NCBI RefSeq assembly: GCF_001898115.1
Contig: NZ_MKSQ01000008.1
Span: forward strand, 223,390-287,389
Direction: 5' to 3'
Source of the DNA: Allobosea sp. 67-29
Lineage (GTDB): Bacteria > Pseudomonadota > Alphaproteobacteria > Rhizobiales > Beijerinckiaceae
Length of the DNA: 64,000 nucleotides
The notes beneath the pieces were generated by a model, which worked only from the letters and a program-made list of their open reading frames with translations, was not told where the DNA came from and ran no database searches. Positions 1 to 64,000 of the stretch are shown one piece after another (the first letter of the stretch is position 1; each line of letters starts with the position of its first letter). Position numbers and translations under genes: made by a program.

Positions 1-151
1 GGACCGGCTCGTGCTGCTGCGCGGCATCGACCTCGCCGGCGAGGTCGAGCAGGTCAAGCTGCGTGCGGCGCAGGCCGGGCGCGAGGCCTTCGAGCGCGAC
101 GAGGCAGCGCAGAAGCAGGCGGCCGAGGAATTCGCCGCCATGCCGCGCTAG
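1..151 (+). CDS. C-terminal end of an unidentified protein (partial)
   Basis: The window opens inside a gene of which the last 49 codons and the TAG stop (149-151) are visible. The tail is highly charged and rich in Ala, Glu and Gln, consistent with an amphipathic helix, and carries no motif I recognise. The next gene begins nine bases after the stop on the same strand, so the two probably share a transcript. No function can be assigned from this fragment. Confidence 0.6.
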   Translation, partial: DRLVLLRGIDLAGEVEQVKLRAAQAGREAFERDEAAQKQAAEEFAAMPR

Positions 152-160
152 GCTCAACTC

Positions 161-925
161 ATGAAGACCGAGAACTGGGCGATCGTCGCCTCACTGCTCG
201 CCGGCGTCGCCCTCGTCGGCTTCTTCGCCGCCCCTTCCCTGTTGCGCGGGCCGCCGCGCGACCAGGAGACGCTCTGCCCGAAGACCGGCCCGGTCGGGCA
301 GACGCTGATCCTCGTCGACAAGAGCGACCCCTGGAGCGAGGTCCAGGCCGGGCGCCTCAAGGCGCTGGTCAAGCAGGTCGGCGACGAATTGCCGGCCGAC
401 CGGATGCTCTCGATCTATGTCTTCAACGACGTCTTCGAGCCCGGCTTCCCCGCGCTGATCTCGCTCTGCAACCCCGGCAAGACCGCGAGCGAGTTCATTG
501 GCAACCCGCGGCGCGAATACGTCAAATGGGTCGAGAAGTTCGGCCGCCCGCTCGACGACGCCCTGAAGGTCCTGACCCAGCCGGGCAAGGGCAACCAGTC
601 GCCGATCGTCGAGGCGATCGGCGACGTCGTGGCGCGCCGCGAGAACCGGGTCGAGGCCGGCGATCGCAAGCTGCTGATCGTCTCCGACATGCTGCAGAAC
701 TCGAGCCAGTACACGATGTTCGGCAACGGCGCCGGAGCGCGCGACCCGGAGAAGCTCAGGCAATTGCTGGCAAAGGTCTGGCAGCACTCCGGCGCCGCGA
801 GCTGGACGCTGAGCGTGCACCAGGTCCAGGGGCTCTACGAGCCCCAGCGCCTCGAGCAGGCCGCCGGCCTCTGGCAGCAAGCGCTCCGCAAGATGGACGT
901 CAGCGTGAACTGGGACAGGCTGTGA
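161..925 (+). CDS. membrane-anchored vWA-like hypothetical protein
   Basis: A 254-residue protein with one hydrophobic N-terminal segment (about residues 7-28) and no clear signal peptidase site, so probably anchored in the inner membrane with a periplasmic domain. Residues 48-56 (LILVDKSDP) resemble the first strand and metal-site loop of a von Willebrand factor A fold, and LLIVSDMLQN near residue 171 resembles the later vWA strand with its conserved aspartate. The MIDAS is not a perfect DxSxS, so metal binding is uncertain. It follows the truncated first gene by 9 bases, suggesting the two act together. The vWA assignment is inferred from short motifs; no function is known to me. Confidence 0.7.
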   Translation: MKTENWAIVASLLAGVALVGFFAAPSLLRGPPRDQETLCPKTGPVGQTLILVDKSDPWSEVQAGRLKALVKQVGDELPADRMLSIYVFNDVFEPGFPALISLCNPGKTASEFIGNPRREYVKWVEKFGRPLDDALKVLTQPGKGNQSPIVEAIGDVVARRENRVEAGDRKLLIVSDMLQNSSQYTMFGNGAGARDPEKLRQLLAKVWQHSGAASWTLSVHQVQGLYEPQRLEQAAGLWQQALRKMDVSVNWDRL

Positions 926-932
926 GGACCCT

Positions 933-2732
933 TCAGAGCCGGTAGGCCATCCTCACCCCGCCCCAATGGCGGCCGCGCACCCTGACGGGAGCACCGATCT
1001 CGCTGAAGACCTCCGGACCGCGACCGACATCCTGCAGCGAGCGCTGCGCGAGGAAGGGGCGGACCGAGCGGCCGAAACCGATGCCGACGCGATCGTCGAA
1101 GATGCGCCGGTTGCGGACATAGGTCTCGTTCCACGCCGCCTCACCGCGCCGCGGTGGCAGCGAAAATGCGGCATTGTGGACCGGGACGTAGCCGTTCCTG
1201 TCCCCGACCACGGCGAAGGCCAGGCGCGGGTCGCTCGCGAGCGTGCCGGCAAGGACCGGCGGAAGGACCGCTTCCAGCGCCGGCAGACTCGGGCTCAGAT
1301 ACTGGCGCGGCTCGCTGTCCTCGACGGCAATGTAGCGGGTCAGGAACAGCTCGCTCTCGCTGGTCAGCCCCTGGTCGAGGGCCGTTTCCATGGCGCTGCC
1401 GATCCTGCGCGCGAAATCCTGAGCATGCTCGATCAAGGGCCGGTAGGCACGCTCGATCTCCTCCATCGCGAGCGCCAATGCATCGCTGCCCGCCACTGCA
1501 TCCGGAGTAAAGGCAATGTGCAGCCCCCGGTCGCTGACCGCCGTCATGCGGCACGGCAGCGTCGGCAGGCCGTCGATCGTCACATTCCCGGAGGCCCCGG
1601 ACCAGCGCCGCGCCTCCGGAGCGTCGGCGAGCAGGGCGCCGCCGCGGCCGAGATCGATGACCTCCCCGGCAATGTCCATGTCGCCGAGCGAGAGGCGCGC
1701 CCGGCGCGCTGCCGGGAAACGGTCGTAGCGGCGCCTGTCGGCAAAGGGCGAATGCCGGAGCGTCGGCTTGAAACGCCGCAGCATGTTGCCGACGACCCGT
1801 CCACCACGCTCGGTCGCGCGGCGGACCTGCTCGCTCTCCAGCATGGTCGCCTGCGCGATGCGGTCGATCTCGTCAGCTCGCCGGGCGACGCCGTTGACGA
1901 AGTCGGCCGTCTCGCGCGCATTGCGGGAGAGTTCCGCCGTCGTCGTCGCCTGCTCCTGGGAGGCGGTGCCGATCAGCCCCATGATCGGGTTGACCTCGCG
2001 CACGATCTGGAGCGCGTCGTTGACGATCTCGGTCGAGCCCTGCGCCGCCTCGGTGAGCCGGTCGACGCGGGCGCGGATCAACTCGGCCGCTTCGCTGACC
2101 TCGACCGACAGCGACTTGACCTCATGGGCGACGATCCCGAAACCGCGCCCGGCCTCACCGGCGCGCGCAGCTTCGATGGCCGCGTTCAGTGCCAGCAGAT
2201 TGGTCTGGCGGGCAATGTCGGCGATCGAATCGACGATGCCGCGGATTTCTCCGGTCGCCGCCGCAAGACCGTCGAGCATCACCGTCGCCTCGCCAGCGCG
2301 CGACACCGCGGCGTCGAGCCTGTTGCGCAGGCTCGCCAGCGACAGGTCGACCTTCTCGGCGACATCCGAGACCTGCTGGCTCGCAGCCGCCAGCGCGGAG
2401 GCGTTCTCGTTGGCCGACACCACAGCCACGCGCATGCCGCCGGCACTTTCGAGGATGTTGCGCGAACCGTGCTCGAAGCCGGCGGACAGCTTGCCCGCCT
2501 CACCGAGTTCGCATGTCAGCTTATGCATCGCAGCGAGGATCTCGGCCTCGATGTCGTCGACGGCGGCGGAAACGGTTGCGCTGTCGGGGACGAAGACCGC
2601 GGGCGCGCTGCCGGCAACCTCGACCGGCTGCGTGATGGCGGGCACGTTGCTCTCGACGTTTTTGCCGGCACCGAACCAGCGCCGAATCCTGCCCGTCATG
2701 CGCCCCTCGATCTCACCCAGCGTCACGCCCAT
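933..2732 (-). CDS. soluble methyl-accepting chemotaxis protein with PilZ and C-terminal Cache/PAS-like domain
   Basis: This 599-residue protein has no membrane segment, so it should be a cytoplasmic chemoreceptor. The coiled-coil signalling region spans roughly residues 80-310 and includes the conserved hairpin tip ([20 protein letters not shown]) that contacts CheA and CheW. A PilZ-like c-di-GMP domain follows at about 335-430, with the RRRYDR arginine motif and DLGRGG in place of the usual DxSxxG. The last 170 residues contain [18 protein letters not shown] and a closing [11 protein letters not shown], which resemble the end of extracellular Cache sensors. A later in-frame start at 2699 (MTGRIRRW) is possible. 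It is transcribed divergently from the oxidase gene at 2857. Ligand unknown. Confidence 0.88.
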
Positions 2733-2856
2733 CCTTATTGCGGCGCTCCGTTAACAAAGGCTTCCACCGACCGCGCATCGGCCCGGCTTCCAGCACGATG
2801 GACCGGCTTCGCAACGCCCTGTATGGCTTGGCTTTCCGGGTTTCGGGGCAAAGGGC

Positions 2857-3996
2857 ATGAGCCAGCACAGCTATGACGTCATCGTCGCCGGCGTCGGCGC
2901 CATGGGATCGGCCGCCTGCTGGCACCTCGCACGCCGAGGGCTCAAGGTGCTCGGGCTGGAGCGCTTCGACCTCGGCCATACGATGGGCTCTTCGCACGGC
3001 CTCTCCCGCATCATCCGCCTCGCCTATTTCGAGGGCTCGCACTATGTGCCGATCGTCCGCCGGGCGCATGAGCTCTGGCGCGAGACCGGCGAACAGGCCG
3101 GGCTGAAGCTGCTGCACGTCACAGGCTCGCTCGATCTCGCGCCGGAGGGCGGCGGCCCCGTCGAATCCTCGCTGCAATCCTGCCTCGACCACGGGCTGAC
3201 CCACGAGGTGATCGACGCCGCGGAGGTGATGCGCCGCTTCCCCGGCTTCCAGCTCCCGGCCGGGCATCTCGGCCTGTGGCAACCGGATGGCGGCTTCGTC
3301 GCGTCCGAGAAGGCGATCTACGCCCATGTCGGACTGGCGCAGGCCCATGGCGCCGACATCCGGACCAACGAGCCGCTGCTCGACTGGACCCCGACGGCAC
3401 AGGGCGGCGTCATGGTCCGGACCGAGCGTGGCAGCTATTCCGCCGGGCGGCTCGTCATCACCTCCGGCGGCTGGATCGCCGACGCCGTGCCGGCACTCGG
3501 CCAGCGCGTCGCCACGGTGAAGCAGGCGATCGGCTGGTTCACGACGCGGCGGCCCGAGCTGTTCCGGGAGGGCGCCTTCCCCGTGTTCATCCTTCACGTC
3601 GACGAGGGCAACTTCTACGGCTTCCCGCTCTACGAACATCCTGGCTTCAAGCTCGGCGGGCCGCATTTCGGCCGCGAGCCGATGGATCCGCGCGAGCCGG
3701 ACCGGACGCCGAGCCCGACCCAGGTCGCGATGATCCGCGAATGCCTGGCGCGCTATATCCCCGACGCGGCCGGCGAGCCGCTGACGCTCAAGGGCTGTGT
3801 CTACACCGTCTCGCCGGACGAGCATTTCATCGTCGATGCGGTGCCGGGCGTTCCGCAGGCGGTCTTCGCCTCGGCCTGCTCCGGTCACGGCTTCAAATTC
3901 GCCAGCGCCATCGGCGAAATCCTGGCCGATCTCTCGACGGTCGGCCAATCACCCTTCGACCTCGCCCCCTTCTCGCTCTCCCGCTTCGACGCGTAA
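2857..3996 (+). CDS. FAD-dependent N-methyl amino acid oxidase (monomeric sarcosine oxidase / N-methyltryptophan oxidase family)
   Basis: A 379-residue flavoenzyme of the MSOX/MTOX family, which oxidatively demethylates N-methyl amino acids to the amino acid, formaldehyde and hydrogen peroxide. The N-terminus has the FAD dinucleotide motif GVGAMGSA (residues 11-18) followed by the family block GSSHGLSRI. The segment KGCVYTVSPDEHFIVD carries the cysteine that anchors FAD covalently in characterised members, and ACSGHGFKFAS is the conserved C-terminal flavin loop. Length is normal. The precise substrate (sarcosine, N-methyltryptophan, pipecolate) cannot be read from sequence; solA is the nearest named gene. 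An EamA exporter gene follows after 24 bases. Confidence 0.88.
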   Translation: MSQHSYDVIVAGVGAMGSAACWHLARRGLKVLGLERFDLGHTMGSSHGLSRIIRLAYFEGSHYVPIVRRAHELWRETGEQAGLKLLHVTGSLDLAPEGGGPVESSLQSCLDHGLTHEVIDAAEVMRRFPGFQLPAGHLGLWQPDGGFVASEKAIYAHVGLAQAHGADIRTNEPLLDWTPTAQGGVMVRTERGSYSAGRLVITSGGWIADAVPALGQRVATVKQAIGWFTTRRPELFREGAFPVFILHVDEGNFYGFPLYEHPGFKLGGPHFGREPMDPREPDRTPSPTQVAMIRECLARYIPDAAGEPLTLKGCVYTVSPDEHFIVDAVPGVPQAVFASACSGHGFKFASAIGEILADLSTVGQSPFDLAPFSLSRFDA

Positions 3997-4020
3997 GCGA
4001 CTTTCCGACAGGACAGCGCC

Positions 4021-4917
4021 TTGGCCAGCGCAGCCGACAATCGCCGCGGCATTCTCTTCATGCTCGCGGCCATGACGCTCTTCGTCTGCAACGATACGCT
4101 GATGAAGCTCGCGCGGGAAATCTACCCCGCCGGGCAAGCCCTGACGCTGCGCGCCGCATTCGCGGTCGTGATCGGCCTCGCCCTCGTCTTCGCCGTCCGG
4201 GAAAACGACCGCCTCGCGATGATGTTCAAGCCGCGCGTCGTCCTGCGCGGCCTCCTGGAAGCGGCCAGCGCGCTCGCCTTCGGCTGGTCGCTCGGATTGC
4301 TGCCGCTCGCGACGATCACTGCGATCAACATGGCCTCGCCCCTGCTGATCGTGGTGCTCGCCGTCGCGCTGCGGATCGAGAGCGTCGGCTGGCGGCGGAC
4401 GCTGGCGCTGATCGTCGGCTTCGTCGGCGTGCTGATCGTGGTGCGACCGGGAGCCGACAGCTTCGGCATCGCGGCGATCGTGGCCCTGATCAGCACGATC
4501 TTCACCGCCGGCCGCGACCTCTCCACGCGCATGATCGGACCGGAAGTGCCATCGACCGTGGTTTCACTGACGACGACCGTTCTCGTCGGGCTTCTCGGGG
4601 CAGGATTCGGCATCACGGAATCCTGGCTGCCCGTCTGGCGCCACGAGACGCTCTATGTGCTGCTGGCGTCGCTGCTCGTCACAGCCGGCACCTTCTGCAT
4701 CATCAGCGCCTTCCGCCGCTCCGACGTCAGCGTCGTCTCGCAGTACCGCTATGCGGTGATCGTGATCGCGGCGCTGATCGGCTATCTCGTCTGGGGAGAC
4801 GTTCCCGACGGCCTCGCCTTCGCGGGTATCGCGCTCATCGTCGGCAGCGGCCTCTACACCATGCACCGCCAGCGCAAGCGGCCCGATTCCCGGCTCAAGC
4901 TCGAGAAGCATCCCTGA
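4021..4917 (+). CDS. EamA-family (DMT superfamily) transporter
   Basis: A 298-residue integral membrane protein with ten hydrophobic segments arranged as two EamA repeats, the pattern of drug/metabolite transporters that export amino acids or other small metabolites. The helix-4/5 region LLPLATITAINMASPLLIVVLAV is typical. The long reading frame starts at TTG 4021; an ATG at 4060 (MLAAMTLF) would remove the first thirteen residues and remains possible. It lies 24 bases after the oxidase gene on the same strand, so the two may be co-transcribed, with export of an amino acid or by-product as a plausible but untested link. Confidence 0.85.
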   Translation: MASAADNRRGILFMLAAMTLFVCNDTLMKLAREIYPAGQALTLRAAFAVVIGLALVFAVRENDRLAMMFKPRVVLRGLLEAASALAFGWSLGLLPLATITAINMASPLLIVVLAVALRIESVGWRRTLALIVGFVGVLIVVRPGADSFGIAAIVALISTIFTAGRDLSTRMIGPEVPSTVVSLTTTVLVGLLGAGFGITESWLPVWRHETLYVLLASLLVTAGTFCIISAFRRSDVSVVSQYRYAVIVIAALIGYLVWGDVPDGLAFAGIALIVGSGLYTMHRQRKRPDSRLKLEKHP

Positions 4918-4945
4918 ACGGTCGTTGCCGCGGCCGGAACGCGAA

Positions 4946-4963
4946 CGGGCCCGCAAGGGCCCG
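4946..4963. terminator. GC-rich hairpin between convergent genes
   Basis: Perfect 7-base arms CGGGCCC and GGGCCCG are separated by a GCAA loop, in the short gap between two convergent genes (EamA transporter and hydroxyacid dehydrogenase). There is no T-run on either side, so intrinsic termination is doubtful; the location is what suggests a terminator. Confidence 0.35.
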
Positions 4964-4993
4964 CTGCGACTCTGCGATGGAGATGGCCGCGGC

Positions 4994-5860
4994 TCAGCGC
5001 TGCAGACGGGCGATCAGGCTGGAGGTATCCCAGCGATTGCCGCCCATCTTCTGTACATCGGCATAGAACTGGTCGACGAGCGCCGTCACCGGCAGCTGCG
5101 CGCCGTTGCGGCGCCCCTCGTCGAGGACGATGCCGAGGTCCTTGCGCATCCAGTCGACGGCGAAGCCGAAGTCGAACTTGTCCTGGTTCATCGTCTTGCC
5201 GCGGTTCTCCATCTGCCAGGAACCGGCGGCCCCCTTGGAGATCACCTCCAGCATGGTCTCGACATCGAGCCCGGCGCGCTTGGCGAAGTGGATACCTTCG
5301 GACAGCGCCTGGACGAGGCCGGCAATGCAAATCTGATTGACCATCTTGGTGAGCTGGCCGGAGCCGGCCGGCCCCATCAGCTTGCACATCCGCGCGTAAG
5401 CCGCGATGACGGGCTCGACGCGGGCGTAGGTCTCGGGCGCCCCGCCGCACATCACGGTCAGCACGCCGTTCTCGGCGCCGGCCTGCCCGCCGGAGACCGG
5501 CGCATCGACGAAGCCGAAACCGCCCTGCTTGGCCGCCTCGGCGAGCTCGCGCGCGACATTGGCGGAGGCCGTGGTGTGATCGACGAAGACCGCGCCCTTC
5601 TCCATGCCGGCGAAGGCGCCGTTCTCTCCGATGGTGACAGAGCGCAGATCGTCATCGTTGCCGACGCAGGCGAAGACGATCTCCTGCCCCTTCGCGGCAT
5701 CCGCCGGGGTCGGCGCCGAAAGTCCGCCATGCTGGGCCACCCAGTCCTGCGCCTTCTTCGGGTTGCGGTTGTAGACCGTGACCTCGTGCCCCTTGGCCCT
5801 GAGATGGCCCGCCATGGGGTACCCCATCACGCCGAGACCGATGAATGCGACTTTGGCCAT
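4994..5860 (-). CDS. NAD(P)-dependent beta-hydroxyacid dehydrogenase (tartronate semialdehyde reductase-like)
   Basis: A 288-residue member of the 3-hydroxyisobutyrate dehydrogenase family. The Rossmann motif GLGVMGYPMA is at residues 8-17, the substrate loop DAPVSGGQAGA follows in mid-protein, and GSGQLTKMVNQ contains the catalytic lysine. The match is closest to 2-hydroxy-3-oxopropionate reductases (GarR/GlxR), which reduce tartronate semialdehyde to glycerate, but 3-hydroxyisobutyrate or succinic semialdehyde reductases share these motifs. It stands alone with no glyoxylate carboligase or hydroxypyruvate isomerase beside it, so the pathway is not fixed by context. Cytosolic. Confidence 0.88.
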   Translation of the reverse strand: MAKVAFIGLGVMGYPMAGHLRAKGHEVTVYNRNPKKAQDWVAQHGGLSAPTPADAAKGQEIVFACVGNDDDLRSVTIGENGAFAGMEKGAVFVDHTTASANVARELAEAAKQGGFGFVDAPVSGGQAGAENGVLTVMCGGAPETYARVEPVIAAYARMCKLMGPAGSGQLTKMVNQICIAGLVQALSEGIHFAKRAGLDVETMLEVISKGAAGSWQMENRGKTMNQDKFDFGFAVDWMRKDLGIVLDEGRRNGAQLPVTALVDQFYADVQKMGGNRWDTSSLIARLQR

Positions 5861-5997
5861 GCCGAACTCCCGCTTTCCTTCTCCGAAGACCGTCCCGCTT
5901 TAACGCGTGGCAGGCGGGCAGGAAAGGCGGATGCGCGCCAGCCTCACATGCAGCTTGCCGGGTTGCGGCTGGAGGCCGCGCGGCTTAGCTCCATCTC

Positions 5998-6750
5998 ATG
6001 ACCATTTCGAACGACGGCGAATTGCAGGCGCTCAGGCAGATCGGCGCCATCGTGGCCCGCGCGCTTGCCGCCATGGGCAAGGCGCTCGAGCCGGGGATGA
6101 CCACGGCGGAGCTCGATGCAATCGGACGCCGGTTGCTCGAGCGGCACGGCGCCCGCCCCGCCCCGGAGCTCGCCTACGGCTTCCCCGGCGCGACCTGCAT
6201 CAGCATCAACGAGGAGATCGCGCACGGCATTCCCGGCGAGCGGCGCATTCAGGTGGGTGACCTCGTCAATATCGACGTCTCGGCGGAGAAGGACGGGTTC
6301 TTCGGCGATACTGGCGCATCCTTCCCGGTGCCGCCGGTCAGGCCGAGGCTCGAGCGCCTGTGCCGCGACGGCCGGCGGGCGCTCTGGGCCGGGATCGGGC
6401 AGGTCGGCACCGGGAAGCCACTCGCCGGCATCGGCCAGGCGGTCGGACGCTTCGCCGACAAGAACGGCTATACGCTGGTGCGCAATCTCGCGAGCCATGG
6501 CGTCGGCCGCTCGCTGCACGAGGAGCCGACCGAGATCGCGACCTGGCCGGACCGGCGCGAGCGCCGGACCATGACGGACGGGCTCGTCTTCACGGTCGAA
6601 CCGTTCCTGTCGCTCGGCGCCGACTGGGCCGAGCAGGGCGACAGGGATCGCTGGACGCTCTACAGCGAGCCTTGCGCACCAACGGTCCAGTACGAGCATA
6701 CCGTTGTCGCGACCCCGCGCGGCGCCGTCGTGCTGACGCTGCCGGGCTGA
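5998..6750 (+). CDS. map: type I methionine aminopeptidase
   Basis: A 250-residue enzyme that removes the initiator methionine from new proteins. All five metal ligands of the pita-bread fold are visible: NIDVS and FGDTGASF (two Asp), SHGVGRSLHEEP (His), TVEPF (Glu) and QYEHTV (Glu). EIAHGIP holds the substrate-contacting histidine. Length fits the short type Ia form without an N-terminal extension. The sequence is somewhat divergent (EKDGFFGDTG), so this may be a second, accessory map copy rather than the housekeeping one. It stands alone, convergent with the amino acid transporter downstream. Confidence 0.93.
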   Translation: MTISNDGELQALRQIGAIVARALAAMGKALEPGMTTAELDAIGRRLLERHGARPAPELAYGFPGATCISINEEIAHGIPGERRIQVGDLVNIDVSAEKDGFFGDTGASFPVPPVRPRLERLCRDGRRALWAGIGQVGTGKPLAGIGQAVGRFADKNGYTLVRNLASHGVGRSLHEEPTEIATWPDRRERRTMTDGLVFTVEPFLSLGADWAEQGDRDRWTLYSEPCAPTVQYEHTVVATPRGAVVLTLPG

Positions 6751-6757
6751 GAGCGCT

Positions 6758-7474
6758 TCAGCGCAGCGCCAGATGCCGGCTGAGCCGGAGTTCGGCCCGG
6801 TCCCAGATGCGCCGGATGATCTCGACCAGCACGAGATAGATCAGCGCCGCGTAGAGATAGATCGAGAGATCGAAGGACCGCGCGAAGGCGAGCCGCGTCG
6901 CGCCCATCAGGTCGAACAGCGTCACCAGCGAAGCGATCGCGCTCGCCTTGATCATCACGATCAGTTCGTTGCCGAGTGGGCGCAGCGCCAGGATCATCGC
7001 TTGCGGCAGCGCGACGAGGCGCAGCGTGGCCCAGCGGTGCAGGCCGAGCGAGGCGGCGCCCTCGAACTGGCCGCGCGGGATGGCCTGAATGGCGCCGCGC
7101 AGGATCTCGGCCTGGTAGGCCGCGGTGTTGAGCGTGAAGGTCAACGCTGCGCAGTAGAATGGATCGCGAAAGAACCACCAGAGGCCGATATCCTGCCAGA
7201 AGACGCGAAACTGGCCGAGGCCGTAATAGACGAGATAGAGCTGGCAGAGCAGCGGCGTGCCCCGGAAGAAGGTGGTGTAGCCGCCGACGGCGAGGCTCGC
7301 CCAGCGCGGGCCGTAGAGCCGGGCGATGGCAAGCGCGAGCGCCATGGCAAAGCCGATCAGCACCGAGATCAGCACGAGCTCGATCGTGATCCAGAAGCCC
7401 GACGCCATGCGGCAACCGTAGTTCTGGAGGACTTCGCTGCCGGCCAGCCAGCCGGGATACTCGCACCAGCTCAT
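6758..7474 (-). CDS. polar amino acid ABC transporter permease (HisM/ArtM type)
   Basis: A 238-residue inner-membrane permease of the His/Glu/Gln/Arg/opine three-TM family. The EAA-loop region (EGAASLGLHRWATLRLVALPQA) contacts the ATPase. I place the start at ATG 7474, which overlaps the stop of the upstream permease by four bases (ATGA); the reading frame stays open further upstream but that stretch is out-of-frame sequence of the other permease. It is the last gene of a binding protein, permease, permease operon. Polar amino acid specificity is inferred from the family. Confidence 0.92.
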   Translation of the reverse strand: MSWCEYPGWLAGSEVLQNYGCRMASGFWITIELVLISVLIGFAMALALAIARLYGPRWASLAVGGYTTFFRGTPLLCQLYLVYYGLGQFRVFWQDIGLWWFFRDPFYCAALTFTLNTAAYQAEILRGAIQAIPRGQFEGAASLGLHRWATLRLVALPQAMILALRPLGNELIVMIKASAIASLVTLFDLMGATRLAFARSFDLSIYLYAALIYLVLVEIIRRIWDRAELRLSRHLALR

Positions 7475-8199
7475 CGCATCGCGCCCCCGAAGGCGGCGAA
7501 GCCGCGATTGGCGCGCCGCTCCATCCGCCCGAGCGCCCTGGCCGAGATCAGCGAGAACACCAGATAAATCAGCATCGCCGCGCCGAAGAACAGGAAGGGC
7601 TCCTTCGTCACCACATTGGCACGGGTGGTGATGAACATGATGTCGGGCAAGGTGATGACCGAGACCAGCGAGGTTTCCTTCAGCAGCACCATCCAGTTGT
7701 TGCCGAGGCCGGGCAAGGCGACACGGATCAGCTGCGGCAGCACGACGAGGCGGAATGCCTGCGCCTTGCTCAATCCCAGCGCCGCCGCGGCCTCGCGCTG
7801 GCCTTTCTGGATCGCGTTCAGCGCACCGACCCAGACCTCGCTGGAAAAGGCCGACAGGACGACGCCGAGAGCGACCATGCCGGCCACGAAGGGCGGCATG
7901 CTGAAGGAGCCCGGCAGGCCGAGCTTCTGCCACAGATGCTGGAGCAGCAACTGCACGCCGAAATAGATGATGTAGAGGGTCAGCAGCTCGGGAACGCCGC
8001 GGAAGATCGTGGTGTAGAGCGTCGCGACGGCACGCAGCACGGCGCTGTCGGAGCGCTTGCCGAGCGCGACGAGGAGGCCGAGCGCAAGGCCGAAGGGCAG
8101 CGTCGCAAGCGCAATCGAGATGGTGACGCCGGCGCCCTGCAGCAGGGCCCAACCCCAGCCCTCGGGCCCGAAACCGAGCAGGGCGAATTTGTCGAGCAT
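7471..8199 (-). CDS. polar amino acid ABC transporter permease (HisQ/ArtQ type)
   Basis: A 242-residue inner-membrane permease with the His/Gln permease signature IFRGVPELLTLYIIYFG after the first helices and the ATPase-contacting loop EAAAALGLSKAQAFRLVVLPQ. It pairs with the permease at 6758-7474 to form the heterodimeric channel and overlaps its start by four bases. The binding protein gene lies 74 bases upstream. No ATP-binding gene lies in this cluster, so the ATPase must be encoded elsewhere or shared with another system. Confidence 0.93.
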   Translation of the reverse strand: MLDKFALLGFGPEGWGWALLQGAGVTISIALATLPFGLALGLLVALGKRSDSAVLRAVATLYTTIFRGVPELLTLYIIYFGVQLLLQHLWQKLGLPGSFSMPPFVAGMVALGVVLSAFSSEVWVGALNAIQKGQREAAAALGLSKAQAFRLVVLPQLIRVALPGLGNNWMVLLKETSLVSVITLPDIMFITTRANVVTKEPFLFFGAAMLIYLVFSLISARALGRMERRANRGFAAFGGAMR

Positions 8200-8273
8200 G
8201 CAGTTGCCGGAACAGGAGAGGCTGGAGCCCGCCGGCCTCTCCGGGCCGACGGGAACGGATCAGGACTGCCGGC

Positions 8274-9047
8274 TCAGTCGTATTTGAACCACTTGTCCTC
8301 GAGCTTCTTGTGCGAGCCGTCGGCCATCGTCTCGGCAATCGCCTTGCTGATCATCTCCTTGAGGGCAGTGTCCGACTTGCGGACGGCGCCGGCCACGCCG
8401 GGGCCGTGAATGGCGTCATCCCGCTTCACCTCGGCGATCTTGCGGCAGCAATCCTTGCCCTTCCCCTTGAGGAAATCGGCCAGGGCGAGCGCATCCGCGA
8501 CGATATAGTCGAGGCGGCCGTTCAGCAGGTCCAGATTGGCTTCCTCCTGAGTCGGATACAGCCGGATATCGGAATCCTTGTAGAATTTCTCGAGATAGTT
8601 GGCGTGGATGGTCGAGCCCTGCGCGCCGACCGCCTTGCCCTTGAGCGCGGCGGGCGAAATATCGTCCGACTTGGTGCTCTTGGGTCCAATCATCCAGATC
8701 GGCGTCTTGCTGTAGACCGATGTGAAGTCGACCTGCTTCTTGCGCTCGTCGGTCGCGTTCATGCCGGCGAAGATGACGTCGTACTTGTTGGCGAGCAGCG
8801 CCGGGATGATGCCGTCCCAGTCCTGCACCACCCAGGTGCACTTCACCTTCATCTTCTCGCAAAGCAGGTTGCCGTAGTCGATCTCGAAGCCCTCGAGCTC
8901 CTTCTTGGCGTTCAGGTTGTTGTAGGGCGGATAGGCGCCCTCCGTGCCGATGCGGATCTCCTTCCACTCCTTGGCCTGGGCCAGGGCGCCGGTCGCGCCT
9001 GCAACCGTCAGCGCAGCAGCGGCGATCAAACGAACGAAACTCTTCAT
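8274..9047 (-). CDS. polar amino acid ABC transporter periplasmic binding protein
   Basis: A 257-residue protein with a classical signal peptide (MKSFVRLIAAAALTVAGATGALAQA), so periplasmic. The mature part opens with IRIGTEGAYPPYNNLN and GFEIDYGNLLCEKM, the family-3 solute-binding signature of lysine/arginine/ornithine, histidine and octopine binding proteins. I chose ATG 9047 because it is preceded by GGGAGG at good spacing and starts the signal peptide; the frame extends upstream without coding character. First gene of the operon. Unusual Cys pair KGKDCCRK near residue 205. A basic amino acid or opine is the likeliest ligand. Confidence 0.93.
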   Translation of the reverse strand: MKSFVRLIAAAALTVAGATGALAQAKEWKEIRIGTEGAYPPYNNLNAKKELEGFEIDYGNLLCEKMKVKCTWVVQDWDGIIPALLANKYDVIFAGMNATDERKKQVDFTSVYSKTPIWMIGPKSTKSDDISPAALKGKAVGAQGSTIHANYLEKFYKDSDIRLYPTQEEANLDLLNGRLDYIVADALALADFLKGKGKDCCRKIAEVKRDDAIHGPGVAGAVRKSDTALKEMISKAIAETMADGSHKKLEDKWFKYD

Positions 9048-9259
9048 GGTGCCTCCCGCAAGGTCGAAGGCGCCGCCGCACTGTTGTGATCTTCCCCAGC
9101 GGCGCCCCGTGCGCACAGATTGGGCGCAGTTCGATGGTGCCCGCAAGAGGGCAGGCGCGGCTTTTGAAGGCGAAGCCGCTGAAATATGGCGCAGGGTAAG
9201 CCGCTGTTCCGGCTGCCCAAAAGGCTGCCGGGCCATTGTCCATGCGGCGAAAGTCGAGG

Positions 9260-10465
9260 TCAGCCGCGGTGCCGGCGCTCGTCGAGGACCGCGAGAATCC
9301 AGATCGCGAGGCCGCCCAGAGCCAGGCCGGCACCGACCCAGCCGGTCGAGGTCCAGCCGAAGCCCGCCGCGATCGCGAGGCCGCCGAGCCACGGGCCGAG
9401 CGCATTGGCGGTGTTGAAGGCGCTGTGGTTGAGCGCGGCCGCCAGCGTCTGCGCGTCGTCGGCGACGTCCATCAGCCGCGTCTGCAGCATCGCCCCCAGC
9501 CCGCCGCCGCTGCCGATCATGAAGACGACCAGGGAGACCGCCCAGATATTGCCCGCCGCGAAGGGAAAGGCTGCGAGCCACAGCGCGCTCCAGAGCAGCA
9601 GCCCCGCCGTCGCAGGAACCAGCGCCCGATCGGCGGCCCAGCCGGCAAAGAGCGTGCCGGCGGTGAGGCCGAGCCCGAAGGCGACGAGCACCACCGGCAC
9701 GACGGCCGGCGCCACTCCCGTCACCTCCATCAACGTCGAGGCGACGTAGGTGTAGACCGCGAACAGCCCTCCGAAGCCGATCGCACCGGTGGCGAGCGTC
9801 AGCCAGACCTGCCGGCGCCTCAGCGCTCCCAGTTCGCGCAGCGGGCTCGCGCCGGGCGCCACCGCATCGCGCGGCGCGAACAATGCGACCAGCAGCACGG
9901 TCAACATCGCAAGCGCCGCCACGACCGCGAAGCCCGCGCGCCAGCCGAGCGCCTGCCCCATCCAGCTCGCCACCGGTACGCCGAGGATCGTGGCGACCGT
10001 CAGGCCCAGCATGACCCGTGCGACCGACTGGGCGCGCCGGTTCGGAGGCGAGAGCGAGGCGGCGACCAAGGCCGCGACGCCGAAATAGGCGCCGTGCGGC
10101 AGACCGCTCAGGAAGCGGAAGGCCAGCATCCAGTGATAGCTCGGCGCGAGCGCGCTCAAAAGATTGCCGAGGGCGAAGACCCCCATCAGAGCGATCAGCA
10201 GCGTCCGGCGCGGCACCCGCGCCGCCAGCACCGCAATCAACGGCGCGCCCACCACAACCCCAAGCGCATAGATGCTGATGACGTGCCCGCCCGTCGGCTC
10301 GTCGACGCCGAGCCCGGCGGAGAAAAAGGGCAACAGGCTCATCGAGGCGAATTCGGTGGTGCCGATCGCGAACCCGCCCATTGCGAGCGCAAAGATCACC
10401 AGGCCAACCGGAACCGTCGCGGGCGCGGAAGCGGTCAGGCTGCGATCATGCGCGGCAAGGGTCAT
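9260..10465 (-). CDS. MFS transporter (DHA1, AraJ/YdhP-like efflux)
   Basis: A 401-residue membrane protein with twelve predicted helices. The first helix has the GTTEFASMSLLPFF block typical of the DHA1 subgroup that includes AraJ, YdhP and NepI-type exporters of sugars, nucleosides or drugs, and RFLSGLPHGAYFGV is the conserved helix-4 region. The C-terminus LDERRHRG is cytoplasmic. It stands alone between the amino acid transporter and a divergent spermidine-synthase-like gene; nothing nearby indicates substrate. Confidence 0.9.
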   Translation of the reverse strand: MTLAAHDRSLTASAPATVPVGLVIFALAMGGFAIGTTEFASMSLLPFFSAGLGVDEPTGGHVISIYALGVVVGAPLIAVLAARVPRRTLLIALMGVFALGNLLSALAPSYHWMLAFRFLSGLPHGAYFGVAALVAASLSPPNRRAQSVARVMLGLTVATILGVPVASWMGQALGWRAGFAVVAALAMLTVLLVALFAPRDAVAPGASPLRELGALRRRQVWLTLATGAIGFGGLFAVYTYVASTLMEVTGVAPAVVPVVLVAFGLGLTAGTLFAGWAADRALVPATAGLLLWSALWLAAFPFAAGNIWAVSLVVFMIGSGGGLGAMLQTRLMDVADDAQTLAAALNHSAFNTANALGPWLGGLAIAAGFGWTSTGWVGAGLALGGLAIWILAVLDERRHRG

Positions 10466-10664
10466 CGTCGGGGGCTTTCGGAAAGGGCTCGGGCGCGATG
10501 CTGCGCCGCAACATCAAATAGGCGCGACAGGGACGTCATGACAACCGTCGAATCCCTCTCCACGCATGTCCCGCACGCATACCGCACTGCAGCAAGCTCG
10601 CGGTCTCCCGCTGTGCCGCAGCAGGCTATAGGATCGGCGTTCCCACTCCGCTCGCGAGAAGCGC

Positions 10665-11336
10665 ATGCTGCCCTGGACCGTGCTCGACACCGCCGATCTG
10701 CCCGATGGCAGCGGCACGCTGCGGCTGAAGCAGCGCGGCGGCGAGTTCTCGATCATGCTCGGCAGCAACGAGTTGATGAACAGCAGGCTGAGCGGGTCGG
10801 AGGAAGCGCTGGCGCGGCTGGCCTGCGAGCGCCTGCGGCAGCGCCCCCCTTCCCTGCTCATCGGCGGGCTCGGCATGGGCTTCACGCTGCGCGCGGCGCT
10901 CGCCGCGCTGCCGGACGCGGCGACGATCGAGGTGGCCGAGCTGATCCCGGCCGTGGCCGGCTGGGCGCGCGGGCGGATGGCACCGGTCTTCGCGGGCTGC
11001 CTCGACGATCCGCGGGTGACATTGACGATCGGCGATGTGGCCGCGGTGATCGCAGCCGGCCGGGCTCGCTATGACGGCATCCTGCTCGACGTCGACAACG
11101 GTCCGGAAGGCTTGACCGTCGCAGCCAACGACCGGCTCTACGGCCTTGCGGGCCTCGGCGCAGCCAAGGCGGCGCTGCGCCCGGGCGGCGTGCTGGCGGT
11201 CTGGTCCTCGGGCCCGGATCACGGCTTCACCCGCCGGCTGCGGGATGCCGGCTTCGCCGCAGACGAGATCTCAGTGCGCGCGAGCCGCTCGCGCCGGGGC
11301 GCGCGCCATGTGATCTGGCTCGCGACCCGCCGCTGA
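10665..11336 (+). CDS. spermidine synthase-like SAM-dependent methyltransferase-fold protein
   Basis: A 223-residue protein resembling a truncated spermidine synthase. SLLIGGLGMGFTLRAAL is the nucleotide-binding glycine loop, ATIEVAELIPAV holds the acidic residue that binds the ribose, and YDGILLDVDNGPEG sits where polyamine synthases have the catalytic D-x-x-D region. It lacks the full N-terminal beta domain of true spermidine synthases, so it may be an aminopropyltransferase-like protein or an unrelated methyltransferase. Monocistronic, divergent from the MFS gene with about 200 bases between them. Confidence 0.78.
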   Translation: MLPWTVLDTADLPDGSGTLRLKQRGGEFSIMLGSNELMNSRLSGSEEALARLACERLRQRPPSLLIGGLGMGFTLRAALAALPDAATIEVAELIPAVAGWARGRMAPVFAGCLDDPRVTLTIGDVAAVIAAGRARYDGILLDVDNGPEGLTVAANDRLYGLAGLGAAKAALRPGGVLAVWSSGPDHGFTRRLRDAGFAADEISVRASRSRRGARHVIWLATRR

Positions 11337-11378
11337 ACGGAGATCGGAGGGCGGGCTGCGAGACCTCTCCCGAGCGCG

Positions 11379-12155
11379 CTACGGCAACCGGCAGAGCCCT
11401 TCGCAGCCGGGCTTGCCCGCGGCCGCCACGAAGGTCGACACCGCTTTTTCCGCGGCAGGCTTCAGGACCGGCTTGGCCGCGTGCAGCGCCGTGACCAGCG
11501 CCTTGCGGTCCGGCGGGGCGATGCCGGCCACGACGGACGCCGCGCTCTCCGCGAGTGCATTCGCCAGCAGCGTCTGGTTGGGCTCGCGCAGCGCGGGATT
11601 GCGCAGCAGCAGAACGGCGCCGGAAACGATCTCCAGCAGGCCGAGCCGCATCTTGCGCAGCCCCTGGATGCGCTCCTCCGTCCGCTCCTCCTTCTTCAGA
11701 TGGGCGTCGAAATCGTTGACGGCCTCCACGGAGGCGGCGATCGCCTTCAGCAGGAAGGCACGCGAGCGGACAATCTCGTCCTGGTACTCTACCGTGTTGC
11801 GGGCAGAATCCGGCGCCTTGCCCGGATCGGGCGAATAGAGCTCGTAAGCCTGCAGAACGCGCGTCTGCTTCTGCACGATATTGAGGAGCCCCGGGACGTC
11901 GGCAGCCGTATACGGCCCCTTGCCCAGGATCGCGGCTTCGTTCCAGACATCCTCCAGCACCTTGCCGTCGACCGGATCGGCCAGGCGCGGCAAACCGCCC
12001 TTGCCCCGCTCGACCTTGATCATGCTGTCGAGGGCGTCGACCGAAGCGTCGATATAGGCCGAGCCGTTGGGCGGCACCTCGGCGCGCGCCGCGAAGCCGA
12101 GCAGGCACACGCCGCCGATGGCGGCGATCCGGGCTATCGAACGTCGCATCATCAT
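11379..12155 (-). CDS. periplasmic helical protein of unknown function, coupled to the ureohydrolase gene
   Basis: A 258-residue protein with a signal peptide (hydrophobic core IAAIGGVCLLGFAARA, cleavage near residue 23). The mature part is largely helical with charged segments such as KKEERTEERIQGLRKMRLGLLE and no motif I recognise; two cysteines (CEGLC) sit near the C-terminus. ATG 12155 overlaps the upstream stop codon by four bases and is preceded by AGGAAAAGGAAG; two further ATGs follow at once (12152, 12149). Tight coupling to the ureohydrolase suggests a related role, but the evidence is position only. Confidence 0.75.
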   Translation of the reverse strand: MMMRRSIARIAAIGGVCLLGFAARAEVPPNGSAYIDASVDALDSMIKVERGKGGLPRLADPVDGKVLEDVWNEAAILGKGPYTAADVPGLLNIVQKQTRVLQAYELYSPDPGKAPDSARNTVEYQDEIVRSRAFLLKAIAASVEAVNDFDAHLKKEERTEERIQGLRKMRLGLLEIVSGAVLLLRNPALREPNQTLLANALAESAASVVAGIAPPDRKALVTALHAAKPVLKPAAEKAVSTFVAAAGKPGCEGLCRLP

Positions 12156-13204
12156 GGTCTTCCTTTTCCTGCAGCGCGCGCCTCGGCCAGCAGGCAGAGT
12201 TCGGTGAAGAGCACCTGCGCCGCGCATTGCGCCGTATTGCTCGTGGAATCGTATTGCGGCGCGACCTCGACGACGTCGGCGGCGACGATGTCTCGTCCCT
12301 TCAAGCCGCGCAGGATCGCCAGCGCCTCGCGCGGCGTCAGCCCGCCGACCTCCGGCGTGCCGGTGCCCGGCGCAAAGGCCGGGTCGAGCGAATCGACATC
12401 GAAAGAGACATAGGTCGGGCCGTCGCCGATGACCGCCAGCGCCTTCGCGATCACGGCTTCGAGGCCGAGATCGTCGACCTCATTGGCATGGATCACCGTC
12501 ATGCCGGACTCATAGGAGAACTCCCAGAGGTACTCCGCCCCGCCCCGGATGCCGATCTGAATGACGCGCTCGGGGTCGAGCACGCCGTCGAGCACCGCCT
12601 GCCGGAAGGGCCCGCCGTGATGGAATTTCGAGCCCTCGTAGGGGCCGGACGTGTCACAATGGGCGTCGATGTGGACCATGCCGACCGGGCGCCTGGCGCC
12701 GACCGCCCTGAGGATCGAATAGGTGATCGAATGATCCCCGCCGACCGCCAGCGGCGAGACGCCGGCCTCGACGATCGTGCGGAAGGTCGCCTCGATATCC
12801 TCGTGGCAGCTTTCCAGCGAGTAGCGGGAGCGGAAGGGCACGTCGCCGATGTCGGCCGCCTTGACCATGCCGAACGGCGCCGTGCCGAGGACATGGTCCA
12901 TGGGCCCGATGCGCTCGATGGCGCGCACCGCGCGAGGCCCGAGCCGCGTGCCGGCGCGATTGGTCACGCCCAGATCCATCGGCAGGCCGATGATGGCGAC
13001 GTCGAGCCCGCCGAGGTCCGCCTTGGACAGCGCATCGGGCCGGTAGGGAGCACCGATGAAGGTCGCGACGTCGGCGAAGGGCCATTTGCGCCTGTCGCCC
13101 TGGAACTGGTCGGCCGCGACCTTGGCGAAGCGAGGATCGTGAATGTCGCCGCCGCTCGCCCCGGCGTAGCGCGCCCGAAGCTTCCCGAGCTTGTCCTGAT
13201 CCAT
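12152..13204 (-). CDS. speB: agmatinase-family ureohydrolase
   Basis: A 350-residue member of the arginase/agmatinase family, which hydrolyses guanidino compounds to urea and an amine at a binuclear Mn (or Ni) centre. The metal motifs are complete: GGDHS, HIDAHCDT and SFDVDSLDP, with YLWEFS and TGTPEVGGL nearby. Agmatine is the usual substrate, but guanidinobutyrate, guanidinopropionate and guanidine hydrolases share these motifs, and the roughly 40-residue N-terminal extension before the core (DPRFAKVAADQFQG...) is longer than in minimal SpeB proteins. Cytosolic. Translationally coupled to the periplasmic protein downstream. Confidence 0.88.
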   Translation of the reverse strand: MDQDKLGKLRARYAGASGGDIHDPRFAKVAADQFQGDRRKWPFADVATFIGAPYRPDALSKADLGGLDVAIIGLPMDLGVTNRAGTRLGPRAVRAIERIGPMDHVLGTAPFGMVKAADIGDVPFRSRYSLESCHEDIEATFRTIVEAGVSPLAVGGDHSITYSILRAVGARRPVGMVHIDAHCDTSGPYEGSKFHHGGPFRQAVLDGVLDPERVIQIGIRGGAEYLWEFSYESGMTVIHANEVDDLGLEAVIAKALAVIGDGPTYVSFDVDSLDPAFAPGTGTPEVGGLTPREALAILRGLKGRDIVAADVVEVAPQYDSTSNTAQCAAQVLFTELCLLAEARAAGKGRP

Positions 13205-13240
13205 TAGTGTCTCCCTCGCGGCACGCCCGCAACCGAGGCG

Positions 13241-13753
13241 TCAGCCGGCCCGACGCTCGAGCATGGTCACCGGCGAATCGTGATAGCAGGCAGACCCGAA
13301 GGGTGTGTACCCCAGTTTGGCGGCGACGCGCAGCGAAGCGGCGTTTTCCGGCGCGATGATGCAAACCGTGCGCTGGTGCCCGAAGGATCGCTCGAACCAG
13401 TCATGCGCCACCAGGCCCGCCTCGGTCGCATAGCCCCTGCCCTGCACGTCGCGCGACAAGACCCAGCCGGCCTCGGGAAACGGGTCGAACGAGGTGCCCA
13501 GCCCGCGATGGGCCTGCATCAACCCGGCCTCCCCGACCAGGCGCCCGCTCGCCCGCTCGATCACCGCGAAGAAGCCGTAGCCGAGAAGGGCCCAGTTGCC
13601 CGCGCTGCGCGTCAGCCTTTGCCAGGCCTCCTCGCGCGACAGCGGCTTGCCGCCGATGAAGCGCACCACCGCCGGGTCGGAACGCATCCGGTGGATCGCA
13701 TCGAGATCCTCGCGGGAGGGGCGGCGCAGGAGGAGTCGCTCTGTCTCGATCAT
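13241..13753 (-). CDS. GNAT acetyltransferase (RimJ/RimL-like)
   Basis: A 170-residue N-acetyltransferase of the Acetyltransf_3 type. It opens with IETERLLLRRPSREDLDAI, the usual first strand and helix of RimJ/RimL proteins, and has the acetyl-CoA loop in VQGRGYATEAG and the late NAASLRVAAKLGY motif. Target (protein N-terminus or small amine) cannot be predicted. It sits 36 bases upstream of the ureohydrolase gene on the same strand and may share its promoter. Confidence 0.85.
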   Translation of the reverse strand: MIETERLLLRRPSREDLDAIHRMRSDPAVVRFIGGKPLSREEAWQRLTRSAGNWALLGYGFFAVIERASGRLVGEAGLMQAHRGLGTSFDPFPEAGWVLSRDVQGRGYATEAGLVAHDWFERSFGHQRTVCIIAPENAASLRVAAKLGYTPFGSACYHDSPVTMLERRAG

Positions 13754-13954
13754 GCCGTCCTTAAACCAGCACGGCCGCCGCGAGCCAAGGCCGCGACGAC
13801 CGGCATGAGAACCGCTTCCGCTACGGCGGTTTAGCCGAAAGTCTCAGTCCAGGCGGTTGAATCCCCTCGCGATTCATGCAGCCTTCGGCTAGAACCCCGG
13901 CGCATGCTCGGCATGTGCCGCGTCGCGCCCGTACAAGCTCGAAAAATCGAGTGA

Positions 13955-15061
<1,107 letters not shown>

Positions 15062-15099
15062 CGCGCTCGACAGCCGGGTCCTACCGGCGGGAAACCCCA

Positions 15100-15127
15100 A
15101 AGCCCGGCCTCGGCCGGGCTTTTTTTC
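15100..15127 (+). terminator. rho-independent terminator of the TRAP binding protein gene
   Basis: Arms AGCCCGGC and GCCGGGCT form a GC-rich stem with a short loop, followed directly by a run of seven T. It lies 40 bases after the binding protein stop codon, as expected for an abundant monocistronic transcript. Confidence 0.92.
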
Positions 15128-15252
15128 GGACGGAACGGACCAGGTCACGCGACCCCGCCCGTTTCATGCAGGCAGAACGAGACAGCAGACCTCTCCGCTA
15201 ACATCCCGCCCGCAGCGCCACCCGTGGCCGATGGCGGCGGAGGCGCGCAGTT

Positions 15253-15672
15253 TCAGTTGGCGGTGCGCGCCCGATGTTCCTGAAGCCTCATCTGCATCTG
15301 ACCGACGAGCCTCAGCAATTCGCTATGGGGCATCGTGACCGTCACGTCGCGATCGCCGACGGTGAGACGTAGATGGAACTCGCCGGTCAGCTCATCGCCG
15401 GTTGTTGGGCCGACTGCATCGACGGACGTGGCGGTCGCCTCCTGTTCTCCCGCAAGGCCGGCCGGGATGTCGATCTGGACCTCATCGCTCATTGGAGCGG
15501 GCATGTAGGCGATCAGACCGGCAGCCAGCTTCTCAGCCTGAAGCTGATCGAGCAGAAAGACCTGACTGTGCCCCGGCGCCGTGAACTTGAAGGCAACGTG
15601 ATGCTGGCCCGCAGGCGTGATCCATTCCACATTTTCGATAAGAGCGGCATCGACGGTCTTCTGATCCGACAT
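15253..15672 (-). CDS. hypothetical protein (139 aa)
   Basis: A soluble 139-residue acidic protein without signal peptide or membrane segment. ATG 15672 has an excellent AGGAGGAG site nine bases upstream. The N-terminal half (VEWITPAGQHHVAFKFTAPG) looks like a small beta sheet, and the C-terminal half (FHLRLTVGDRDVTVTMPHSELLRLVGQMQMRLQE) is two strands and a helix. I do not recognise a family. It does not overlap its neighbours and may belong to the same stress-related island as the small genes upstream. Confidence 0.7.
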   Translation of the reverse strand: MSDQKTVDAALIENVEWITPAGQHHVAFKFTAPGHSQVFLLDQLQAEKLAAGLIAYMPAPMSDEVQIDIPAGLAGEQEATATSVDAVGPTTGDELTGEFHLRLTVGDRDVTVTMPHSELLRLVGQMQMRLQEHRARTAN

Positions 15673-16192
15673 GACGTCTTCTCCTCCTCGGCCGGGACGC
15701 TCGACCCGAAGGCTGCAATCGTTGAGCGCGCTCCAAGGCGCTCGACCGCTTGTCGAACCGCCGCTTCCTGACCTTGTGCAAGATGGCCTGCGTGCCTGCC
15801 GAACCCATATCTTGCGGCGCCCGGCGATGGTCTTTCAACCCATGATCTGGACGACGATCTCGCGCAGCTCCTCGCGCGAAAGAGGAGAGGTTTCGGGCCT
15901 CCAATCCGGCAAGGATTTGGACGGCAGGGGTTGCGATGCCGCTGCCCCATGAGTTCGAGTCTTCTTATATTCGTATCGCGTTTTGTTCTTCATAGAGATT
16001 CATTGGCGCGCGTTCGATGCGCTGCCGGTCAGGCCGCCTGGCAAAGCCCAAGCGGCAGAAATACCGCCAAACGGCATTTCAATTGTCGGTAAAGAGGAGA
16101 AATCGGCCCAAGCATATCTGCCGAGGGCCAGCCTATCGCAGGCGCTCCACTCGTTACCGGCCCATTATGTCCGTTCCGCGATGGTTTCGCGG
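15673..16192. other. 520-base stretch with no supported gene
   Basis: Short open frames occur on both strands but none combines a ribosome binding site, plausible codon use and a recognisable product. Part of the stretch is richer in A and T than its neighbours (around 15960-16090), consistent with promoter or decayed sequence. I see no repeat, tRNA or hairpin terminator in it. Confidence 0.5.
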
Positions 16193-16450
16193 TCAGGGAA
16201 AGGCGTCGATCAGTCTGATCGCCGTCCCATGCCGGCACGATCCGTTCAGGTTTTTCTCGATGGCAGTCATTGCGCCTTCGACGGTCTTGAATGGACCCCG
16301 CCGGACATCGTTCATCTGAGGCAGTTCGTCCGCGGTCATCACGATCCAGAACTGGTCGTTGGGGTCTCGAACGATCGAGCAGATCGAGCGCTCCAGCAGG
16401 TCGGTAACGCCCCAGCGATTGGAGAGGTTGGGCCGTACGGTCGTATCCAT
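16193..16450 (-). CDS. small hypothetical protein (85 aa)
   Basis: An 85-residue protein starting at ATG 16450 with GAGGAGAGG upstream; the reading frame stays open beyond this start but lacks coding character. The sequence contains SICSIVRDPNDQFWIVMTADELP, ending KTVEGAMTAIEKNLNG, a compact alpha/beta pattern. No family recognised. It is the last of five same-strand genes beginning with cspA, so it may be read from the cold-shock promoter, although the gaps allow a separate promoter. Confidence 0.65.
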   Translation of the reverse strand: MDTTVRPNLSNRWGVTDLLERSICSIVRDPNDQFWIVMTADELPQMNDVRRGPFKTVEGAMTAIEKNLNGSCRHGTAIRLIDAFP

Positions 16451-16472
16451 TGCCGCCTCTCCTCGCGGAAGA

Positions 16473-16742
16473 TCAGGATGAAACGCGTCGTGATCGAGCC
16501 CCGCTCTTGGCGGAGCCGCGGCGCGGCAGCGCGCTTTGAAGAGCGGACGCGGCTTCGGCATCGGCTGCCTCCTTGGCAAGCCTAAGGGCGCGCAACCTTG
16601 CAGTGCGCTCCCGGACCGCAAGCTGCTCGGCTCGCAGCGCCTCCAATGCGGTTTCGGCCTCGGCGCGACGCTGCGCCGCGAGCGTCGCCTTGCTCTGCGC
16701 CCGCAACTGCGCCTCCTCCGGCGAAATCCTGCTGCCTGACAT
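16473..16742 (-). CDS. small Ala/Arg/Glu-rich coiled-coil protein (89 aa)
   Basis: An 89-residue protein, mostly one long charged helix (residues 9-68) with the alternating Ala, Glu, Arg and Leu pattern of a coiled coil, then a basic Ser/Arg-rich tail (SAKSGARSRRVSS). ATG 16742 has AAGGAG seven bases upstream; a TTG six bases earlier is less likely. It lies between two other small genes of the rpsU cluster. The basic tail could bind RNA or DNA, but that is inference; low-complexity composition makes family assignment unreliable. Confidence 0.65.
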   Translation of the reverse strand: MSGSRISPEEAQLRAQSKATLAAQRRAEAETALEALRAEQLAVRERTARLRALRLAKEAADAEAASALQSALPRRGSAKSGARSRRVSS

Positions 16743-16778
16743 CGACAACTCCTTCCAGGCACCCAGCCCGGCAACGCG

Positions 16779-17150
16779 TCAACGACGCTTCCCTGCGGTG
16801 CGAGCCTGCATGTATTGAACGGCCTCGAGCAGAACCTTGCGGGGCCGCTCCGCTTCGATCCTGGCCAGCTCGGCCTGAGCTGCAGCCTGGCGGGTCAGTT
16901 CTTCCAGATGCGCCAGTTCGGCGATGCGCTCGCGCTCAGCGGCCGCGAGACGCGCCTCGGCGGCACGCTCCGCGGCTTTGACCGCTTCGCGCGCGGACCG
17001 GGCGGTCGCGACAGCTTCCCGCTCGGCCCGGCGCTGGATCATGACCGGATCATCCGCCCTGGGACGAGCCTTGAATCGCTCCAGCAATGCCTTTTTGGCA
17101 GCGGTCGAACTGGCCTGACGATCCGCAAAGCTATGGGGACTGAAACTCAA
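16779..17150 (-). CDS. DUF6481-like charged helical protein
   Basis: About 123 residues if translation starts at TTG 17150, giving SFSPHSFADRQ at the N-terminus followed by AKKALLERFKARPRADDP and a long Ala/Arg/Glu helix (residues 40-115). This layout, a short FADRQ motif, a KALLERF helix and a charged coiled coil, matches a small alphaproteobacterial family I recall as DUF6481. The TTG is preceded by AGGG at suitable distance and lies 13 bases after the rpsU stop, supporting this start over upstream alternatives. Family members often sit near rpsU; function unknown. Confidence 0.72.
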   Translation of the reverse strand: MSFSPHSFADRQASSTAAKKALLERFKARPRADDPVMIQRRAEREAVATARSAREAVKAAERAAEARLAAAERERIAELAHLEELTRQAAAQAELARIEAERPRKVLLEAVQYMQARTAGKRR

Positions 17151-17163
17151 TCTGAACCCTCGC

Positions 17164-17421
17164 CTATCGCGGCTGCTGGGCAGAACGAACCGGACGCTCG
17201 ACCCGCTTCGGTGCCGGGAGCAAACCTTCCCGCTGCGCCTGCTTCCGTGCAGCCTTGCGCGCACGGCGGATGGCTTCCGCCTTCTCGCGGGTCCGTCGTT
17301 CCGACGGCTTCTCGTAGGCGCGGCGCGCCTTCATTTCGCGGAACACGCCTTCACGCTGCATCTTCTTCTTGAGGACGCGCAGTGCCTGATCGACATTGTT
17401 GTCGCGCACCAAAACCTGCAT
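17164..17421 (-). CDS. rpsU: 30S ribosomal protein bS21
   Basis: An 85-residue basic protein starting [20 protein letters not shown], the classical bS21 N-terminus, followed by [16 protein letters not shown] and a long basic tail. bS21 sits at the platform of the small subunit near the anti-Shine-Dalgarno region and affects initiation. ATG 17421 has AAAGGAA upstream. Rhizobiales often carry several rpsU copies, one of them beside cspA; the arrangement here, 137 bases downstream of a cold-shock gene, fits that inducible type. The tail ([19 protein letters not shown]) is longer than in E. coli. Confidence 0.95.
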
Positions 17422-17558
17422 GCGAAATTCCTTTCGACGACATGAAAAAGGGCCGGGCGAACCCCCGACCCTCGCAGCCATCCATCGCGATAGGATCCGG
17501 CGCCGACACATCCGCGGTCGCCACCTTGATCGAGTGTCGCAAGGGATAGCGATTCCGC

Positions 17559-17768
17559 TTACTCGGCCTGCAGATTATCCGCAGAGACCTTCCCGGAGCG
17601 CTTGTCCTGCACCAGCTCGTAGGAGACCTTCTGGCCCTCGGTGAGCGTGCGAAGCCCCGCCCGTTCGACGGCGCTGATGTGAACGAAGGCATCCTGGCCT
17701 CCATCTTCCGGCTGAATGAAGCCGAAGCCCTTATCGGTGTTGAACCATTTAACTGTGCCGCTGGCCAT
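17559..17768 (-). CDS. cspA: cold-shock protein (CspA family)
   Basis: A 69-residue single cold-shock domain protein with both RNA-binding motifs intact: KGFGFIQ (RNP1) and DAFVHIS (RNP2). It would act as an RNA chaperone during cold or stationary phase. The start has AGGAGG five to six bases upstream. The nearly 490-base region upstream could hold a long leader of the kind that controls cspA translation, but I cannot identify a specific structure. It heads the run of small genes including rpsU. Confidence 0.96.
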
Positions 17769-19351
<1,583 letters not shown>

Positions 19352-19384
19352 CAGAGAGCGACCTGCCGGCAACGGCCCACCTTG

Positions 19385-19412
19385 AAAACCCCGGCGCAAG
19401 CCGGGGTTTTTC
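19385..19412 (+). terminator. rho-independent terminator of the second TRAP binding protein gene
   Basis: Arms AAAACCCCGGC and GCCGGGGTTTT pair over eleven bases around a GCAA tetraloop, ending in a T-run. It lies about 35 bases after the stop codon at 19351. Confidence 0.92.
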
Positions 19413-19569
19413 GATGACCTCCCGCCGCCGCCTCTCGCGCCGGCTGCCGACACGCGCGGTCGGGGCCGCACGATATCGTGACGGCAAGCTGCGCACATGC
19501 CATAGGCGCGAATGCCATAACTGCGCCTTGCGGCACCGCCAGACTGCGTCGTCGCCACGGGAATCGACC

Positions 19570-19950
19570 ATGCTCCGTCTCATCGCCCCCCTGCTTCTCG
19601 CCGCGCTGCCAGGCGCCGCCCTCGCCCAGTCGATCGGGCAGGCGCTGCCCGGCCGCGCGCAGCCGCGCGAGTCCTACAACAGGCCTGCGCCGGCTGCCCC
19701 AAAGGGCGCGCGCCCCTGCCCCGAATACGGTGCCGGCTTCGTGCGGCTGGAAGGCTCGAGCTTCTGCGTGCGCGCCGGCGGAGCCGTCCGGGCGGAAATC
19801 GGGAAGAGCTCGCGGAACGGCTACGGCAGCCGGGCAGACGGCATGCTCTATCTGGAAAGCCGCGGACAGACGGAGCTGGGGCCGGTCCGCTCGGTGATCA
19901 GCGTCCGGCGCGGAATCGACCGCAACCTCGACGCGGCCCCGTTTCGCTGA
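19570..19950 (+). CDS. short secreted protein with Rhizobiales porin-like motif
   Basis: A 126-residue protein with a clear signal peptide (MLRLIAPLLLAALPGAALAQ). After a Pro-rich linker it has CPEYGAGFVRLEGSSFCVRAGGAVRAEIG, which matches the start of Rhizobiales porins (the C..YGAGF...C...GGYVR pattern), then two more strand-like segments (ADGMLYLESRGQTEL and GPVRSVISVRRG). A real porin has about 16 strands and over 300 residues, so this is either a porin-derived mini protein or a remnant. Signal peptide, start and stop are intact. It would be periplasmic or outer-membrane associated. Confidence 0.72.
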   Translation: MLRLIAPLLLAALPGAALAQSIGQALPGRAQPRESYNRPAPAAPKGARPCPEYGAGFVRLEGSSFCVRAGGAVRAEIGKSSRNGYGSRADGMLYLESRGQTELGPVRSVISVRRGIDRNLDAAPFR

Positions 19951-19962
19951 GGCCTCCTCCGT

Positions 19963-20589
19963 TCAGGCGATCAGCCGCGCGACCTCCCGCTGCAGAACCG
20001 GCACGAGCTCGGACTCGAACCAGGGATTGCGGCGCAGCCAGGCATTGTTGCGCCATGACGGGTGCGGCAGCGGCAACACGCGAGGCATGGCGGGGCGATC
20101 GAGCAAAGCGCGCCAGTCGGCGACGATTGCGGTGAGATCGCGGCCCTTCTGGTCACCGAGATGCCAGTCCTGGGCATAGCGCCCGATCGCCAGGACGAGC
20201 TCGATCTGCGGCATGGCCGCGAAGACGCGTGCGTGCCAGGTCGGCGCGCATTCGCGCCGCGGCGGCAGGTCGCCGCCCTTGGCGTCCTGGCCGGGAAAGC
20301 AGAAGCCCATCGGCACCACCGCGACACGCGCGGGATCGTAGAACACCGTCTCGTCGATGCCGAGCCAGCGCCGCAGCCGGACGCCCGACGGATCGGTGAA
20401 CGGCCGACCGCTGGCATGGACACGGGTGCCCGGCGCCTGGCCGGCGACGCACAGCCGCGCCGTCGCCGAGGCCTGGATGACGGGGCGGGGCTGGTGCGGC
20501 AGCGGCGGCAGGCGGCGCGGCGCATCGCGGCAGATCCGGCAGGCCCGCACCGCGTGCAGCATGGCCTCCAGGCCTTCGTCAGCGGTCAT
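19963..20589 (-). CDS. uracil-DNA glycosylase superfamily protein
   Basis: A 208-residue protein of the uracil-DNA glycosylase-like fold. GQAPGTRVHASGRPF near residues 51-65 corresponds to the GxxPG water-activating motif with Ala in the second variable place, and LPLPHPSWRNNAWL near the C-terminus is the HPS leucine-loop motif. An N-terminal CRIC resembles half of the Fe-S cysteine set of family 4 enzymes. Excision of uracil or another damaged base is the family role; activity is not certain. It overlaps the secreted paralogue gene by four bases and closes the GST operon. Confidence 0.85.
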   Translation of the reverse strand: MTADEGLEAMLHAVRACRICRDAPRRLPPLPHQPRPVIQASATARLCVAGQAPGTRVHASGRPFTDPSGVRLRRWLGIDETVFYDPARVAVVPMGFCFPGQDAKGGDLPPRRECAPTWHARVFAAMPQIELVLAIGRYAQDWHLGDQKGRDLTAIVADWRALLDRPAMPRVLPLPHPSWRNNAWLRRNPWFESELVPVLQREVARLIA

Positions 20590-21116
20590 CGCCCGCCATC
20601 TCGGCCCAGCGCGCCATCGCTCCGGCGGGCGCGGGCGCCATCCAGCGCCACCTTCGCCAACCGCGCGCGCGGAAGGGCCCGCGAAATCAGCCCGTCGCAG
20701 AACCAGTTCCCGGACTTGCGGCTGAAATCATGCGGGTCGCCGGGCTCGACACGGGCCAGCCCGTTGATCCGGCCGCTGGGGCGGCTGCGGATCACGTAGA
20801 GCGCTCCACTGGTCTCGATGGTGAAGCAATAGGTGCGGCGCTTGTCGGGCGGGCCGTAATAATAGCAGACGGCGTCCTCTGTCGTGGTCCAGCAGGCATC
20901 CGTGTTCGGGAGGTTGCGGTTGTGGCCGAGGGCCCGACCGTCGGGATGATGATATTCGCTGAACGGCAGGTTGGAGCCTGTGTAGCGCCCCGTGACGGTG
21001 TTCCCCTCGAAGGCTTGCCTGATCTGCGCGCCCGTCAGGCGCTCTGCCGCCCCGGCCGCGCCGGCGGCGAGCAGGGCAAGACCGGCGAGGATGCATCGGG
21101 CGGCGGACGGCTTCAT
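20586..21116 (-). CDS. secreted hypothetical protein, tandem paralogue A (176 aa)
   Basis: Signal peptide at residues 1-23 (cleavage after AGAAGA), then a compact domain with AFEGNTVTGRYT, DGRALGHN, PNTDACW, CYYYGPP and CDGLIS. The evenly spaced cysteines (DACW, AVCYYY, TYCFT, WFCDG) suggest two disulfides in the periplasm. The C-terminus carries an extra basic tail of about 25 residues (RARLAKVALDGARARR) not present in the neighbour. It overlaps both neighbours by four bases. The domain is unknown to me; it shares nearly every motif with the next gene. Confidence 0.78.
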   Translation of the reverse strand: MKPSAARCILAGLALLAAGAAGAAERLTGAQIRQAFEGNTVTGRYTGSNLPFSEYHHPDGRALGHNRNLPNTDACWTTTEDAVCYYYGPPDKRRTYCFTIETSGALYVIRSRPSGRINGLARVEPGDPHDFSRKSGNWFCDGLISRALPRARLAKVALDGARARRSDGALGRDGGR

Positions 21117-21580
21117 CGCCGCGCCAGCCGCCGGCTCATCGGCGCGGCCGGCACCTGCGAGATCAGGCCGTCGCAATACCAGGGCTTGCCGTTGTCCGTG
21201 TGGTTGCGCGGATTGCCGATCTCGACCTTGGCAAGCGCGTTGACCATGCCGTTGCCGCTGTTGCGCAGCACGTAGAGATCGCCGCTGACCTCGACGGTGA
21301 AGCAATGGACCGTGCGGTTCTCCGGCGGGCCATAATAATAGCAGACCTGGTCGCGCTTGGTGATCCAACAGGCATCGGTGTTGGGCTGCCAGCCATTGTG
21401 GCCGAGCGCGCGCCCGTCGGCGGCATGGTATTCGGTGAAGAAGCCGCCATTGGTGTAGCGGCCGGTCACGGTATTGCCCTCGAAGGCCCGCTGGATCTGC
21501 TCGCCATTGAGGCGTTCCGCGGCCTGGGCCTGAAGCGCCAGCCCGCACAGCATCGACAGGAGGAGTGCGAGGCCGCGCAT
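21113..21580 (-). CDS. secreted hypothetical protein, tandem paralogue B (155 aa)
   Basis: Signal peptide (MRGLALLLSMLCGLALQAQA), then the same cysteine-containing domain as its downstream neighbour: AFEGNTVTGRYT, DGRALGHNG, PNTDACW, CYYYGPPENR, LYVLRNSGNG, YCDGLIS. It starts within the stop codon of the GST gene (TGATG) and ends in an ATGA overlap with paralogue A, so the four genes are translationally linked. The tandem arrangement indicates local duplication followed by divergence. Periplasmic; function unknown. Confidence 0.78.
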   Translation of the reverse strand: MRGLALLLSMLCGLALQAQAAERLNGEQIQRAFEGNTVTGRYTNGGFFTEYHAADGRALGHNGWQPNTDACWITKRDQVCYYYGPPENRTVHCFTVEVSGDLYVLRNSGNGMVNALAKVEIGNPRNHTDNGKPWYCDGLISQVPAAPMSRRLARR

Positions 21581-22191
21581 CACGCCTTCCAGCTCGGGCG
21601 GGCCGAGATTTCGCCATGCCAACGGCGGATGTGCACGAAATCCTCCGGCAGCGGGATGCGCGACGGCTTCATGAAGTCGATTGCGATGCCGGCGGTAATA
21701 TCGGCCACGGTCAGGCTGTCGCCGCAGACGAAGGCATTGGCGGCCAGTTGCAGTTCCAGAACCCAGAGATGATCGTCGATCTGCTCGCGGTTGGCCTCGG
21801 CCCATTCCGGCACCTGGGCCTCGAGCTCCGCCATCGAGGGGTGGCTGTGGCGGAAGACGGACGCGACGCTGCCGAACAGGCCCAGCTCGATCCGGCGGTT
21901 CCACATCTCGATCAGCGCCTGCTCGCGAGCCTCCCGGCCGAAAAGCGGCGGATGCGGGTGCAGGCCCTCGACATAACGGCAGATCGCGATGGTCTCGGCC
22001 AGGGCAGTCCCGTCGTCGAGCTGGAGCACCGGCAACCGCTGCAACGGGTTGAGCCGGGTGAAGGCGGCGCTCTTGTGCTCCTTCTTCGCGATGTCGACCG
22101 GGACGAGCTCGGGCAGCGGCACGCCCTTCTCCGCAAAAAAGATGCGGACCCGGCGCGGATTCGGCGCGCGCCCGCCATCATAGAGCTTCAT
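21580..22191 (-). CDS. glutathione S-transferase
   Basis: A 203-residue cytosolic GST. The N-terminal thioredoxin-like domain has MKLYDGGRAPNPRRVRIFF, where the usual catalytic Ser/Cys position is followed by NPRRVR, then NPLQRLPVLQLDDG with the cis-proline and ETIAICRYVE, the glutathione-contacting segment. The helical domain contains DSLTVADITAGIAIDF, the N-capping box. It resembles the beta/theta-like bacterial class. It is the first gene of a four-gene operon with two secreted proteins and a glycosylase-like protein, an unusual combination. Confidence 0.9.
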   Translation of the reverse strand: MKLYDGGRAPNPRRVRIFFAEKGVPLPELVPVDIAKKEHKSAAFTRLNPLQRLPVLQLDDGTALAETIAICRYVEGLHPHPPLFGREAREQALIEMWNRRIELGLFGSVASVFRHSHPSMAELEAQVPEWAEANREQIDDHLWVLELQLAANAFVCGDSLTVADITAGIAIDFMKPSRIPLPEDFVHIRRWHGEISARPSWKA

Positions 22192-22302
22192 CCGACCCTC
22201 TCCGTCTCCGGCCGCACCGGATCACGGCCGGCACCGGACGGTCAACCGTATCCTCGTGGTTCTTGACGCCAGGATGGCCGCGCTCCGACCCGGGGCGCCG
22301 CC

Positions 22303-22854
22303 TCAGCGCGGATGGCCACGGCGCCAGGCCTCCGGCCGCTCGAAGCGCAGGGCCCAGAGCCCTCTGCCCGCCGCGCGCGCTTCAGCCTCCTCGCGGCGAT
22401 ACGCACCGTAGGACACGGCCTGCCCGGTCCGCACCATCGTCGCATTGATATCCTCGTCGCCCTGCCGGCACCGGGCAAGGCCGCGCCCGTAGCGGTCGGC
22501 CTTGCCGATTTCGCAGGTCGTGAGCCCCCGTGCCAGCAGCGCCTGCAGCGCCCGCCGCGCCTCCCGGCCGCAGGCGACGCTCCGGCCGGCCGCATCCATG
22601 CAAGACTGGCGGTATTCCGGGGCATCCAGTCCTTCGAGCCGCAACTCCTCGCCGAGCAGGCGGATGGAATCGCCGTCGATCGCCCTGGCCGGGCCGATCA
22701 GCTCCCGGGCGGGGCCGAGGCGATATTGCAGGATCGCTCCAGCCAGCGCGAGGAAACCGAGGATTCCGAGCGCAACGACGAGGTCGGTGAAGCGGCCGAC
22801 GCGGCGCCAACCGAAGGGACCAAAGGGAGACCGACCGAATCCGAGACGCGTCAT
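22303..22854 (-). CDS. membrane-anchored thermonuclease-family protein (SNase-like)
   Basis: A 183-residue protein with one hydrophobic segment (about residues 25-43) and a C-terminal staphylococcal nuclease-like domain. The catalytic pattern is visible: AIDGDSIRL, LRLEGLDAPEYRQ with the first arginine and the Glu, and DRYGRGLARC with the second arginine. It would face the periplasm and cleave nucleic acid with calcium, as the family does. Two cysteine pairs may form disulfides. Start is the first ATG giving the membrane segment (22854). Convergent neighbours leave it monocistronic. Confidence 0.82.
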   Translation of the reverse strand: MTRLGFGRSPFGPFGWRRVGRFTDLVVALGILGFLALAGAILQYRLGPARELIGPARAIDGDSIRLLGEELRLEGLDAPEYRQSCMDAAGRSVACGREARRALQALLARGLTTCEIGKADRYGRGLARCRQGDEDINATMVRTGQAVSYGAYRREEAEARAAGRGLWALRFERPEAWRRGHPR

Positions 22855-22939
22855 CAGGAAGAGCTTAACGATTTGGTGTCCATGATGGCGAGCCGGCCGC
22901 GCAGCCTGTGCGGCCGAACGAGGATGCGTACGCTCTATC

Positions 22940-24457
22940 ATGGCGGAAGTGACGGCCGAACAGGTGCAGCGCGGGCGCGGGCCGGACCCGGCCGCCGTCG
23001 CGCGCCGCAAGCTGCTCACCCGCGAGGTGAAGACGGTGCGCGAGCGGCTCACCTCCTCCACCGGCCTCGAACGCGCCTTCGACAACGAGCTGTTGCGCAG
23101 CTTCGCCCAATACCGGGTCTCCGGCTCCGTCGGCACCATGGTGCTCGCGCTCGGCATCGCGGCAGCAGCCTGCCTTTGGCTGCCGGTCTATCTCGCCGCC
23201 GTCTGGAGCGGCTCGGTCCTGGCGAGCTCCCTCGTCATCGTCGCCCTGTCGCGCCGCTACCTCCACAAGCGACCGGAGGATATCCGGCCGATGCAATGGC
23301 GGCGCCTGTTCACGCTCGGGGAAGGACTGCACGGCCTGTGCTGGGCTTCGATCCTGTTCCTCTTTGCGCATGTCGATGCGCCGGGCGCCAAGGTCTTCGT
23401 CACGACCGCATTGCTGATCGTCAGCGCCCTGACGGTGATGCTGTCCGCCTCGATCCCGATCGCGGTCTATGCCGGCCTGAGCCCGATCATCCTCGGCATC
23501 ATGCTGTTCTTCTGGGACAAGCGCGACATCGACAGCGTCACCATGGCGCTGATGGCGGCCTCGGCACAGCTCTTCTTCATTTTTCTGGCCAACCGGCTCT
23601 ATGCCAGCTCGGTCGCGACGATCGGCTTCAGGGCCGAGAAGGACGCGCTGATCGCCGAGCTCGAAACCGCCAATGCCAATTCCGACGAGGCGCGGCGCAA
23701 GGCCGAGGAGGCGAACCTCGCCAAGTCCCGCTTCCTGGCAACGATGAGCCACGAGCTGCGCACCCCGCTCAACGCCATTCTCGGCTTCTCGGAGGTGATG
23801 AAGAACGAGATCTTCGGTGCGCATGCCAATGCCGCCTACAAGGAATATTCGGCCGACATCCACGGCTCGGGCCAGCATCTGCTCAACCTGATCAACGAGA
23901 TTCTCGACCTCTCGCGCATCGAGGCCGGCAAATACGAGCTGAACGAGGAGGCGATCTCGCTGACGGCCGTGGTCGACGATTGCCGGCACATGCTGGCGAT
24001 GCGCGCCAAGGCGAAGGGCCAGACGATCCGCGAATTGGCGGAGCCGGAGCTGCCACGCGTCTGGGCCGATGAGCGCGCCATCCGCCAGGTCGTGCTCAAC
24101 GTGCTGTCGAACGCGATCAAGTTCACGCCGCAGGGCGGCGAGATCACGATCAAGGTCGGCTGGACGGCGGCCGGCGGCCAGTATGTCACGGTCACCGACA
24201 CCGGCCCCGGCATCCCCGAGAACGAGATCCCGATCGTGATGCAGAGCTTCGGGCGCGGCTCGCTGGCGATCAAGACGGCCGAGCAGGGCTCGGGCCTCGG
24301 CCTACCGATCGTCAAGGGGCTGGTCGAGCTGCATGGCGGCGGCTTCCATCTCAAGTCGAAGCCGCGCGCCGGCACGGAAGTCACGATCACCCTGCCGGCC
24401 GAGCGGGTGATGGATGCCCTCCCGGCCCTGCCGGAGCCGCGCGTGCGGGCCGCCTGA
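22940..24457 (+). CDS. membrane sensor histidine kinase
   Basis: A 505-residue kinase. The N-terminal third has about six membrane helices (residues 65-230) without a large periplasmic loop, then a short coiled coil (ETANANSDEARRKAEEANLAKS) and the HisKA domain with MSHELRTPLNAILGF. The ATPase domain keeps the N box (NVLSNAIKFTPQ), G1 (DTGPGIP) and G2 (GSGLGL). There is no receiver domain and no response regulator next door, so it is an orphan. The catalytic core resembles the PleC/DivJ/PdhS cell-cycle kinases of alphaproteobacteria, but this alone does not establish a role. Confidence 0.9.
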   Translation: MAEVTAEQVQRGRGPDPAAVARRKLLTREVKTVRERLTSSTGLERAFDNELLRSFAQYRVSGSVGTMVLALGIAAAACLWLPVYLAAVWSGSVLASSLVIVALSRRYLHKRPEDIRPMQWRRLFTLGEGLHGLCWASILFLFAHVDAPGAKVFVTTALLIVSALTVMLSASIPIAVYAGLSPIILGIMLFFWDKRDIDSVTMALMAASAQLFFIFLANRLYASSVATIGFRAEKDALIAELETANANSDEARRKAEEANLAKSRFLATMSHELRTPLNAILGFSEVMKNEIFGAHANAAYKEYSADIHGSGQHLLNLINEILDLSRIEAGKYELNEEAISLTAVVDDCRHMLAMRAKAKGQTIRELAEPELPRVWADERAIRQVVLNVLSNAIKFTPQGGEITIKVGWTAAGGQYVTVTDTGPGIPENEIPIVMQSFGRGSLAIKTAEQGSGLGLPIVKGLVELHGGGFHLKSKPRAGTEVTITLPAERVMDALPALPEPRVRAA

Positions 24458-24559
24458 ACACCATCATTACGCCGCCATCGGCCAGCACAGATCGTCCCGG
24501 CGCGCCGCAATGCGCTCCCGCCTCCTTCTGCCCCCGCCGAACACTGGAAGCATCGGATC

Positions 24560-25678
24560 ATGAACGGAAAAACCCGCGTCGCGGTGCTCTATGGCGGCAA
24601 GTCCGGCGAGCATGAAGTCTCGCTCAAGTCGGGCGCCTCGGTCGTGCGCCATCTCGACCGAGAGCGCTTCGAGCTGATCCCGATCAGCATCGACAAGCAG
24701 GGCCGCTGGCAGCAGCAGGACCCGAAGCGCCTCGCAGAATGGAACGCCGAGAGCCTGCCGATCCATGCCGACGCCCCGGCCATCCGCCTCGCCGCCGACG
24801 ATGCCGGTCGGCTCGAGGCCATCGGGCTAGACGGCAGCTCGGCCGGTCACGGCATCGACGTGGTGTTTCCGGTGATCCATGGCCCGCTCTGCGAGGATGG
24901 CGCCGTCCAGGGTCTGCTGGAGCTGAGCGGGGCGGCCTATGTCGGCTCGGGCGTGCTCGCCTCCGCCGTCGGCATGCACAAGGACATCGCCAAGCGCCTC
25001 GCCGCGCTCGCGGGCCTGCCGGTCGCGCCCTATGTGATGGCGAGCAAGCGCGAATTCGCCCGCGATCCTGTGGCCGTGGCTGCGGCGGCGCAAGCGAAGC
25101 TGACGCTGCCCGTCTTCATCAAGCCCTGCAACATGGGCTCCAGCGTCGGCGTCCATAAGGTCAAGCGCTGGGAGGATCTCGACGCCGCCCTCGCCGATGC
25201 CTTCCGCTATGATACGCGCGTGCTGATCGAGCAGGGCATCGACGCCCGCGAGATCGAGGTCGCGGTGCTCGACGGCGACCCGCCCTTCGTCAGCCTGGCG
25301 AGCGAGCTCAACGCCGATCCCAAGCATGAATTCTACTCCTACGAGGCGAAATACATCGACCAGGACGGCGCGACAGTCGACCTGCCGGCGAAGCTGGAAC
25401 CGGGGCAGATGGAGCGGGTCCGCGAGCTGGCGAAGACGGCCTTTCTCGCGCTGGAATGCAGCGGGCTTGCCCGCGTCGACTTCTTCCTCGACCGGAAGAG
25501 CGGCGAGTTCTACTTCAACGAGATCAACACCCTACCCGGCTTCACCGCCATCAGCATGTACCCGAAGATGATGGAGGCTTCGGGCATGGCCTATCGCGAC
25601 CTGATCACCCGGCTGGTCGAGCTTGCGCTCGAGCGCCATGCCGAGCGCGCGGCGCTGAAGACCGACTACGACGGCTGA
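24560..25678 (+). CDS. ddl: D-alanine--D-alanine ligase
   Basis: A 372-residue ATP-grasp enzyme that makes the D-Ala-D-Ala dipeptide of peptidoglycan. Motifs in order: YGGKSGEHEVSLKSG near the N-terminus, FPVIHGPLCEDGAVQGLLEL, IKPCNMGSSVGVHKV for ATP binding, and FNEINTLPGFTAISMYPKM with the metal ligands and substrate-binding serine. Length matches the longer DdlA type. It is outside the mur/fts division cluster, so this is likely a stand-alone ligase. A GNAT gene follows 30 bases downstream. Confidence 0.95.
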   Translation: MNGKTRVAVLYGGKSGEHEVSLKSGASVVRHLDRERFELIPISIDKQGRWQQQDPKRLAEWNAESLPIHADAPAIRLAADDAGRLEAIGLDGSSAGHGIDVVFPVIHGPLCEDGAVQGLLELSGAAYVGSGVLASAVGMHKDIAKRLAALAGLPVAPYVMASKREFARDPVAVAAAAQAKLTLPVFIKPCNMGSSVGVHKVKRWEDLDAALADAFRYDTRVLIEQGIDAREIEVAVLDGDPPFVSLASELNADPKHEFYSYEAKYIDQDGATVDLPAKLEPGQMERVRELAKTAFLALECSGLARVDFFLDRKSGEFYFNEINTLPGFTAISMYPKMMEASGMAYRDLITRLVELALERHAERAALKTDYDG

Positions 25679-25708
25679 CCCGATGCGGCCCAGCGCAGCG
25701 GCCAGCCC

Positions 25709-26215
25709 ATGACGATCGCAACCCGGCGCCTTCTGCTGGACCACGCGAAGCTGGCGGACGTCCCGCGCCTGTTCGCGTTCCTCGGCGACGCGGACGCGAT
25801 GCGCCACACGCACGTCGTGCGCTCGCTGAAGGATTGCCGCCGCCGCGTCGCGGTCCATGAATGGTGCCGCCGCCGGGACGGCTGCGCGCCCTGGGTCATC
25901 CGTACCAAAGCGGAGCACCGGATCATCGGCTGGGGCGGCCTGTTCGACGACCCCTTCGACCCAGGCTGGGGCATCGAGCTCGGCTACTGGTTCGACCGAG
26001 CGAGCTGGGGCCAGGGCTATGCCTCCGAGCTGGCCGCCGCGGCCGTCACCTTCGCGGACGAGCAGCTTGGGCTGCCGCAGTTGCGGGCGTTCGCACGGCC
26101 GGACAACGCTGCGTCCCGGCGCGTGCTCGAGAAGGCCGGCTTCACGCAGGAGCGTTACGTTCCCGAGCTTGAGCGCTGGCTTTTCGCACGCCCGAAATCC
26201 GGGAGTGCCAGCTAG
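25709..26215 (+). CDS. GNAT acetyltransferase
   Basis: A 168-residue RimJ/RimL-type N-acetyltransferase. TIATRRLLLDHAKLADVP forms the first strand and helix, RASWGQGYASELAAAAV is the acetyl-CoA pyrophosphate loop, and NAASRRVLEKAGF is the conserved C-terminal motif. It follows ddl by 30 bases on the same strand and may be co-transcribed. The last codons touch the first arm of the intergenic repeat that begins at 26211. Confidence 0.87.
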   Translation: MTIATRRLLLDHAKLADVPRLFAFLGDADAMRHTHVVRSLKDCRRRVAVHEWCRRRDGCAPWVIRTKAEHRIIGWGGLFDDPFDPGWGIELGYWFDRASWGQGYASELAAAAVTFADEQLGLPQLRAFARPDNAASRRVLEKAGFTQERYVPELERWLFARPKSGSAS

Positions 26216-26317
26216 AGTATCGGACTGAATATCTTATTCGGCCCGATACTCTAGCTCTTTGATTTTGCGTCGGCTTTTTTCGAAAGCCGCGTTCCACTTT
26301 TCGGGCCGACGCTCTAA
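26211..26317. repeat. rhizobial-type palindromic intergenic repeat (RIME/REP-like)
   Basis: Two palindromic modules lie side by side. The first has perfect 13-base arms GCTAGAGTATCGG (26211-26223) and CCGATACTCTAGC (26243-26255). The second runs from about 26268 to 26314: GCGTCGGCTTTTTTCGAAAGCC pairs imperfectly with the later TTTTCGGGCCGACGC, and on the minus strand contains CCGAAAAGTGGAACGCGGCTTT. That string closely resembles the repeat family scattered through Rhizobiales genomes (CCGAAAAGTGG-AACCGG-TTTTCGG type). It overlaps the stop codons of both convergent flanking genes and may act as a bidirectional terminator. Confidence 0.72.
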
Positions 26318-27333
26318 TCCTTTCGGGCCACCTGCGCCTGCTCAAAAGTCGCCATGCCGGAATGGATGGCGGCCGCGGCCTTGACGAGGCCTGCTGCCAG
26401 CGCGGCGCCCGAACCCTCGCCGAGGCGCATGTCAAGCGCCAGCAGCGGCACCTTGCCGAGCCGGGCCAGCACTTCGGCATGGGCGCCCTCGGCCGAGAGG
26501 TGGCCAGCCAGGCAGTGATCGATCGCGGAAGGCTCGATGGCGTGCAGGATCGCGGCGGCAGCGGTGACGACATAGCCGTCGAGGATCACCGGGATACGCT
26601 GAGAACGCGCGGCGATGATCGCCCCGCAGATCGCCGCGATCTCGCGCCCGCCGAGGCGGCGCAGCACTTCGAGCGGGTCCTTGAGATGGGCGCGGTGCAG
26701 GGCCAGGCCCTTCTCCACGGCCGCGACCTTGCGTTTCAGTCCCTCATCGTCGATGCCAGTACCGCGCCCGCACCAGCGGGCCGCGTCACCGCCATAGAGC
26801 GCGGCGTAGATCGCTGCGGCCGACGTGGTATTGCCGATGCCCATCTCTCCGAGGCAGAGCAGGTCGGCGCCGCCAGCCAGCGCCTCCATGCCGAAGGCCA
26901 TGGTCGCGACGCAGGCGCGCTCGTCGAGCGCATCGCCTTGCGTGAAGTCGCCGGTCGGCAAGTCGAGCGCCAGGTCGAAAACCTTGAAGCCGAGGTCGAA
27001 GGCAGCGCAGATCTGGTTGATGGCTGCACCGCCAGCCGCGAAATTCTCGAGCATCTGGCGGGTCACGGTCTGGGGATAGGCCGAGACGCCTTGCGCCACC
27101 ACGCCATGATTGCCGGCGAAGACGCAGACCAGCGGACGGTTCACCGCCGGCGGCGCCTTGCCCTGCCAGGCCGCAAGCCATTCGGCGATCTCTTCCATCC
27201 GGCCGAGGCTGCCGGCCGGCTTGGTGAGATTGGCATCCCGGGCGCGCACAGCGTTCGCGGCCGCCATGTCGGGGCCGGGCATCGCGGCGATGAGCTCGCG
27301 GATATCGTCGAAGGGCAAACCGGAAGCGGCCAT
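26314..27333 (-). CDS. cobT: nicotinate-nucleotide--dimethylbenzimidazole phosphoribosyltransferase
   Basis: A 339-residue enzyme of the usual CobT length that activates the lower ligand of cobalamin as alpha-ribazole phosphate. Typical blocks are ANLTKPAGSLGRME, CVFAGNHGV, GEMGIGNTTSAAAIYAAL and LDMRLGEGSGAAL, the last with the catalytic glutamate. I place the start at ATG 27333; the frame remains open upstream to 27531, and ATG 27375 is an alternative. It is divergent from cobS, the next step of the pathway. The TAG stop lies inside the intergenic repeat. Confidence 0.94.
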   Translation of the reverse strand: MAASGLPFDDIRELIAAMPGPDMAAANAVRARDANLTKPAGSLGRMEEIAEWLAAWQGKAPPAVNRPLVCVFAGNHGVVAQGVSAYPQTVTRQMLENFAAGGAAINQICAAFDLGFKVFDLALDLPTGDFTQGDALDERACVATMAFGMEALAGGADLLCLGEMGIGNTTSAAAIYAALYGGDAARWCGRGTGIDDEGLKRKVAAVEKGLALHRAHLKDPLEVLRRLGGREIAAICGAIIAARSQRIPVILDGYVVTAAAAILHAIEPSAIDHCLAGHLSAEGAHAEVLARLGKVPLLALDMRLGEGSGAALAAGLVKAAAAIHSGMATFEQAQVARKD

Positions 27334-27445
27334 GGTCAAGTCCGTCCACAAGAGCGGCGCCAGGCGCGGCGCCATGGCGGCAAGGTTGGCGTTGCTGCTA
27401 TAGGCTCGGCCGGCAGAAGACAATCGACGGGAGCGCGAAGCCGGC

Positions 27446-28300
27446 ATGGCGGAAGCCGACACCAGTACGGAACCGACGGCTGACGAAGGCTCCGCCTGGC
27501 CGGGCTGGGCGATCGCGACCGCGATCTGCATCCGCTTCTATTCGCGCCTGCCTGTGCCCCCGCTGCGCGGCGAAGGCGATCTGCACGGCGTCCCCGACTT
27601 CAGGCTCGTGCCGCGCGCCCTGCCGTTCGCGGGGCTGGTCATCGCGCTGCCTGCCGCGGCCGTCGCGCTCGCGGCCGGCCTGGCGGGCTTGAGCGGACTG
27701 GTCACCGGCACCCTCGTGCTGACGGCGCTTGCTCTGAGCACCGGGGCCTTCCACGAGGACGGGCTTGCCGACACCGCCGACGGGCTCTTCGGCGGGCCTT
27801 CGCCCGAGCGGCGGCTGGAGATCATGAAGGACAGCCGCATCGGCTCCTATGGCGCGATGGCGCTGGGGCTCTCGCTGCTGCTGCGCGCCGGCCTGATCGC
27901 GATGATCCTCGATCGGGCTGGCCCTTTGGGAGCGGCAGGCGCGGTGCTCGCCGCCGCGCCTTGGTCGCGCGCCGAAGGCCTGTTCCTGCTCGCGACGCAA
28001 CCGCCGGCCCGCAGCGTCGGCGCCGCTGCCGCCGTCGGCCGGCCCAGCCTCGCAACGGCCCGGATCGCGCTGGGCCTCAGCCTGATCCTCGCGGCCGGGC
28101 TCTGCCTTGCCGCTCATCTACCCCTGCCCGGCCTGCTGCTCGGCTTCGCTCTGGCCCACGCGGCCGCCGCGGTGCTGGCGCGGCTGGCACAGCGGCTGAT
28201 CGGCGGGCAAACCGGCGACATCCTCGGCGCGGCGCAGCAACTCGGCGAAATCGCGATCTATCTCGGCTTAGCCCTCTCCTTGGGATGGGTGGGGCGGTGA
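27446..28300 (+). CDS. cobS: adenosylcobinamide-GDP ribazoletransferase (cobalamin synthase)
   Basis: A 284-residue integral membrane enzyme that joins adenosylcobinamide-GDP with alpha-ribazole. The acidic signature [18 protein letters not shown] is intact, preceded by FYSRLPVP near residue 32 and followed by [15 protein letters not shown]. Six to seven hydrophobic segments fill the rest. It is transcribed divergently from cobT with about 110 bases between starts, and a DUF1289 gene overlaps its 3' end. Confidence 0.95.
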
Positions 28301-28473
28301 GCGCCGCCTCCTCCCCCTGCATCAAGGTTTGCATCATCGACCCGCAGACCAAGCTGTGCGAAGGCTGCGGCCGCACGCTCGCCGAAATCGCGCAATGGGC
28401 TCGACTGAGCGAGACCGAGCGGCTGACGATCATGGCCCGATTACCGGAGCGGTTGCGCCAGCCGAAACCCTAG
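28285..28473 (+). CDS. DUF1289 domain protein
   Basis: A 62-residue protein with the family cysteine pattern [22 protein letters not shown] followed by [13 protein letters not shown]. The four cysteines suggest a small metal or Fe-S site. Both ATG 28285 and GTG 28297 are possible; the latter would give a four-base GTGA overlap with the cobS stop, usual for translational coupling. DUF1289 proteins are common in proteobacteria and their role is unknown. Confidence 0.88.
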
Positions 28474-28495
28474 AATGTCTGCGGCGGCTTCGGCC

Positions 28496-28972
28496 CTATT
28501 TGCCCTCGGCAGCCGCTTCCAGCGCTGGGCCCGTGAGCCGGTAGAACACCTTCTTCGTCTGAGCGACGGCGCCGAGGCTTTCATAGAAGCGCAGCAGGGC
28601 CGGATCGTCGGCGTCAGCCGTCCAGTCGAGGCGCCTGTGGCCGCGCTCCACCGCCAGTCTGGCCAGCGCGGTCATCAGCGCACGGCCGAGCCCTTTACCG
28701 CGCGCGGCGTCTGCGACGTAGATCTCCTTCAGGAAAAAGCCGGTCTTCAGCCCCGGTCCCGGGTAGAGATTGCAGGCCGAGGCGAAGCCCAGAAGCGCCT
28801 TGCCCTCGACCGCGACGAGGATTTCGACCCCGGCCGGAAGATCGGCGAGCCCGGCGCGGATTTCCGCGAGCGGCGGGCGCGGCACGGCGTAGTGCCCCTG
28901 CATCTCGACCATCAGCGCGGCGAGCGCGGCGTGATCGGCCGGCTGCAACAGGCGGATCGCGACCTCGTTCAT
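28496..28972 (-). CDS. GNAT acetyltransferase
   Basis: A 158-residue N-acetyltransferase. MNEVAIRLLQPADHAAL starts the fold, VADAARGKGLGRALM is the acetyl-CoA binding motif, and LDWTADADDPALLRFYESLGA is the C-terminal motif, the arrangement of PA4866/spermidine-acetyltransferase-like proteins. The pattern F-x-K-E-I-Y-V before the binding loop is typical of diamine acetyltransferases, so an amine substrate is plausible. Downstream of a TauE gene on the same strand with a 19-base gap. Confidence 0.86.
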   Translation of the reverse strand: MNEVAIRLLQPADHAALAALMVEMQGHYAVPRPPLAEIRAGLADLPAGVEILVAVEGKALLGFASACNLYPGPGLKTGFFLKEIYVADAARGKGLGRALMTALARLAVERGHRRLDWTADADDPALLRFYESLGAVAQTKKVFYRLTGPALEAAAEGK

Positions 28973-28991
28973 TGCCGGGGTTCCGCAGCCT

Positions 28992-29825
28992 TCAGTGCAG
29001 CAGGGACCAGATGAAGCGGGCGGCGACGAAGAGCAGGAACAGGCCGAAAGCCACTTCCAGACGGCGCTTCGACAGCTTGTGGGCCAGGCTCGCGCCGATC
29101 GGCGCCGTCCAGATCGAGGTCGGAATGAACAGGATCATGCCGATCAGCGAGACATAGCCCAGGGAGAGCGGCGGCAGGATGTCCATCTTCGGCCAGCCGG
29201 CATAGATGAAGCCGAGCGCCCCCGGGATCGAGATCAGCACGCCCAGCCCCGAGGAGGTCGCGACGGCCTGGTGGATCGGCCGGCCGTAAAAGGTCATGAA
29301 CAGGCTGGACAACTGGCCGCCGCCGATGCCCATCAGGGCCGAGAGCACGCCGATGACGCTGCCGTAAGCTACCATCAGCGGCTTGCCCGGCATGTCCTCG
29401 CCGAATTTCCAGCGATCGGCGGCGAAGAGCAGGCGGATGGCCGAGATCGTCGCCACCACGACGAAAACGATCTTGAAGAGATCGGCCGGCGCGTAACGCG
29501 CGATATAGCTGCCGACCATGACGCCGAGCACGACCGGCACGGCCCAGACCTTGAGGATCGAAAGATCGACGAGACCCTTGGCGCGATGGGCATTGAAAGA
29601 ACGGATCGAGGTCGGGATGATGACGGCGAGCGAGGTGCCGACGCTGAGCGGCATCCTGACCTCCTCCGGCACGCCGATGACACGGAAGACCTCGTAAAGC
29701 ACCGGCACGATGACCGCACCGCCGCCGACGCCGAAGACACCGGCGAGCAGGCCCGTCACGGCTCCCGCCAGCACGAGAGACACGGCGAGAAAGGCGAGAT
29801 CGCCGATAGGAATGCCTGCGAGCAT
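28992..29825 (-). CDS. TauE/SafE family sulfite or organosulfonate exporter
   Basis: A 277-residue membrane protein with eight to nine helices in two repeats, each beginning with the glycine-rich motif: GLLAGVFGVGGGAVIVPVL near residues 24-42 and GVLSALMGIGGGQLSSLF in mid-protein. The second repeat also has AVATSSGLGVLISIPGALGF. The family exports sulfite, sulfonates or related small anions. Nothing adjacent specifies the substrate. First gene of a short operon with the GNAT gene. Confidence 0.9.
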   Translation of the reverse strand: MLAGIPIGDLAFLAVSLVLAGAVTGLLAGVFGVGGGAVIVPVLYEVFRVIGVPEEVRMPLSVGTSLAVIIPTSIRSFNAHRAKGLVDLSILKVWAVPVVLGVMVGSYIARYAPADLFKIVFVVVATISAIRLLFAADRWKFGEDMPGKPLMVAYGSVIGVLSALMGIGGGQLSSLFMTFYGRPIHQAVATSSGLGVLISIPGALGFIYAGWPKMDILPPLSLGYVSLIGMILFIPTSIWTAPIGASLAHKLSKRRLEVAFGLFLLFVAARFIWSLLH

Positions 29826-29953
29826 GGAAAGGGTTCCGGTGGGCCAGCCCCTATCCCTGTCGGCGATTTTGTCAGCCGGAGCAAGGGCTGCCGGGCAGCC
29901 CCGTCATGTTTGGCCGGAGACCTGCCCTGCCCCGGCGCGCACGCCGGCTCGCC

Positions 29954-30676
29954 TCACGCATCGAGCAGCGTCGCGAAACCACCATAGATCATGCGCTGGC
30001 CGTCGAACGGCATGGGTGCGCCATTATTCATCCGCGCATCCTGACGAATCTTGCCCCAAGCCTCGTCGCGCGCGGCCTTTGAGGCCCATTCGACCCAGCC
30101 GAACACCACCGTTTCGCCATCCTTCGCCTTCACCGCGCCCTTGAAATCCGTGACCTTGCCATCGGGCACGTCGTCACCCCAGGCGTCGACGACGCGGCGC
30201 GCGCCGTGATCGGTGAACAGCGCGGCAAGCTCCGCCGCATGGTTGCGGAAATCCGCCTTGCGATCCTGCGGCACGGCAATCAGCACGCCGTCGACATAAC
30301 CTGCCGCTCCACCTTCGCCCTTGTCGACCAGCGCGTCGAAACCGCCATAGATCATGCGCCGGCCGTCGAAGGGCATGGATTCGCCCATCGCCTTCATCCG
30401 CGGATCGCTCATCATCTTCGCATTGGCCGCGTCGCGGGTCTTGCGGTCGGGATACTCGAACCAGGAAAAGACCACGACCTCGTCGGGCTTCGCCTTCACG
30501 GCGCCCTTGAAGTCCGTGACCTTGCCGTCCGGGACCTCGTCGCCCCAGGTCTCGACCATCCGGGTAACGCCGAACTCCTTGAAGATCGGCAAGGCCTCGC
30601 TGGCATGTTTGCGGTAGATCTCCTTGTTGGCAGCGGGAACCGCGACCACGAAACCTTCGACATAAGCCATTTCCAT
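29954..30676 (-). CDS. tandem DUF1428 (YbaA-like) protein
   Basis: A 240-residue protein made of two head-to-tail copies of the YbaA/DUF1428 domain, residues about 1-117 and 122-240. Each copy has Y-V-[ED]-G followed by DEVPDGKVTDFKGAVKAK (DDVPDGKVTDFKGAVKAK in the second), then MPFDGRRMIYGGF (MPFDGQRMIYGGF). Single-domain proteins are the norm. The domain has a ferredoxin-like dimeric alpha/beta-barrel fold, so the fusion could make an intramolecular dimer. GGGAG precedes ATG 30676. It ends the ArsR operon. Function unknown. Confidence 0.87.
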   Translation of the reverse strand: MEMAYVEGFVVAVPAANKEIYRKHASEALPIFKEFGVTRMVETWGDEVPDGKVTDFKGAVKAKPDEVVVFSWFEYPDRKTRDAANAKMMSDPRMKAMGESMPFDGRRMIYGGFDALVDKGEGGAAGYVDGVLIAVPQDRKADFRNHAAELAALFTDHGARRVVDAWGDDVPDGKVTDFKGAVKAKDGETVVFGWVEWASKAARDEAWGKIRQDARMNNGAPMPFDGQRMIYGGFATLLDA

Positions 30677-30766
30677 CGTCTCCCGTTCTGGCGGCGCGGC
30701 ACGGGCCCGCGCCCATCAAGTTGATATCAACGCATATCTTCGGCCATTGCGTGACAATGGCTCGCG

Positions 30767-31519
30767 TCAGCCGCAGCAGGAGCCGGTGGCCAGCAACGGC
30801 TGGAAGCTCGCGGCCTCCTTCAGCTCATCCTCGTAGCGGTCATGGTGCCGGACCCAATCCATGGCCCTGCCCTCGTTGCGCCCCTTCGGAGTCATGTCGA
30901 GGAAGTTGTGCGCTCCGATGAGCAGGTCCCCACCACGGGCATAAGTCGAATAGGTGTGGAAGATCTCGCCGGCGTCGTTGCGGTAGAAGACGCTGAAGCC
31001 GGGCATCTCACCACCCTCGCCGTCATGAAGCTCGTAATTGTATTCGTAGCGGCCGGCCGCCTTCTCCGCCGGGCTGGGCGAGACGTGGAAATCGTAGTTG
31101 AAGTCGCTGCCGGCGGAGGAGACCCAGGGGAAGTCCCAGCCCATGCGGTGTCGGAAGGTCTGGAATTCGGCATAGGGCGCGCGAGAGACCACGACCAGGC
31201 TGACATCGTGATGCTTCAGATGGAGGTTGGCGCCGTCGAAATGGTCGGCGAGGAAGGAGCAGCTCGGGCAGCCTTCCCTGGCGCCGGGTCCGAACATGAA
31301 GTGATAGACGATCAGCTGGCTCCGGCCGGCGAACAGATCGGCCAACGACAAGCCGCCGTCCCAGCCCTCGAAAACATAGTCCTTCTCGATCCTGACCCAG
31401 GGCAGCGCGCGTCGCTCGGCCGAAAGCGCGTCGCGCCGGCGGGTGAGCGCCTTCTCGTCGGCGAGGTGGGTCTTGCGGGCCGCAAGCCACTCCTCACGGG
31501 ATACGATCCTGTGTTCCAT
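30767..31519 (-). CDS. DUF899 thioredoxin-like protein
   Basis: A 250-residue protein of the DUF899 family. The diagnostic block FMFGPGAREGCPSCSFLADHFDGA is at about residues 73-96, with the CPSC pair placed where thioredoxins have their active site, preceded by EKDYVFEG. The C-terminus ends GSCCG. A redox role is inferred from the fold. I set the start at ATG 31519 with GGAGA upstream; the open frame continues further without coding character. Third gene of the ArsR operon. Confidence 0.9.
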   Translation of the reverse strand: MEHRIVSREEWLAARKTHLADEKALTRRRDALSAERRALPWVRIEKDYVFEGWDGGLSLADLFAGRSQLIVYHFMFGPGAREGCPSCSFLADHFDGANLHLKHHDVSLVVVSRAPYAEFQTFRHRMGWDFPWVSSAGSDFNYDFHVSPSPAEKAAGRYEYNYELHDGEGGEMPGFSVFYRNDAGEIFHTYSTYARGGDLLIGAHNFLDMTPKGRNEGRAMDWVRHHDRYEDELKEAASFQPLLATGSCCG

Positions 31520-31599
31520 CGTCTCCTCTCCTGTGCTTCCGCCGGCCCGTGCCGGCAGCTCATCCCGGCGCTGCCCGACGGGCTGCGCCTCGCTTCGCC

Positions 31600-32034
31600 T
31601 CAGGCGAAATAGGCCTCGAGCTTCGCCATGGTGCCGGTCCAGCCATGGGTGTGGCCGCGGACGGCGGCATCGTCGAACAGCTTCTCGTGCAGCAGGGTCA
31701 GGATCGTGCCGTCGCCATCCGGCTTCAGGGCCACCGTCACCCGCGAAACCCGCTCGGGCGTCGTCACCCAGGACCATGAGAAGACCAGCCGCTCGTTCTC
31801 CACCACTTCGAGATAGCGCCCGGACACCTCATGGCGCTCGCCATTGTCCTCCAGCATCACGACGCGATAGGCGCCGCCGACGCGGGGATCGAGCTCGGCC
31901 TCCTGCGCCACCACATTCTCCGGCCCGAACCATCGGACCAGCAATTCGGGATCGGTCCAGGCCTGGTAGACCTCGGCCGGGCTGGCGTTCAGCCGGCGCT
32001 TCATCGTGAGGCTCGGCGTCACCGGCTGATGCAT
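31600..32034 (-). CDS. SRPBCC/AHSA1-type protein
   Basis: A 144-residue START-like (AHSA1) protein. The fold signature is clear: LTMKRRLNASPAEVYQAWTDPELLVRWFGP, GGAYRVVMLEDNGER and VSRVTVALKPDGDGTILTLLHE, ending in a long helix GWTGTMAKLEAYF. Such proteins form a hydrophobic cavity and are frequently encoded beside an ArsR repressor, as here (21 bases downstream of it). Ligand unknown. Confidence 0.92.
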   Translation of the reverse strand: MHQPVTPSLTMKRRLNASPAEVYQAWTDPELLVRWFGPENVVAQEAELDPRVGGAYRVVMLEDNGERHEVSGRYLEVVENERLVFSWSWVTTPERVSRVTVALKPDGDGTILTLLHEKLFDDAAVRGHTHGWTGTMAKLEAYFA

Positions 32035-32055
32035 CGTGGTCCCTCCCCGCCCTCG

Positions 32056-32400
32056 TCACTCGCGGCCCTGGCGACGCGCATCGAGCAGCGCCGCCAGCGC
32101 GTCGAGCCGCTGTGTCCAGAATCGCTGATAGCGCGCGAGCCAACCCATCGCCTCCTCCATCGGCCCGGCATTCAGGTGGCAGGATACGGTGCGTCCCACC
32201 TTGGTTCGTGTCAGCAGCCCGGCGTCCGCGAGGACGTCGAGATGCTTCATCACCGCCGGCAGCGAGACCGGGAACGGCTTCGCCAGCTCGCTGACGGACA
32301 GCCCGTCCTCCTGCTCCAGCCGCGCCAGCAGGGCCCGGCGTGTCGGGTCCGCCAGAGCGGAGAAGGTGCGGTCGAGCGGCGCGTCCTGAAACTTAACCAT
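32056..32400 (-). CDS. ArsR-family transcriptional repressor
   Basis: A 114-residue winged-helix protein with LDRTFSALADPTRRALLARLEQEDGLSVSELAKPFPVSLPAVMKHLDVLADAGLLT, the full ArsR DNA-binding core. It lacks the ELCVCDL metal-site cysteines of classical ArsR/SmtB sensors, so it belongs to the metal-independent branch paired with SRPBCC proteins. Its start codon lies inside a palindromic operator (32389-32412), indicating autorepression of the four-gene operon ArsR, AHSA1, DUF899, DUF1428. Confidence 0.92.
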   Translation of the reverse strand: MVKFQDAPLDRTFSALADPTRRALLARLEQEDGLSVSELAKPFPVSLPAVMKHLDVLADAGLLTRTKVGRTVSCHLNAGPMEEAMGWLARYQRFWTQRLDALAALLDARRQGRE

Positions 32401-32412
32401 TGAGTTAAGTTT
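32389..32412. promoter_or_regulatory. palindromic operator over the ArsR start codon
   Basis: Perfect 9-base arms AAACTTAAC (32389-32397) and GTTAAGTTT (32404-32412) flank a 6-base centre that contains the ATG start of the ArsR gene. The site is very A/T-rich within GC-rich DNA and has the TTAAC-N6-GTTAA form typical of ArsR repressors, so binding would block translation start and transcription of the operon. Confidence 0.78.
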
Positions 32413-32743
32413 AGACTTGCTCGCGTCCAGCCGTCAAGGGCCTGCAGCCTCCTGGGAGTTGCCGTCCTGTGGGGAAGGCGAAGTTTGCCGCAGTTTATGA
32501 AAACGACCGCGACCCTTTGCTGCGTGCCGGCATCTGTCCCATTCGAAGCCCCTGTGGATCCACGCCGCGTGGGCCGCATGACGAGGCCGAGTGAATTGAA
32601 ATTAGAGGCGAAGTTCCCCGTTTTTGAGCTTCGACTTCCGCAAAATCCCCGTCTCGGCAAGGTGCAAACCAAGCTGAGACGGGGCCCGAGAATACCGGTC
32701 ACACACAGCCACAGGACGCCCATCGGTCCAGAACGGGCCCCCA
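32413..32743. other. 331-base stretch without a supported gene
   Basis: Between the ArsR operator and the IS3 relic I see no complete gene. The stretch must hold the ArsR promoter at its left end; the rest is probably host or insertion-element sequence decayed beyond recognition. Short open frames on both strands lack ribosome binding sites. Confidence 0.5.
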
Positions 32744-33068
32744 TCAGGAGGCCAGAATGGCGAAGAACACCGGTGAACCTCCTGTCAGGTCCTTCGCGAA
32801 GTAGGCCGCGGCCTTTTAGAATGTCGGGCTCCGCCTTGAGCTTCGCCACCTCTCGCCGCAACTTCTCGATCTCACGTTGCTCCGGCTTCATATGACCGTG
32901 GCCGGGAAAGGCCTGCGCAGGATCGGCCGAAAACAGCTTCACCCATTTGCGCAACTGGTTCTCATGAACATCCATATCCCGAGACGCCTGCGCCACACTC
33001 GCCCCGCGGTCCTTGATCAGGCGAACCGCCTCGATCTTGAACTCACGCCCAAGCTGTCTTCGCCTCAT
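32744..33068 (-). pseudogene. IS3-family transposase OrfA, frameshifted remnant
   Basis: The first 85 codons encode an IS3-type OrfA: MRRRQLGREFKIEAVRLIKDRG, VAQASRDMDVHENQLRKWVK and EIEKLRREVAKLKAEPDILK, i.e. a helix-turn-helix and leucine zipper. After DILK the frame shifts by two missing bases in the A-run at about 32813-32817; the next frame then reads KAAAYFAKD, the expected OrfA end, and stops at 32744. No OrfB (DDE domain) follows. This is an inactive fragment. Confidence 0.85.
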
Positions 33069-33128
33069 ACGTCACCTCCGGCTTCATGAAGCACCTAATC
33101 TCGGTGTCCACGAAACCGGCAGCAGGCC
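32744..33128 (-). mobile_element. remnant of an IS3-family insertion sequence
   Basis: The fragment comprises the OrfA relic plus its leader. On the minus strand the leader starts near 33128 with GGCCTGCTGCCGGTTTCGTGG, which resembles the terminal inverted repeats of IS3 elements common in Rhizobiales. The other end and the whole transposase OrfB are missing, and I see no target duplication. It sits between the ArsR operon and the DUF4394 gene without interrupting either. Confidence 0.65.
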
Positions 33129-33172
33129 AAAAGGGGCGAGCCATGCCATCAGCTCGCCCGCCCGTTCGCCAA

Positions 33173-33955
33173 TCACATACCCGGCAGGACCGCGATGTCG
33201 CGCACGGTGCCAGACATGCCCTGGACCTTGCCCATGGAGCTCGCCTTGCCAGTCGCAAGATCTACCTTGTGGAGCGCGCCGTCCGCGAGCAACCAGCCGG
33301 TGTTCGACCCGTCGGATGCGGTCTCGATGTCGAATGCCACCGATTTCGGCATCACCCCGAGCTTGCCGACCGCGCCGAGTACGCCGTCGTTGGGCGGCGC
33401 CTGCTTGATCAACCCGCCGATCTTGCCGTCGATGTCGTAGAGCGTCGTCTCCTTCGTCCCCTTGACCGAATTGGTATAGGCCCCGGCGACGATCATCGGC
33501 GCCTCGCCCTTGTGCATGTCGGTCTCGGCGAATTTGAGCTTGCCGTCGACCGTCGTCTTGCCGTCGTCGACATTGACCCGGAGATTGGTGCCATCGGAGC
33601 CGATCACGCGCAGCCGATCCGCGGCGGGGTTGAAATCGACCGTGGCCATCGCGCTGGCTGGCAGCACCGTGTCCATCTTGGACTTCATCGTCGCTTTGCC
33701 GGTCTGATCGACCGTGTAAATCGTGCCGTCGACTCCCAAAGCGTACAGCATCCCGTCCGCTGGCCTGACATCGATGCCGGCGATCTTGCCGGAGATGCCG
33801 GTGACCTTCATCGACTTGCCGGCCTTGAGCATTCCGGTGTCGATCATCGTCAGCGTATTGTCGCCCGTGAGAGCTGCAAGCGTAGCGGCCTGTGCGGCCA
33901 TGCCGCTGGCCAGCATGGTGGAAAAGGCCAGTGCGAAGCGGATCGTCTTGGTCAT
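33173..33955 (-). CDS. DUF4394 periplasmic protein, divergent from the ECF sigma gene
   Basis: A 260-residue protein with a signal peptide (IRFALAFSTMLASGMAAQA). The rest is a beta-propeller-like repeat: LAALTGDNTLTMIDTG, IDVRPADGMLYALGVDGTIYTVD, VDFNPAADRLRVIGSDGTNLRVNVDDG, SVAFDIETASDGSNTGWLL. The DFNPAADRLRV phrase is diagnostic for DUF4394. GGAGGAC lies upstream of ATG 33955. Such proteins commonly neighbour SigK-type ECF sigma factors and are likely their targets. Function unknown. Confidence 0.9.
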   Translation of the reverse strand: MTKTIRFALAFSTMLASGMAAQAATLAALTGDNTLTMIDTGMLKAGKSMKVTGISGKIAGIDVRPADGMLYALGVDGTIYTVDQTGKATMKSKMDTVLPASAMATVDFNPAADRLRVIGSDGTNLRVNVDDGKTTVDGKLKFAETDMHKGEAPMIVAGAYTNSVKGTKETTLYDIDGKIGGLIKQAPPNDGVLGAVGKLGVMPKSVAFDIETASDGSNTGWLLADGALHKVDLATGKASSMGKVQGMSGTVRDIAVLPGM

Positions 33956-34032
33956 GATGTCCTCCGGTTTCGGCAACGCCTCGGGCATCGGATGGGCCAG
34001 GGCGTCCGTGGCCGATACCGGTCGACGCGGCG

Positions 34033-34076
34033 GATGGATGCAGCCGCAAAAATATAGTTCCGCGCCTGCATCCATC
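34033..34076. promoter_or_regulatory. inverted repeat in the DUF4394 / ECF sigma divergent promoter region
   Basis: Perfect 11-base arms GATGGATGCAG (34033-34043) and CTGCATCCATC (34066-34076) are separated by a 22-base A/T-rich centre including AAAAATATAG. The position between two divergent genes suggests a regulator site or paired promoter elements read in both directions, perhaps for the neighbouring ECF sigma factor. The role is inferred from position only. Confidence 0.55.
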
Positions 34077-34139
34077 GGGCTGCCGATGGCGTAGCTTGAT
34101 GTCGCCCGCTTGGAGCGCGGCGCCTTGGAAGGGGGATGC

Positions 34140-34700
34140 ATGGCCGGCGATGCCAGGCAGCGGCACGCGATCAACCTCGAACAGGAACTGCGAGCGTGTG
34201 CAGGCGGCGATAAAAACGCGCTCCGCCGCATCTACGACCAGGAGTGCCCGCGTATGATCGGGGTGGCGCAGCGGATGCTGAGACGCCGGGCATTGGCGGA
34301 AGAAGCGGTGCAAGACACCTTCATCCTCATCTGGAAACACGCGGCTCGCTTCGATCCCGAGCGCGGCGCAGGTTTGACCTGGATCTACGCCATCCTTCGC
34401 AACCGCTCCCTGTCCATCCTGCGGGACGAGAGGCGTCTCGACACCGACGCGGATGCGGGCGCCATAGAAGCTGTCAGCGAGGAGGACGATCCAGAGGCGG
34501 CCATGTCAAAGCTCTCCGACGCGGACGCGCTGCGAGGTTGCCTTCAGGCGCTGCCGGCGCAGCGGCGCGACATGATCCTGCTGGCATTCGTTCAAGGCCT
34601 CAGCCATGGCGAGATCGCCGGCAAGCTCGGTATGCCGCTCGGCACTGTGAAGTCATGGATCAGGCGGTCGCTGATTGCGCTCAAGGAGTGCCTCGGATGA
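34140..34700 (+). CDS. ECF RNA polymerase sigma factor (SigK/SigL-like)
   Basis: A 186-residue sigma-70 family protein with only regions 2 and 4. Region 2 covers about residues 20-85 (YDQECPRMIGVAQRMLRRRALAEEAVQDTFILIWKHAARFDP), and region 4 has LPAQRRDMILLAFVQGLSHGEIAGKLGMPLGTVKSWIRR for -35 recognition. ATG 34140 is preceded by GAAGGGGG; a TTG at 34110 is less likely. The downstream gene, overlapping by four bases, encodes its anti-sigma factor. The divergent DUF4394 gene is a probable target. Confidence 0.93.
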   Translation: MAGDARQRHAINLEQELRACAGGDKNALRRIYDQECPRMIGVAQRMLRRRALAEEAVQDTFILIWKHAARFDPERGAGLTWIYAILRNRSLSILRDERRLDTDADAGAIEAVSEEDDPEAAMSKLSDADALRGCLQALPAQRRDMILLAFVQGLSHGEIAGKLGMPLGTVKSWIRRSLIALKECLG

Positions 34701-35419
34701 CATCGGAACAGGATCGCGAAGCCTTGGCCGGGGAATATGTGCTGGGCCTCCTCGACGGTGCTCAACGAGAAGCGTTCGAGCGGGACATCGACCATGATCG
34801 CGAACTCGACACAGCGGTGGAGCGCTGGCGGGCGCGATTTGCTGTGATCGATCAATCGGCTCTTGAGATCTCGCCATCACCGGAGGTTTGGCCGCGGATC
34901 GAAGCCGGCTTGAGCAAAAGCCGGATTGTGAAGCAGGCAGCATCACATGAACCTGACCGGGCTTCGATGCTCCAACAGTGGTGGGACAGCCTTTGGCTCT
35001 GGCGCGGGGCCGCGTTCGCCGGACTGGCACTTACAGCCATTTTGGGCGGAACCCTCTTCCTCGCATCGACCCGCGCTGATCGACAGCCGGTTCTTGTGGC
35101 GGTTCTGCTGACGGACGCCAATGTTGCGGCGGCCGTGGTCAACACCTTCGCCGATGGGCGGACCGAACTGTTGCCTCTTCAGGACATCGCCGTGCCGAAA
35201 GGGCGTGCCCTCCAGATCTGGACGCTGTGGGATCGACAAACCGGGCCGCGCTCTGTCGGCCTGATTGACCAGGCCAAAGCCGCGCCTCTGCAGCTCACCG
35301 ATCTGCCTCTGGGCCCCAACCAGCTCTTCGAGATCACGCTGGAGCCGGCATCGGGCTCGCCTACCGGCAGGCCGACCGGACCAATCATCGCAAAGGGGCT
35401 TACCGCGAGAAGCCTCTAG
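34697..35419 (+). CDS. anti-sigma factor (RskA type)
   Basis: A 240-residue protein with a cytoplasmic N-terminal anti-sigma domain (AGEYVLGLLDGAQREAFERDID, the zinc-less LGLLD type), one membrane helix at about residues 111-129 (AAFAGLALTAILGGTLFLA) and a periplasmic RskA domain (LQIWTLWDRQTGPRSVGLID). It would hold the ECF factor inactive until a periplasmic signal triggers release. Start overlaps the sigma stop (ATGA). A decayed TetR gene follows immediately. Confidence 0.92.
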   Translation: MTSEQDREALAGEYVLGLLDGAQREAFERDIDHDRELDTAVERWRARFAVIDQSALEISPSPEVWPRIEAGLSKSRIVKQAASHEPDRASMLQQWWDSLWLWRGAAFAGLALTAILGGTLFLASTRADRQPVLVAVLLTDANVAAAVVNTFADGRTELLPLQDIAVPKGRALQIWTLWDRQTGPRSVGLIDQAKAAPLQLTDLPLGPNQLFEITLEPASGSPTGRPTGPIIAKGLTARSL

Positions 35420-35424
35420 CTTTT

Positions 35425-35825
35425 TACGACGAGCGGCGACAGACGCACGCGATGCTCACCGACATCCTCGGAGATGCCGCGAACCCACCACCGACCCGGC
35501 TGCGCGCGATCGTGCACGCCTTTATCCGCTCCGAATGCGAAGAGGCCGCCGTGCGAGGAGCGCTCAATGATACAGCCCGCTTTATCGCGACGCGCCCGAG
35601 GCGAAGGAGGCACACACCGCTGGCGCGCGCCTGTTTCAAGAGGTTCATGGAGGAGGCATTGCCAGCTGCATCGGCGAGCAAGCGCGCACTGGCCGGCTAT
35701 CTGATCACCACAACCATGAGCGCTGTCGGTAAGGAATGCTCGGAATTACCGAGGACCGACGTCGGGATTCAAGCGTACGCTGACGGCCCGCCGACATGTT
35801 CTGCGCCGATCTCAGCGCCAACTAA
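35425..35825 (+). pseudogene. TetR-family regulator, C-terminal half with three frameshifts
   Basis: Reading the frames piecewise gives a TetR/AcrR C-terminal domain: YDERRQTHAMLTDILGD, RLRAIVHAFIRSECEEAAVRGALNDTA; a one-base loss near 35573-35577 moves the frame to LYRDAPEAKEAHTAGARLF; a one-base gain near 35635 restores RFMEEALPAASASKRALAGYL and TMSAVGKECSE; a third shift near 35787-35793 leads to ADMFCADLSAN and TAA at 35823-35825. The DNA-binding half is absent: the anti-sigma gene abuts the fragment. The first two shifts compensate, leaving a deceptive 202-codon open frame. Confidence 0.75.
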
Positions 35826-35979
35826 ACGCCTTGAAGAGGGCCCAGCGAAAAACAGCGGAACGGCAACACCTATCTTCCACAAACGCAAATCCGGGCGCGA
35901 CGCGCCAAGAGCAGACGTTGTACCCTTGGTCAACAGTGGGCGTCGGCTTTGCATTGCAAGGTCGCGCCGCGAGCCCGGA

Positions 35980-36159
35980 CTAACGGAGCTTGGCAATCCT
36001 GATGCCATCGAGTTTGGCGCGGTCTTTGATGGATTCCTCGCTGCGCGTCATCGCTTTTGAAATCGCTTTGAGTGCCATGCCCTTCCCAGCGAGCAGCTTC
36101 AGCTTCTGAAGTTCCTCAGATGTCCAGGGTTGGCGATGGCGTTCAAATCGGTCGGTCAC
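35980..36159 (-). CDS. small SANT/Myb-like helix-turn-helix protein (59 aa)
   Basis: A 59-residue basic protein starting at GTG 36159, with AGGAG seven bases upstream. It reads WTSEELQKLKLLAGKGMALKAISKAM followed by RSEESIKDRAKLDG, a two-helix arrangement like a SANT/Myb or GcrA-type DNA-binding domain. The reading frame extends upstream to 36330, but that part has no conserved character. I recall similar very short proteins in Rhizobiales without known function. DNA binding is inferred. Confidence 0.68.
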   Translation of the reverse strand: MTDRFERHRQPWTSEELQKLKLLAGKGMALKAISKAMTRSEESIKDRAKLDGIRIAKLR

Positions 36160-36568
36160 AATCTGCTCCTGCTCTGTCGGAACGTTACCCGCATTCCGGC
36201 GCTCTATAGCAGAAGTGGCGACGGCTCGGCCGAACATGCAGATGCGGGGCTGAGCCAACCGCTCCTCGCTCCGACGACTGACCTTGGGACTGCGCCTGCA
36301 ACCGGGCACTGGATGTTCGGCTTTAGCCACTCCAAGTTTGCCGAAAGCGCCAATTCCTGAGAGGATGGCAGCGTGACGGCAAGAGGACGATCAACTTCGC
36401 ACGCGAGGGGCGATCGCGGGGTCTCCCTCTGATTTTCTCGAGCAGCCGCGCTTAGCCGAAGACGGCCGGCGCCATGCCGGGATCCGTCCGAAGCCCCTAT
36501 CGACCGACTGCCTGCTACGTGCTGGCATACCGGCATATTCGGCTTAGCGCTTCACGAGGACCATCCGC
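36160..36568. other. 409-base gap without a supported gene
   Basis: No frame here has coding character. The right end must hold the promoter of the GlxA-type regulator, which has GAGGA about ten bases before its GTG start. Together with 35826-35979 this makes the area around the TetR relic the least gene-dense part of the window, consistent with past insertion and deletion. Confidence 0.5.
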
Positions 36569-37555
36569 GTGCTGGTCATCATCTTCGCGCCTTCCGACGT
36601 TCACTCGCTGGAACTCGCCGGCCTGATGGACGTGTTCGCGGAAGCGAACGCGCGGGTTGCCGAAGGTTTCTACGAGGTCGGTATCGTCGCGGAAGAAAAC
36701 CGCCCGCTTCGCTGCGGGTCGGGACTGAGAGTTCTGCCGGACTTTGACTACCTCAACTGTCCGAAGGATCCCGACACCCTTCTTGTGGCTGGAAGCGTGG
36801 GCATACCCAATGCGCCCGGCAAGGGCATGATCGACTGGCTCTCACGCGCAGCCCCGCAGACGCGACGTTACGGCTCGGTTTGCACCGGAGCTTTCCTGCT
36901 TGGTGAAGCCGGACTTCTCAGCGCACGCCATGTGGCGACGCACTGGCAGTATGCGCCTCTCCTCGCCCAGCGCTTTCCAGAAGCGAAGGTGGACGGAGAC
37001 CGGGTCTTCATTCGGGATGGCCCCATGGTCACCTCAGCCGGATCGAGCGCGGCGATCGATCTCGGCCTTTCGCTGGTCGAAGAGGATCTCGGCCGGGACG
37101 TTGCGCTTTATGTCGCCCGCCGCCTGGTCGTGTTTTTGAAGAGGCCGGGGGACCAGTCTCAATTCAGCATGCATCTGGCGGCGCAAGGCGTCGACCGCAG
37201 CCGCCTCTACAAGGTCCAGCAGTACATCCTGAGCCACCCGAATGCCGATCTGTCCGTCAACGCCCTGGCGAACATCGCGGCGATGAGCCCGCGCAACTTC
37301 ACGCGGGTCTTCACCCAAGAGGTGGGAACATCGCCGGCCGAATATGTCGATCTCACACGGATCGATGTCGCGCGCTTTCTGCTCGAAGGTAGCCGGCTGT
37401 CGATCGATTCGATCGCCGCGAAAAGCGGCTTCGGCTCGGCGCGGGCAATGCGCCGCGCCTTTCTTGCGCATCTCGGAGCGTTGCCCTCGGATTACCGCGA
37501 TCGGTTCCGGACATCTGGAGACGGGTCGAGGCCCACTATGTCCGAAATCGGCTGA
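36569..37555 (+). CDS. GlxA-family transcriptional regulator (DJ-1/PfpI plus AraC HTH)
   Basis: A 328-residue regulator starting at GTG 36569. Residues 1-170 form a DJ-1/PfpI-like domain: LAGLMDVFAEAN, then YGSVCTGAFLLGEAGLL with the nucleophile-elbow cysteine, and ATHWQYAPLLAQRFP. Residues about 215-315 form the AraC double helix-turn-helix (LSVNALANIAAMSPRNFTRVFTQEVGTSPAEYV, then SIDSIAAKSGFGSARAMRRAF). Members regulate catabolic genes such as those for carnitine or arginine, but the ligand here is unknown. It precedes the LOV protein by 66 bases. Confidence 0.92.
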   Translation: MLVIIFAPSDVHSLELAGLMDVFAEANARVAEGFYEVGIVAEENRPLRCGSGLRVLPDFDYLNCPKDPDTLLVAGSVGIPNAPGKGMIDWLSRAAPQTRRYGSVCTGAFLLGEAGLLSARHVATHWQYAPLLAQRFPEAKVDGDRVFIRDGPMVTSAGSSAAIDLGLSLVEEDLGRDVALYVARRLVVFLKRPGDQSQFSMHLAAQGVDRSRLYKVQQYILSHPNADLSVNALANIAAMSPRNFTRVFTQEVGTSPAEYVDLTRIDVARFLLEGSRLSIDSIAAKSGFGSARAMRRAFLAHLGALPSDYRDRFRTSGDGSRPTMSEIG

Positions 37556-37621
37556 CGATTGTCTGGAAACGGCCAGGCCAGCCGGTTGCCCGGCAACGAG
37601 CAGCCGCGCCATTGCTTGGGC

Positions 37622-39463
37622 ATGAAAGACTTCAAGGAACTGAAGCCGTTAGAATTCATGAAATTCGCGCCGCGGCCCTGCGCCGGCGATGGAGAACTCA
37701 GCTCCGACGCGCTGCTCCGCTCAATTCTTCCCCCGCTTGTCGAGGAATTTTCCGACGGTGTGGCGATCGGCCGGATTTCCGGCAGAAGTGGGCCGCTTGT
37801 CTACGTCAACAGGGCCTTCGAACGGCTGACCGGATACGCACGGCACGAAGTGCTCGGGAAGGATTGTCGCTACCTACAGGGCAATGAACGCCATCAACCG
37901 GAAGTCGCCCGCATCGGGGAGGCCATCAGGGCCGCTGAACCGGTCGACGTCACGCTTCGCAATCATCGGAAAGACGGGTCGGTCTTCTGGAACCATCTGA
38001 GCCTAAGACCTTTCACGGTCGGCGGCGAACTCCTCTACCTTGGTATTCTTCGCGACGTTTCGGCGACGCGACAGACCGAGATCGCCCTCGATCGCGCTGC
38101 AAACCTCGACGTTGCAACCGGCTGCCTCAACCGTCAGTCCTTCATCGTCAGTGTGGAAAGGCACTTCGCTACCTGTGCCGGCCCCGTACTGTTCGTGAAA
38201 TGCGACATCATCGGCTTCCACGATATCAACGCCGGGTACGGCTATGACGTCGGGGACGCATTGCTGATGGAAACCGGCCGCCGACTGCGCGGGACCGGGG
38301 CTGTTCTGATCGCCCGGATCGGAGCAAACGAGTTTGCCCTGGCCTTCGAACTGACGGAGGAGGCAAGCGGGCCACCGATCGTGGCCGAGGTTTGCGCCGC
38401 TCTCGCTCCCGATTTCGTCATCCCGGGAGCGAATGTCTGTCTGCGCTTCGCCATCGGCTATGCGCTTGGCGACCCTCGCGGCAACCTGGTCTCCTTGATC
38501 CGCAATGCCGGTGCTGCACTGCATGCGGCGAAGTCAGCTCCGCTGAGCGGACCTCGCCGGTTTCAGCGTGCCGATGCAGAGGAAGCGCGCAATCGGGTCC
38601 AGATGACCCGCGAGTTGAGAGCCTCTCTCGCAAAGGATGAGTTCATCCATCACTTTCAGCCCCAGATCGATCTCGCGACGGGCGAATGCGTAGGCGCGGA
38701 AGCCTTGATAAGGTGGAATCACCCCTTGTTTGGCATCGTCCCGCCGGGCCGTTTCATCGAAGCGGCGGAGCGCAGCGGCGTGTTGCTCGATCTCGGCGAA
38801 CGTGGTCTTGCCGCCGTCGCCGCCTTTGCGCGCAGGATCAACGAACACCGGGGTAAACCGCTGCGCTTTTCCGTGAATGTGTCCGCGACCGAGTTTTTGC
38901 ATCGCGACATGGCGGAAGTTGTCGACCGCATCTTACAACAGTCCGGCGTCCGACCGGGCTTGCTGACACTCGAAATCACCGAAAGCATGTTTCTCAATGA
39001 CACGCCCGGCGTGCTGGAGGCGTTCCGCCGGCTGCGGAATCTCGGCGTCGGCCTCTCCGTAGATGATTTCGGGACCGGCTATTCGAACCTCCGTTCGCTT
39101 GAAGCCTTTCCCCTCACGGAGATCAAGATCGACCGGAACTTCGTCGGAGGCCTGACCGCCAGCCCTTCGAAGACCGTCATCGTTCGTGCGATCATTGACC
39201 TGGGGCGCGCCCTTGGACTCACCGTCGTAGCGGAGGGGGTAGAGACGCAAGCTCAGCGAGCGCTGTTGGAGGGCATGGGCTGTCCAATCGGCCAAGGCTT
39301 TTTGCTCGGTCGCCCTGATGGCGGCGAAGCCTTTGCTGCGAGATTCGGTGGGGTATCGACCGATCACTCAGCCAATCGCCCAGTCAGGCATGACTCATTT
39401 CTGTCCAAGACGTCATTTGGCTCTCTGGCGACTCTTCGCGCTTCAAGTAGCGATCAATCCTGA
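37622..39463 (+). CDS. LOV-GGDEF-EAL protein (putative blue-light-responsive c-di-GMP phosphodiesterase)
   Basis: A 613-residue soluble protein. Residues about 40-150 form a LOV-type PAS domain: GKDCRYLQG (79-87) carries the flavin-reactive cysteine at 82, and NHRKDGSVFWNHLSL is the second LOV motif. The usual GxNCRFLQ has Asp for Asn, and the late GVQ-D motif reads GILRD, so the signalling Gln is replaced by Leu. A GGDEF domain follows with GANEF (234-238), so inactive as a cyclase. The EAL domain is complete: AEALIRW (359-365), ITESMFLND, DDFGTGYSNL, KIDRNFV, VAEGVET. Expected to cleave c-di-GMP. A TTG at 37559 is an alternative start. Confidence 0.88.
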   Translation: MKDFKELKPLEFMKFAPRPCAGDGELSSDALLRSILPPLVEEFSDGVAIGRISGRSGPLVYVNRAFERLTGYARHEVLGKDCRYLQGNERHQPEVARIGEAIRAAEPVDVTLRNHRKDGSVFWNHLSLRPFTVGGELLYLGILRDVSATRQTEIALDRAANLDVATGCLNRQSFIVSVERHFATCAGPVLFVKCDIIGFHDINAGYGYDVGDALLMETGRRLRGTGAVLIARIGANEFALAFELTEEASGPPIVAEVCAALAPDFVIPGANVCLRFAIGYALGDPRGNLVSLIRNAGAALHAAKSAPLSGPRRFQRADAEEARNRVQMTRELRASLAKDEFIHHFQPQIDLATGECVGAEALIRWNHPLFGIVPPGRFIEAAERSGVLLDLGERGLAAVAAFARRINEHRGKPLRFSVNVSATEFLHRDMAEVVDRILQQSGVRPGLLTLEITESMFLNDTPGVLEAFRRLRNLGVGLSVDDFGTGYSNLRSLEAFPLTEIKIDRNFVGGLTASPSKTVIVRAIIDLGRALGLTVVAEGVETQAQRALLEGMGCPIGQGFLLGRPDGGEAFAARFGGVSTDHSANRPVRHDSFLSKTSFGSLATLRASSSDQS

Positions 39464-39589
39464 CGGAACGCGCCAAGAGCGGTCGTTGGCGAGGCGACCG
39501 CTAGCGGACATTCCGCTGGATCGCGATTACCTGCCGCGTTTTGGCTAACCCCATGCGATTGACCCTGCCACTTTTCCGCCTTACTCGTG

Positions 39590-39790
39590 AACGCGACGGT
39601 TCCCTCACGGGATCAAAAGGGAACGCAGTGCGGATGGCCTGGCCATTCTATGCTGCGGCTGCCCCCGCAACTGTAAGCGGCGAGCCTCATCGCCACACGC
39701 CACTGGGCCCTCGGACCTGGGAAGGCGGCGACGAGGCCACGACCCGCGAGCCAGGAGACCTGCCGTCAGTCGTGGTCACACGCGAACACG
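39590..39790 (+). promoter_or_regulatory. cobalamin riboswitch
   Basis: The B12 box GCCAGGAGACCTGCC is at 39750-39764, preceded by the other conserved parts: GGTTCCCTCACGGGATCAAAAGGGAACGC (starting near 39598), GCCCCCGCAACTGTAAGC at about 39660-39680, and CACTGGGCC near 39702. This is a full cobalamin aptamer. It lies about 110 bases before the btuB start and should repress B12 uptake genes when cobalamin is plentiful. Boundaries are approximate. Confidence 0.95.
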
Positions 39791-39901
39791 TTCGGACGGG
39801 GTGTTTCGATCGCTGCTCGACTGTCTGCCCCGTGCATCGGGGCGAACGGGAGATCGCGTTCGCGGTGACGTGCCACAGACGTCAACGCCCGAGGTCTCAT
39901 C

Positions 39902-41851
39902 GTGATCGCCCTCTCCAAAGCCGCGCAGCGCGGCTCGTCTTCCATCATTGCATTGGCTCTCGCCGCCGCTGCCGTGTTGCTGGCCCCGCCCGCCCGTGCG
40001 CAGGCGCCGGGCAGCGTCGTCGAGCTCGACCCGATCGTCGTCAGCGCCACCGGCACGCCGACGCCGGCGCGCGAAGTCGCGAGCTCCGTGACCGTCGTCA
40101 CCGCGCAGGAGATCGAGCAGCAGCAGCGCCGCACCCTGCCACAGGCGCTCGCGGCCGTGCCGGGCCTGAACATCGTCCAGATCGGTGGGCCGGGCGGCCA
40201 GACCTCGGTCTTCATGCGCGGCACCAACTCGAACCACGTCAAGGTCCTGATCGACGGCATCGAGGCCAATGACCCCTCGACGCCGAACCGCTCCTTCGAT
40301 TTCGGCTCGATGCTGACCGACGATATCGAGCGCATCGAAGTGCTGCGCGGGCCGCAAAGCGGTCTCTACGGAGCCAACGCAATAGGCGGCGTGATCTCGA
40401 TCACGACGAAACGCGGCGAGGGACCGTCCAGGATGACGGCCCGCGTCGAGGCCGGCTCGCACGGCACCTTCAACCAGGCGGCCGGGTTCAGCGGCGGCGA
40501 CGACCGCTTCAACTACGCCTTCAATGTCTCGCATATGCGGTCAGACTCAACCGATTCCGTGCCACCGGATCTGATTCCGCCGGGTGTCCGGGTGCGCCCC
40601 AATGCCTACGACGCCTACAGCTATTCCGGCCGCCTCGGCTTCGCGCTGACCGACACGCTCACCGTCAACTGGGTCGGCCGCTATACCGACGGGCAGTTCC
40701 GCTCGGCCTATGACAGCGGCTTCCCGAGCCGCCCGACACCCTATCGTGCCCTCTCGAACTACGCCCAGGCCTTCACGCGCGGCGAGGTGGTCTGGGATCC
40801 ACTCGGCGGGCGGTTCGTCAACCGCTTCGGTGTCTCCTACACCAACCAGGATCGCTCGAACCGCTCGCCAAACGCAGTCGGCATCCTCGGGCGCCCGACC
40901 GAGAACCTCGGCGAGCGTGTCAAGCTCGACTGGCGCGGCGATTTCGAGATCGCCAAGGGCCATCTGCTGATCGGCGGCCTGTCCTGGGAGCGTGAGCGGC
41001 TGGAGACGACGAGCCTGACGGCTTCGAACGGCAACAGGGCGGCCTATCTCGAATACCAAGGCAACGTTGCCGACCGCTTCTTCCTGGCCGCGAACATCCG
41101 CCACGACCATGACGACAGCTATGGCGGCCACACGACCTACCGCATCGCGCCGGCCTATATCATACCGGGCACCGAGACCAAGCTGAAGGCGAGCTATGGG
41201 ACCGGTTTCAAGGCGCCGACGCTAGCGGAACTCTTCATCGACTACCGGCCGGGCTCCAATTTCTTCGGCAACCCGAACCTCAAGCCCGAAGAGAGCCGTG
41301 GCTGGGACATTGGCTTCGAGCAGCCGCTCTTCGACAAGCGCCTGCAATTCGGTGCGACCTGGTTCCAGAATGACATCGAGAACCTGATCGTCACCAACCG
41401 GGCGGGCACCTCCTACGCCAATGTCGGCAAGGCGCAAACCAAGGGCGTCGAGGCCTTTGCTGCGCTGCAGATCTCGGAGCAGTTCAAGGTCAGGGCCGAT
41501 TACACCTTCACCCTCGCGCAGGACGAGGTCGCGCGGCAGGAGCTGCTGCGCCGGCCGCGCCACAAGGCCAGCGGCACGGCGACCTGGACGCCGATGGAAC
41601 AGCTCAGCCTGTCGGCGACACTGATCTATGTCGGCCCCTGGATCGACGGAAACCGCGACTTCTCCGTCTCGCGCCTCAAGGCCAAGGGCGCAGCGATCGT
41701 CAATCTCGCTGCCGAATACAAGGCCACCGACAAGGTCACGGTCTTCGGGCGCATCGACAACCTGTTTGACAAGCGTTGGGAGAACCCGGTCGGCTTCCTC
41801 GTGCCCGGCTTCGGCGCATTCGGTGGCGTCAAGGTCGCCTTCGGCGGATGA
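39902..41851 (+). CDS. btuB: TonB-dependent cobalamin outer-membrane receptor
   Basis: A 649-residue outer-membrane protein starting at GTG 39902 after GAGG. Signal peptide (ALAAAAVLLAPPARAQA), TonB box region DPIVVSATG, plug domain to about residue 180 (LPQALAAVPGLNIVQ, VFMRGTNSNHVKVLIDG, VLRGPQSGLYGANAIGGVI), then the beta barrel with LKASYGTGFKAPTLAELF and NPNLKPEESRGWDIGFE. It ends VKVAFGG rather than in an aromatic residue. The riboswitch upstream and permease genes downstream identify it as the B12 receptor. Confidence 0.95.
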   Translation: MIALSKAAQRGSSSIIALALAAAAVLLAPPARAQAPGSVVELDPIVVSATGTPTPAREVASSVTVVTAQEIEQQQRRTLPQALAAVPGLNIVQIGGPGGQTSVFMRGTNSNHVKVLIDGIEANDPSTPNRSFDFGSMLTDDIERIEVLRGPQSGLYGANAIGGVISITTKRGEGPSRMTARVEAGSHGTFNQAAGFSGGDDRFNYAFNVSHMRSDSTDSVPPDLIPPGVRVRPNAYDAYSYSGRLGFALTDTLTVNWVGRYTDGQFRSAYDSGFPSRPTPYRALSNYAQAFTRGEVVWDPLGGRFVNRFGVSYTNQDRSNRSPNAVGILGRPTENLGERVKLDWRGDFEIAKGHLLIGGLSWERERLETTSLTASNGNRAAYLEYQGNVADRFFLAANIRHDHDDSYGGHTTYRIAPAYIIPGTETKLKASYGTGFKAPTLAELFIDYRPGSNFFGNPNLKPEESRGWDIGFEQPLFDKRLQFGATWFQNDIENLIVTNRAGTSYANVGKAQTKGVEAFAALQISEQFKVRADYTFTLAQDEVARQELLRRPRHKASGTATWTPMEQLSLSATLIYVGPWIDGNRDFSVSRLKAKGAAIVNLAAEYKATDKVTVFGRIDNLFDKRWENPVGFLVPGFGAFGGVKVAFGG

Positions 41852-42699
41852 GGATCGGTCTTCTCCGCGGAGCGAAATGTGCAGTTCTGGTCACTGCGGG
41901 CCTCGCGCTCGCGGCGACTTCGGTTGCGGTCGCGCGGCCGCAGCGCATCGTTTCGCTCAATATGTGCACGGACGAGCTGGTGTTGCGTCTCGCCGATCCT
42001 GAGCGCATCGCCTCGGTGACCTGGCTCTCGCAGGACCCGCGCAACGCCAATATGGCGGAAGTCGCACGGCGGATCCCGGCCAATCACGGGGTCGTCGAGC
42101 AGGTGCTGGCCATGAAGCCCGATCTCGTGATCGCCGGTGCCTACACGACACGGGCGACGGTCGGGCTGCTGAAGCGCGTCGGCGCGCGCCCGCGTGAATT
42201 CGGCGTGCCGCGCAACCTCGCCGAGATGCGCGCCCAGATCCGCGAGATGGCGGCGCTGCTCGGCGAGGAGGCTCGTGGCGAGGCCCTGGTCGCGGACATC
42301 GACACGCGTCTCACCGCGCTCGCCAAGCGCCGTCGGCCGAAGCCGCTGCGCGCGATCGTGCTGCGTCCGAACGGCTTCACCGTCGGACGCGGCTCGCTCG
42401 TCGACGAGATCCTGACTCGCGCCGGCCTCGTCAACATCGCGGCCGAACTCGGCATCGAAAGTTACGGCCAGATTCCGCTAGAAACGGTCGCGCTCGCTGG
42501 TGCCGAGATACTCGTGCTCAATGACACCCCCGACAGTCCGCCCTCGCTCGCCCATGAGGTGCTGCATCACCCGGTGATCGCACGACTTTCCGACAGGCTC
42601 AGACTGGTCCCGCTGCCGTCGCGCCTATGGACCTGCGCCGGACCGAGCGTGGTCGATGCGATCGAGCTTTTGGTTGCCGCGAGGGAGCAGCCCCGATGA
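41848..42699 (+). CDS. btuF: cobalamin ABC transporter periplasmic binding protein
   Basis: A 283-residue class III (helical backbone) binding protein with signal peptide (LLRGAKCAVLVTAGLALAATSVAVA). PQRIVSLNMCTDELVLRLADPERIASVTW is the conserved first lobe, and VVEQVLAMKPDLVIAGAYT follows. ATG 41848 overlaps the btuB stop by four bases; upstream in-frame codons are the btuB tail in another frame. Binding of corrinoid is inferred from the operon and riboswitch. Confidence 0.92.
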   Translation: MRIGLLRGAKCAVLVTAGLALAATSVAVARPQRIVSLNMCTDELVLRLADPERIASVTWLSQDPRNANMAEVARRIPANHGVVEQVLAMKPDLVIAGAYTTRATVGLLKRVGARPREFGVPRNLAEMRAQIREMAALLGEEARGEALVADIDTRLTALAKRRRPKPLRAIVLRPNGFTVGRGSLVDEILTRAGLVNIAAELGIESYGQIPLETVALAGAEILVLNDTPDSPPSLAHEVLHHPVIARLSDRLRLVPLPSRLWTCAGPSVVDAIELLVAAREQPR

Positions 42700-43708
42700 G
42701 GTCTCGGACTGGAGTCGAAATCCGTCCCGCCCTCCTGCTGCCGGTCCTGGGCCTCGCCATGCTGGCGATGTCGGGCGCATCGCTCGCTGTCGGCTATGCG
42801 CAGCTGCCACTCGGCCGGGCGCTCGCCGATGCCGTTTCCGGACAGGTTAGCCTGCCGGCGCTCGTGCTGCTGGAACTGCGCCTGCCGCGCGCAATGCTCG
42901 GAGCACTCGTCGGTTTCAGCCTCGGCATGGCAGGAGCGGCGATGCAGGGGCTGATGCGCAACCCGCTGGCCGAGCCCGGCGTCGTCGGCATTTCGAGCGC
43001 CGCGGCGCTGGGCGCGGTCGCTGCCTTCTATAGCGGCCTTTCGGCCACGGTCGCGCTGGCCCTGCCGCTCGGTGGCATTGCAGGAGCGCTGCTCGCGACG
43101 CTCGTTCTCTTCATCTTGCTTGGGCGCGGCGCGAGCACGACGACGCTCATCCTCGCCGGCGTCGCGCTCAACAGCTTCGCCGGCGCGGCGACGGCGCTCG
43201 CGCTCAACCTTGCGCCCAATCCTTACGCCGCGCTGGAGATCGTGTTCTGGCTGATGGGGTCTTTGGCGGACCGCAGCATGAGCCATGTCTGGCTGGTGCT
43301 GCCGCTGATGCTTTCCGGCTGGCTGCTGATGGCCTCGACGGCTCCGGCGCTCGATGCGCTGAGTCTCGGCGAGGAGACGGCCGCGAGTCTCGGCTTCGAT
43401 CTCACCTGGCTGCGCGCGCGGCTGATCGGCGGAGCGGTACTCGCGGTCGGCAGCGCGGTTGCCGTCACCGGCGCGATCGGCTTCGTCGGCCTGGTGGTGC
43501 CGCATCTGCTGCGCCCGCTGGTCGGGCACCGCCCCGGGCGGCTTCTGGTCGCGAGCGGTCTTGGCGGCGCGATCCTGGTGCTGGTTGCCGATCTCGGCGT
43601 GCGCCTTGCGCCGATACGCCCCGAGCTCAAGCTCGGCGTCGTCACCGCGCTGATTGGCGCTCCCTTCCTTTTCGCGCTGGTCCAGCGTCTGCGGCGGGAG
43701 GCGCTGTG

Positions 43709-43709
<1 letters not shown>
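42696..43709 (+). CDS. btuC: cobalamin ABC transporter permease (FecCD family)
   Basis: A 337-residue inner-membrane protein with about ten helices of the BtuC/FhuB/FecC type. Conserved segments are LRLPRAMLGALVGFSLGMAGAAMQGLMRNPLAEPGVVGISSAAALGA and GAIGFVGLVVPHLLRPLVGHRPGRLL near the C-terminus, the latter in contact with the ATPase. The start overlaps btuF (ATGA); a longer frame upstream is not coding. Two copies form the B12 channel. Confidence 0.94.
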
Positions 43710-44496
<787 letters not shown>

Positions 44497-44500
<4 letters not shown>

Positions 44501-45513
44501 CCGACACTGAAACCGTCCGCGCACTGCTGCGCGAGCACATCCCTACAGTCGAGACGCAGTGGAACCTCGGCACATTCGGCGCCATCGCCGAGTTCATGCG
44601 CGATCCCGACGAGGCCTGCGAGGTCGTCGACCGGCCGGGCCTGCTCTCCGTGACGACCGCACGCGGCGGCATCGGTTTCGGACCGCTCGGTGGCATTCGC
44701 CTCTTCGCATCCGAATCCGCCACTGGCGCGAGCTGGAACCACCGCGTCGCCCTCTGCCTGCCCGAAACTGCCTGCGCCATGTCAGGCCGCACGGTGCTGA
44801 CCGAACTCGGCCCGGACGAGGATGCGTTGCGCGCTGAGGATCGCGCCTCGATCCTCTTCGACATGGGCCTCGGCACGCTTCAAGCCGATATCTGCATCCG
44901 CACCGCCGATCCTGCCTTGATTGCCATCCTCAGAGCGGAGGCCGGCCGGCCGCTCTTCGCACCTGGCAGCGGCGCCATGGGCGCGATCCTGGCCGCAGGA
45001 CCTCATCGCGTCTTCGTCGCCCGCCTCGGCCGTTGCGAGGTCTACCAGCCGATCCCGCCGGCAGATGGCAGGAGCCCCGAGGGACCGCATACCCATGTGC
45101 TGCCGAAGCTCCTGCGTTCGGGCCGCACCCATGCCGCGACCGAGCCGGTTCCTGACGGATTTGTGCCATGCGCGCATCTCGTGCCGGCCCACCCGACGAA
45201 AGACGCCATGGGGCGGCCGCGTGCGTTCGATGCGGCAGCTTTCCAACGGTTCGAAAACCTGCTTCACGCATTCGGCGACCCTGCTCGGATCGCCATCAAG
45301 CAGGCGGTGATCGCTGATCTTTCTGCGGGACACGGGCCCGAGGCACGTCCGGACCCAGGAAATCGCTTCGCTCGGCATTCGGTAAAGGTCGCTCTGCGAC
45401 AGCAGACCGCGGCGGGAGGTCACGGCACGCTATTGAAAGCGTGGCTGGCTGCGTTCGATGCGCGTGAAGCTGGCGATGACGGGCAGGAATTTGCCGAGCC
45501 CTATGCACATTGA
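44497..45513 (+). CDS. conserved hypothetical protein of the B12 uptake operon
   Basis: A 338-residue soluble protein with no signal peptide or membrane segment. It has no motif I recognise with certainty; phrases include TARGGIGFGPLGGIRLFASE, MSGRTVLTELGPDEDALR and FDMGLGTLQADICIRT. It overlaps the ATPase gene by four bases, so it belongs to the riboswitch-controlled operon. I faintly recall this type as DUF6925 in Rhizobiales, always a guess. Its many histidines in THVLPKLLRSGRTHAATE and PHTH could bind metal or corrinoid. A cytosolic role in handling imported corrinoids is inferred from context. Confidence 0.8.
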
Positions 45514-45698
45514 GGGAAATGGCATCGGGCATTGATAATCGGGGCAAGCGTGGATTGCGCCATAAGCGGACTCTGGCTGCCCAGCCCACAGCGGACATTC
45601 AGCGCGGGACGGCAGCATGGACGAAAATAGCTCACTGCCAACTACGCTTGGAGGCCGGCCTCAATCCGGGAAAATCGGTTGCCGTCACGACGGGTTGG

Positions 45699-46397
45699 CT
45701 AGCCGGCCTGGCGTGCCGTCATCACCGCACGCGTAAAGCCGGGCTCGACGATGGTCAGGCTCCCGTCCGGCAGGCCCAGGATGCGATCCATCGCGATGCC
45801 CTGGAACTGGAAGCGCTGATCCAGCGCCGCGATCGCGGCGTCTTCCCCCGCGGTTCCCATCGCGTCGATCGTGCGCGCGACGGCGTCGTGCGTGCTGGCG
45901 TTGAGATGCAGCAGAATCTCCGCCGCAGCCTCGGGATCGGGCACGGTGAAGGCGCCTTCGGCCTTGCCCTGCGCAATGATCCTGGTGAGGACGGGCCGCA
46001 TCACCGCGATCGAGGCGGCATTGATCCGGTGGTAGAGCAGGAGGTTCTCCGGCCGGAACACCACGTCGAAGGCCGCCCTGAACTTCGGTGCGTCCGCCAG
46101 CTTCATGCTGCGTGAGCGCGCCATGAAGCCGTTCAGTCGTTCCAGGGCGCTGAGGCCGGGATCGTCGAGGATATCGCGGACGCGCGCGACGGCGTCCTGC
46201 GCCAGCCGGGCGGTGATGCCTTCCAGCAGATCCTCCTTCGCCGTGAAGTGGTGGTAGAAGCCGCCTTTCGAGATACCGACCCTGGCGATCACGTCGTTGA
46301 CCGTCGTGCGCTCGTAGCCGCGCTCGAAGAACAGCGCCTGCGCGCCGTCGAGGATTTCGTTCCTGCGATCATCCGCGGACTTCACGATGCGGGGCAT
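45699..46397 (-). CDS. TetR-family repressor of the divergent efflux operon
   Basis: A 232-residue TetR regulator. The helix-turn-helix is ALFFERGYERTTVNDVIARVGISKGGFYHHFTAKEDLL at residues about 20-58; the rest is the helical ligand-binding domain. It is transcribed away from a three-gene ABC efflux operon, and two mirror-image operators lie directly upstream. The pattern predicts repression of the exporter and of itself, relieved by a substrate of the pump. Ligand unknown. Confidence 0.92.
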   Translation of the reverse strand: MPRIVKSADDRRNEILDGAQALFFERGYERTTVNDVIARVGISKGGFYHHFTAKEDLLEGITARLAQDAVARVRDILDDPGLSALERLNGFMARSRSMKLADAPKFRAAFDVVFRPENLLLYHRINAASIAVMRPVLTRIIAQGKAEGAFTVPDPEAAAEILLHLNASTHDAVARTIDAMGTAGEDAAIAALDQRFQFQGIAMDRILGLPDGSLTIVEPGFTRAVMTARQAG

Positions 46398-46412
46398 ACA
46401 ACTCGCTCTTGT

Positions 46413-46455
46413 TTGACGACCGACCGTCGGTCTGTATAATGACCGACGGTCGGTC
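46413..46455 (+). promoter_or_regulatory. efflux operon promoter with double TetR operator
   Basis: TTGACG (46413-46418) and TATAAT (46435-46440) form a near-consensus promoter with 16-base spacing reading toward the adaptor gene. Operator GACCGACCGTCGGTC (46418-46432) fills the spacer and its exact reverse complement GACCGACGGTCGGTC (46441-46455) covers the start site. Each site is itself almost palindromic. Binding by the TetR protein encoded at 45699 would block polymerase completely. Confidence 0.85.
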
Positions 46456-46556
46456 TTTCGCGATTGTGCGCGCAAGACGCTGTCGGTGCAATGCGTTTTG
46501 GCCTGTGATCACCTCGGGTTGAAGCCGCCGATGTGATGCCTCCTGCGGAGGATACC

Positions 46557-47555
46557 GTGAAGTTCGCTCGCAGTTCTCTCATCGTCGCGGCGCTCGCCGC
46601 CGCCGGGGGCGGATACTGGTTCCTGACGAAGCCTGTGGCAGTCGCGACGGTCGTGCCCAAGCGCGGCGACGCGGCTGAGATCGTCTACGCTACCGGCACG
46701 GTCGAGCCACGCAACTGGGCCAAGGTCGCGGCGCTGGTGCGCGAGCGCATCGTCGAGCGCTGTGACTGCGAAGGCCAGCGCGTCGAGCAGGGGCACGTCC
46801 TCGCCCGGCTCGACAGCGTCCAGGCCGAAGCCACCCTGGCCGAGCTCAAGGCCCGCCAGAAGCTCGCCACAGCCGAGCATGACCGGCTCACCGTGCTGGT
46901 TGAGCGCAATGTGATGAGCCAGCAGGCGCTCGACCGCGCCCGCAGCGAGATGGGTCAGGCCTCGGCCCTGATCGCCGGGCAGACCGCGCGCCTGGAGAAC
47001 TATGTCCTGCGCGCCCCGATGCGCGGCACCGTACTGCGCCGCGACGGCGAAGTCGGCGAGATCGCCGAGCCCGGCACCGTGCTGTTCTGGATCGGCGAGG
47101 CCAAGCCGCTGCGCGTCGTCGCCGAGGTCAACGAGGAGGACATCCCACAGGTCAAGGCCGGCCAGCGCGCCCTGATCCGGGCCGACGCCTTCCCGGGGCG
47201 GACGCTGGAGGGAACCGTCGACAGCATCACGCCCAAGGGCGATCCCGTCGCCAAGACCTACCGTGTCTATCTCGCTCTGCCGGATGACACGCCGCTGCTG
47301 ATCGGCATGACGGTCGAACTCAACATCATCACGCGCGTGGCGAAAGAGGCGCTGCTGCTGCCGGTCGCCGCCGTGCAGGGCAATGCTGTCTTCGTCATTG
47401 AGGGCGACCGCGCCCGCCGCCGCGAGCTATCGATCGGAATTCGCGGCACCGGCGATGTCGAGGTGCTCTCGGGCCTGCCCGACCAGGCCCGCGTCATCAC
47501 GCCCTTTCCGGACAAGCTTCGCGATGGCGCTCACGTCGCGCCGCAAGGCGGCTGA
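46557..47555 (+). CDS. HlyD/MacA-type periplasmic adaptor of ABC efflux system
   Basis: A 332-residue membrane fusion protein with one N-terminal hydrophobic segment (SSLIVAALAAAGGGYWFL). Split lipoyl motifs (GTVEPRNWAKVAAL and APMRGTVLRRDGEVGEIAEPGTVLFWIG) flank a short coiled coil (about residues 95-150), followed by a beta barrel and C-terminal domain. GTG 46557 has GGAGG eight bases upstream and is the likeliest start; the frame opens at 46533. First gene of the TetR-controlled operon. Confidence 0.9.
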   Translation: MKFARSSLIVAALAAAGGGYWFLTKPVAVATVVPKRGDAAEIVYATGTVEPRNWAKVAALVRERIVERCDCEGQRVEQGHVLARLDSVQAEATLAELKARQKLATAEHDRLTVLVERNVMSQQALDRARSEMGQASALIAGQTARLENYVLRAPMRGTVLRRDGEVGEIAEPGTVLFWIGEAKPLRVVAEVNEEDIPQVKAGQRALIRADAFPGRTLEGTVDSITPKGDPVAKTYRVYLALPDDTPLLIGMTVELNIITRVAKEALLLPVAAVQGNAVFVIEGDRARRRELSIGIRGTGDVEVLSGLPDQARVITPFPDKLRDGAHVAPQGG

Positions 47556-47558
47556 GCC

Positions 47559-48806
47559 GTGCGATTGATCCTCGCTCTGGCGCTGACGCATATCCGCGGC
47601 CGCGGCCGGCAGACCCTGGTCGCGGTCATCGGCGTCGCGCTCGGCGTCGGCTTCTCGATCGCCATGGCCGCGCTGATGCAGGGTGGCGAGGATGATTTCG
47701 TCGCGCGCCTGGTCGATACCATGCCGCATGTCGACATCACCGACGAATACCGCAATGCCCGCCGCCAGCCGGCGCAGGACGCCTTTGCCGTGGTCCACAT
47801 TGCCGGCCTGCGGCCGAAGGACGATCGGCGCGGCATTCTCAACCCGACCGAGGCGGTCGCGATGCTGAGGGCCTGGGTGCCCGGGCGGCTGGCGCTCAGC
47901 CTGAAGACGCAAGGGGTGGTGCGCTATTCCGGGCGCGACGTCGGCATCGGCATCATCGGCATCGAGCCGCGGGGCGAGATGAAGGTCTCATCGCTCGCGA
48001 AGGATTTTCGCCAGGGCAGCTTCACCTCGCTGATCGCCGGCGGCAACAACATCATCGTCGGCGATCGGCTGGCGCAGCGCCTTGGCGCGGAGCTTGGCGC
48101 CACGGTGACCGTCGTCTCCTCGACCGGCCAGAGCCGTGCCTTCAAGATCGTCGGTCTGTTCCACACCGGCACCACCGCCCGCGACGAGGGCGAGGGCTAT
48201 GTCCTGCTCAAGAACGCTCAGATCCTGAGCGAGCGCCCGAACGCAATCAACGAGATCAGGCTTAAGCTCGACGATCCCGCCGCCGCCCCGCAGGTGGCGC
48301 GTCGGGCCGAGGCGCAGCTCGGCTACAAGGCGATGGCCTGGCAGGAGGCGAACGAGTCGCTGCTGCAGGCGCTCGTGATCCGCAATGTCATCATGTACAC
48401 GGTCGTCGGCGCGATCCTGCTGGTGGCCGGCTTCGGCATCTTCAACATCATCTCGACGATCACGCACGAGAAGGCACGCGACATCGCCATCCTGAAGTCG
48501 CTCGGCTTCACCGAGACCGATATGCGCCGCCTCTTCCTGCTCGAAGGAATGGCGCTCGGCGCCGGCGGCTCGCTGATCGGCTGGGCGTTCGGCTTCCTGC
48601 TCTGCCTTGCGCTCTCCCTGGTCCGCTTCGAATTGTCGGGCGCCAGCGTGGCGCAGGAGATCACCCGCCTGCCACTGGCCTGGAGCATCTGGCACTATCT
48701 GATCGCCGCTGGCTTCGCTTTGGTCTCGGCCGGCGTCGCCGGCTACCTGCCGGCAAGGCAGGCGGCCCGGCTCAACCCGGTCGACATCATCCGGGGCGCG
48801 ACATGA
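47559..48806 (+). CDS. FtsX-like ABC permease (MacB/LolE type)
   Basis: A 415-residue permease starting with GTG three bases after the adaptor stop. It has the MacB/LolC layout: a helix at residues 20-40 (TLVAVIGVALGVGFSIAMAAL), a long periplasmic domain, then three helices from about residue 275, including GAILLVAGFGIFNIISTITHEKARDIAILKSLGFTE, the FtsX signature. Together with the ATPase it should act as a mechanotransmission-type exporter working with the adaptor. Substrate unknown. Confidence 0.92.
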   Translation: MRLILALALTHIRGRGRQTLVAVIGVALGVGFSIAMAALMQGGEDDFVARLVDTMPHVDITDEYRNARRQPAQDAFAVVHIAGLRPKDDRRGILNPTEAVAMLRAWVPGRLALSLKTQGVVRYSGRDVGIGIIGIEPRGEMKVSSLAKDFRQGSFTSLIAGGNNIIVGDRLAQRLGAELGATVTVVSSTGQSRAFKIVGLFHTGTTARDEGEGYVLLKNAQILSERPNAINEIRLKLDDPAAAPQVARRAEAQLGYKAMAWQEANESLLQALVIRNVIMYTVVGAILLVAGFGIFNIISTITHEKARDIAILKSLGFTETDMRRLFLLEGMALGAGGSLIGWAFGFLLCLALSLVRFELSGASVAQEITRLPLAWSIWHYLIAAGFALVSAGVAGYLPARQAARLNPVDIIRGAT

Positions 48807-49492
48807 ACCCGCTGATCGAGACGGTCGGGCTCACCCGCGTGCTACCCGCCGCTGTGCCGGTGACGCTGGTCCAGGACATCACGCTGACGATCGGGGCGAG
48901 CGAGTTCGTCGCCATCACCGGCCCGTCCGGCTCGGGAAAGTCCTCGCTGCTCTACCTGCTCGGTTTGCTCGACAAACCAAGCGCCGGCACGCTCACGATC
49001 GAGGGGAGGGACACGGCCGGGCTGAGCGAGCGCGAACGGGCCGGAATCCGGCTGGAGACGCTCGGCTTCGTCTTCCAGTTCCACTTCCTGCTGCCGGAGT
49101 TCACGGTGCGGGAGAATGTCGAGATCCCGATGCGCCGGCTCGGCCGGCTCGGTGCGACCGCCATGCGCGAGCGTTCGACAGAGTTGCTGAGCACGCTCGG
49201 CCTCGCCGACCATCTCGACAAACGGCCCGACCAGCTCTCGGGCGGCCAACGCCAGCGTGTCGCCGTCGCCCGCGCGCTTGCCAACGATCCGCCATTGATC
49301 CTCGCGGATGAACCGACCGGCAGCCTCGACAGCAAGAATTCCGAGCAGGTCTTCGTCATTCTGGATGCGCTGGTGCGCGAGCGCGGCAAGACGGTGATCG
49401 CGGTGACCCACGACACTGAGATTGCGGCGAGGGCGAGCAGACGCATCAATCTCGTCGATGGGCGGCTGGCTGATCGATGGGCGGCTGGCTGA
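48803..49492 (+). CDS. ABC efflux ATP-binding protein (MacB/LolD type)
   Basis: A 229-residue ATPase with Walker A GPSGSGKSSLLYLLGLLD, signature LSGGQRQRVAVARALA, Walker B LILADEPTGSLDS and the switch histidine in VTHDTEIA. VFQFHFLLPEFTVRENV is the typical Q-loop region of the LolD/MacB group. The start overlaps the permease gene by four bases. Last gene of the operon; about 250 bases of non-coding sequence follow before the convergent BAAT gene. Confidence 0.94.
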   Translation: MNPLIETVGLTRVLPAAVPVTLVQDITLTIGASEFVAITGPSGSGKSSLLYLLGLLDKPSAGTLTIEGRDTAGLSERERAGIRLETLGFVFQFHFLLPEFTVRENVEIPMRRLGRLGATAMRERSTELLSTLGLADHLDKRPDQLSGGQRQRVAVARALANDPPLILADEPTGSLDSKNSEQVFVILDALVRERGKTVIAVTHDTEIAARASRRINLVDGRLADRWAAG

Positions 49493-49744
49493 GAGCTGAG
49501 GGCATGGCTTGGGAGCTATCGCACAGCGCTTCTCCTCGCACGCAACTTCACTGGCATAGGCCAAGGCTCAGCCGGTGGGCTCGCCTGCCCACGGCACGGC
49601 GCCCTGGCTGCGGAAGCACTTTGCCTTAACTGCGGCACTCTCAACCTAAACGCTAACACAGCCGCACTGAAATATTTCAATGGGTTATGAAGCTAATTGA
49701 AGGCTGGCGCGGCAAACTTCGGCTTCCCCACACCGTCCGGCCGC

Positions 49745-51025
49745 CTAGCGTCCGCCGTGCCGCCCAACGAACGCGAGGGCGGCAGCCCAGGCGCCGTCAT
49801 TGGCCTCGGCATTGGCAGCGGGCGTGCCGCCCATCGTCGTCGCGATGCCCGAGACCGGATGGCGATGGGCGATGCGGGTCGAAGGCACATGAGGGAAAAG
49901 GATGGAGTGGCCGGCAGCCGGCCAGTTCTTCCACACGACCTCATGCGGATGACCGGCGGCGAGCAGGCTCGACTGCACGATGAGCGAGTAGAGGTCCGAA
50001 GGCCAGGCGCCATCGTCGCCGCCGGAAATCAGCAGGACAGGGCCGGCGATCCGCTCGACCGGGATGCGGGCGCGGGCCATGGCGGCGGGATCACCCAGAG
50101 CCGTGCGCATGGCGTCGGCGTTGCGACGAAACTCCTTCGCTTCGTCGTAAGGCTTCCAGCTCGCGGTGAGATTGTCCTGCCATTGATGGACGAGCGGCTT
50201 TCCATCGAGCGTCCAGCACGGACCGTCGCGACCGAGCCCGGGAGCGGGATCCGCCGCTGCCTGCCCGCCATGCACGAAGGCGCTCGGCACATAGCCCAGC
50301 ACCGCCGAGACCCTGTCGGGGAAGGTCGCGCCGAGCAAGAGCGCGAGCTCGCCGCCGCGCGACTGCCCGGCAACGGCGACAAAATCATTCAGCGGGCGCA
50401 CCGTCGCATGCAGCCAGTCGAGAGCGCGGGCGAAATATTCGAGCGGTGTGTTCGAGATGTATCTCGGCAGGCCCGGCGCGCCGAAATAGCCGAGTGCCAG
50501 CGCCGCAACGCCGCGCGAGGCCCAGAGCGCCGCGCGCGGCTCGTTGATGCCGCCACCCGAGCCGTTGAGGATCATGATGGCAGGATGCGGGCCCTCGCCA
50601 GCCGGCAGGAACAGCGTGCCGACGAGGCCGTCCTCGATCAAGGGCCGGCGGGTGACGCCGTCGGCCATCAGAATCTGGGTGAAGCTGCCGGAAGCCACGG
50701 TCGCGCCGCCGATGGAGGCTGTGAGCGTGGTCTCGAGCGGCCGCGCCATGTCGGCGTGGAAGAACTCGCCCTCGCCTTCCTGTGCCCAGATCAGGCCCAT
50801 GGCGGCGACGCCTTGGTAGGCTCCCCGCACCGGAGCGTCCCGCGTCAGGTCGACGGCGCCACCGCCGTCCGCAACGAAGACCGCTTCCGCCCGCCAGAGC
50901 CGACCATCGCGCGGGGTCTCCGCAGCGATGGTCACCTCCGCGCCCGTCGGCAAGCCGGCCAGCACGATCCGGCGCGGCACGTCGATCAGATCGACCGAGG
51001 GACTGACCGTGAAGCTCGCGGCCAT
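49745..51025 (-). CDS. acyl-CoA thioesterase/BAAT family hydrolase
   Basis: A 426-residue protein with the two-domain plan of bile acid-CoA:amino acid N-acyltransferases and acyl-CoA thioesterases. The N-terminal beta domain has PRDGRLWRAEAVFVADGGGAVDL and GLIWAQEGEGEFF. The C-terminal alpha/beta hydrolase has VAGQSRGGELALLLG with a serine nucleophile, ISGGDDGAWPS with the acid, and AAGHSIL with the histidine. No signal peptide, so cytosolic. It ends the ten-gene operon, 40 bases after the binding protein gene, and would hydrolyse a CoA thioester or ester of the imported compound. Confidence 0.9.
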   Translation of the reverse strand: MAASFTVSPSVDLIDVPRRIVLAGLPTGAEVTIAAETPRDGRLWRAEAVFVADGGGAVDLTRDAPVRGAYQGVAAMGLIWAQEGEGEFFHADMARPLETTLTASIGGATVASGSFTQILMADGVTRRPLIEDGLVGTLFLPAGEGPHPAIMILNGSGGGINEPRAALWASRGVAALALGYFGAPGLPRYISNTPLEYFARALDWLHATVRPLNDFVAVAGQSRGGELALLLGATFPDRVSAVLGYVPSAFVHGGQAAADPAPGLGRDGPCWTLDGKPLVHQWQDNLTASWKPYDEAKEFRRNADAMRTALGDPAAMARARIPVERIAGPVLLISGGDDGAWPSDLYSLIVQSSLLAAGHPHEVVWKNWPAAGHSILFPHVPSTRIAHRHPVSGIATTMGGTPAANAEANDGAWAAALAFVGRHGGR

Positions 51026-51065
51026 GGCGGTTTCCGTCTCCCTTACGTCCGGGTTTCCAGCCCCG

Positions 51066-52637
51066 TCACTTCGCCTTGCTGACCTGCATGGCGACGGTGC
51101 GATCGCTGTTCCAGGGCACGACCTTGAGGTCAGGCCGGCTCGCCCAGATGTTCTTGTAGTGGTAGAGCGGGATGACGCCGACATCGTCCATCACGACCTT
51201 GACGGCGTCCTTGATGATCGCCTCACGCTTGGCATCGTCGAATTCAGCCCCGGCCCTGGCGAGGGCATCGTCCAGCTTCGGGTTGCCGTAGCGGCCCCAG
51301 TTCGAGGCGCCGAGTCCCTTGGCGGGGTCGTTGGTGGCGAGGATCGAGGTCATCGCATAGGTGCCCTCGCCGGTGCCGTTGCCCCAGCCGATCATGCTCA
51401 TCGCATATTCGTTCTTGTTGGCGCCGGAGACATAGACCGAGAAGGGCACCACCTCGACCTGGGTCTCGACGCCGATGCGGGTCCAGAACTGGGCGACCGC
51501 CTGAGCCGTCTCCGGCGCCAGCGGATAGCGCTCGCCCGGCACATGGATGGTCAGCTTGAAGCCGTCCGGATAACCGGCTTCGGCGAGAAGCGCCTTGGCC
51601 TTGCTCGGATCGACGGCGATCTTGGCGTAGTCGGGGTTGTAGCCGAAGGTGTCGGCCGGCATCCATTGCGTCGCGACGGTGACGCCGCCGCGGGCGACAC
51701 GGTCGGCGATGGCGTCGCGGTTGATCGCCATGTTGAGCGCCTTGCGGACGCGCACGTCGAGCAGCGGATTCTTGTCGAGCGGCTTGCCGGCCTTGTCGGT
51801 GATGAACTTCGAGGGAGCCGGGTTGAAGCTCGGCTGCAGGATCAGCACGCGCAGGCCGGGATAGGACCAGACCTTCACCCTGGGGTTCTTCTCGAGCTTC
51901 TCGATGTCGGAGAAGGAGACCTTGTCGATCATGTCGACATCGCCGGAGAGCAGCGCCGCGGTGCGCGCCGCGGGATTGGCGATGTAGCGATAGCTCACCT
52001 TGTCCCACTGGGCCTTCGGCCCCCAGTAGGTGTCGTTGCGCTTCATCTCGATACGGTCGCCGGGGGTGTAGCTGACGAAGGCGTAGGGGCCGTCGGTGAC
52101 CATCGCCTTGCCGCTGTTGTAGTCGTCGGTCGTCGCGGTCTGGCCGACATGCCTGCTGACGACATAGATGCTGGAGAGGTTGATCGGCAGCAGCGGATCG
52201 GGCGCCTTGGTGGTGATGACCAGCGTGTGCGGATCCTTGACCTCGACCTTGGCGACGCTGCGCAGGAAACTCTTGAAGCTCGCCACCGATCCCGGAACGC
52301 TCTGCGCGCGCTGATAGGAGAACGCGATATCGTCTGCCGTCACCGGCTGGCCGTCGGTCCAGACCGCCTTGTCGCGGATCTTGAATTCCCAGGTGGTGGG
52401 CGAGGTGTTCTTCCAGGACTCGGCAAGGCCCGGAACCATGCCGCCGATCGTCTTCTGCGCGACGATCGCCGGAAAGAAGTGCTGCGCCACCGAATGGTCG
52501 CCGGCATAATTGTTGAGCTCGGGGTCGATCGCGGAGACCGGATCGGCGAAGCCGATGCGCAGATCCTCGGCCCAGGCGGTCCCTCCCGCGACGATCAGTG
52601 CCGCGGAAAGGGCAAGCGTGCTCAGTCTTGTCGTCAT
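51066..52637 (-). CDS. peptide/nickel-type ABC transporter binding protein
   Basis: A 523-residue family-5 solute-binding protein with signal peptide (LSTLALSAALIVAGGTAWA). The domain opens LRIGFADPVSAIDPELNNY and has WEFKIRDKAVWTDGQPVTADDIAFSYQRA, the family core, then VRKALNMAINRDAIADRVARGG. It overlaps the upstream ATPase stop by four bases. Placement near the end of the operon is unusual, since binding proteins normally come first. The context recalls a family I know as SBP_KPN_01854, associated with AhpD-like Avi_7169/Avi_7170 proteins; ligand undetermined. Confidence 0.92.
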   Translation of the reverse strand: MTTRLSTLALSAALIVAGGTAWAEDLRIGFADPVSAIDPELNNYAGDHSVAQHFFPAIVAQKTIGGMVPGLAESWKNTSPTTWEFKIRDKAVWTDGQPVTADDIAFSYQRAQSVPGSVASFKSFLRSVAKVEVKDPHTLVITTKAPDPLLPINLSSIYVVSRHVGQTATTDDYNSGKAMVTDGPYAFVSYTPGDRIEMKRNDTYWGPKAQWDKVSYRYIANPAARTAALLSGDVDMIDKVSFSDIEKLEKNPRVKVWSYPGLRVLILQPSFNPAPSKFITDKAGKPLDKNPLLDVRVRKALNMAINRDAIADRVARGGVTVATQWMPADTFGYNPDYAKIAVDPSKAKALLAEAGYPDGFKLTIHVPGERYPLAPETAQAVAQFWTRIGVETQVEVVPFSVYVSGANKNEYAMSMIGWGNGTGEGTYAMTSILATNDPAKGLGASNWGRYGNPKLDDALARAGAEFDDAKREAIIKDAVKVVMDDVGVIPLYHYKNIWASRPDLKVVPWNSDRTVAMQVSKAK

Positions 52638-53655
52638 GCGATCTCTCCTGTTGGCGCGCGGCGTTCCCCTTCGGGCGCGTCGTTGAGGTGGCAGGCGGAA
52701 CGATGGCCCGGCGCGATCTCGCGCAGGGCAGGCCGCTCGATGCGGCAGCGGTCGAAGGCGACCGGACAACGCGGGTGGAAATGGCAGCCGGGCGGCGGCG
52801 CGGCCGGGCTCGGGATCTCGCCCTTGACGGGAGCATAGACCCGGCGCCGCTGCTTGAGGTCGGGAATCTCGGCCAGCAGCCCCTGCGTATAGGGGTGATT
52901 GGGATGGGCGAAGAACTGACGCGCCGGCGCGTCCTCGACGATGCGCCCGAGATACATGATGACGACGCGGTCGGCGACATGCTGCACCACGCGCAGATCG
53001 TGGCTGATGAACAGATAGGTCAGGTCGAGATCGCGCCGCAGTTGCATGAACAGGTTGAGGATCTGCGCCTGGATCGAAACGTCGAGCGATGCGACCGACT
53101 CGTCGCAAACGAGAAAGCGCGGCTGCATAGCCAGTGCACGCGCGATCGAGATGCGCTGACGCTGGCCGCCGGAAAACTGATGCGGGAAGCGCTGGCGATA
53201 GGCCGGGTCGAGGCCGGCACGGCGCATCTGGGCGCAGACATAGTCATCGAGTTCGGCGCGGCCGACAATGCCATGGACGAGGGGCGCCTCGCCGATCGCC
53301 GAAGCGACGCGCATGCGCGGATTGAGGCTCGCCTGCGGATCCTGGAAGATGAGCTGCACGTCGCGATGGACAGAGCGGTCGCCCTGCGGGTCGCGCCCGA
53401 ACACGCTGACGGCACCATCGCTCGGCGACAGCAGCCCGGCGGCGATGCGCCCGAGCGTCGACTTGCCCGATCCGGACTCGCCGACCAGGCCGACGAACTC
53501 GCCCGTCGGGATCGTGAGATCGATACCGTCGAGCGCGTGGATGACGGGCCGCCGCCTGGCGAGATGCAGTCTGACCGCAAGCCCCTCTGCGCGGCCGAAG
53601 CGGCGACTCACATTGCGCGTCTCCAGCGCCGGAGCGGTGGTGGTAGGCTTCGTCG

Positions 53656-53659
<4 letters not shown>
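52634..53659 (-). CDS. peptide-type ABC transporter ATP-binding protein (DppF/OppF)
   Basis: A 341-residue ATPase with Walker [30 protein letters not shown], signature FSGGQRQRISIARAL and Walker B FLVCDESVASLDVS. The C-terminal Oligo_HPY extension has PNHPYTQGLLAEIP and CHFHPRCPVAFDRC, with the cysteines that form an Fe-S cluster in Dpp/Opp ATPases. The Walker B glutamate is followed by SVASLD, normal for DppF types. Coupled by ATGA overlaps on both sides. Confidence 0.94.
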
Positions 53660-54641
<982 letters not shown>

Positions 54642-54645
<4 letters not shown>

Positions 54646-55541
54646 CGCAGCGCCCTCGGGTCGAGCACTTCCCGCAACCGGTCGCCGACGAGATTGATCG
54701 CGACGATCGCCAGCAGCAGCGTCAGGCCCGGGAAGAAGCTGATCCAGTACTCTCCGGAAAGCATGAACTGGAAGCCGTTGGCGATCAGCAGGCCAAGCGA
54801 GGGCTGCGTCACCGGCGCCCCCAGCCCGAGGAAGGAGAGCGTCGCCTCCAGGGTGATGGCGCGCGCCACCTGCAGCGCCGCGATGACGAGCAGCGGCGGC
54901 AGGCAGTTGGGCAGGACATGGCGCAGCAGGATGCGGTAGGTCGGGAGGCCGAGCCCGCGAGCCGCCTCGAAATAGTCGCGCTTGCGTTCGACCAGCGCCT
55001 GGGCGCGGGCGGTGCGGGCGTAATAGGCCCATTCCAGCAGCACCAGCGTCAGCACGACATTGCCGATGCCGCGGCCGAGCAGCGCGAGCATCAGCAGGGC
55101 GACGAGGATCGAGGGCAGCGACATGATCAGGTCGACGAGCCGCATGATCAGCGCATCGACGATGCCGCCGCTCCAGGCTGCGATCAGCCCGAGCAGGATA
55201 CCGAGGATGCCGGCCAGCAGCGCCGAGCCGACGCCGACGGTCAGGCTGGTGCGCAGGCCGTAGAGGATGGCGGAGAACAGGTCGCGGCCCTGCCCGTCCG
55301 TACCGAGCCAATAGGTGATATCTCCGCTCATCGACGCCGAGCCGGGGGGCAGCCTGGCGTCGAGCACGTCGATCGCGGCCAGATCGAAGGGGTTCTGCGG
55401 CGCGATTTCGCGGGCGAAGACCGCGCCGAGAATCAGCAGCGCCATCAGGGCGAGCCCGATCACGGCGGTCGGCGCGCGCAGGAAGCGGCGCAGCGCGGTG
55501 ACTGCCGGACGGCGGCCGGAGGCGACGGGAGCGCTCGTCAT
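54642..55541 (-). CDS. peptide-type ABC transporter permease (DppC)
   Basis: A 299-residue inner-membrane permease with an N-terminal OppC-type helix ([17 protein letters not shown]), the domain phrase [27 protein letters not shown] in the variant [11 protein letters not shown], and the EAA loop [23 protein letters not shown]. Five to six helices. Starts inside the DppB stop (ATGA) and forms the channel with it. It follows DppB in the order found in dipeptide operons. Confidence 0.94.
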
Positions 55542-56512
55542 GCCGAGGCCTCCTCGCGGACACGCGGATCAAGGATGCGATAGAGGATGTCGACGACGAG
55601 GTTGATGACGACGAAGAGCGTCACCACCACGAGCAGGTAGGCCATGACCACCGGCCGGTCGAGCGCGTTGATGCTGTCCAGGATGAGCTTGCCCGAGCCC
55701 GGCCAGGCGAAGATGCTCTCGGTCACGACCGCGAAGGCGATGGTCGAGCCGAGCTCGAGGCCGAGCACCGTGACAAGCGGGATCATGATGTTGCGCAGGA
55801 CGTGCATCATCACGATCCGGCCGCGACGCAGGCCCTTGGCCCGCGCGAAGCGGACATAGTCGAGCGGCAGCACCTCGCGGACGCCGGCCCGCGTCAGCCG
55901 GATCACCAGCGAGACCTTGAAAAGCGACAGGTTGATTGCCGGCAGCAGCATGTGCCGCCAGCCGTTCAAGGTCAGGAACGACCAGTCTGCGCCGAGAAGA
56001 TGGACCGTCTCGCCGCGCCCGCTCGCTGGCAGCCAGCCGAAATAGACGCTGAAGGTCATGATCAGCAGGAGACCGACCCAGAAGGTCGGCAGGGAGAAGC
56101 CGAGGATGCTGCCGGTGGTGATCAGCTTCGAGAGGCGCCGTTCCGGGTAGAGACCCGCATAGAGGCCGAGCGGCACGCCGAAGATGACGGAAAAGGCGGT
56201 GGCGGCGATGGCGAGCTCCAGCGTCGCCGGCAGGCGCTGCAGGATCAGCGTGACCGCCGGGACGTTGTAGACGAAGCTGCGGCCGAGATCGCCTTGCAGG
56301 GCGCTGCCGGCGAAGCTGAGATATTGCTGCCAGAGCGGGCGGTCGAGCCCAAGCTGGGCGATGAGTTCGGCTCTGTCGGCCTGCGTCGCGTCAGGCGCCA
56401 GCAGGATGTCGGCCGGGTTGCCGATGGCATGCATGCCCAGGAACACGACGAGCGACATCGCCACGATGACGAGGAGCGCCTGCGCGACGCGCTGGAGCAG
56501 CCAACCCAGCAT
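55538..56512 (-). CDS. peptide-type ABC transporter permease (DppB)
   Basis: A 324-residue inner-membrane permease with LQRVAQALLVIVAMSLVVFLGMHAIGNPADIL at the N-terminus, LGLDRPLWQQYLSFAGSALQGDLGRSF, and the ATPase-contacting loop YVRFARAKGLRRGRIVMMHVLRN. ATG 56512 begins in the stop codon of the upstream flavin enzyme gene (TGATG); the longer open frame is out of register with that gene. Six helices. Confidence 0.94.
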   Translation of the reverse strand: MLGWLLQRVAQALLVIVAMSLVVFLGMHAIGNPADILLAPDATQADRAELIAQLGLDRPLWQQYLSFAGSALQGDLGRSFVYNVPAVTLILQRLPATLELAIAATAFSVIFGVPLGLYAGLYPERRLSKLITTGSILGFSLPTFWVGLLLIMTFSVYFGWLPASGRGETVHLLGADWSFLTLNGWRHMLLPAINLSLFKVSLVIRLTRAGVREVLPLDYVRFARAKGLRRGRIVMMHVLRNIMIPLVTVLGLELGSTIAFAVVTESIFAWPGSGKLILDSINALDRPVVMAYLLVVVTLFVVINLVVDILYRILDPRVREEASA

Positions 56513-57957
56513 CAGACCGGCACCGCTGTCTCTTCCGGCAGGATCGGTACCCATTCGTCGCCGAAGATTTCCGGCTCCGCATAGGCCTGGCCGCGGGCGA
56601 AATGCGTCTCGACATCCTCGACGAACAGCCGCGCGGCGATCGCCTGCGAGAGACGCTCGGCCCCGTCGCTGATCGCCGGAATGTCGCCCGAGACCGTGCC
56701 GTGGGACATCATCGCCGGGTAGCAGAAGCAGTGCACCCGCTCGAGGCCCGGGCTGGCGCCCGGCACCTTCGGCTGAAACTCGAAGGCGGGGCCGAGATCG
56801 GGCATGGCGCCAAGGCTCGGCTCGGCGTCGCCGGGCATGTCGCGGTCGCTCCAGAAACGGGCCTGCGCAGCGATCTCGGCAAGGAAAGGACGATTGTCCC
56901 AGTCGACCTTGAAGCCGGTCGAGAAGATCATGAAGTCGAAGCGCATCGTCCCGGCGCTGGTCTCGACCACGATGTCTTCGCCCTCCATTCGCGCCGACAG
57001 CAGCGCCGTTCCCTGCCGGAAGAAGGCATTGGGATGGCGCGAGACACGCAGCACGCTGGCGCGCGGCGGCGGCACCTGCTCGCGGGCGACATAGCCGTTG
57101 ATCCGCCATTTCCAGTCATCGGGCAGATAGCGGTAGCCGGCCACGGAGCCGGGATGGCCCATGCCCTTGCCGCGGTTGATGCGCGGGATGTCGCGGCGTC
57201 GGATCAGGAGGTCGACACGGGCCGCGCCGGCCTCCAGGGCGGTGCCGGCGCTATCCATGGCCGAGGCGCCCGCACCAACCACCGCGACGCGCTTGCCGCG
57301 CAGCGAGGCATAATCGTTCTCGTCGGAGGAATGCGCCCAGCGCTCGCGCGGCAGGCTCTCGGCGATCGCCGGCACATAGGGGCCGCCAAGCCCGTCGCGG
57401 CCGGTCGCCAGCACGACATGCCGCGCCAGCACGCGCTGCCGGCCAGCCGGGCCATCCATCTCGAGCGTGGCGTAGTCGGCGCCGAGATGGATAGCGGCGA
57501 TGTCGTGCCGGTTGCGGATGTCGAGATTCAGCACCGCGCGGAACCAGCGCAGGTAATCCATCCACATCAGCCGGGGAATCTTGTCGAGCGCCTCCCAGTC
57601 CGCGGCGCCGAACTGGGCCTCGAACCAGGCGCGGAAGGTCAGCGAGGGGATGCCGAGCGCCGGGCCGGTGAGCGTCTTGGGCGAGCGCAGCGTCTCCATG
57701 CGCGCCGTCGTCGCCCATGGACCTTCGAAGCCGCGCGGCCGGCGGTCGTAATTCACCACGTTCAGGCCGAGATTGCGCATGGCGGCCGCCGCCGCGAGCC
57801 CGGCCATGCCGGCGCCGATGATGGCGACGTCGAGCAGCCGCTCGCCCCCCACCTCACGCTCGGGCACCCAGGGCGCTGCCGGCAAGGTGAGCAGCTCTAG
57901 CTCGCGGGCGACGCGGCGGTTCAGCACCTCCAGCCCTTCGATATTCGGATCGGCCAT
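56512..57957 (-). CDS. FAD/NAD(P)-dependent monooxygenase-like oxidoreductase
   Basis: A 481-residue soluble flavoprotein. An N-terminal extension of about 45 residues precedes the FAD motif VAIIGAGMAGLAAAAAM, and a second Rossmann motif VAVVGAGASAMDSAG binds NAD(P)H. Between them are RMETLRSPKTLTGPALGIP and VLATGRDGLGGPYVP, a layout like flavin-containing and lysine/ornithine N-monooxygenases. The classical FMO fingerprint is not exact, so hydroxylation, N-oxidation or Baeyer-Villiger activity are all possible. Overlaps LysR and DppB stops by one base each. Likely oxidises the imported substrate. Confidence 0.88.
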   Translation of the reverse strand: MADPNIEGLEVLNRRVARELELLTLPAAPWVPEREVGGERLLDVAIIGAGMAGLAAAAAMRNLGLNVVNYDRRPRGFEGPWATTARMETLRSPKTLTGPALGIPSLTFRAWFEAQFGAADWEALDKIPRLMWMDYLRWFRAVLNLDIRNRHDIAAIHLGADYATLEMDGPAGRQRVLARHVVLATGRDGLGGPYVPAIAESLPRERWAHSSDENDYASLRGKRVAVVGAGASAMDSAGTALEAGAARVDLLIRRRDIPRINRGKGMGHPGSVAGYRYLPDDWKWRINGYVAREQVPPPRASVLRVSRHPNAFFRQGTALLSARMEGEDIVVETSAGTMRFDFMIFSTGFKVDWDNRPFLAEIAAQARFWSDRDMPGDAEPSLGAMPDLGPAFEFQPKVPGASPGLERVHCFCYPAMMSHGTVSGDIPAISDGAERLSQAIAARLFVEDVETHFARGQAYAEPEIFGDEWVPILPEETAVPV

Positions 57958-58925
57958 CACAGCCGCGCCTCCTGTTTGGTCAGCGATGCGAGGAGCGCCT
58001 GATGCTCCTCCGGCGGGATCAAGGTGAAATCGTCGAGCCGGCGCTCGGCCGCGTTCTGCATGGCCGCGATCAGTTCGCGCGCCTTGTCCGGCACCGCGAC
58101 GCCGCGCGCGGTCACCGCACCGAAGCAATAGGGGATCGCTTCGGCCAGCGGCAGGATTCGAATGCCGGGCAGCGTGTCGGCTGTCAGCGTCAACGGCTCG
58201 ACGATGGCGATGCCCGCCCCCGCCCGGATGAAGGAGAGCGCGTTCATCGTCGAGGTCGTGCGAACCTTGACGCGAACATCGACGCCCGCGGCATCGAGAG
58301 TGGCACGGATGCGGGCCGGAACGCCCCGGCGCAGCGACATCCCGACGAGATTGCGCCCCGCGAGCGCGCGCAGCTCCACCGGGCCATCGGCACGCGCGAG
58401 CGGATCGTCCTCCCGCACCGCCAGCACGCAGGGCGCCGTCCCCAGCCATTCCAGAACTAGGTCCCGATGCAGCAGCGGCGCGCTGGTCGCGCCGATCTGG
58501 GCATTGCCGGAGATCACGGCATTCTGCACGCGGTCCGGGTTTTCCACTTCGACCATGAGACGCGGCGCGTCGGCTCCCTCGCCGGCCGCCTGCCAGGCGT
58601 CCGTCAGCAGACCGAAGGCAAGCGCGGACACCGCCGAGATGCGGATCGGTGGCTCGGCCTCGCCGACGATCTCGCGGGCGCGCTCCCAGAGGTTGACGAA
58701 GCCGGCGAGCGCCCGCTCGACGTCATCGCGCAGAACCATGCCCTTCGGCGTCAGCACCAGGCGCTGGCCGGCCCGCTCGAACAAGGGCTGGCCCAGATCG
58801 CGCTCCAATTCCTGGATCATGCGGCTGACCGAAGGCTGGGACACGCCGAGATGCTTCGCCGCCGCAGTGACGCTGCCGAGCGAGGCGACCTGCAGATAGG
58901 CCTCCAGGATCTTGAGGCGGCTCAT
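57957..58925 (-). CDS. LysR-family regulator of the import/oxidation operon
   Basis: A 322-residue LysR protein. The winged helix is LKILEAYLQVASLGSVTAAAKHLGVSQPSVSRMIQELERDLGQPLFERAG, followed by the inducer-binding domain (VRISAVSALAFGLL-like segment PPIRISAVSALAFGLL; VKVRTTSTMNALSFIRAGAGIAIVEPLTL). Unlike most LysR genes it lies inside, and in the same direction as, the operon: its stop overlaps the next start (TGATG). It should sense the substrate or an intermediate, and its own synthesis may rise with the operon. Confidence 0.93.
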   Translation of the reverse strand: MSRLKILEAYLQVASLGSVTAAAKHLGVSQPSVSRMIQELERDLGQPLFERAGQRLVLTPKGMVLRDDVERALAGFVNLWERAREIVGEAEPPIRISAVSALAFGLLTDAWQAAGEGADAPRLMVEVENPDRVQNAVISGNAQIGATSAPLLHRDLVLEWLGTAPCVLAVREDDPLARADGPVELRALAGRNLVGMSLRRGVPARIRATLDAAGVDVRVKVRTTSTMNALSFIRAGAGIAIVEPLTLTADTLPGIRILPLAEAIPYCFGAVTARGVAVPDKARELIAAMQNAAERRLDDFTLIPPEEHQALLASLTKQEARL

Positions 58926-59029
58926 CCGGGGACGCTCCCACGCTTCTTCGAGCCGTGGAACTGCCCCAGCCTCCCGCTTTGGCGCATGTTCTTCATGCCA
59001 GCCGGTACCCAGCTTCGCTCGAGAAAGCT

Positions 59030-59611
59030 CTAATCGTCGTTGCGGACGGGGTCGCCCAAGACGTGCATCAGGCGGTTGGCCCAGCCGAACAGCGCCGTGG
59101 AGAGGATGAGATCGACGATCTCCGCCTCGCTCAGGCCGGCCTCGCGCAGACAGGCAGCATCGGCTTCGGTCACGGCCGGCGGCGTCTGCGACAGCTTGAC
59201 CGAGAAGTCGAAGATCGCCTGCTCGCGCGGCGGCAGCGCCGCCTTCTCGCCGCGAGCGAACAGCTCGTCCGTAACGGCGGTGTCCTTGGCGAGCTGGGCG
59301 TGGCGGGATGCATGCACCGCGGCGCAGTAGATGCAGCGGTTGACGATCGAAGCGCCGATCGCGCCGATCTCGCGCTCCGCCCGGCTCATACCGCCGGAAT
59401 CGTACATGATCGCGTTGAACAGCGGCGAGCGCACCGACAGCGTCTCGGGATCATGCGCCAGCACCAGCACGTAGTCCGACACCTTGGTGTTCGACGGCGT
59501 GATCTTGAGCGCCTCGCGCTGCTCGGGCGTAGCCTCGGCGAGATCGACCGGCGTGACCCGCGGGCGCCACTCGGGCACGGTACGGGTGAAGCGATGCACG
59601 ACCCGGCTCAT
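59030..59611 (-). CDS. alkylhydroperoxidase-domain protein (Avi_7169-like)
   Basis: A 193-residue AhpD-like protein. The active-site motif is complete: NRCIYCAAVHASRH gives CxxC followed by His, with an upstream Glu in RAEREIGAIGAS as proton relay. It therefore could reduce peroxides or disulfides. I recall a family named after Agrobacterium vitis Avi_7169 that travels with the adjoining CMD protein and a peptide-type ABC transporter, as here. ATG 59611 overlaps the upstream stop by four bases; the longer open frame is not coding. Confidence 0.88.
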   Translation of the reverse strand: MSRVVHRFTRTVPEWRPRVTPVDLAEATPEQREALKITPSNTKVSDYVLVLAHDPETLSVRSPLFNAIMYDSGGMSRAEREIGAIGASIVNRCIYCAAVHASRHAQLAKDTAVTDELFARGEKAALPPREQAIFDFSVKLSQTPPAVTEADAACLREAGLSEAEIVDLILSTALFGWANRLMHVLGDPVRNDD

Positions 59612-60087
59612 GCGGATTCTCCCTGCAGGATCGCGAGCCCGGCGAAAACGCGCGCCTGGTAGCTCATGAAGGCGTTCAGCTCGCACAAGCGGACGATATC
59701 GGCGTCGGCGACGCCGGCCGCCTTCAGCCCCTCGATGTCCTCTGCGGCTACAGCGCGCGTCTCGGCGGCGACCTTGTCCATGAAGGCAAGCACGGCCCTT
59801 TCGCGATCGTCCCGCCCGGCCGCCGAAGGCTCGGCGAGCGCCCGCAAAGCCGGATCCGAGACCCCTGCCAGATAGTGCCCGGCGATGTCGGCGAGACCAT
59901 TGAGATTGGCGATGCGCGCCGCCACGGCGAGGCGCCACCGCGCCGGGAAGGCGCCCGGATCATGTGGCGCCGTGACCGCCTCCTCCGCCTTTCGGCTCAT
60001 GGCGACGATGTTGCCGCGCGTCCGCGCCGCGATCCCCGCCAACGCACCTTGCCAGAGCGACGAATCCGAGCCGGCAGCTTCCGCCAT
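59608..60087 (-). CDS. CMD-domain protein (Avi_7170-like)
   Basis: A 159-residue helical protein of the carboxymuconolactone decarboxylase/AhpD fold. The region IVRLCELNAFMSYQARVFAGL occupies the active-site helix, but only one cysteine is present, so it lacks the CxxC of its downstream partner and may be a structural or substrate-binding subunit. It begins the operon; the promoter must lie in 60088-60293. Known to me as a partner of Avi_7169-like proteins. Confidence 0.85.
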   Translation of the reverse strand: MAEAAGSDSSLWQGALAGIAARTRGNIVAMSRKAEEAVTAPHDPGAFPARWRLAVAARIANLNGLADIAGHYLAGVSDPALRALAEPSAAGRDDRERAVLAFMDKVAAETRAVAAEDIEGLKAAGVADADIVRLCELNAFMSYQARVFAGLAILQGESA

Positions 60088-60293
60088 GATAATCCCCTTT
60101 GTGCATCAACCTGCAAAGTTGATACCTTGAGTGAATTAACTAGCCTCTTCGCGCCGTGTCAATCCGTCGCAGCATTCGCCGACCAGCGCGCGGCCGGTCA
60201 GCGCCGTTCGCCTTCCGGGAACGGCTTTCGACGATGATCCGATCGAATAAGTCGGGTTCAAGCCCGGGCGCGCTCCGCCCGAAACAGGATGGG

Positions 60294-61298
60294 TCAGGCG
60301 GCGTCGGCCGCACCCCACCCGCGCCGCGCGACATGGCCGACCGCCGCGCGCAGATCCGCCAGGCCCGCACCGACCTGGACGCAATGCTCGGCGAGGTGCC
60401 TGCGGAACAGCCGGGCGCCCGGACGGCCCGGAAACAGGCCGACGAGATGCCGCGTGAAGGCGTGCAGCCGGCCACCCCGCTGCAGATGGGCCGCAATATG
60501 CGGCTCCAGTGCATCGAGCATCGCGAAGGCGTCGGAGACCGGCGCCTCGCGGCCGAACAGCAGCGGATCGACCGCGAGCAGGATCTCCGGATTCTGATAG
60601 GCCTCGCGGCCGACCATGACGCCGTCGAGCCGTTCCAAATGCGGCAGCCACTCGGACGGAGCCCTGATGCCGCCGTTGATCGCGACCGGCAGGTCGGGAT
60701 TGGCTGCCTTGAGGCGATAGGCCCGCTCATAATCGAGTGGCGGGATTTCGCGGTTTTCTTTCGGCGAAAGTCCCTGCAGCCAGGCCTTGCGAGCATGGAC
60801 GATCAACCCATCGACGCCCGCCGTGCGAACCGCCGCGGTCAGGGCGTCGAGCGCGATTTCCGGGTCCTGATCGTCGACGCCGATGCGGCATTTCACCGTC
60901 ACGGGAACCGAAACCGCCGCCTTCATCGCGGCGACGCATTCGCCGACCAGCGCCGGCTCGCGCATCAGGCAGGCGCCGAAGGCGCCGCCCTGGACACGAT
61001 CGGACGGGCAGCCGCAATTCAGATTGATCTCGCCGTAACCGAAATCGGCGCCGATCCGCGCGGCTTCGGCAAGCAGTTGCGGATCGTTGCCGCCGAGCTG
61101 CAGCGCGACGGGATGCTCCATCGCGTCGAGGCCGATCAGGCGCTCCCGGTCGCCATGGATGACCGCGAGCGCCGTCACCATCTCGGTGTAGAGCAGCGCA
61201 TGGCGCGACATCAGGCGATGGATCGTCCGGCAATGCCGGTCGGTCCAATCCATCATCGGCGCGACGGAGAAGCGCATGGTCGGGAGCGGCGCGGTCAT
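60294..61298 (-). CDS. dusA: tRNA-dihydrouridine synthase A
   Basis: A 334-residue FMN enzyme that reduces uridines (U20/U20a) in the tRNA D-loop. Characteristic blocks: FSVAPMMDWTDRHCR, EINLNCGCPSDRVQGGAFGACLM with the catalytic cysteine, VKCRIGVDD, VHARKAWLQGLSPKENR and INGGIRAPSEWLPHL, DGVMVGREAYQNP for phosphate binding. GGGAG precedes ATG 61298. Cytosolic. Monocistronic between two ABC gene clusters. Confidence 0.95.
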   Translation of the reverse strand: MTAPLPTMRFSVAPMMDWTDRHCRTIHRLMSRHALLYTEMVTALAVIHGDRERLIGLDAMEHPVALQLGGNDPQLLAEAARIGADFGYGEINLNCGCPSDRVQGGAFGACLMREPALVGECVAAMKAAVSVPVTVKCRIGVDDQDPEIALDALTAAVRTAGVDGLIVHARKAWLQGLSPKENREIPPLDYERAYRLKAANPDLPVAINGGIRAPSEWLPHLERLDGVMVGREAYQNPEILLAVDPLLFGREAPVSDAFAMLDALEPHIAAHLQRGGRLHAFTRHLVGLFPGRPGARLFRRHLAEHCVQVGAGLADLRAAVGHVARRGWGAADAA

Positions 61299-61350
61299 GG
61301 CCGCTCCCCTATAGCATTCGGCCGGGTTTTGCACGCCCGGGCCGCCGCCC

Positions 61351-62181
61351 TCACCTCTTGGCGCGGGCGACGATCTGCGTCGGGTTGACGAAGCGCAGCG
61401 CGATGATCAGCCAGATCAGCGTGGTGACCATGTAGATCACGGCCATGGCGTCGATCGACTGCACGGCGCGCACGCCCGAGGCAAAGACCGCGTAGTAGAG
61501 CGCGACGACCAGCGTCTGGCTGGTCGGGCCAGCGGTCAGGAAGGTCAATTCGAACATGGCGAGCGTCCTGACCAGCACCAGCAGCAGCGCCGCCAGGATG
61601 CCGGGCATCAGCAGCGGCAGCAGCACATGCACGAAGAGCTTGAAGGTGTTGGCGCCGAACACGCGCGCCGCCTGCTCGATCTTGGTGTCGATCTGCTCGA
61701 TGAAGGGGATCATCACCAGGATGACGAAGGGGACCGTCGGCACGAGGTTCGCCAGCACGACGCCGGACATCTGGCCGGCGAAGCCGGTCTGGTAGAGCAC
61801 CGTCGCCAGCGGGATGCCGAAGGTGATCGGCGGCACCAGCAGCGGCAGCAGGAAGAGCAGCATGACGAGCTTCTTGCCGGGGAAGTCCCGCCGCGCCAGC
61901 GCATAGGCCGCCGGCACGCCGATCAGGCCCGACAGCGCCACCACCAGGAAGACGATCTGGAAGGTGACGAACAGCACGTCATGAAGCTGGAACTCCGACC
62001 AGGCGGCGGAATACCACCGCGTCGTCCAGCCGGCCGGCAGCCAGGTGCCGAGCCAGCGCGTGGCGAAGGAAGAGGTCACCACCGTCGCGATCATCGCGAA
62101 GAGGTTGACGATGAAGAAGCCGATCAGCGTCCAGTTCGCGGCCGCCCAGAGCTTCGTCGAGAGACGGGTGTCTTTCACCAT
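61351..62181 (-). CDS. ABC transporter permease (PotC-like)
   Basis: A 276-residue inner-membrane permease of the polyamine/thiamine/iron family. Six helices; the ATPase-contacting EAA loop is EQAARVFGANTFKLFVHVLLPLLMPG. AALRAL-type start: NWTLIGFFIVNLFAMIATVV. It follows its partner by five bases and ends the operon. Substrate may be a polyamine, phosphonate or similar; the periplasmic binding protein lies outside the window, so it remains open. Confidence 0.9.
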   Translation of the reverse strand: MVKDTRLSTKLWAAANWTLIGFFIVNLFAMIATVVTSSFATRWLGTWLPAGWTTRWYSAAWSEFQLHDVLFVTFQIVFLVVALSGLIGVPAAYALARRDFPGKKLVMLLFLLPLLVPPITFGIPLATVLYQTGFAGQMSGVVLANLVPTVPFVILVMIPFIEQIDTKIEQAARVFGANTFKLFVHVLLPLLMPGILAALLLVLVRTLAMFELTFLTAGPTSQTLVVALYYAVFASGVRAVQSIDAMAVIYMVTTLIWLIIALRFVNPTQIVARAKR

Positions 62182-62185
62182 GGGA

Positions 62186-63076
62186 TCAGCCCTTTCCGCC
62201 GCCAGCCGGGCCGCGATAGAGCAGGCCGCGCGCCGCCAGCACCGCGACGACGATGGCGAGCTGCACCACCGCCATGATCATCGCGACCGCCGAGGCCATG
62301 GAGTAATCGTATTCCTCGAAGGCCGCCTGATAGGCTGCGATCGAGATGACGCGCGTCGGCCCCGCCGGGGCCCCGAGCAGCACCGCCGACGGAAAGACCG
62401 AGAAGGCTTGCACGAAACTGAGGCAGAAGGTGATCGCCAGCCCCGGCAACAGCAATGGGAAAAGGATGTGCTTGAAGCGCTCCCACGGTCCCGCGCCCAG
62501 CGTCGCGCCCGCATTCTCCAGGGCCGGATCGATGCCCGAGAGATAGGAGAGCGTCAGCAGGAAGGTGAAGGGGAAGCCGGTGATGACCAGCGAGAGCATC
62601 ACGCCCCAGTAGTTGTGGAGCAACTTCACCGGCGAGGAGATGATGCCGAGCGTCATGAGCGTGCGGTTGAACCAGCCCTGCGGACCGAGATAGTTCAGCA
62701 GGCCCTCGGCCACGAGAACCGTGCCGAGCGTGATCGGGATCACGAGGATCGTGGTCAGCAGGCGCTGGTTGCGCATCAGCCGGACACGGAAGGCGATCGG
62801 GATCGCCAGAGCCAGGGTCACGATCGTCACCGGCAGCGCCAGCCAGAGCGTCGTCGCGATGGTGCCGTACAGGAAGGAATCGGAGAAGAAGCGCTGGTAG
62901 TTGGCGAAGACGCCGCCCGCCTTCGGCTCGAAGGACAGGAAGAGCCCGTAAAGGAACGGGTAGATGAACAGCAGCAGCACGAACAGGATGGCCGGCACGA
63001 CCAGCAGCGTGAGACCGTCGAGCCCGCGCGCCGCCAGCCGCTGCTTCAGCGGGATGGAAGGAGCAACGGTGGTCAT
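62186..63076 (-). CDS. ABC transporter permease (PotB-like)
   Basis: A 296-residue inner-membrane permease. The N-terminus has PAILFVLLLFIYPFLYGLFLSF, followed by a periplasmic loop and five helices; the EAA loop is ENAGATLGAGPWERFKHILFPLLLPG. Typical of PotB/ModB-like permeases that work as a pair. Overlaps the ATPase stop by four bases. Second gene of the operon. Confidence 0.9.
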   Translation of the reverse strand: MTTVAPSIPLKQRLAARGLDGLTLLVVPAILFVLLLFIYPFLYGLFLSFEPKAGGVFANYQRFFSDSFLYGTIATTLWLALPVTIVTLALAIPIAFRVRLMRNQRLLTTILVIPITLGTVLVAEGLLNYLGPQGWFNRTLMTLGIISSPVKLLHNYWGVMLSLVITGFPFTFLLTLSYLSGIDPALENAGATLGAGPWERFKHILFPLLLPGLAITFCLSFVQAFSVFPSAVLLGAPAGPTRVISIAAYQAAFEEYDYSMASAVAMIMAVVQLAIVVAVLAARGLLYRGPAGGGKG

Positions 63077-64000
63077 GCCGCGGCTCCGTAGACCAGAACC
63101 CGGTCCGGATCGGCCGCGAGCGTCACCGCCTCGCCCGGCGACAGCTTGTCATGGGCGAGGAAGGAGAGGTCCGTACCGTCGGCCATGCGGGCGAAGCCGA
63201 CGAATTCGCGGCCGCGGAACTCGGTCGAGACCACCTGGGCGTCAAGGCCCGGCTGGCCGGCGGCGACGGGCTGCAGGTCCTCGGGCCGGATGGCGAGCCA
63301 GGCCCCCGCGCCGGCCGTCACCTCGGTTCGGGTGCGGCCCGCGATCTGCGCATCGCCGACGGCGACCGTGGCGCGGCCATCGGCGGCGTTCGCGACCTTG
63401 CCCTTCACCTTGTTGCGGAAGCCCATGAACTCCGCGACGTCGAGATGGTCCGGGCGCGAGAACAGGTCCTCCGGCGTGCCGACCTGGCGCACGACGCCGT
63501 CGCGCAGCACGACGATGCGGTCGGCGAGCGAAAGCGCCTCTTCCTGATCGTGGGTGACGTAGATCGTGGTCGCGCCGAGCGTGTTGTGGATGCGGCGGAT
63601 TTCGGCGCGCATCTCGAGGCGCAGCTTGGCGTCGAGATTCGAGAGCGGCTCGTCCATCAGCACCAGCGGCGGCTCCACCACGATGGCACGGGCGATGGCG
63701 ACGCGCTGCTGTTGGCCGCCGGAAAGCTGGCCGGGCAGTTTCTCGGTCTGGCCCTGCAGGCGCACCAGCGCTGCCGCTTCAGCCACGCGCCGATCGATCT
63801 CGGCCTTGGGAACGCCGCGCATCTTCAGGCCGAAGCCGATATTCCTGTTCACGCTCATATGCGGGAAGAGCGCATAGTTCTGGAACACCATGCCGAAACC
63901 GCGCTCCTCCGGCCGCAGCGGGTCGATGCGCTTGTCGTCGAGCCAGATGCCGCCGCCGGTCGCCGGCAGCAGGCCCGCGATCAGGTTCAGCGTCGTCGAC
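63073..64000 (-). CDS. ABC transporter ATP-binding protein (PotA/UgpC-like), 5' end outside window
   Basis: The visible 309 codons cover most of an ATPase; the coding frame runs on past the window edge at 64000, where the Walker A motif is cut after its lysine (STTLNLIAGLLP remains). Q loop VFQNYALFPHMSV, signature LSGGQQQRVAIARAI, Walker B LVLMDEPLSNLDAKLR and switch VTHDQEEA are present, followed by a TOBE domain (AIRPEDLQPV). This is the PotA/UgpC type for polyamines, sugars or phosphonates. First visible gene of the operon. Confidence 0.93.
   Translation of the reverse strand, partial: STTLNLIAGLLPATGGGIWLDDKRIDPLRPEERGFGMVFQNYALFPHMSVNRNIGFGLKMRGVPKAEIDRRVAEAAALVRLQGQTEKLPGQLSGGQQQRVAIARAIVVEPPLVLMDEPLSNLDAKLRLEMRAEIRRIHNTLGATTIYVTHDQEEALSLADRIVVLRDGVVRQVGTPEDLFSRPDHLDVAEFMGFRNKVKGKVANAADGRATVAVGDAQIAGRTRTEVTAGAGAWLAIRPEDLQPVAAGQPGLDAQVVSTEFRGREFVGFARMADGTDLSFLAHDKLSPGEAVTLAADPDRVLVYGAAA

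What the first reader, a model, noticed from the sequence alone, without database searches (positions are those of the whole stretch)
49745..60087. Ten-gene, largely overlapping operon for import and oxidation of an unidentified compound
CMD protein, AhpD-like peroxidase, LysR, flavin monooxygenase-like enzyme, DppB, DppC, DppD, DppF, binding protein and BAAT hydrolase all lie on one strand. Every junction from LysR to the binding protein is a 1- or 4-base stop/start overlap. The transporter, oxidising enzyme and thioesterase suggest uptake followed by oxidation and CoA-ester cleavage; the AhpD pair could remove peroxide or disulfide by-products. I recall Avi_7169/Avi_7170 and a matching ABC binding protein as a known association, but usually with a luciferase-like monooxygenase rather than this FAD/NAD(P) enzyme and BAAT hydrolase. 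LysR inside the unit and the binding protein near the end are both unusual.
Basis: partly seen in the sequence, partly recalled or inferred. Interest (0 to 1): 0.75.

Follow-up and report, generated by a model that had tools for sequence, protein, structure and literature searches.

The report
Import-and-oxidation operon, probably for organosulfur compounds
A soil bacterium carries a tightly packed set of ten genes that seems to import a small amino-acid-like molecule and oxidise it; its core of one flavin oxygenase plus two paired redox proteins recurs in many bacteria, sometimes beside cysteine-breaking enzymes, which hints at an undescribed way of using sulfur compounds.

Summary
Ten minus-strand genes (49745-60087) lie in the stated order, and the six junctions from LysR to the binding protein overlap by 1 or 4 bases. 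The gene set is kept in other Bosea and in Pseudochrobactrum; Paenochrobactrum has it without LysR. A single operator-like inverted repeat (ATCAA-N9-TTGAT) stands just upstream of CMD in all seven Bosea copies aligned.

The genes do not belong to the Avi_7169/Avi_7170/KPN_01854 families (below curated cut-offs). Members of that luciferase-type cassette occur in sister genomes, so this is a parallel module with an FMO-like monooxygenase in place of the luciferase-like one. The usual core is FMO, a CxxC-bearing AhpD and a CxxC-less AhpD-fold partner; the importer has been exchanged repeatedly.

In 30 of 91 FMO loci a cysteine desulfhydrase, cysteine-desulfurase-like enzyme, persulfide dioxygenase, TauE exporter or S/N-oxide reductase homologue is held. 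My best reading is oxygenation of an S-substituted, cysteine-type compound, with the AhpD pair reducing the product. Substrate, and S- versus N-oxygenation, remain unproven; the window and its 10-kb flanks hold none of these sulfur genes.

The parts
60157..60162 (-). TTGACA, candidate -35 element; TTGAC kept in 7 of 7 Bosea loci aligned
   Evidence: alignment, sequence; the consensus scan reports no sigma-70 site, so it is only a candidate
60105..60123 (-). inverted repeat ATCAA-N9-TTGAT, candidate LysR operator, 17 bases before the CMD start
   Evidence: 1 match in window (0.01 expected); conserved in 7 of 7 Bosea loci aligned; pattern extended by GCA has 1 match in the 4.86-Mb genome
59608..60087 (-). 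CMD protein, 159 aa: AhpD fold without CxxC (presumed non-catalytic partner)
59030..59611 (-). AhpD-like peroxidase-related protein, 193 aa, CIYC motif
   Evidence: PF02627, TIGR01926 205.6 bits over cut-off 81.8, CIYC
58926..59029 (-). 104-base spacer between AhpD and LysR; 1 base in the six other Bosea loci
57957..58925 (-). LysR-family regulator, 322 aa
   Evidence: PF00126 and PF03466
56512..57957 (-). flavin monooxygenase (FMO/N-hydroxylase-like), 481 aa
55538..56512 (-). DppB-type permease, 324 aa
   Evidence: PF00528, PF19300
54642..55541 (-). DppC-type permease, 299 aa
   Evidence: PF00528, PF12911
53656..54645 (-). DppD-type ATPase, 329 aa
   Evidence: PF00005, PF08352
52634..53659 (-). 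DppF-type ATPase, 341 aa
   Evidence: PF00005, PF08352
51066..52637 (-). family-5 solute-binding protein, 523 aa
   Evidence: PF00496 299.8 bits; nearest solved sequences 5u4o, AccA, heme-binding protein A, DppA
49745..51025 (-). BAAT/ACOT-type thioesterase-like hydrolase, 426 aa, Ser nucleophile motif
   Evidence: PF04775, PF08840; ACOT4 3k2i E 2.4e-41

Best explanation
A catabolic operon with its own LysR regulator. Shown by sequence: a complete Dpp-type importer, an FMO-like monooxygenase with FAD and NADP motifs, a pair of AhpD-fold proteins of which one has the redox CxxC and the other lacks it, and a thioesterase-like hydrolase, conserved as a unit. Inferred: the binding protein and DppBCDF import a small S-substituted, cysteine-type amino acid or peptide; the FMO oxygenates its sulfur (NADPH, O2); C-S cleavage or reaction with thiols leaves a sulfenate or mixed disulfide; the CMD-AhpD complex, using CIYC on AhpD, reduces it to the thiol; in relatives the released cysteine is broken down by Cds1 or a cysteine-desulfurase-like enzyme, with persulfide dioxygenase and TauE removing sulfur. 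In Bosea the BAAT hydrolase cleaves an ester or thioester of the carbon part.
For: The unit is kept in Bosea (62-93% identity) and Pseudochrobactrum/Paenochrobactrum (43-78%). FMO of at least 52% identity and AhpD of 142-160 bits occur in the same 13 of 61 genomes, near each other on one contig. AhpD is held in 75 and CMD in 69 of 91 FMO loci; a CxxC in 65 of 65 AhpD ORFs and 0 of 57 CMD ORFs. Sulfur genes: any of five kinds in 30 of 91 loci, and in 8 of the 18 Dpp-type ones. Cysteine-desulfurase-like enzyme in 21 of 91, with catalytic Cys and PLP Lys of one member aligned to SufS, against 4 copies in 192 whole genomes; Cds1-type desulfhydrase in 5 of 91, on three branches as I read the tree; persulfide dioxygenase plus TauE in 2 Rhizobium plasmids; BisC-like S/N-oxide reductase in 6 of 91. 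LysR-FMO-DppBC-DF-SBP plus BisC-like in L051/L055/L059/L060. Precedent: CmoO/CmoJ gives a sulfenic acid that must be reduced (PMC10863075, abstract and opening text).
Against: None of the sulfur genes lies in the window or its 10-kb flanks, nor in the seven Bosea loci L039-L044 and L048 as held; 61 of 91 FMO loci hold none. All the family calls behind them are under curated cut-offs: Cds1 553-560 vs 600, persulfide dioxygenase 519 vs 625 (one domain of a two-domain model), BisC 588 vs 1018, desulfurase-like 117 vs 475. The own genome has no Cds1 nor desulfurase-like enzyme at E <= 1e-60. The desulfurase-like gene also stands with an Lrp gene in genomes where this FMO was not found. The FMO model is nearest to N-hydroxylases as much as to FMO. 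Octopine-dehydrogenase-like genes (42 of 91, none Dpp-type) and Pot-type importers fit nitrogen chemistry. 16 of 92 FMO rows lack the AhpD partner; in G125 and G223 the pair stands without this FMO beside it.
Confidence: 0.4

Rival explanations
1. The FMO N-oxygenates an amine, opine-like secondary amine or polyamine-type amino compound, which breaks into aldehyde and hydroxylamine or nitrone products; AhpD deals with peroxide from uncoupled turnover; the hydrolase acts on the acyl part.
For: Model aligns over 346-388 residues with ornithine/lysine/putrescine/cadaverine-type N-hydroxylases (they also lead) and PF13434 scores 48.6 over its cut-off 21.3; Pot-type importers in 37 of 91 loci and octopine-dehydrogenase-like neighbours in 42 of 91.
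Confidence: 0.3
2. The AhpD pair is only protective: it scavenges H2O2 or organic hydroperoxide leaking from the monooxygenase, and the operon's substrate may be anything.
For: AhpD is a known alkylhydroperoxidase fold with CxxC; pairs follow unrelated oxygenases: FMO, luciferase-like and, in one genome, perhaps a TauD-like dioxygenase.
Against: The pair is specific (one CxxC and one CxxC-less subunit, overlapping genes) and tracks particular oxygenases; other, weaker AhpD homologues are already present in 55 of 61 genomes counting all matches.
Confidence: 0.2
3. A peptide or glutathione-conjugate uptake operon: the Dpp-type importer brings in cysteinyl peptides or conjugates and the FMO detoxifies the conjugate.
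For: Transporter type; peptidase-like neighbours M24 and alpha/beta hydrolase in L051/L055/L059/L060/L141.
Against: No peptidase in the window unit; most relatives have non-peptide importers; none of the listed peptide, nickel or glutathione importer models reaches its cut-off (best 25 per protein).
Confidence: 0.1

Closest known systems
LLM_KPN_01858 cassette (NCBIfam TIGR04027/TIGR04028/TIGR04029/TIGR04030)
   Same: Monooxygenase + CxxC-less CMD protein + CxxC AhpD protein with an ABC importer; in L144 also a family-5 binding protein
   Different: FMO-like FAD/NADP enzyme instead of the FMN luciferase-like one; CMD, AhpD and SBP all below cut-off; extra LysR and BAAT. Three genomes (G015, G023, G033) hold both kinds
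CmoO/CmoJ and YxeK/ScmK S-alkylcysteine salvage of Bacillus subtilis (PMC10863075, PMC9706529, PMC12757645)
   Same: Flavin monooxygenase operon for S-substituted cysteines; yxe includes an ABC importer; a sulfenic acid needing reduction in the Cmo pathway
   Different: Luciferase-type FMN enzymes (family recalled), N-acetyltransferase and deacetylase genes; the window unit has none of these
Peroxidase-related subfamily TIGR01926 (PDB 3c1l, 2prr, 2pfx)
   Same: AhpD fold, CxxC, 205.6 bits over the cut-off
   Different: Those structures are titled uncharacterised or putative; here the protein is paired with a CxxC-less fold partner and a monooxygenase
N-hydroxylating monooxygenases PvdA/SidA and S. 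maltophilia FMO
   Same: Fold and both dinucleotide motifs
   Different: 14-20% identity; no listed NCBIfam equivalog reaches its cut-off
Bmp8 tetrabromopyrrole debrominase (PDB 6ohi)
   Same: AhpD fold used for chemistry on a small molecule (from the PDB titles)

Membership tests
TIGR04027-04030 luciferase-type cassette | LLM enzyme of TIGR04027 | tested here: not met
   No luciferase-like protein among the ten genes; the oxygenase is FMO-like
TIGR04027-04030 luciferase-type cassette | CMD over TIGR04029 cut-off 100.75 | tested here: not met
   57.3 bits
TIGR04027-04030 luciferase-type cassette | AhpD over TIGR04030 cut-off 233.15 | tested here: not met
   153.7 bits
TIGR04027-04030 luciferase-type cassette | Binding protein over TIGR04028 cut-off 468.5 | tested here: not met
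   95.4 bits
Peroxidase-related enzymes TIGR01926 (AhpD protein) | Score over 81.8 bits | tested here: met
   205.6 bits; CIYC seen
AhpD-like redox proteins (CMD protein) | AhpD fold | tested here: met
AhpD-like redox proteins (CMD protein) | Redox-active CxxC | tested here: not met
   absent in the window protein and in 57 of 57 homologous ORFs examined
Two-dinucleotide flavin monooxygenases (FMO/NMO) | FAD GxGxxG, NADP GxGxSA and FMO/NMO fold | tested here: met
Two-dinucleotide flavin monooxygenases (FMO/NMO) | NADPH-dependent oxygenation of N or S | not testable with these tools
   needs enzyme assay
Dpp/Opp-type ABC importers | Two permeases, two oligo_HPY ATPases, SBP_bac_5 protein | tested here: met
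Dpp/Opp-type ABC importers | Peptide, nickel or glutathione specificity by NCBIfam equivalog | tested here: not met
   no cut-off reached among the models listed for the five proteins (best 25 each)
Type-I acyl-CoA thioesterase (ACOT/BAAT) | Bile_Hydr_Trans and BAAT_C domains over gathering scores | tested here: met
   82.3 over 27 and 87.4 over 20.9
Type-I acyl-CoA thioesterase (ACOT/BAAT) | Acyl-CoA hydrolysis | not testable with these tools
   assay needed; Ser in GQSRGG seen in sequence
S-alkylcysteine salvage (Cmo/Scm) | N-acetyltransferase and deacetylase in the operon | tested here: not met
   no such domain among the ten genes

The most novel reading that the evidence does not exclude
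A widespread, undescribed C-S-cleaving module: an FMO-type monooxygenase oxygenates S-substituted cysteine compounds, and a heteromeric AhpD complex (one CxxC subunit, one CxxC-less scaffold) acts as a dedicated sulfenate reductase on the product. Evolution has swapped both the oxygenase (FMO, luciferase-like, perhaps TauD) and the importer around this constant pair.
Probability: 0.25. Interest if true: 0.75.

Novelty: new variant of a known kind. Interest (0 to 1): 0.5.

Why it matters
Paired AhpD-fold proteins follow at least two unrelated kinds of monooxygenase but have no assigned job. If they reduce an oxygenation product, that would supply the reduction step in C-S bond cleavage and give a function to curated 'hypothetical equivalog' families (TIGR04027-04030) as well as to this FMO-type variant, found here in alpha-, beta- and gammaproteobacteria. 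The relatives' clusters with desulfhydrase, desulfurase-like enzyme, persulfide dioxygenase or S-oxide reductase give a short, testable list of substrates.

Tried and rejected
Membership in the Avi_7169/Avi_7170/KPN_01854 families: rejected on curated scores. 'Operon by chance of overlap': rejected by conserved order and overlaps. An opine-catabolism reading: the octopine-dehydrogenase-like gene is absent from the window and from all 18 Dpp-type loci; its 42 loci are Pot 33, amino-acid ABC 4, TRAP 2, tripartite 2, MFS 1; left as a rival through N-oxygenation. A consensus promoter scan found no sigma-70 site (0 found, 1.0 expected) and 2 terminator-like sites against 3.4 expected, neither after BAAT; the TTGAC-N17 element and inverted repeat are comparative evidence only. 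Sequence search of the FMO in PDB gave only weak hits, so folds were used. Papers: nine searches (I saw the listed rows only, one search found nothing) showed no paper on the TIGR04027-04030 families or this FMO-CMD-AhpD set; one search's single paper (PMC7194016, one passage) merely lists KPN_01858, beside TauC, among proteins changed by iron limitation in Klebsiella. The library lacks most subscription journals and preprints. PMC13352529 was searched for passages only and has no AhpD or peroxidase. DiatB, the listed fold match of highest identity (22-24%), could not be traced to a paper. A class-wide sample of 192 genomes gave mixed results: the FMO search (E <= 1e-85) hit 13 genomes, 15 places; the AhpD search (E <= 1e-40) hit 4 genomes, beside the FMO in G000 and G073 but on another contig than the weak FMO hit in G125 and G223; FMO relatives of 40-47% identity in four fetched loci (L159-L162) had no AhpD.
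Full report
WHAT IS THERE. The window lies in a 4.86-Mb genome of 29 contigs; the nearest named relatives of its FMO locus are Bosea. Ten genes run on the minus strand from 60087 to 49745: CMD (159 aa), AhpD (193), LysR (322), FMO (481), DppB (324), DppC (299), DppD (329), DppF (341), family-5 binding protein (523), BAAT-type hydrolase (426). The six junctions from LysR to the binding protein overlap by 1 or 4 bases; CMD/AhpD also overlap by 4; gaps of 104 and 40 bases precede LysR and BAAT.

IS IT A UNIT. A scan of one genome per species with the FMO confirmed 97 stretches, of which the best 80 were kept. All ten genes recur in the same order in the Bosea loci that are long enough (L039-L043, L048) and in Pseudochrobactrum (L045, L046); Paenochrobactrum L068 has nine, without LysR. 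L046 is titled Bacillus subtilis but closely matches L045 and is most likely contamination (inference). In the six other Bosea loci the AhpD-LysR gap is 1 base, so there CMD to the binding protein is one continuous series, apart from a 175-base gap in L043; the window's 104 bases are an oddity of this strain.

CONTROL REGION. Upstream of CMD the seven Bosea sequences diverge except for TTGAC[A/G], 17 bases, T[T/C][A/C]ATT, and the inverted repeat ATCAA-N9-TTGAT ending 17 bases before the CMD start. The repeat occurs once in the window (0.01 expected), in 11 of 162 loci held, all of them copies of this cluster from Bosea or the window's genus, and, extended by GCA, once in the whole genome. It has no match in the Pseudochrobactrum/Paenochrobactrum loci. 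Its place at or just after the expected transcription start suggests autoregulation by the LysR protein (inference); the generic promoter scan did not call a promoter here.

THE PAIR. AhpD belongs to the peroxidase-related subfamily (TIGR01926, 205.6 bits). The CMD protein has no Pfam match, but its model has the AhpD fold. Across the loci 65 of 65 AhpD ORFs carry a CxxC and 0 of 57 CMD ORFs do (in a few over-long ORFs the printed CxxC is not the motif). The luciferase-type cassettes show the same division in those I printed: 0 of 4 CMD proteins and 4 of 4 AhpD proteins have CxxC. A CxxC subunit with a CxxC-less partner, encoded with overlapping genes, suggests a heteromer (inference).

RELATION TO THE KNOWN CASSETTE. 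The window proteins score 57.3, 153.7 and 95.4 bits against TIGR04029, TIGR04030 and TIGR04028, under cut-offs of 100.75, 233.15 and 468.5, so the recalled family names do not apply. The real TIGR04030 family is over its cut-off in 5 of 61 related genomes, and in L144 the LLM, CMD, AhpD and binding protein all exceed their cut-offs (547.4, 199.8, 298 and 859.8). The window's is thus a parallel module with another oxygenase. Three genomes (G015, G023, G033) hold both kinds. In G125 the pair stands beside a TauD-like dioxygenase (292.5 bits, cut-off 313), perhaps a third partner; this is one case.

CO-OCCURRENCE. Among 61 related genomes, FMO of at least 52% identity and AhpD of 142-160 bits occur in the same 13, near each other on one contig; relatedness is not removed from this count. 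In 91 FMO loci AhpD is found in 75 and CMD in 69; in the 74 of at least 15 kb, in 62 and 58. Against this: 16 of 92 tree rows lack AhpD, and in an even sample of 192 genomes of the class AhpD occurs in 4, beside the FMO in 2.

IMPORTER EXCHANGE. Best same-strand importer within 6.5 kb in 91 loci: Pot 37, Dpp 18, none 15, TRAP 8, amino-acid ABC 7, tripartite tricarboxylate 5, MFS 1 (two of the 18 Dpp loci, L050 and L121, show only the binding protein). On the FMO tree these need 17 changes, Dpp alone 4 (quick tree, SH-aLRT only). LysR lies within 400 bases of the FMO in 24 of 91. In L051, L055, L059 and L060 the order is LysR-FMO-hydrolase-DppB-DppC-M24-DppD-DppF-SBP-BisC-like, so the window's layout is not unique.

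POINTERS TO SULFUR. (a) A cysteine-desulfurase-like class-V enzyme in 21 of 91 loci, with the PLP lysine and the catalytic cysteine of one member aligned to SufS; its presence changes 12 times on the tree. In 192 whole genomes only 4 copies were found; none of those 4 genomes has this FMO at E <= 1e-85, and in two of the three copies whose surroundings I read it pairs with an Lrp gene, so it is an independent unit that is often near the FMO. (b) A Cds1-type L-cysteine desulfhydrase (553-560 bits in the two tested; cut-off 600) in 5 of 91 loci; 4 changes on the tree, which I read as three branches plus the truncated L047; in the 61 genomes 4 of 13 copies adjoin the FMO, all four in one close group. 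(c) Persulfide dioxygenase and TauE-family genes on two Rhizobium plasmids, and a weaker dioxygenase homologue in L140. (d) A BisC-family S/N-oxide reductase in 6 of 91 loci (588 bits, cut-off 1018, in the one tested). In all, 30 of 91 loci (29 of 74 of at least 15 kb) hold one or more: Dpp 8 of 18, Pot 14 of 37, TRAP 5 of 8, amino-acid ABC 3 of 7, others 0 of 21. I had no matched set of random loci, so enrichment is judged only against the whole-genome counts. The window, its 10-kb flanks and the other Bosea ten-gene loci as held have none of them, which is the main weakness.

MECHANISM. Shown: composition, order, conservation, folds, motifs. Inferred: import, S-oxygenation, sulfenate or disulfide reduction by the AhpD pair, hydrolysis by BAAT. 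The nearest biochemical precedent is the B. subtilis CmoO/CmoJ pathway, where sulfoxidation and C-S cleavage yield a sulfenic acid that is then reduced (PMC10863075, abstract and opening text), and YxeK/ScmK for S-(2-succino)cysteine (PMC9706529 and PMC12757645, passages). Those operons use N-acetylation, absent here. AhpD-fold proteins can act on small molecules, as the debrominase Bmp8 shows (PDB title).

VERDICT. A real, conserved operon and a variant of a known but uncharacterised cassette, with an FMO/AhpD-pair core and exchangeable importers. The organosulfur reading is the best supported (0.4) but N-oxygenation is close behind (0.3). In the searches named in Tried and rejected I found no paper describing it.

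Noticed in passing
L137 (G000:C27:9001-29000), 7925-15063: A second FMO-CMD-AhpD module in the same genome (FMO 52%, AhpD 64%) with an octopine-dehydrogenase-like gene and what aligns with amino-acid ABC importers.
   Followed up: partly
L153 (G125:C112), 6113-9084: A CMD-AhpD pair beside a TauD-like dioxygenase and a convergent luciferase-like gene, without this FMO.
   Followed up: partly
L046: Record titled Bacillus subtilis SK6B4 carries a contig very like the Pseudochrobactrum cluster; probably contamination.
   Followed up: no
L113, L114, L100: FMO-CMD-AhpD followed by XRE-cupin regulator, octopine-DH-like, glycine C-acetyltransferase and threonine dehydrogenase genes, hinting at a beta-hydroxy amino acid product.
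   Followed up: partly
L142 2211-5941, L143 15935-19804: Large genes that look like hydantoinase/oxoprolinase A and B subunits (judged by eye, from no call) near the FMO module in two genomes of the window's genus.
   Followed up: no
window 60294-61334: tRNA-dihydrouridine synthase gene (Dus) directly upstream of the operon on the same strand; the DNA upstream of CMD differs in the other Bosea loci.
   Followed up: partly
window 50928-52838 (+): A 636-codon open frame antisense to the binding-protein and BAAT genes, most likely a by-product of high G+C.
   Followed up: no
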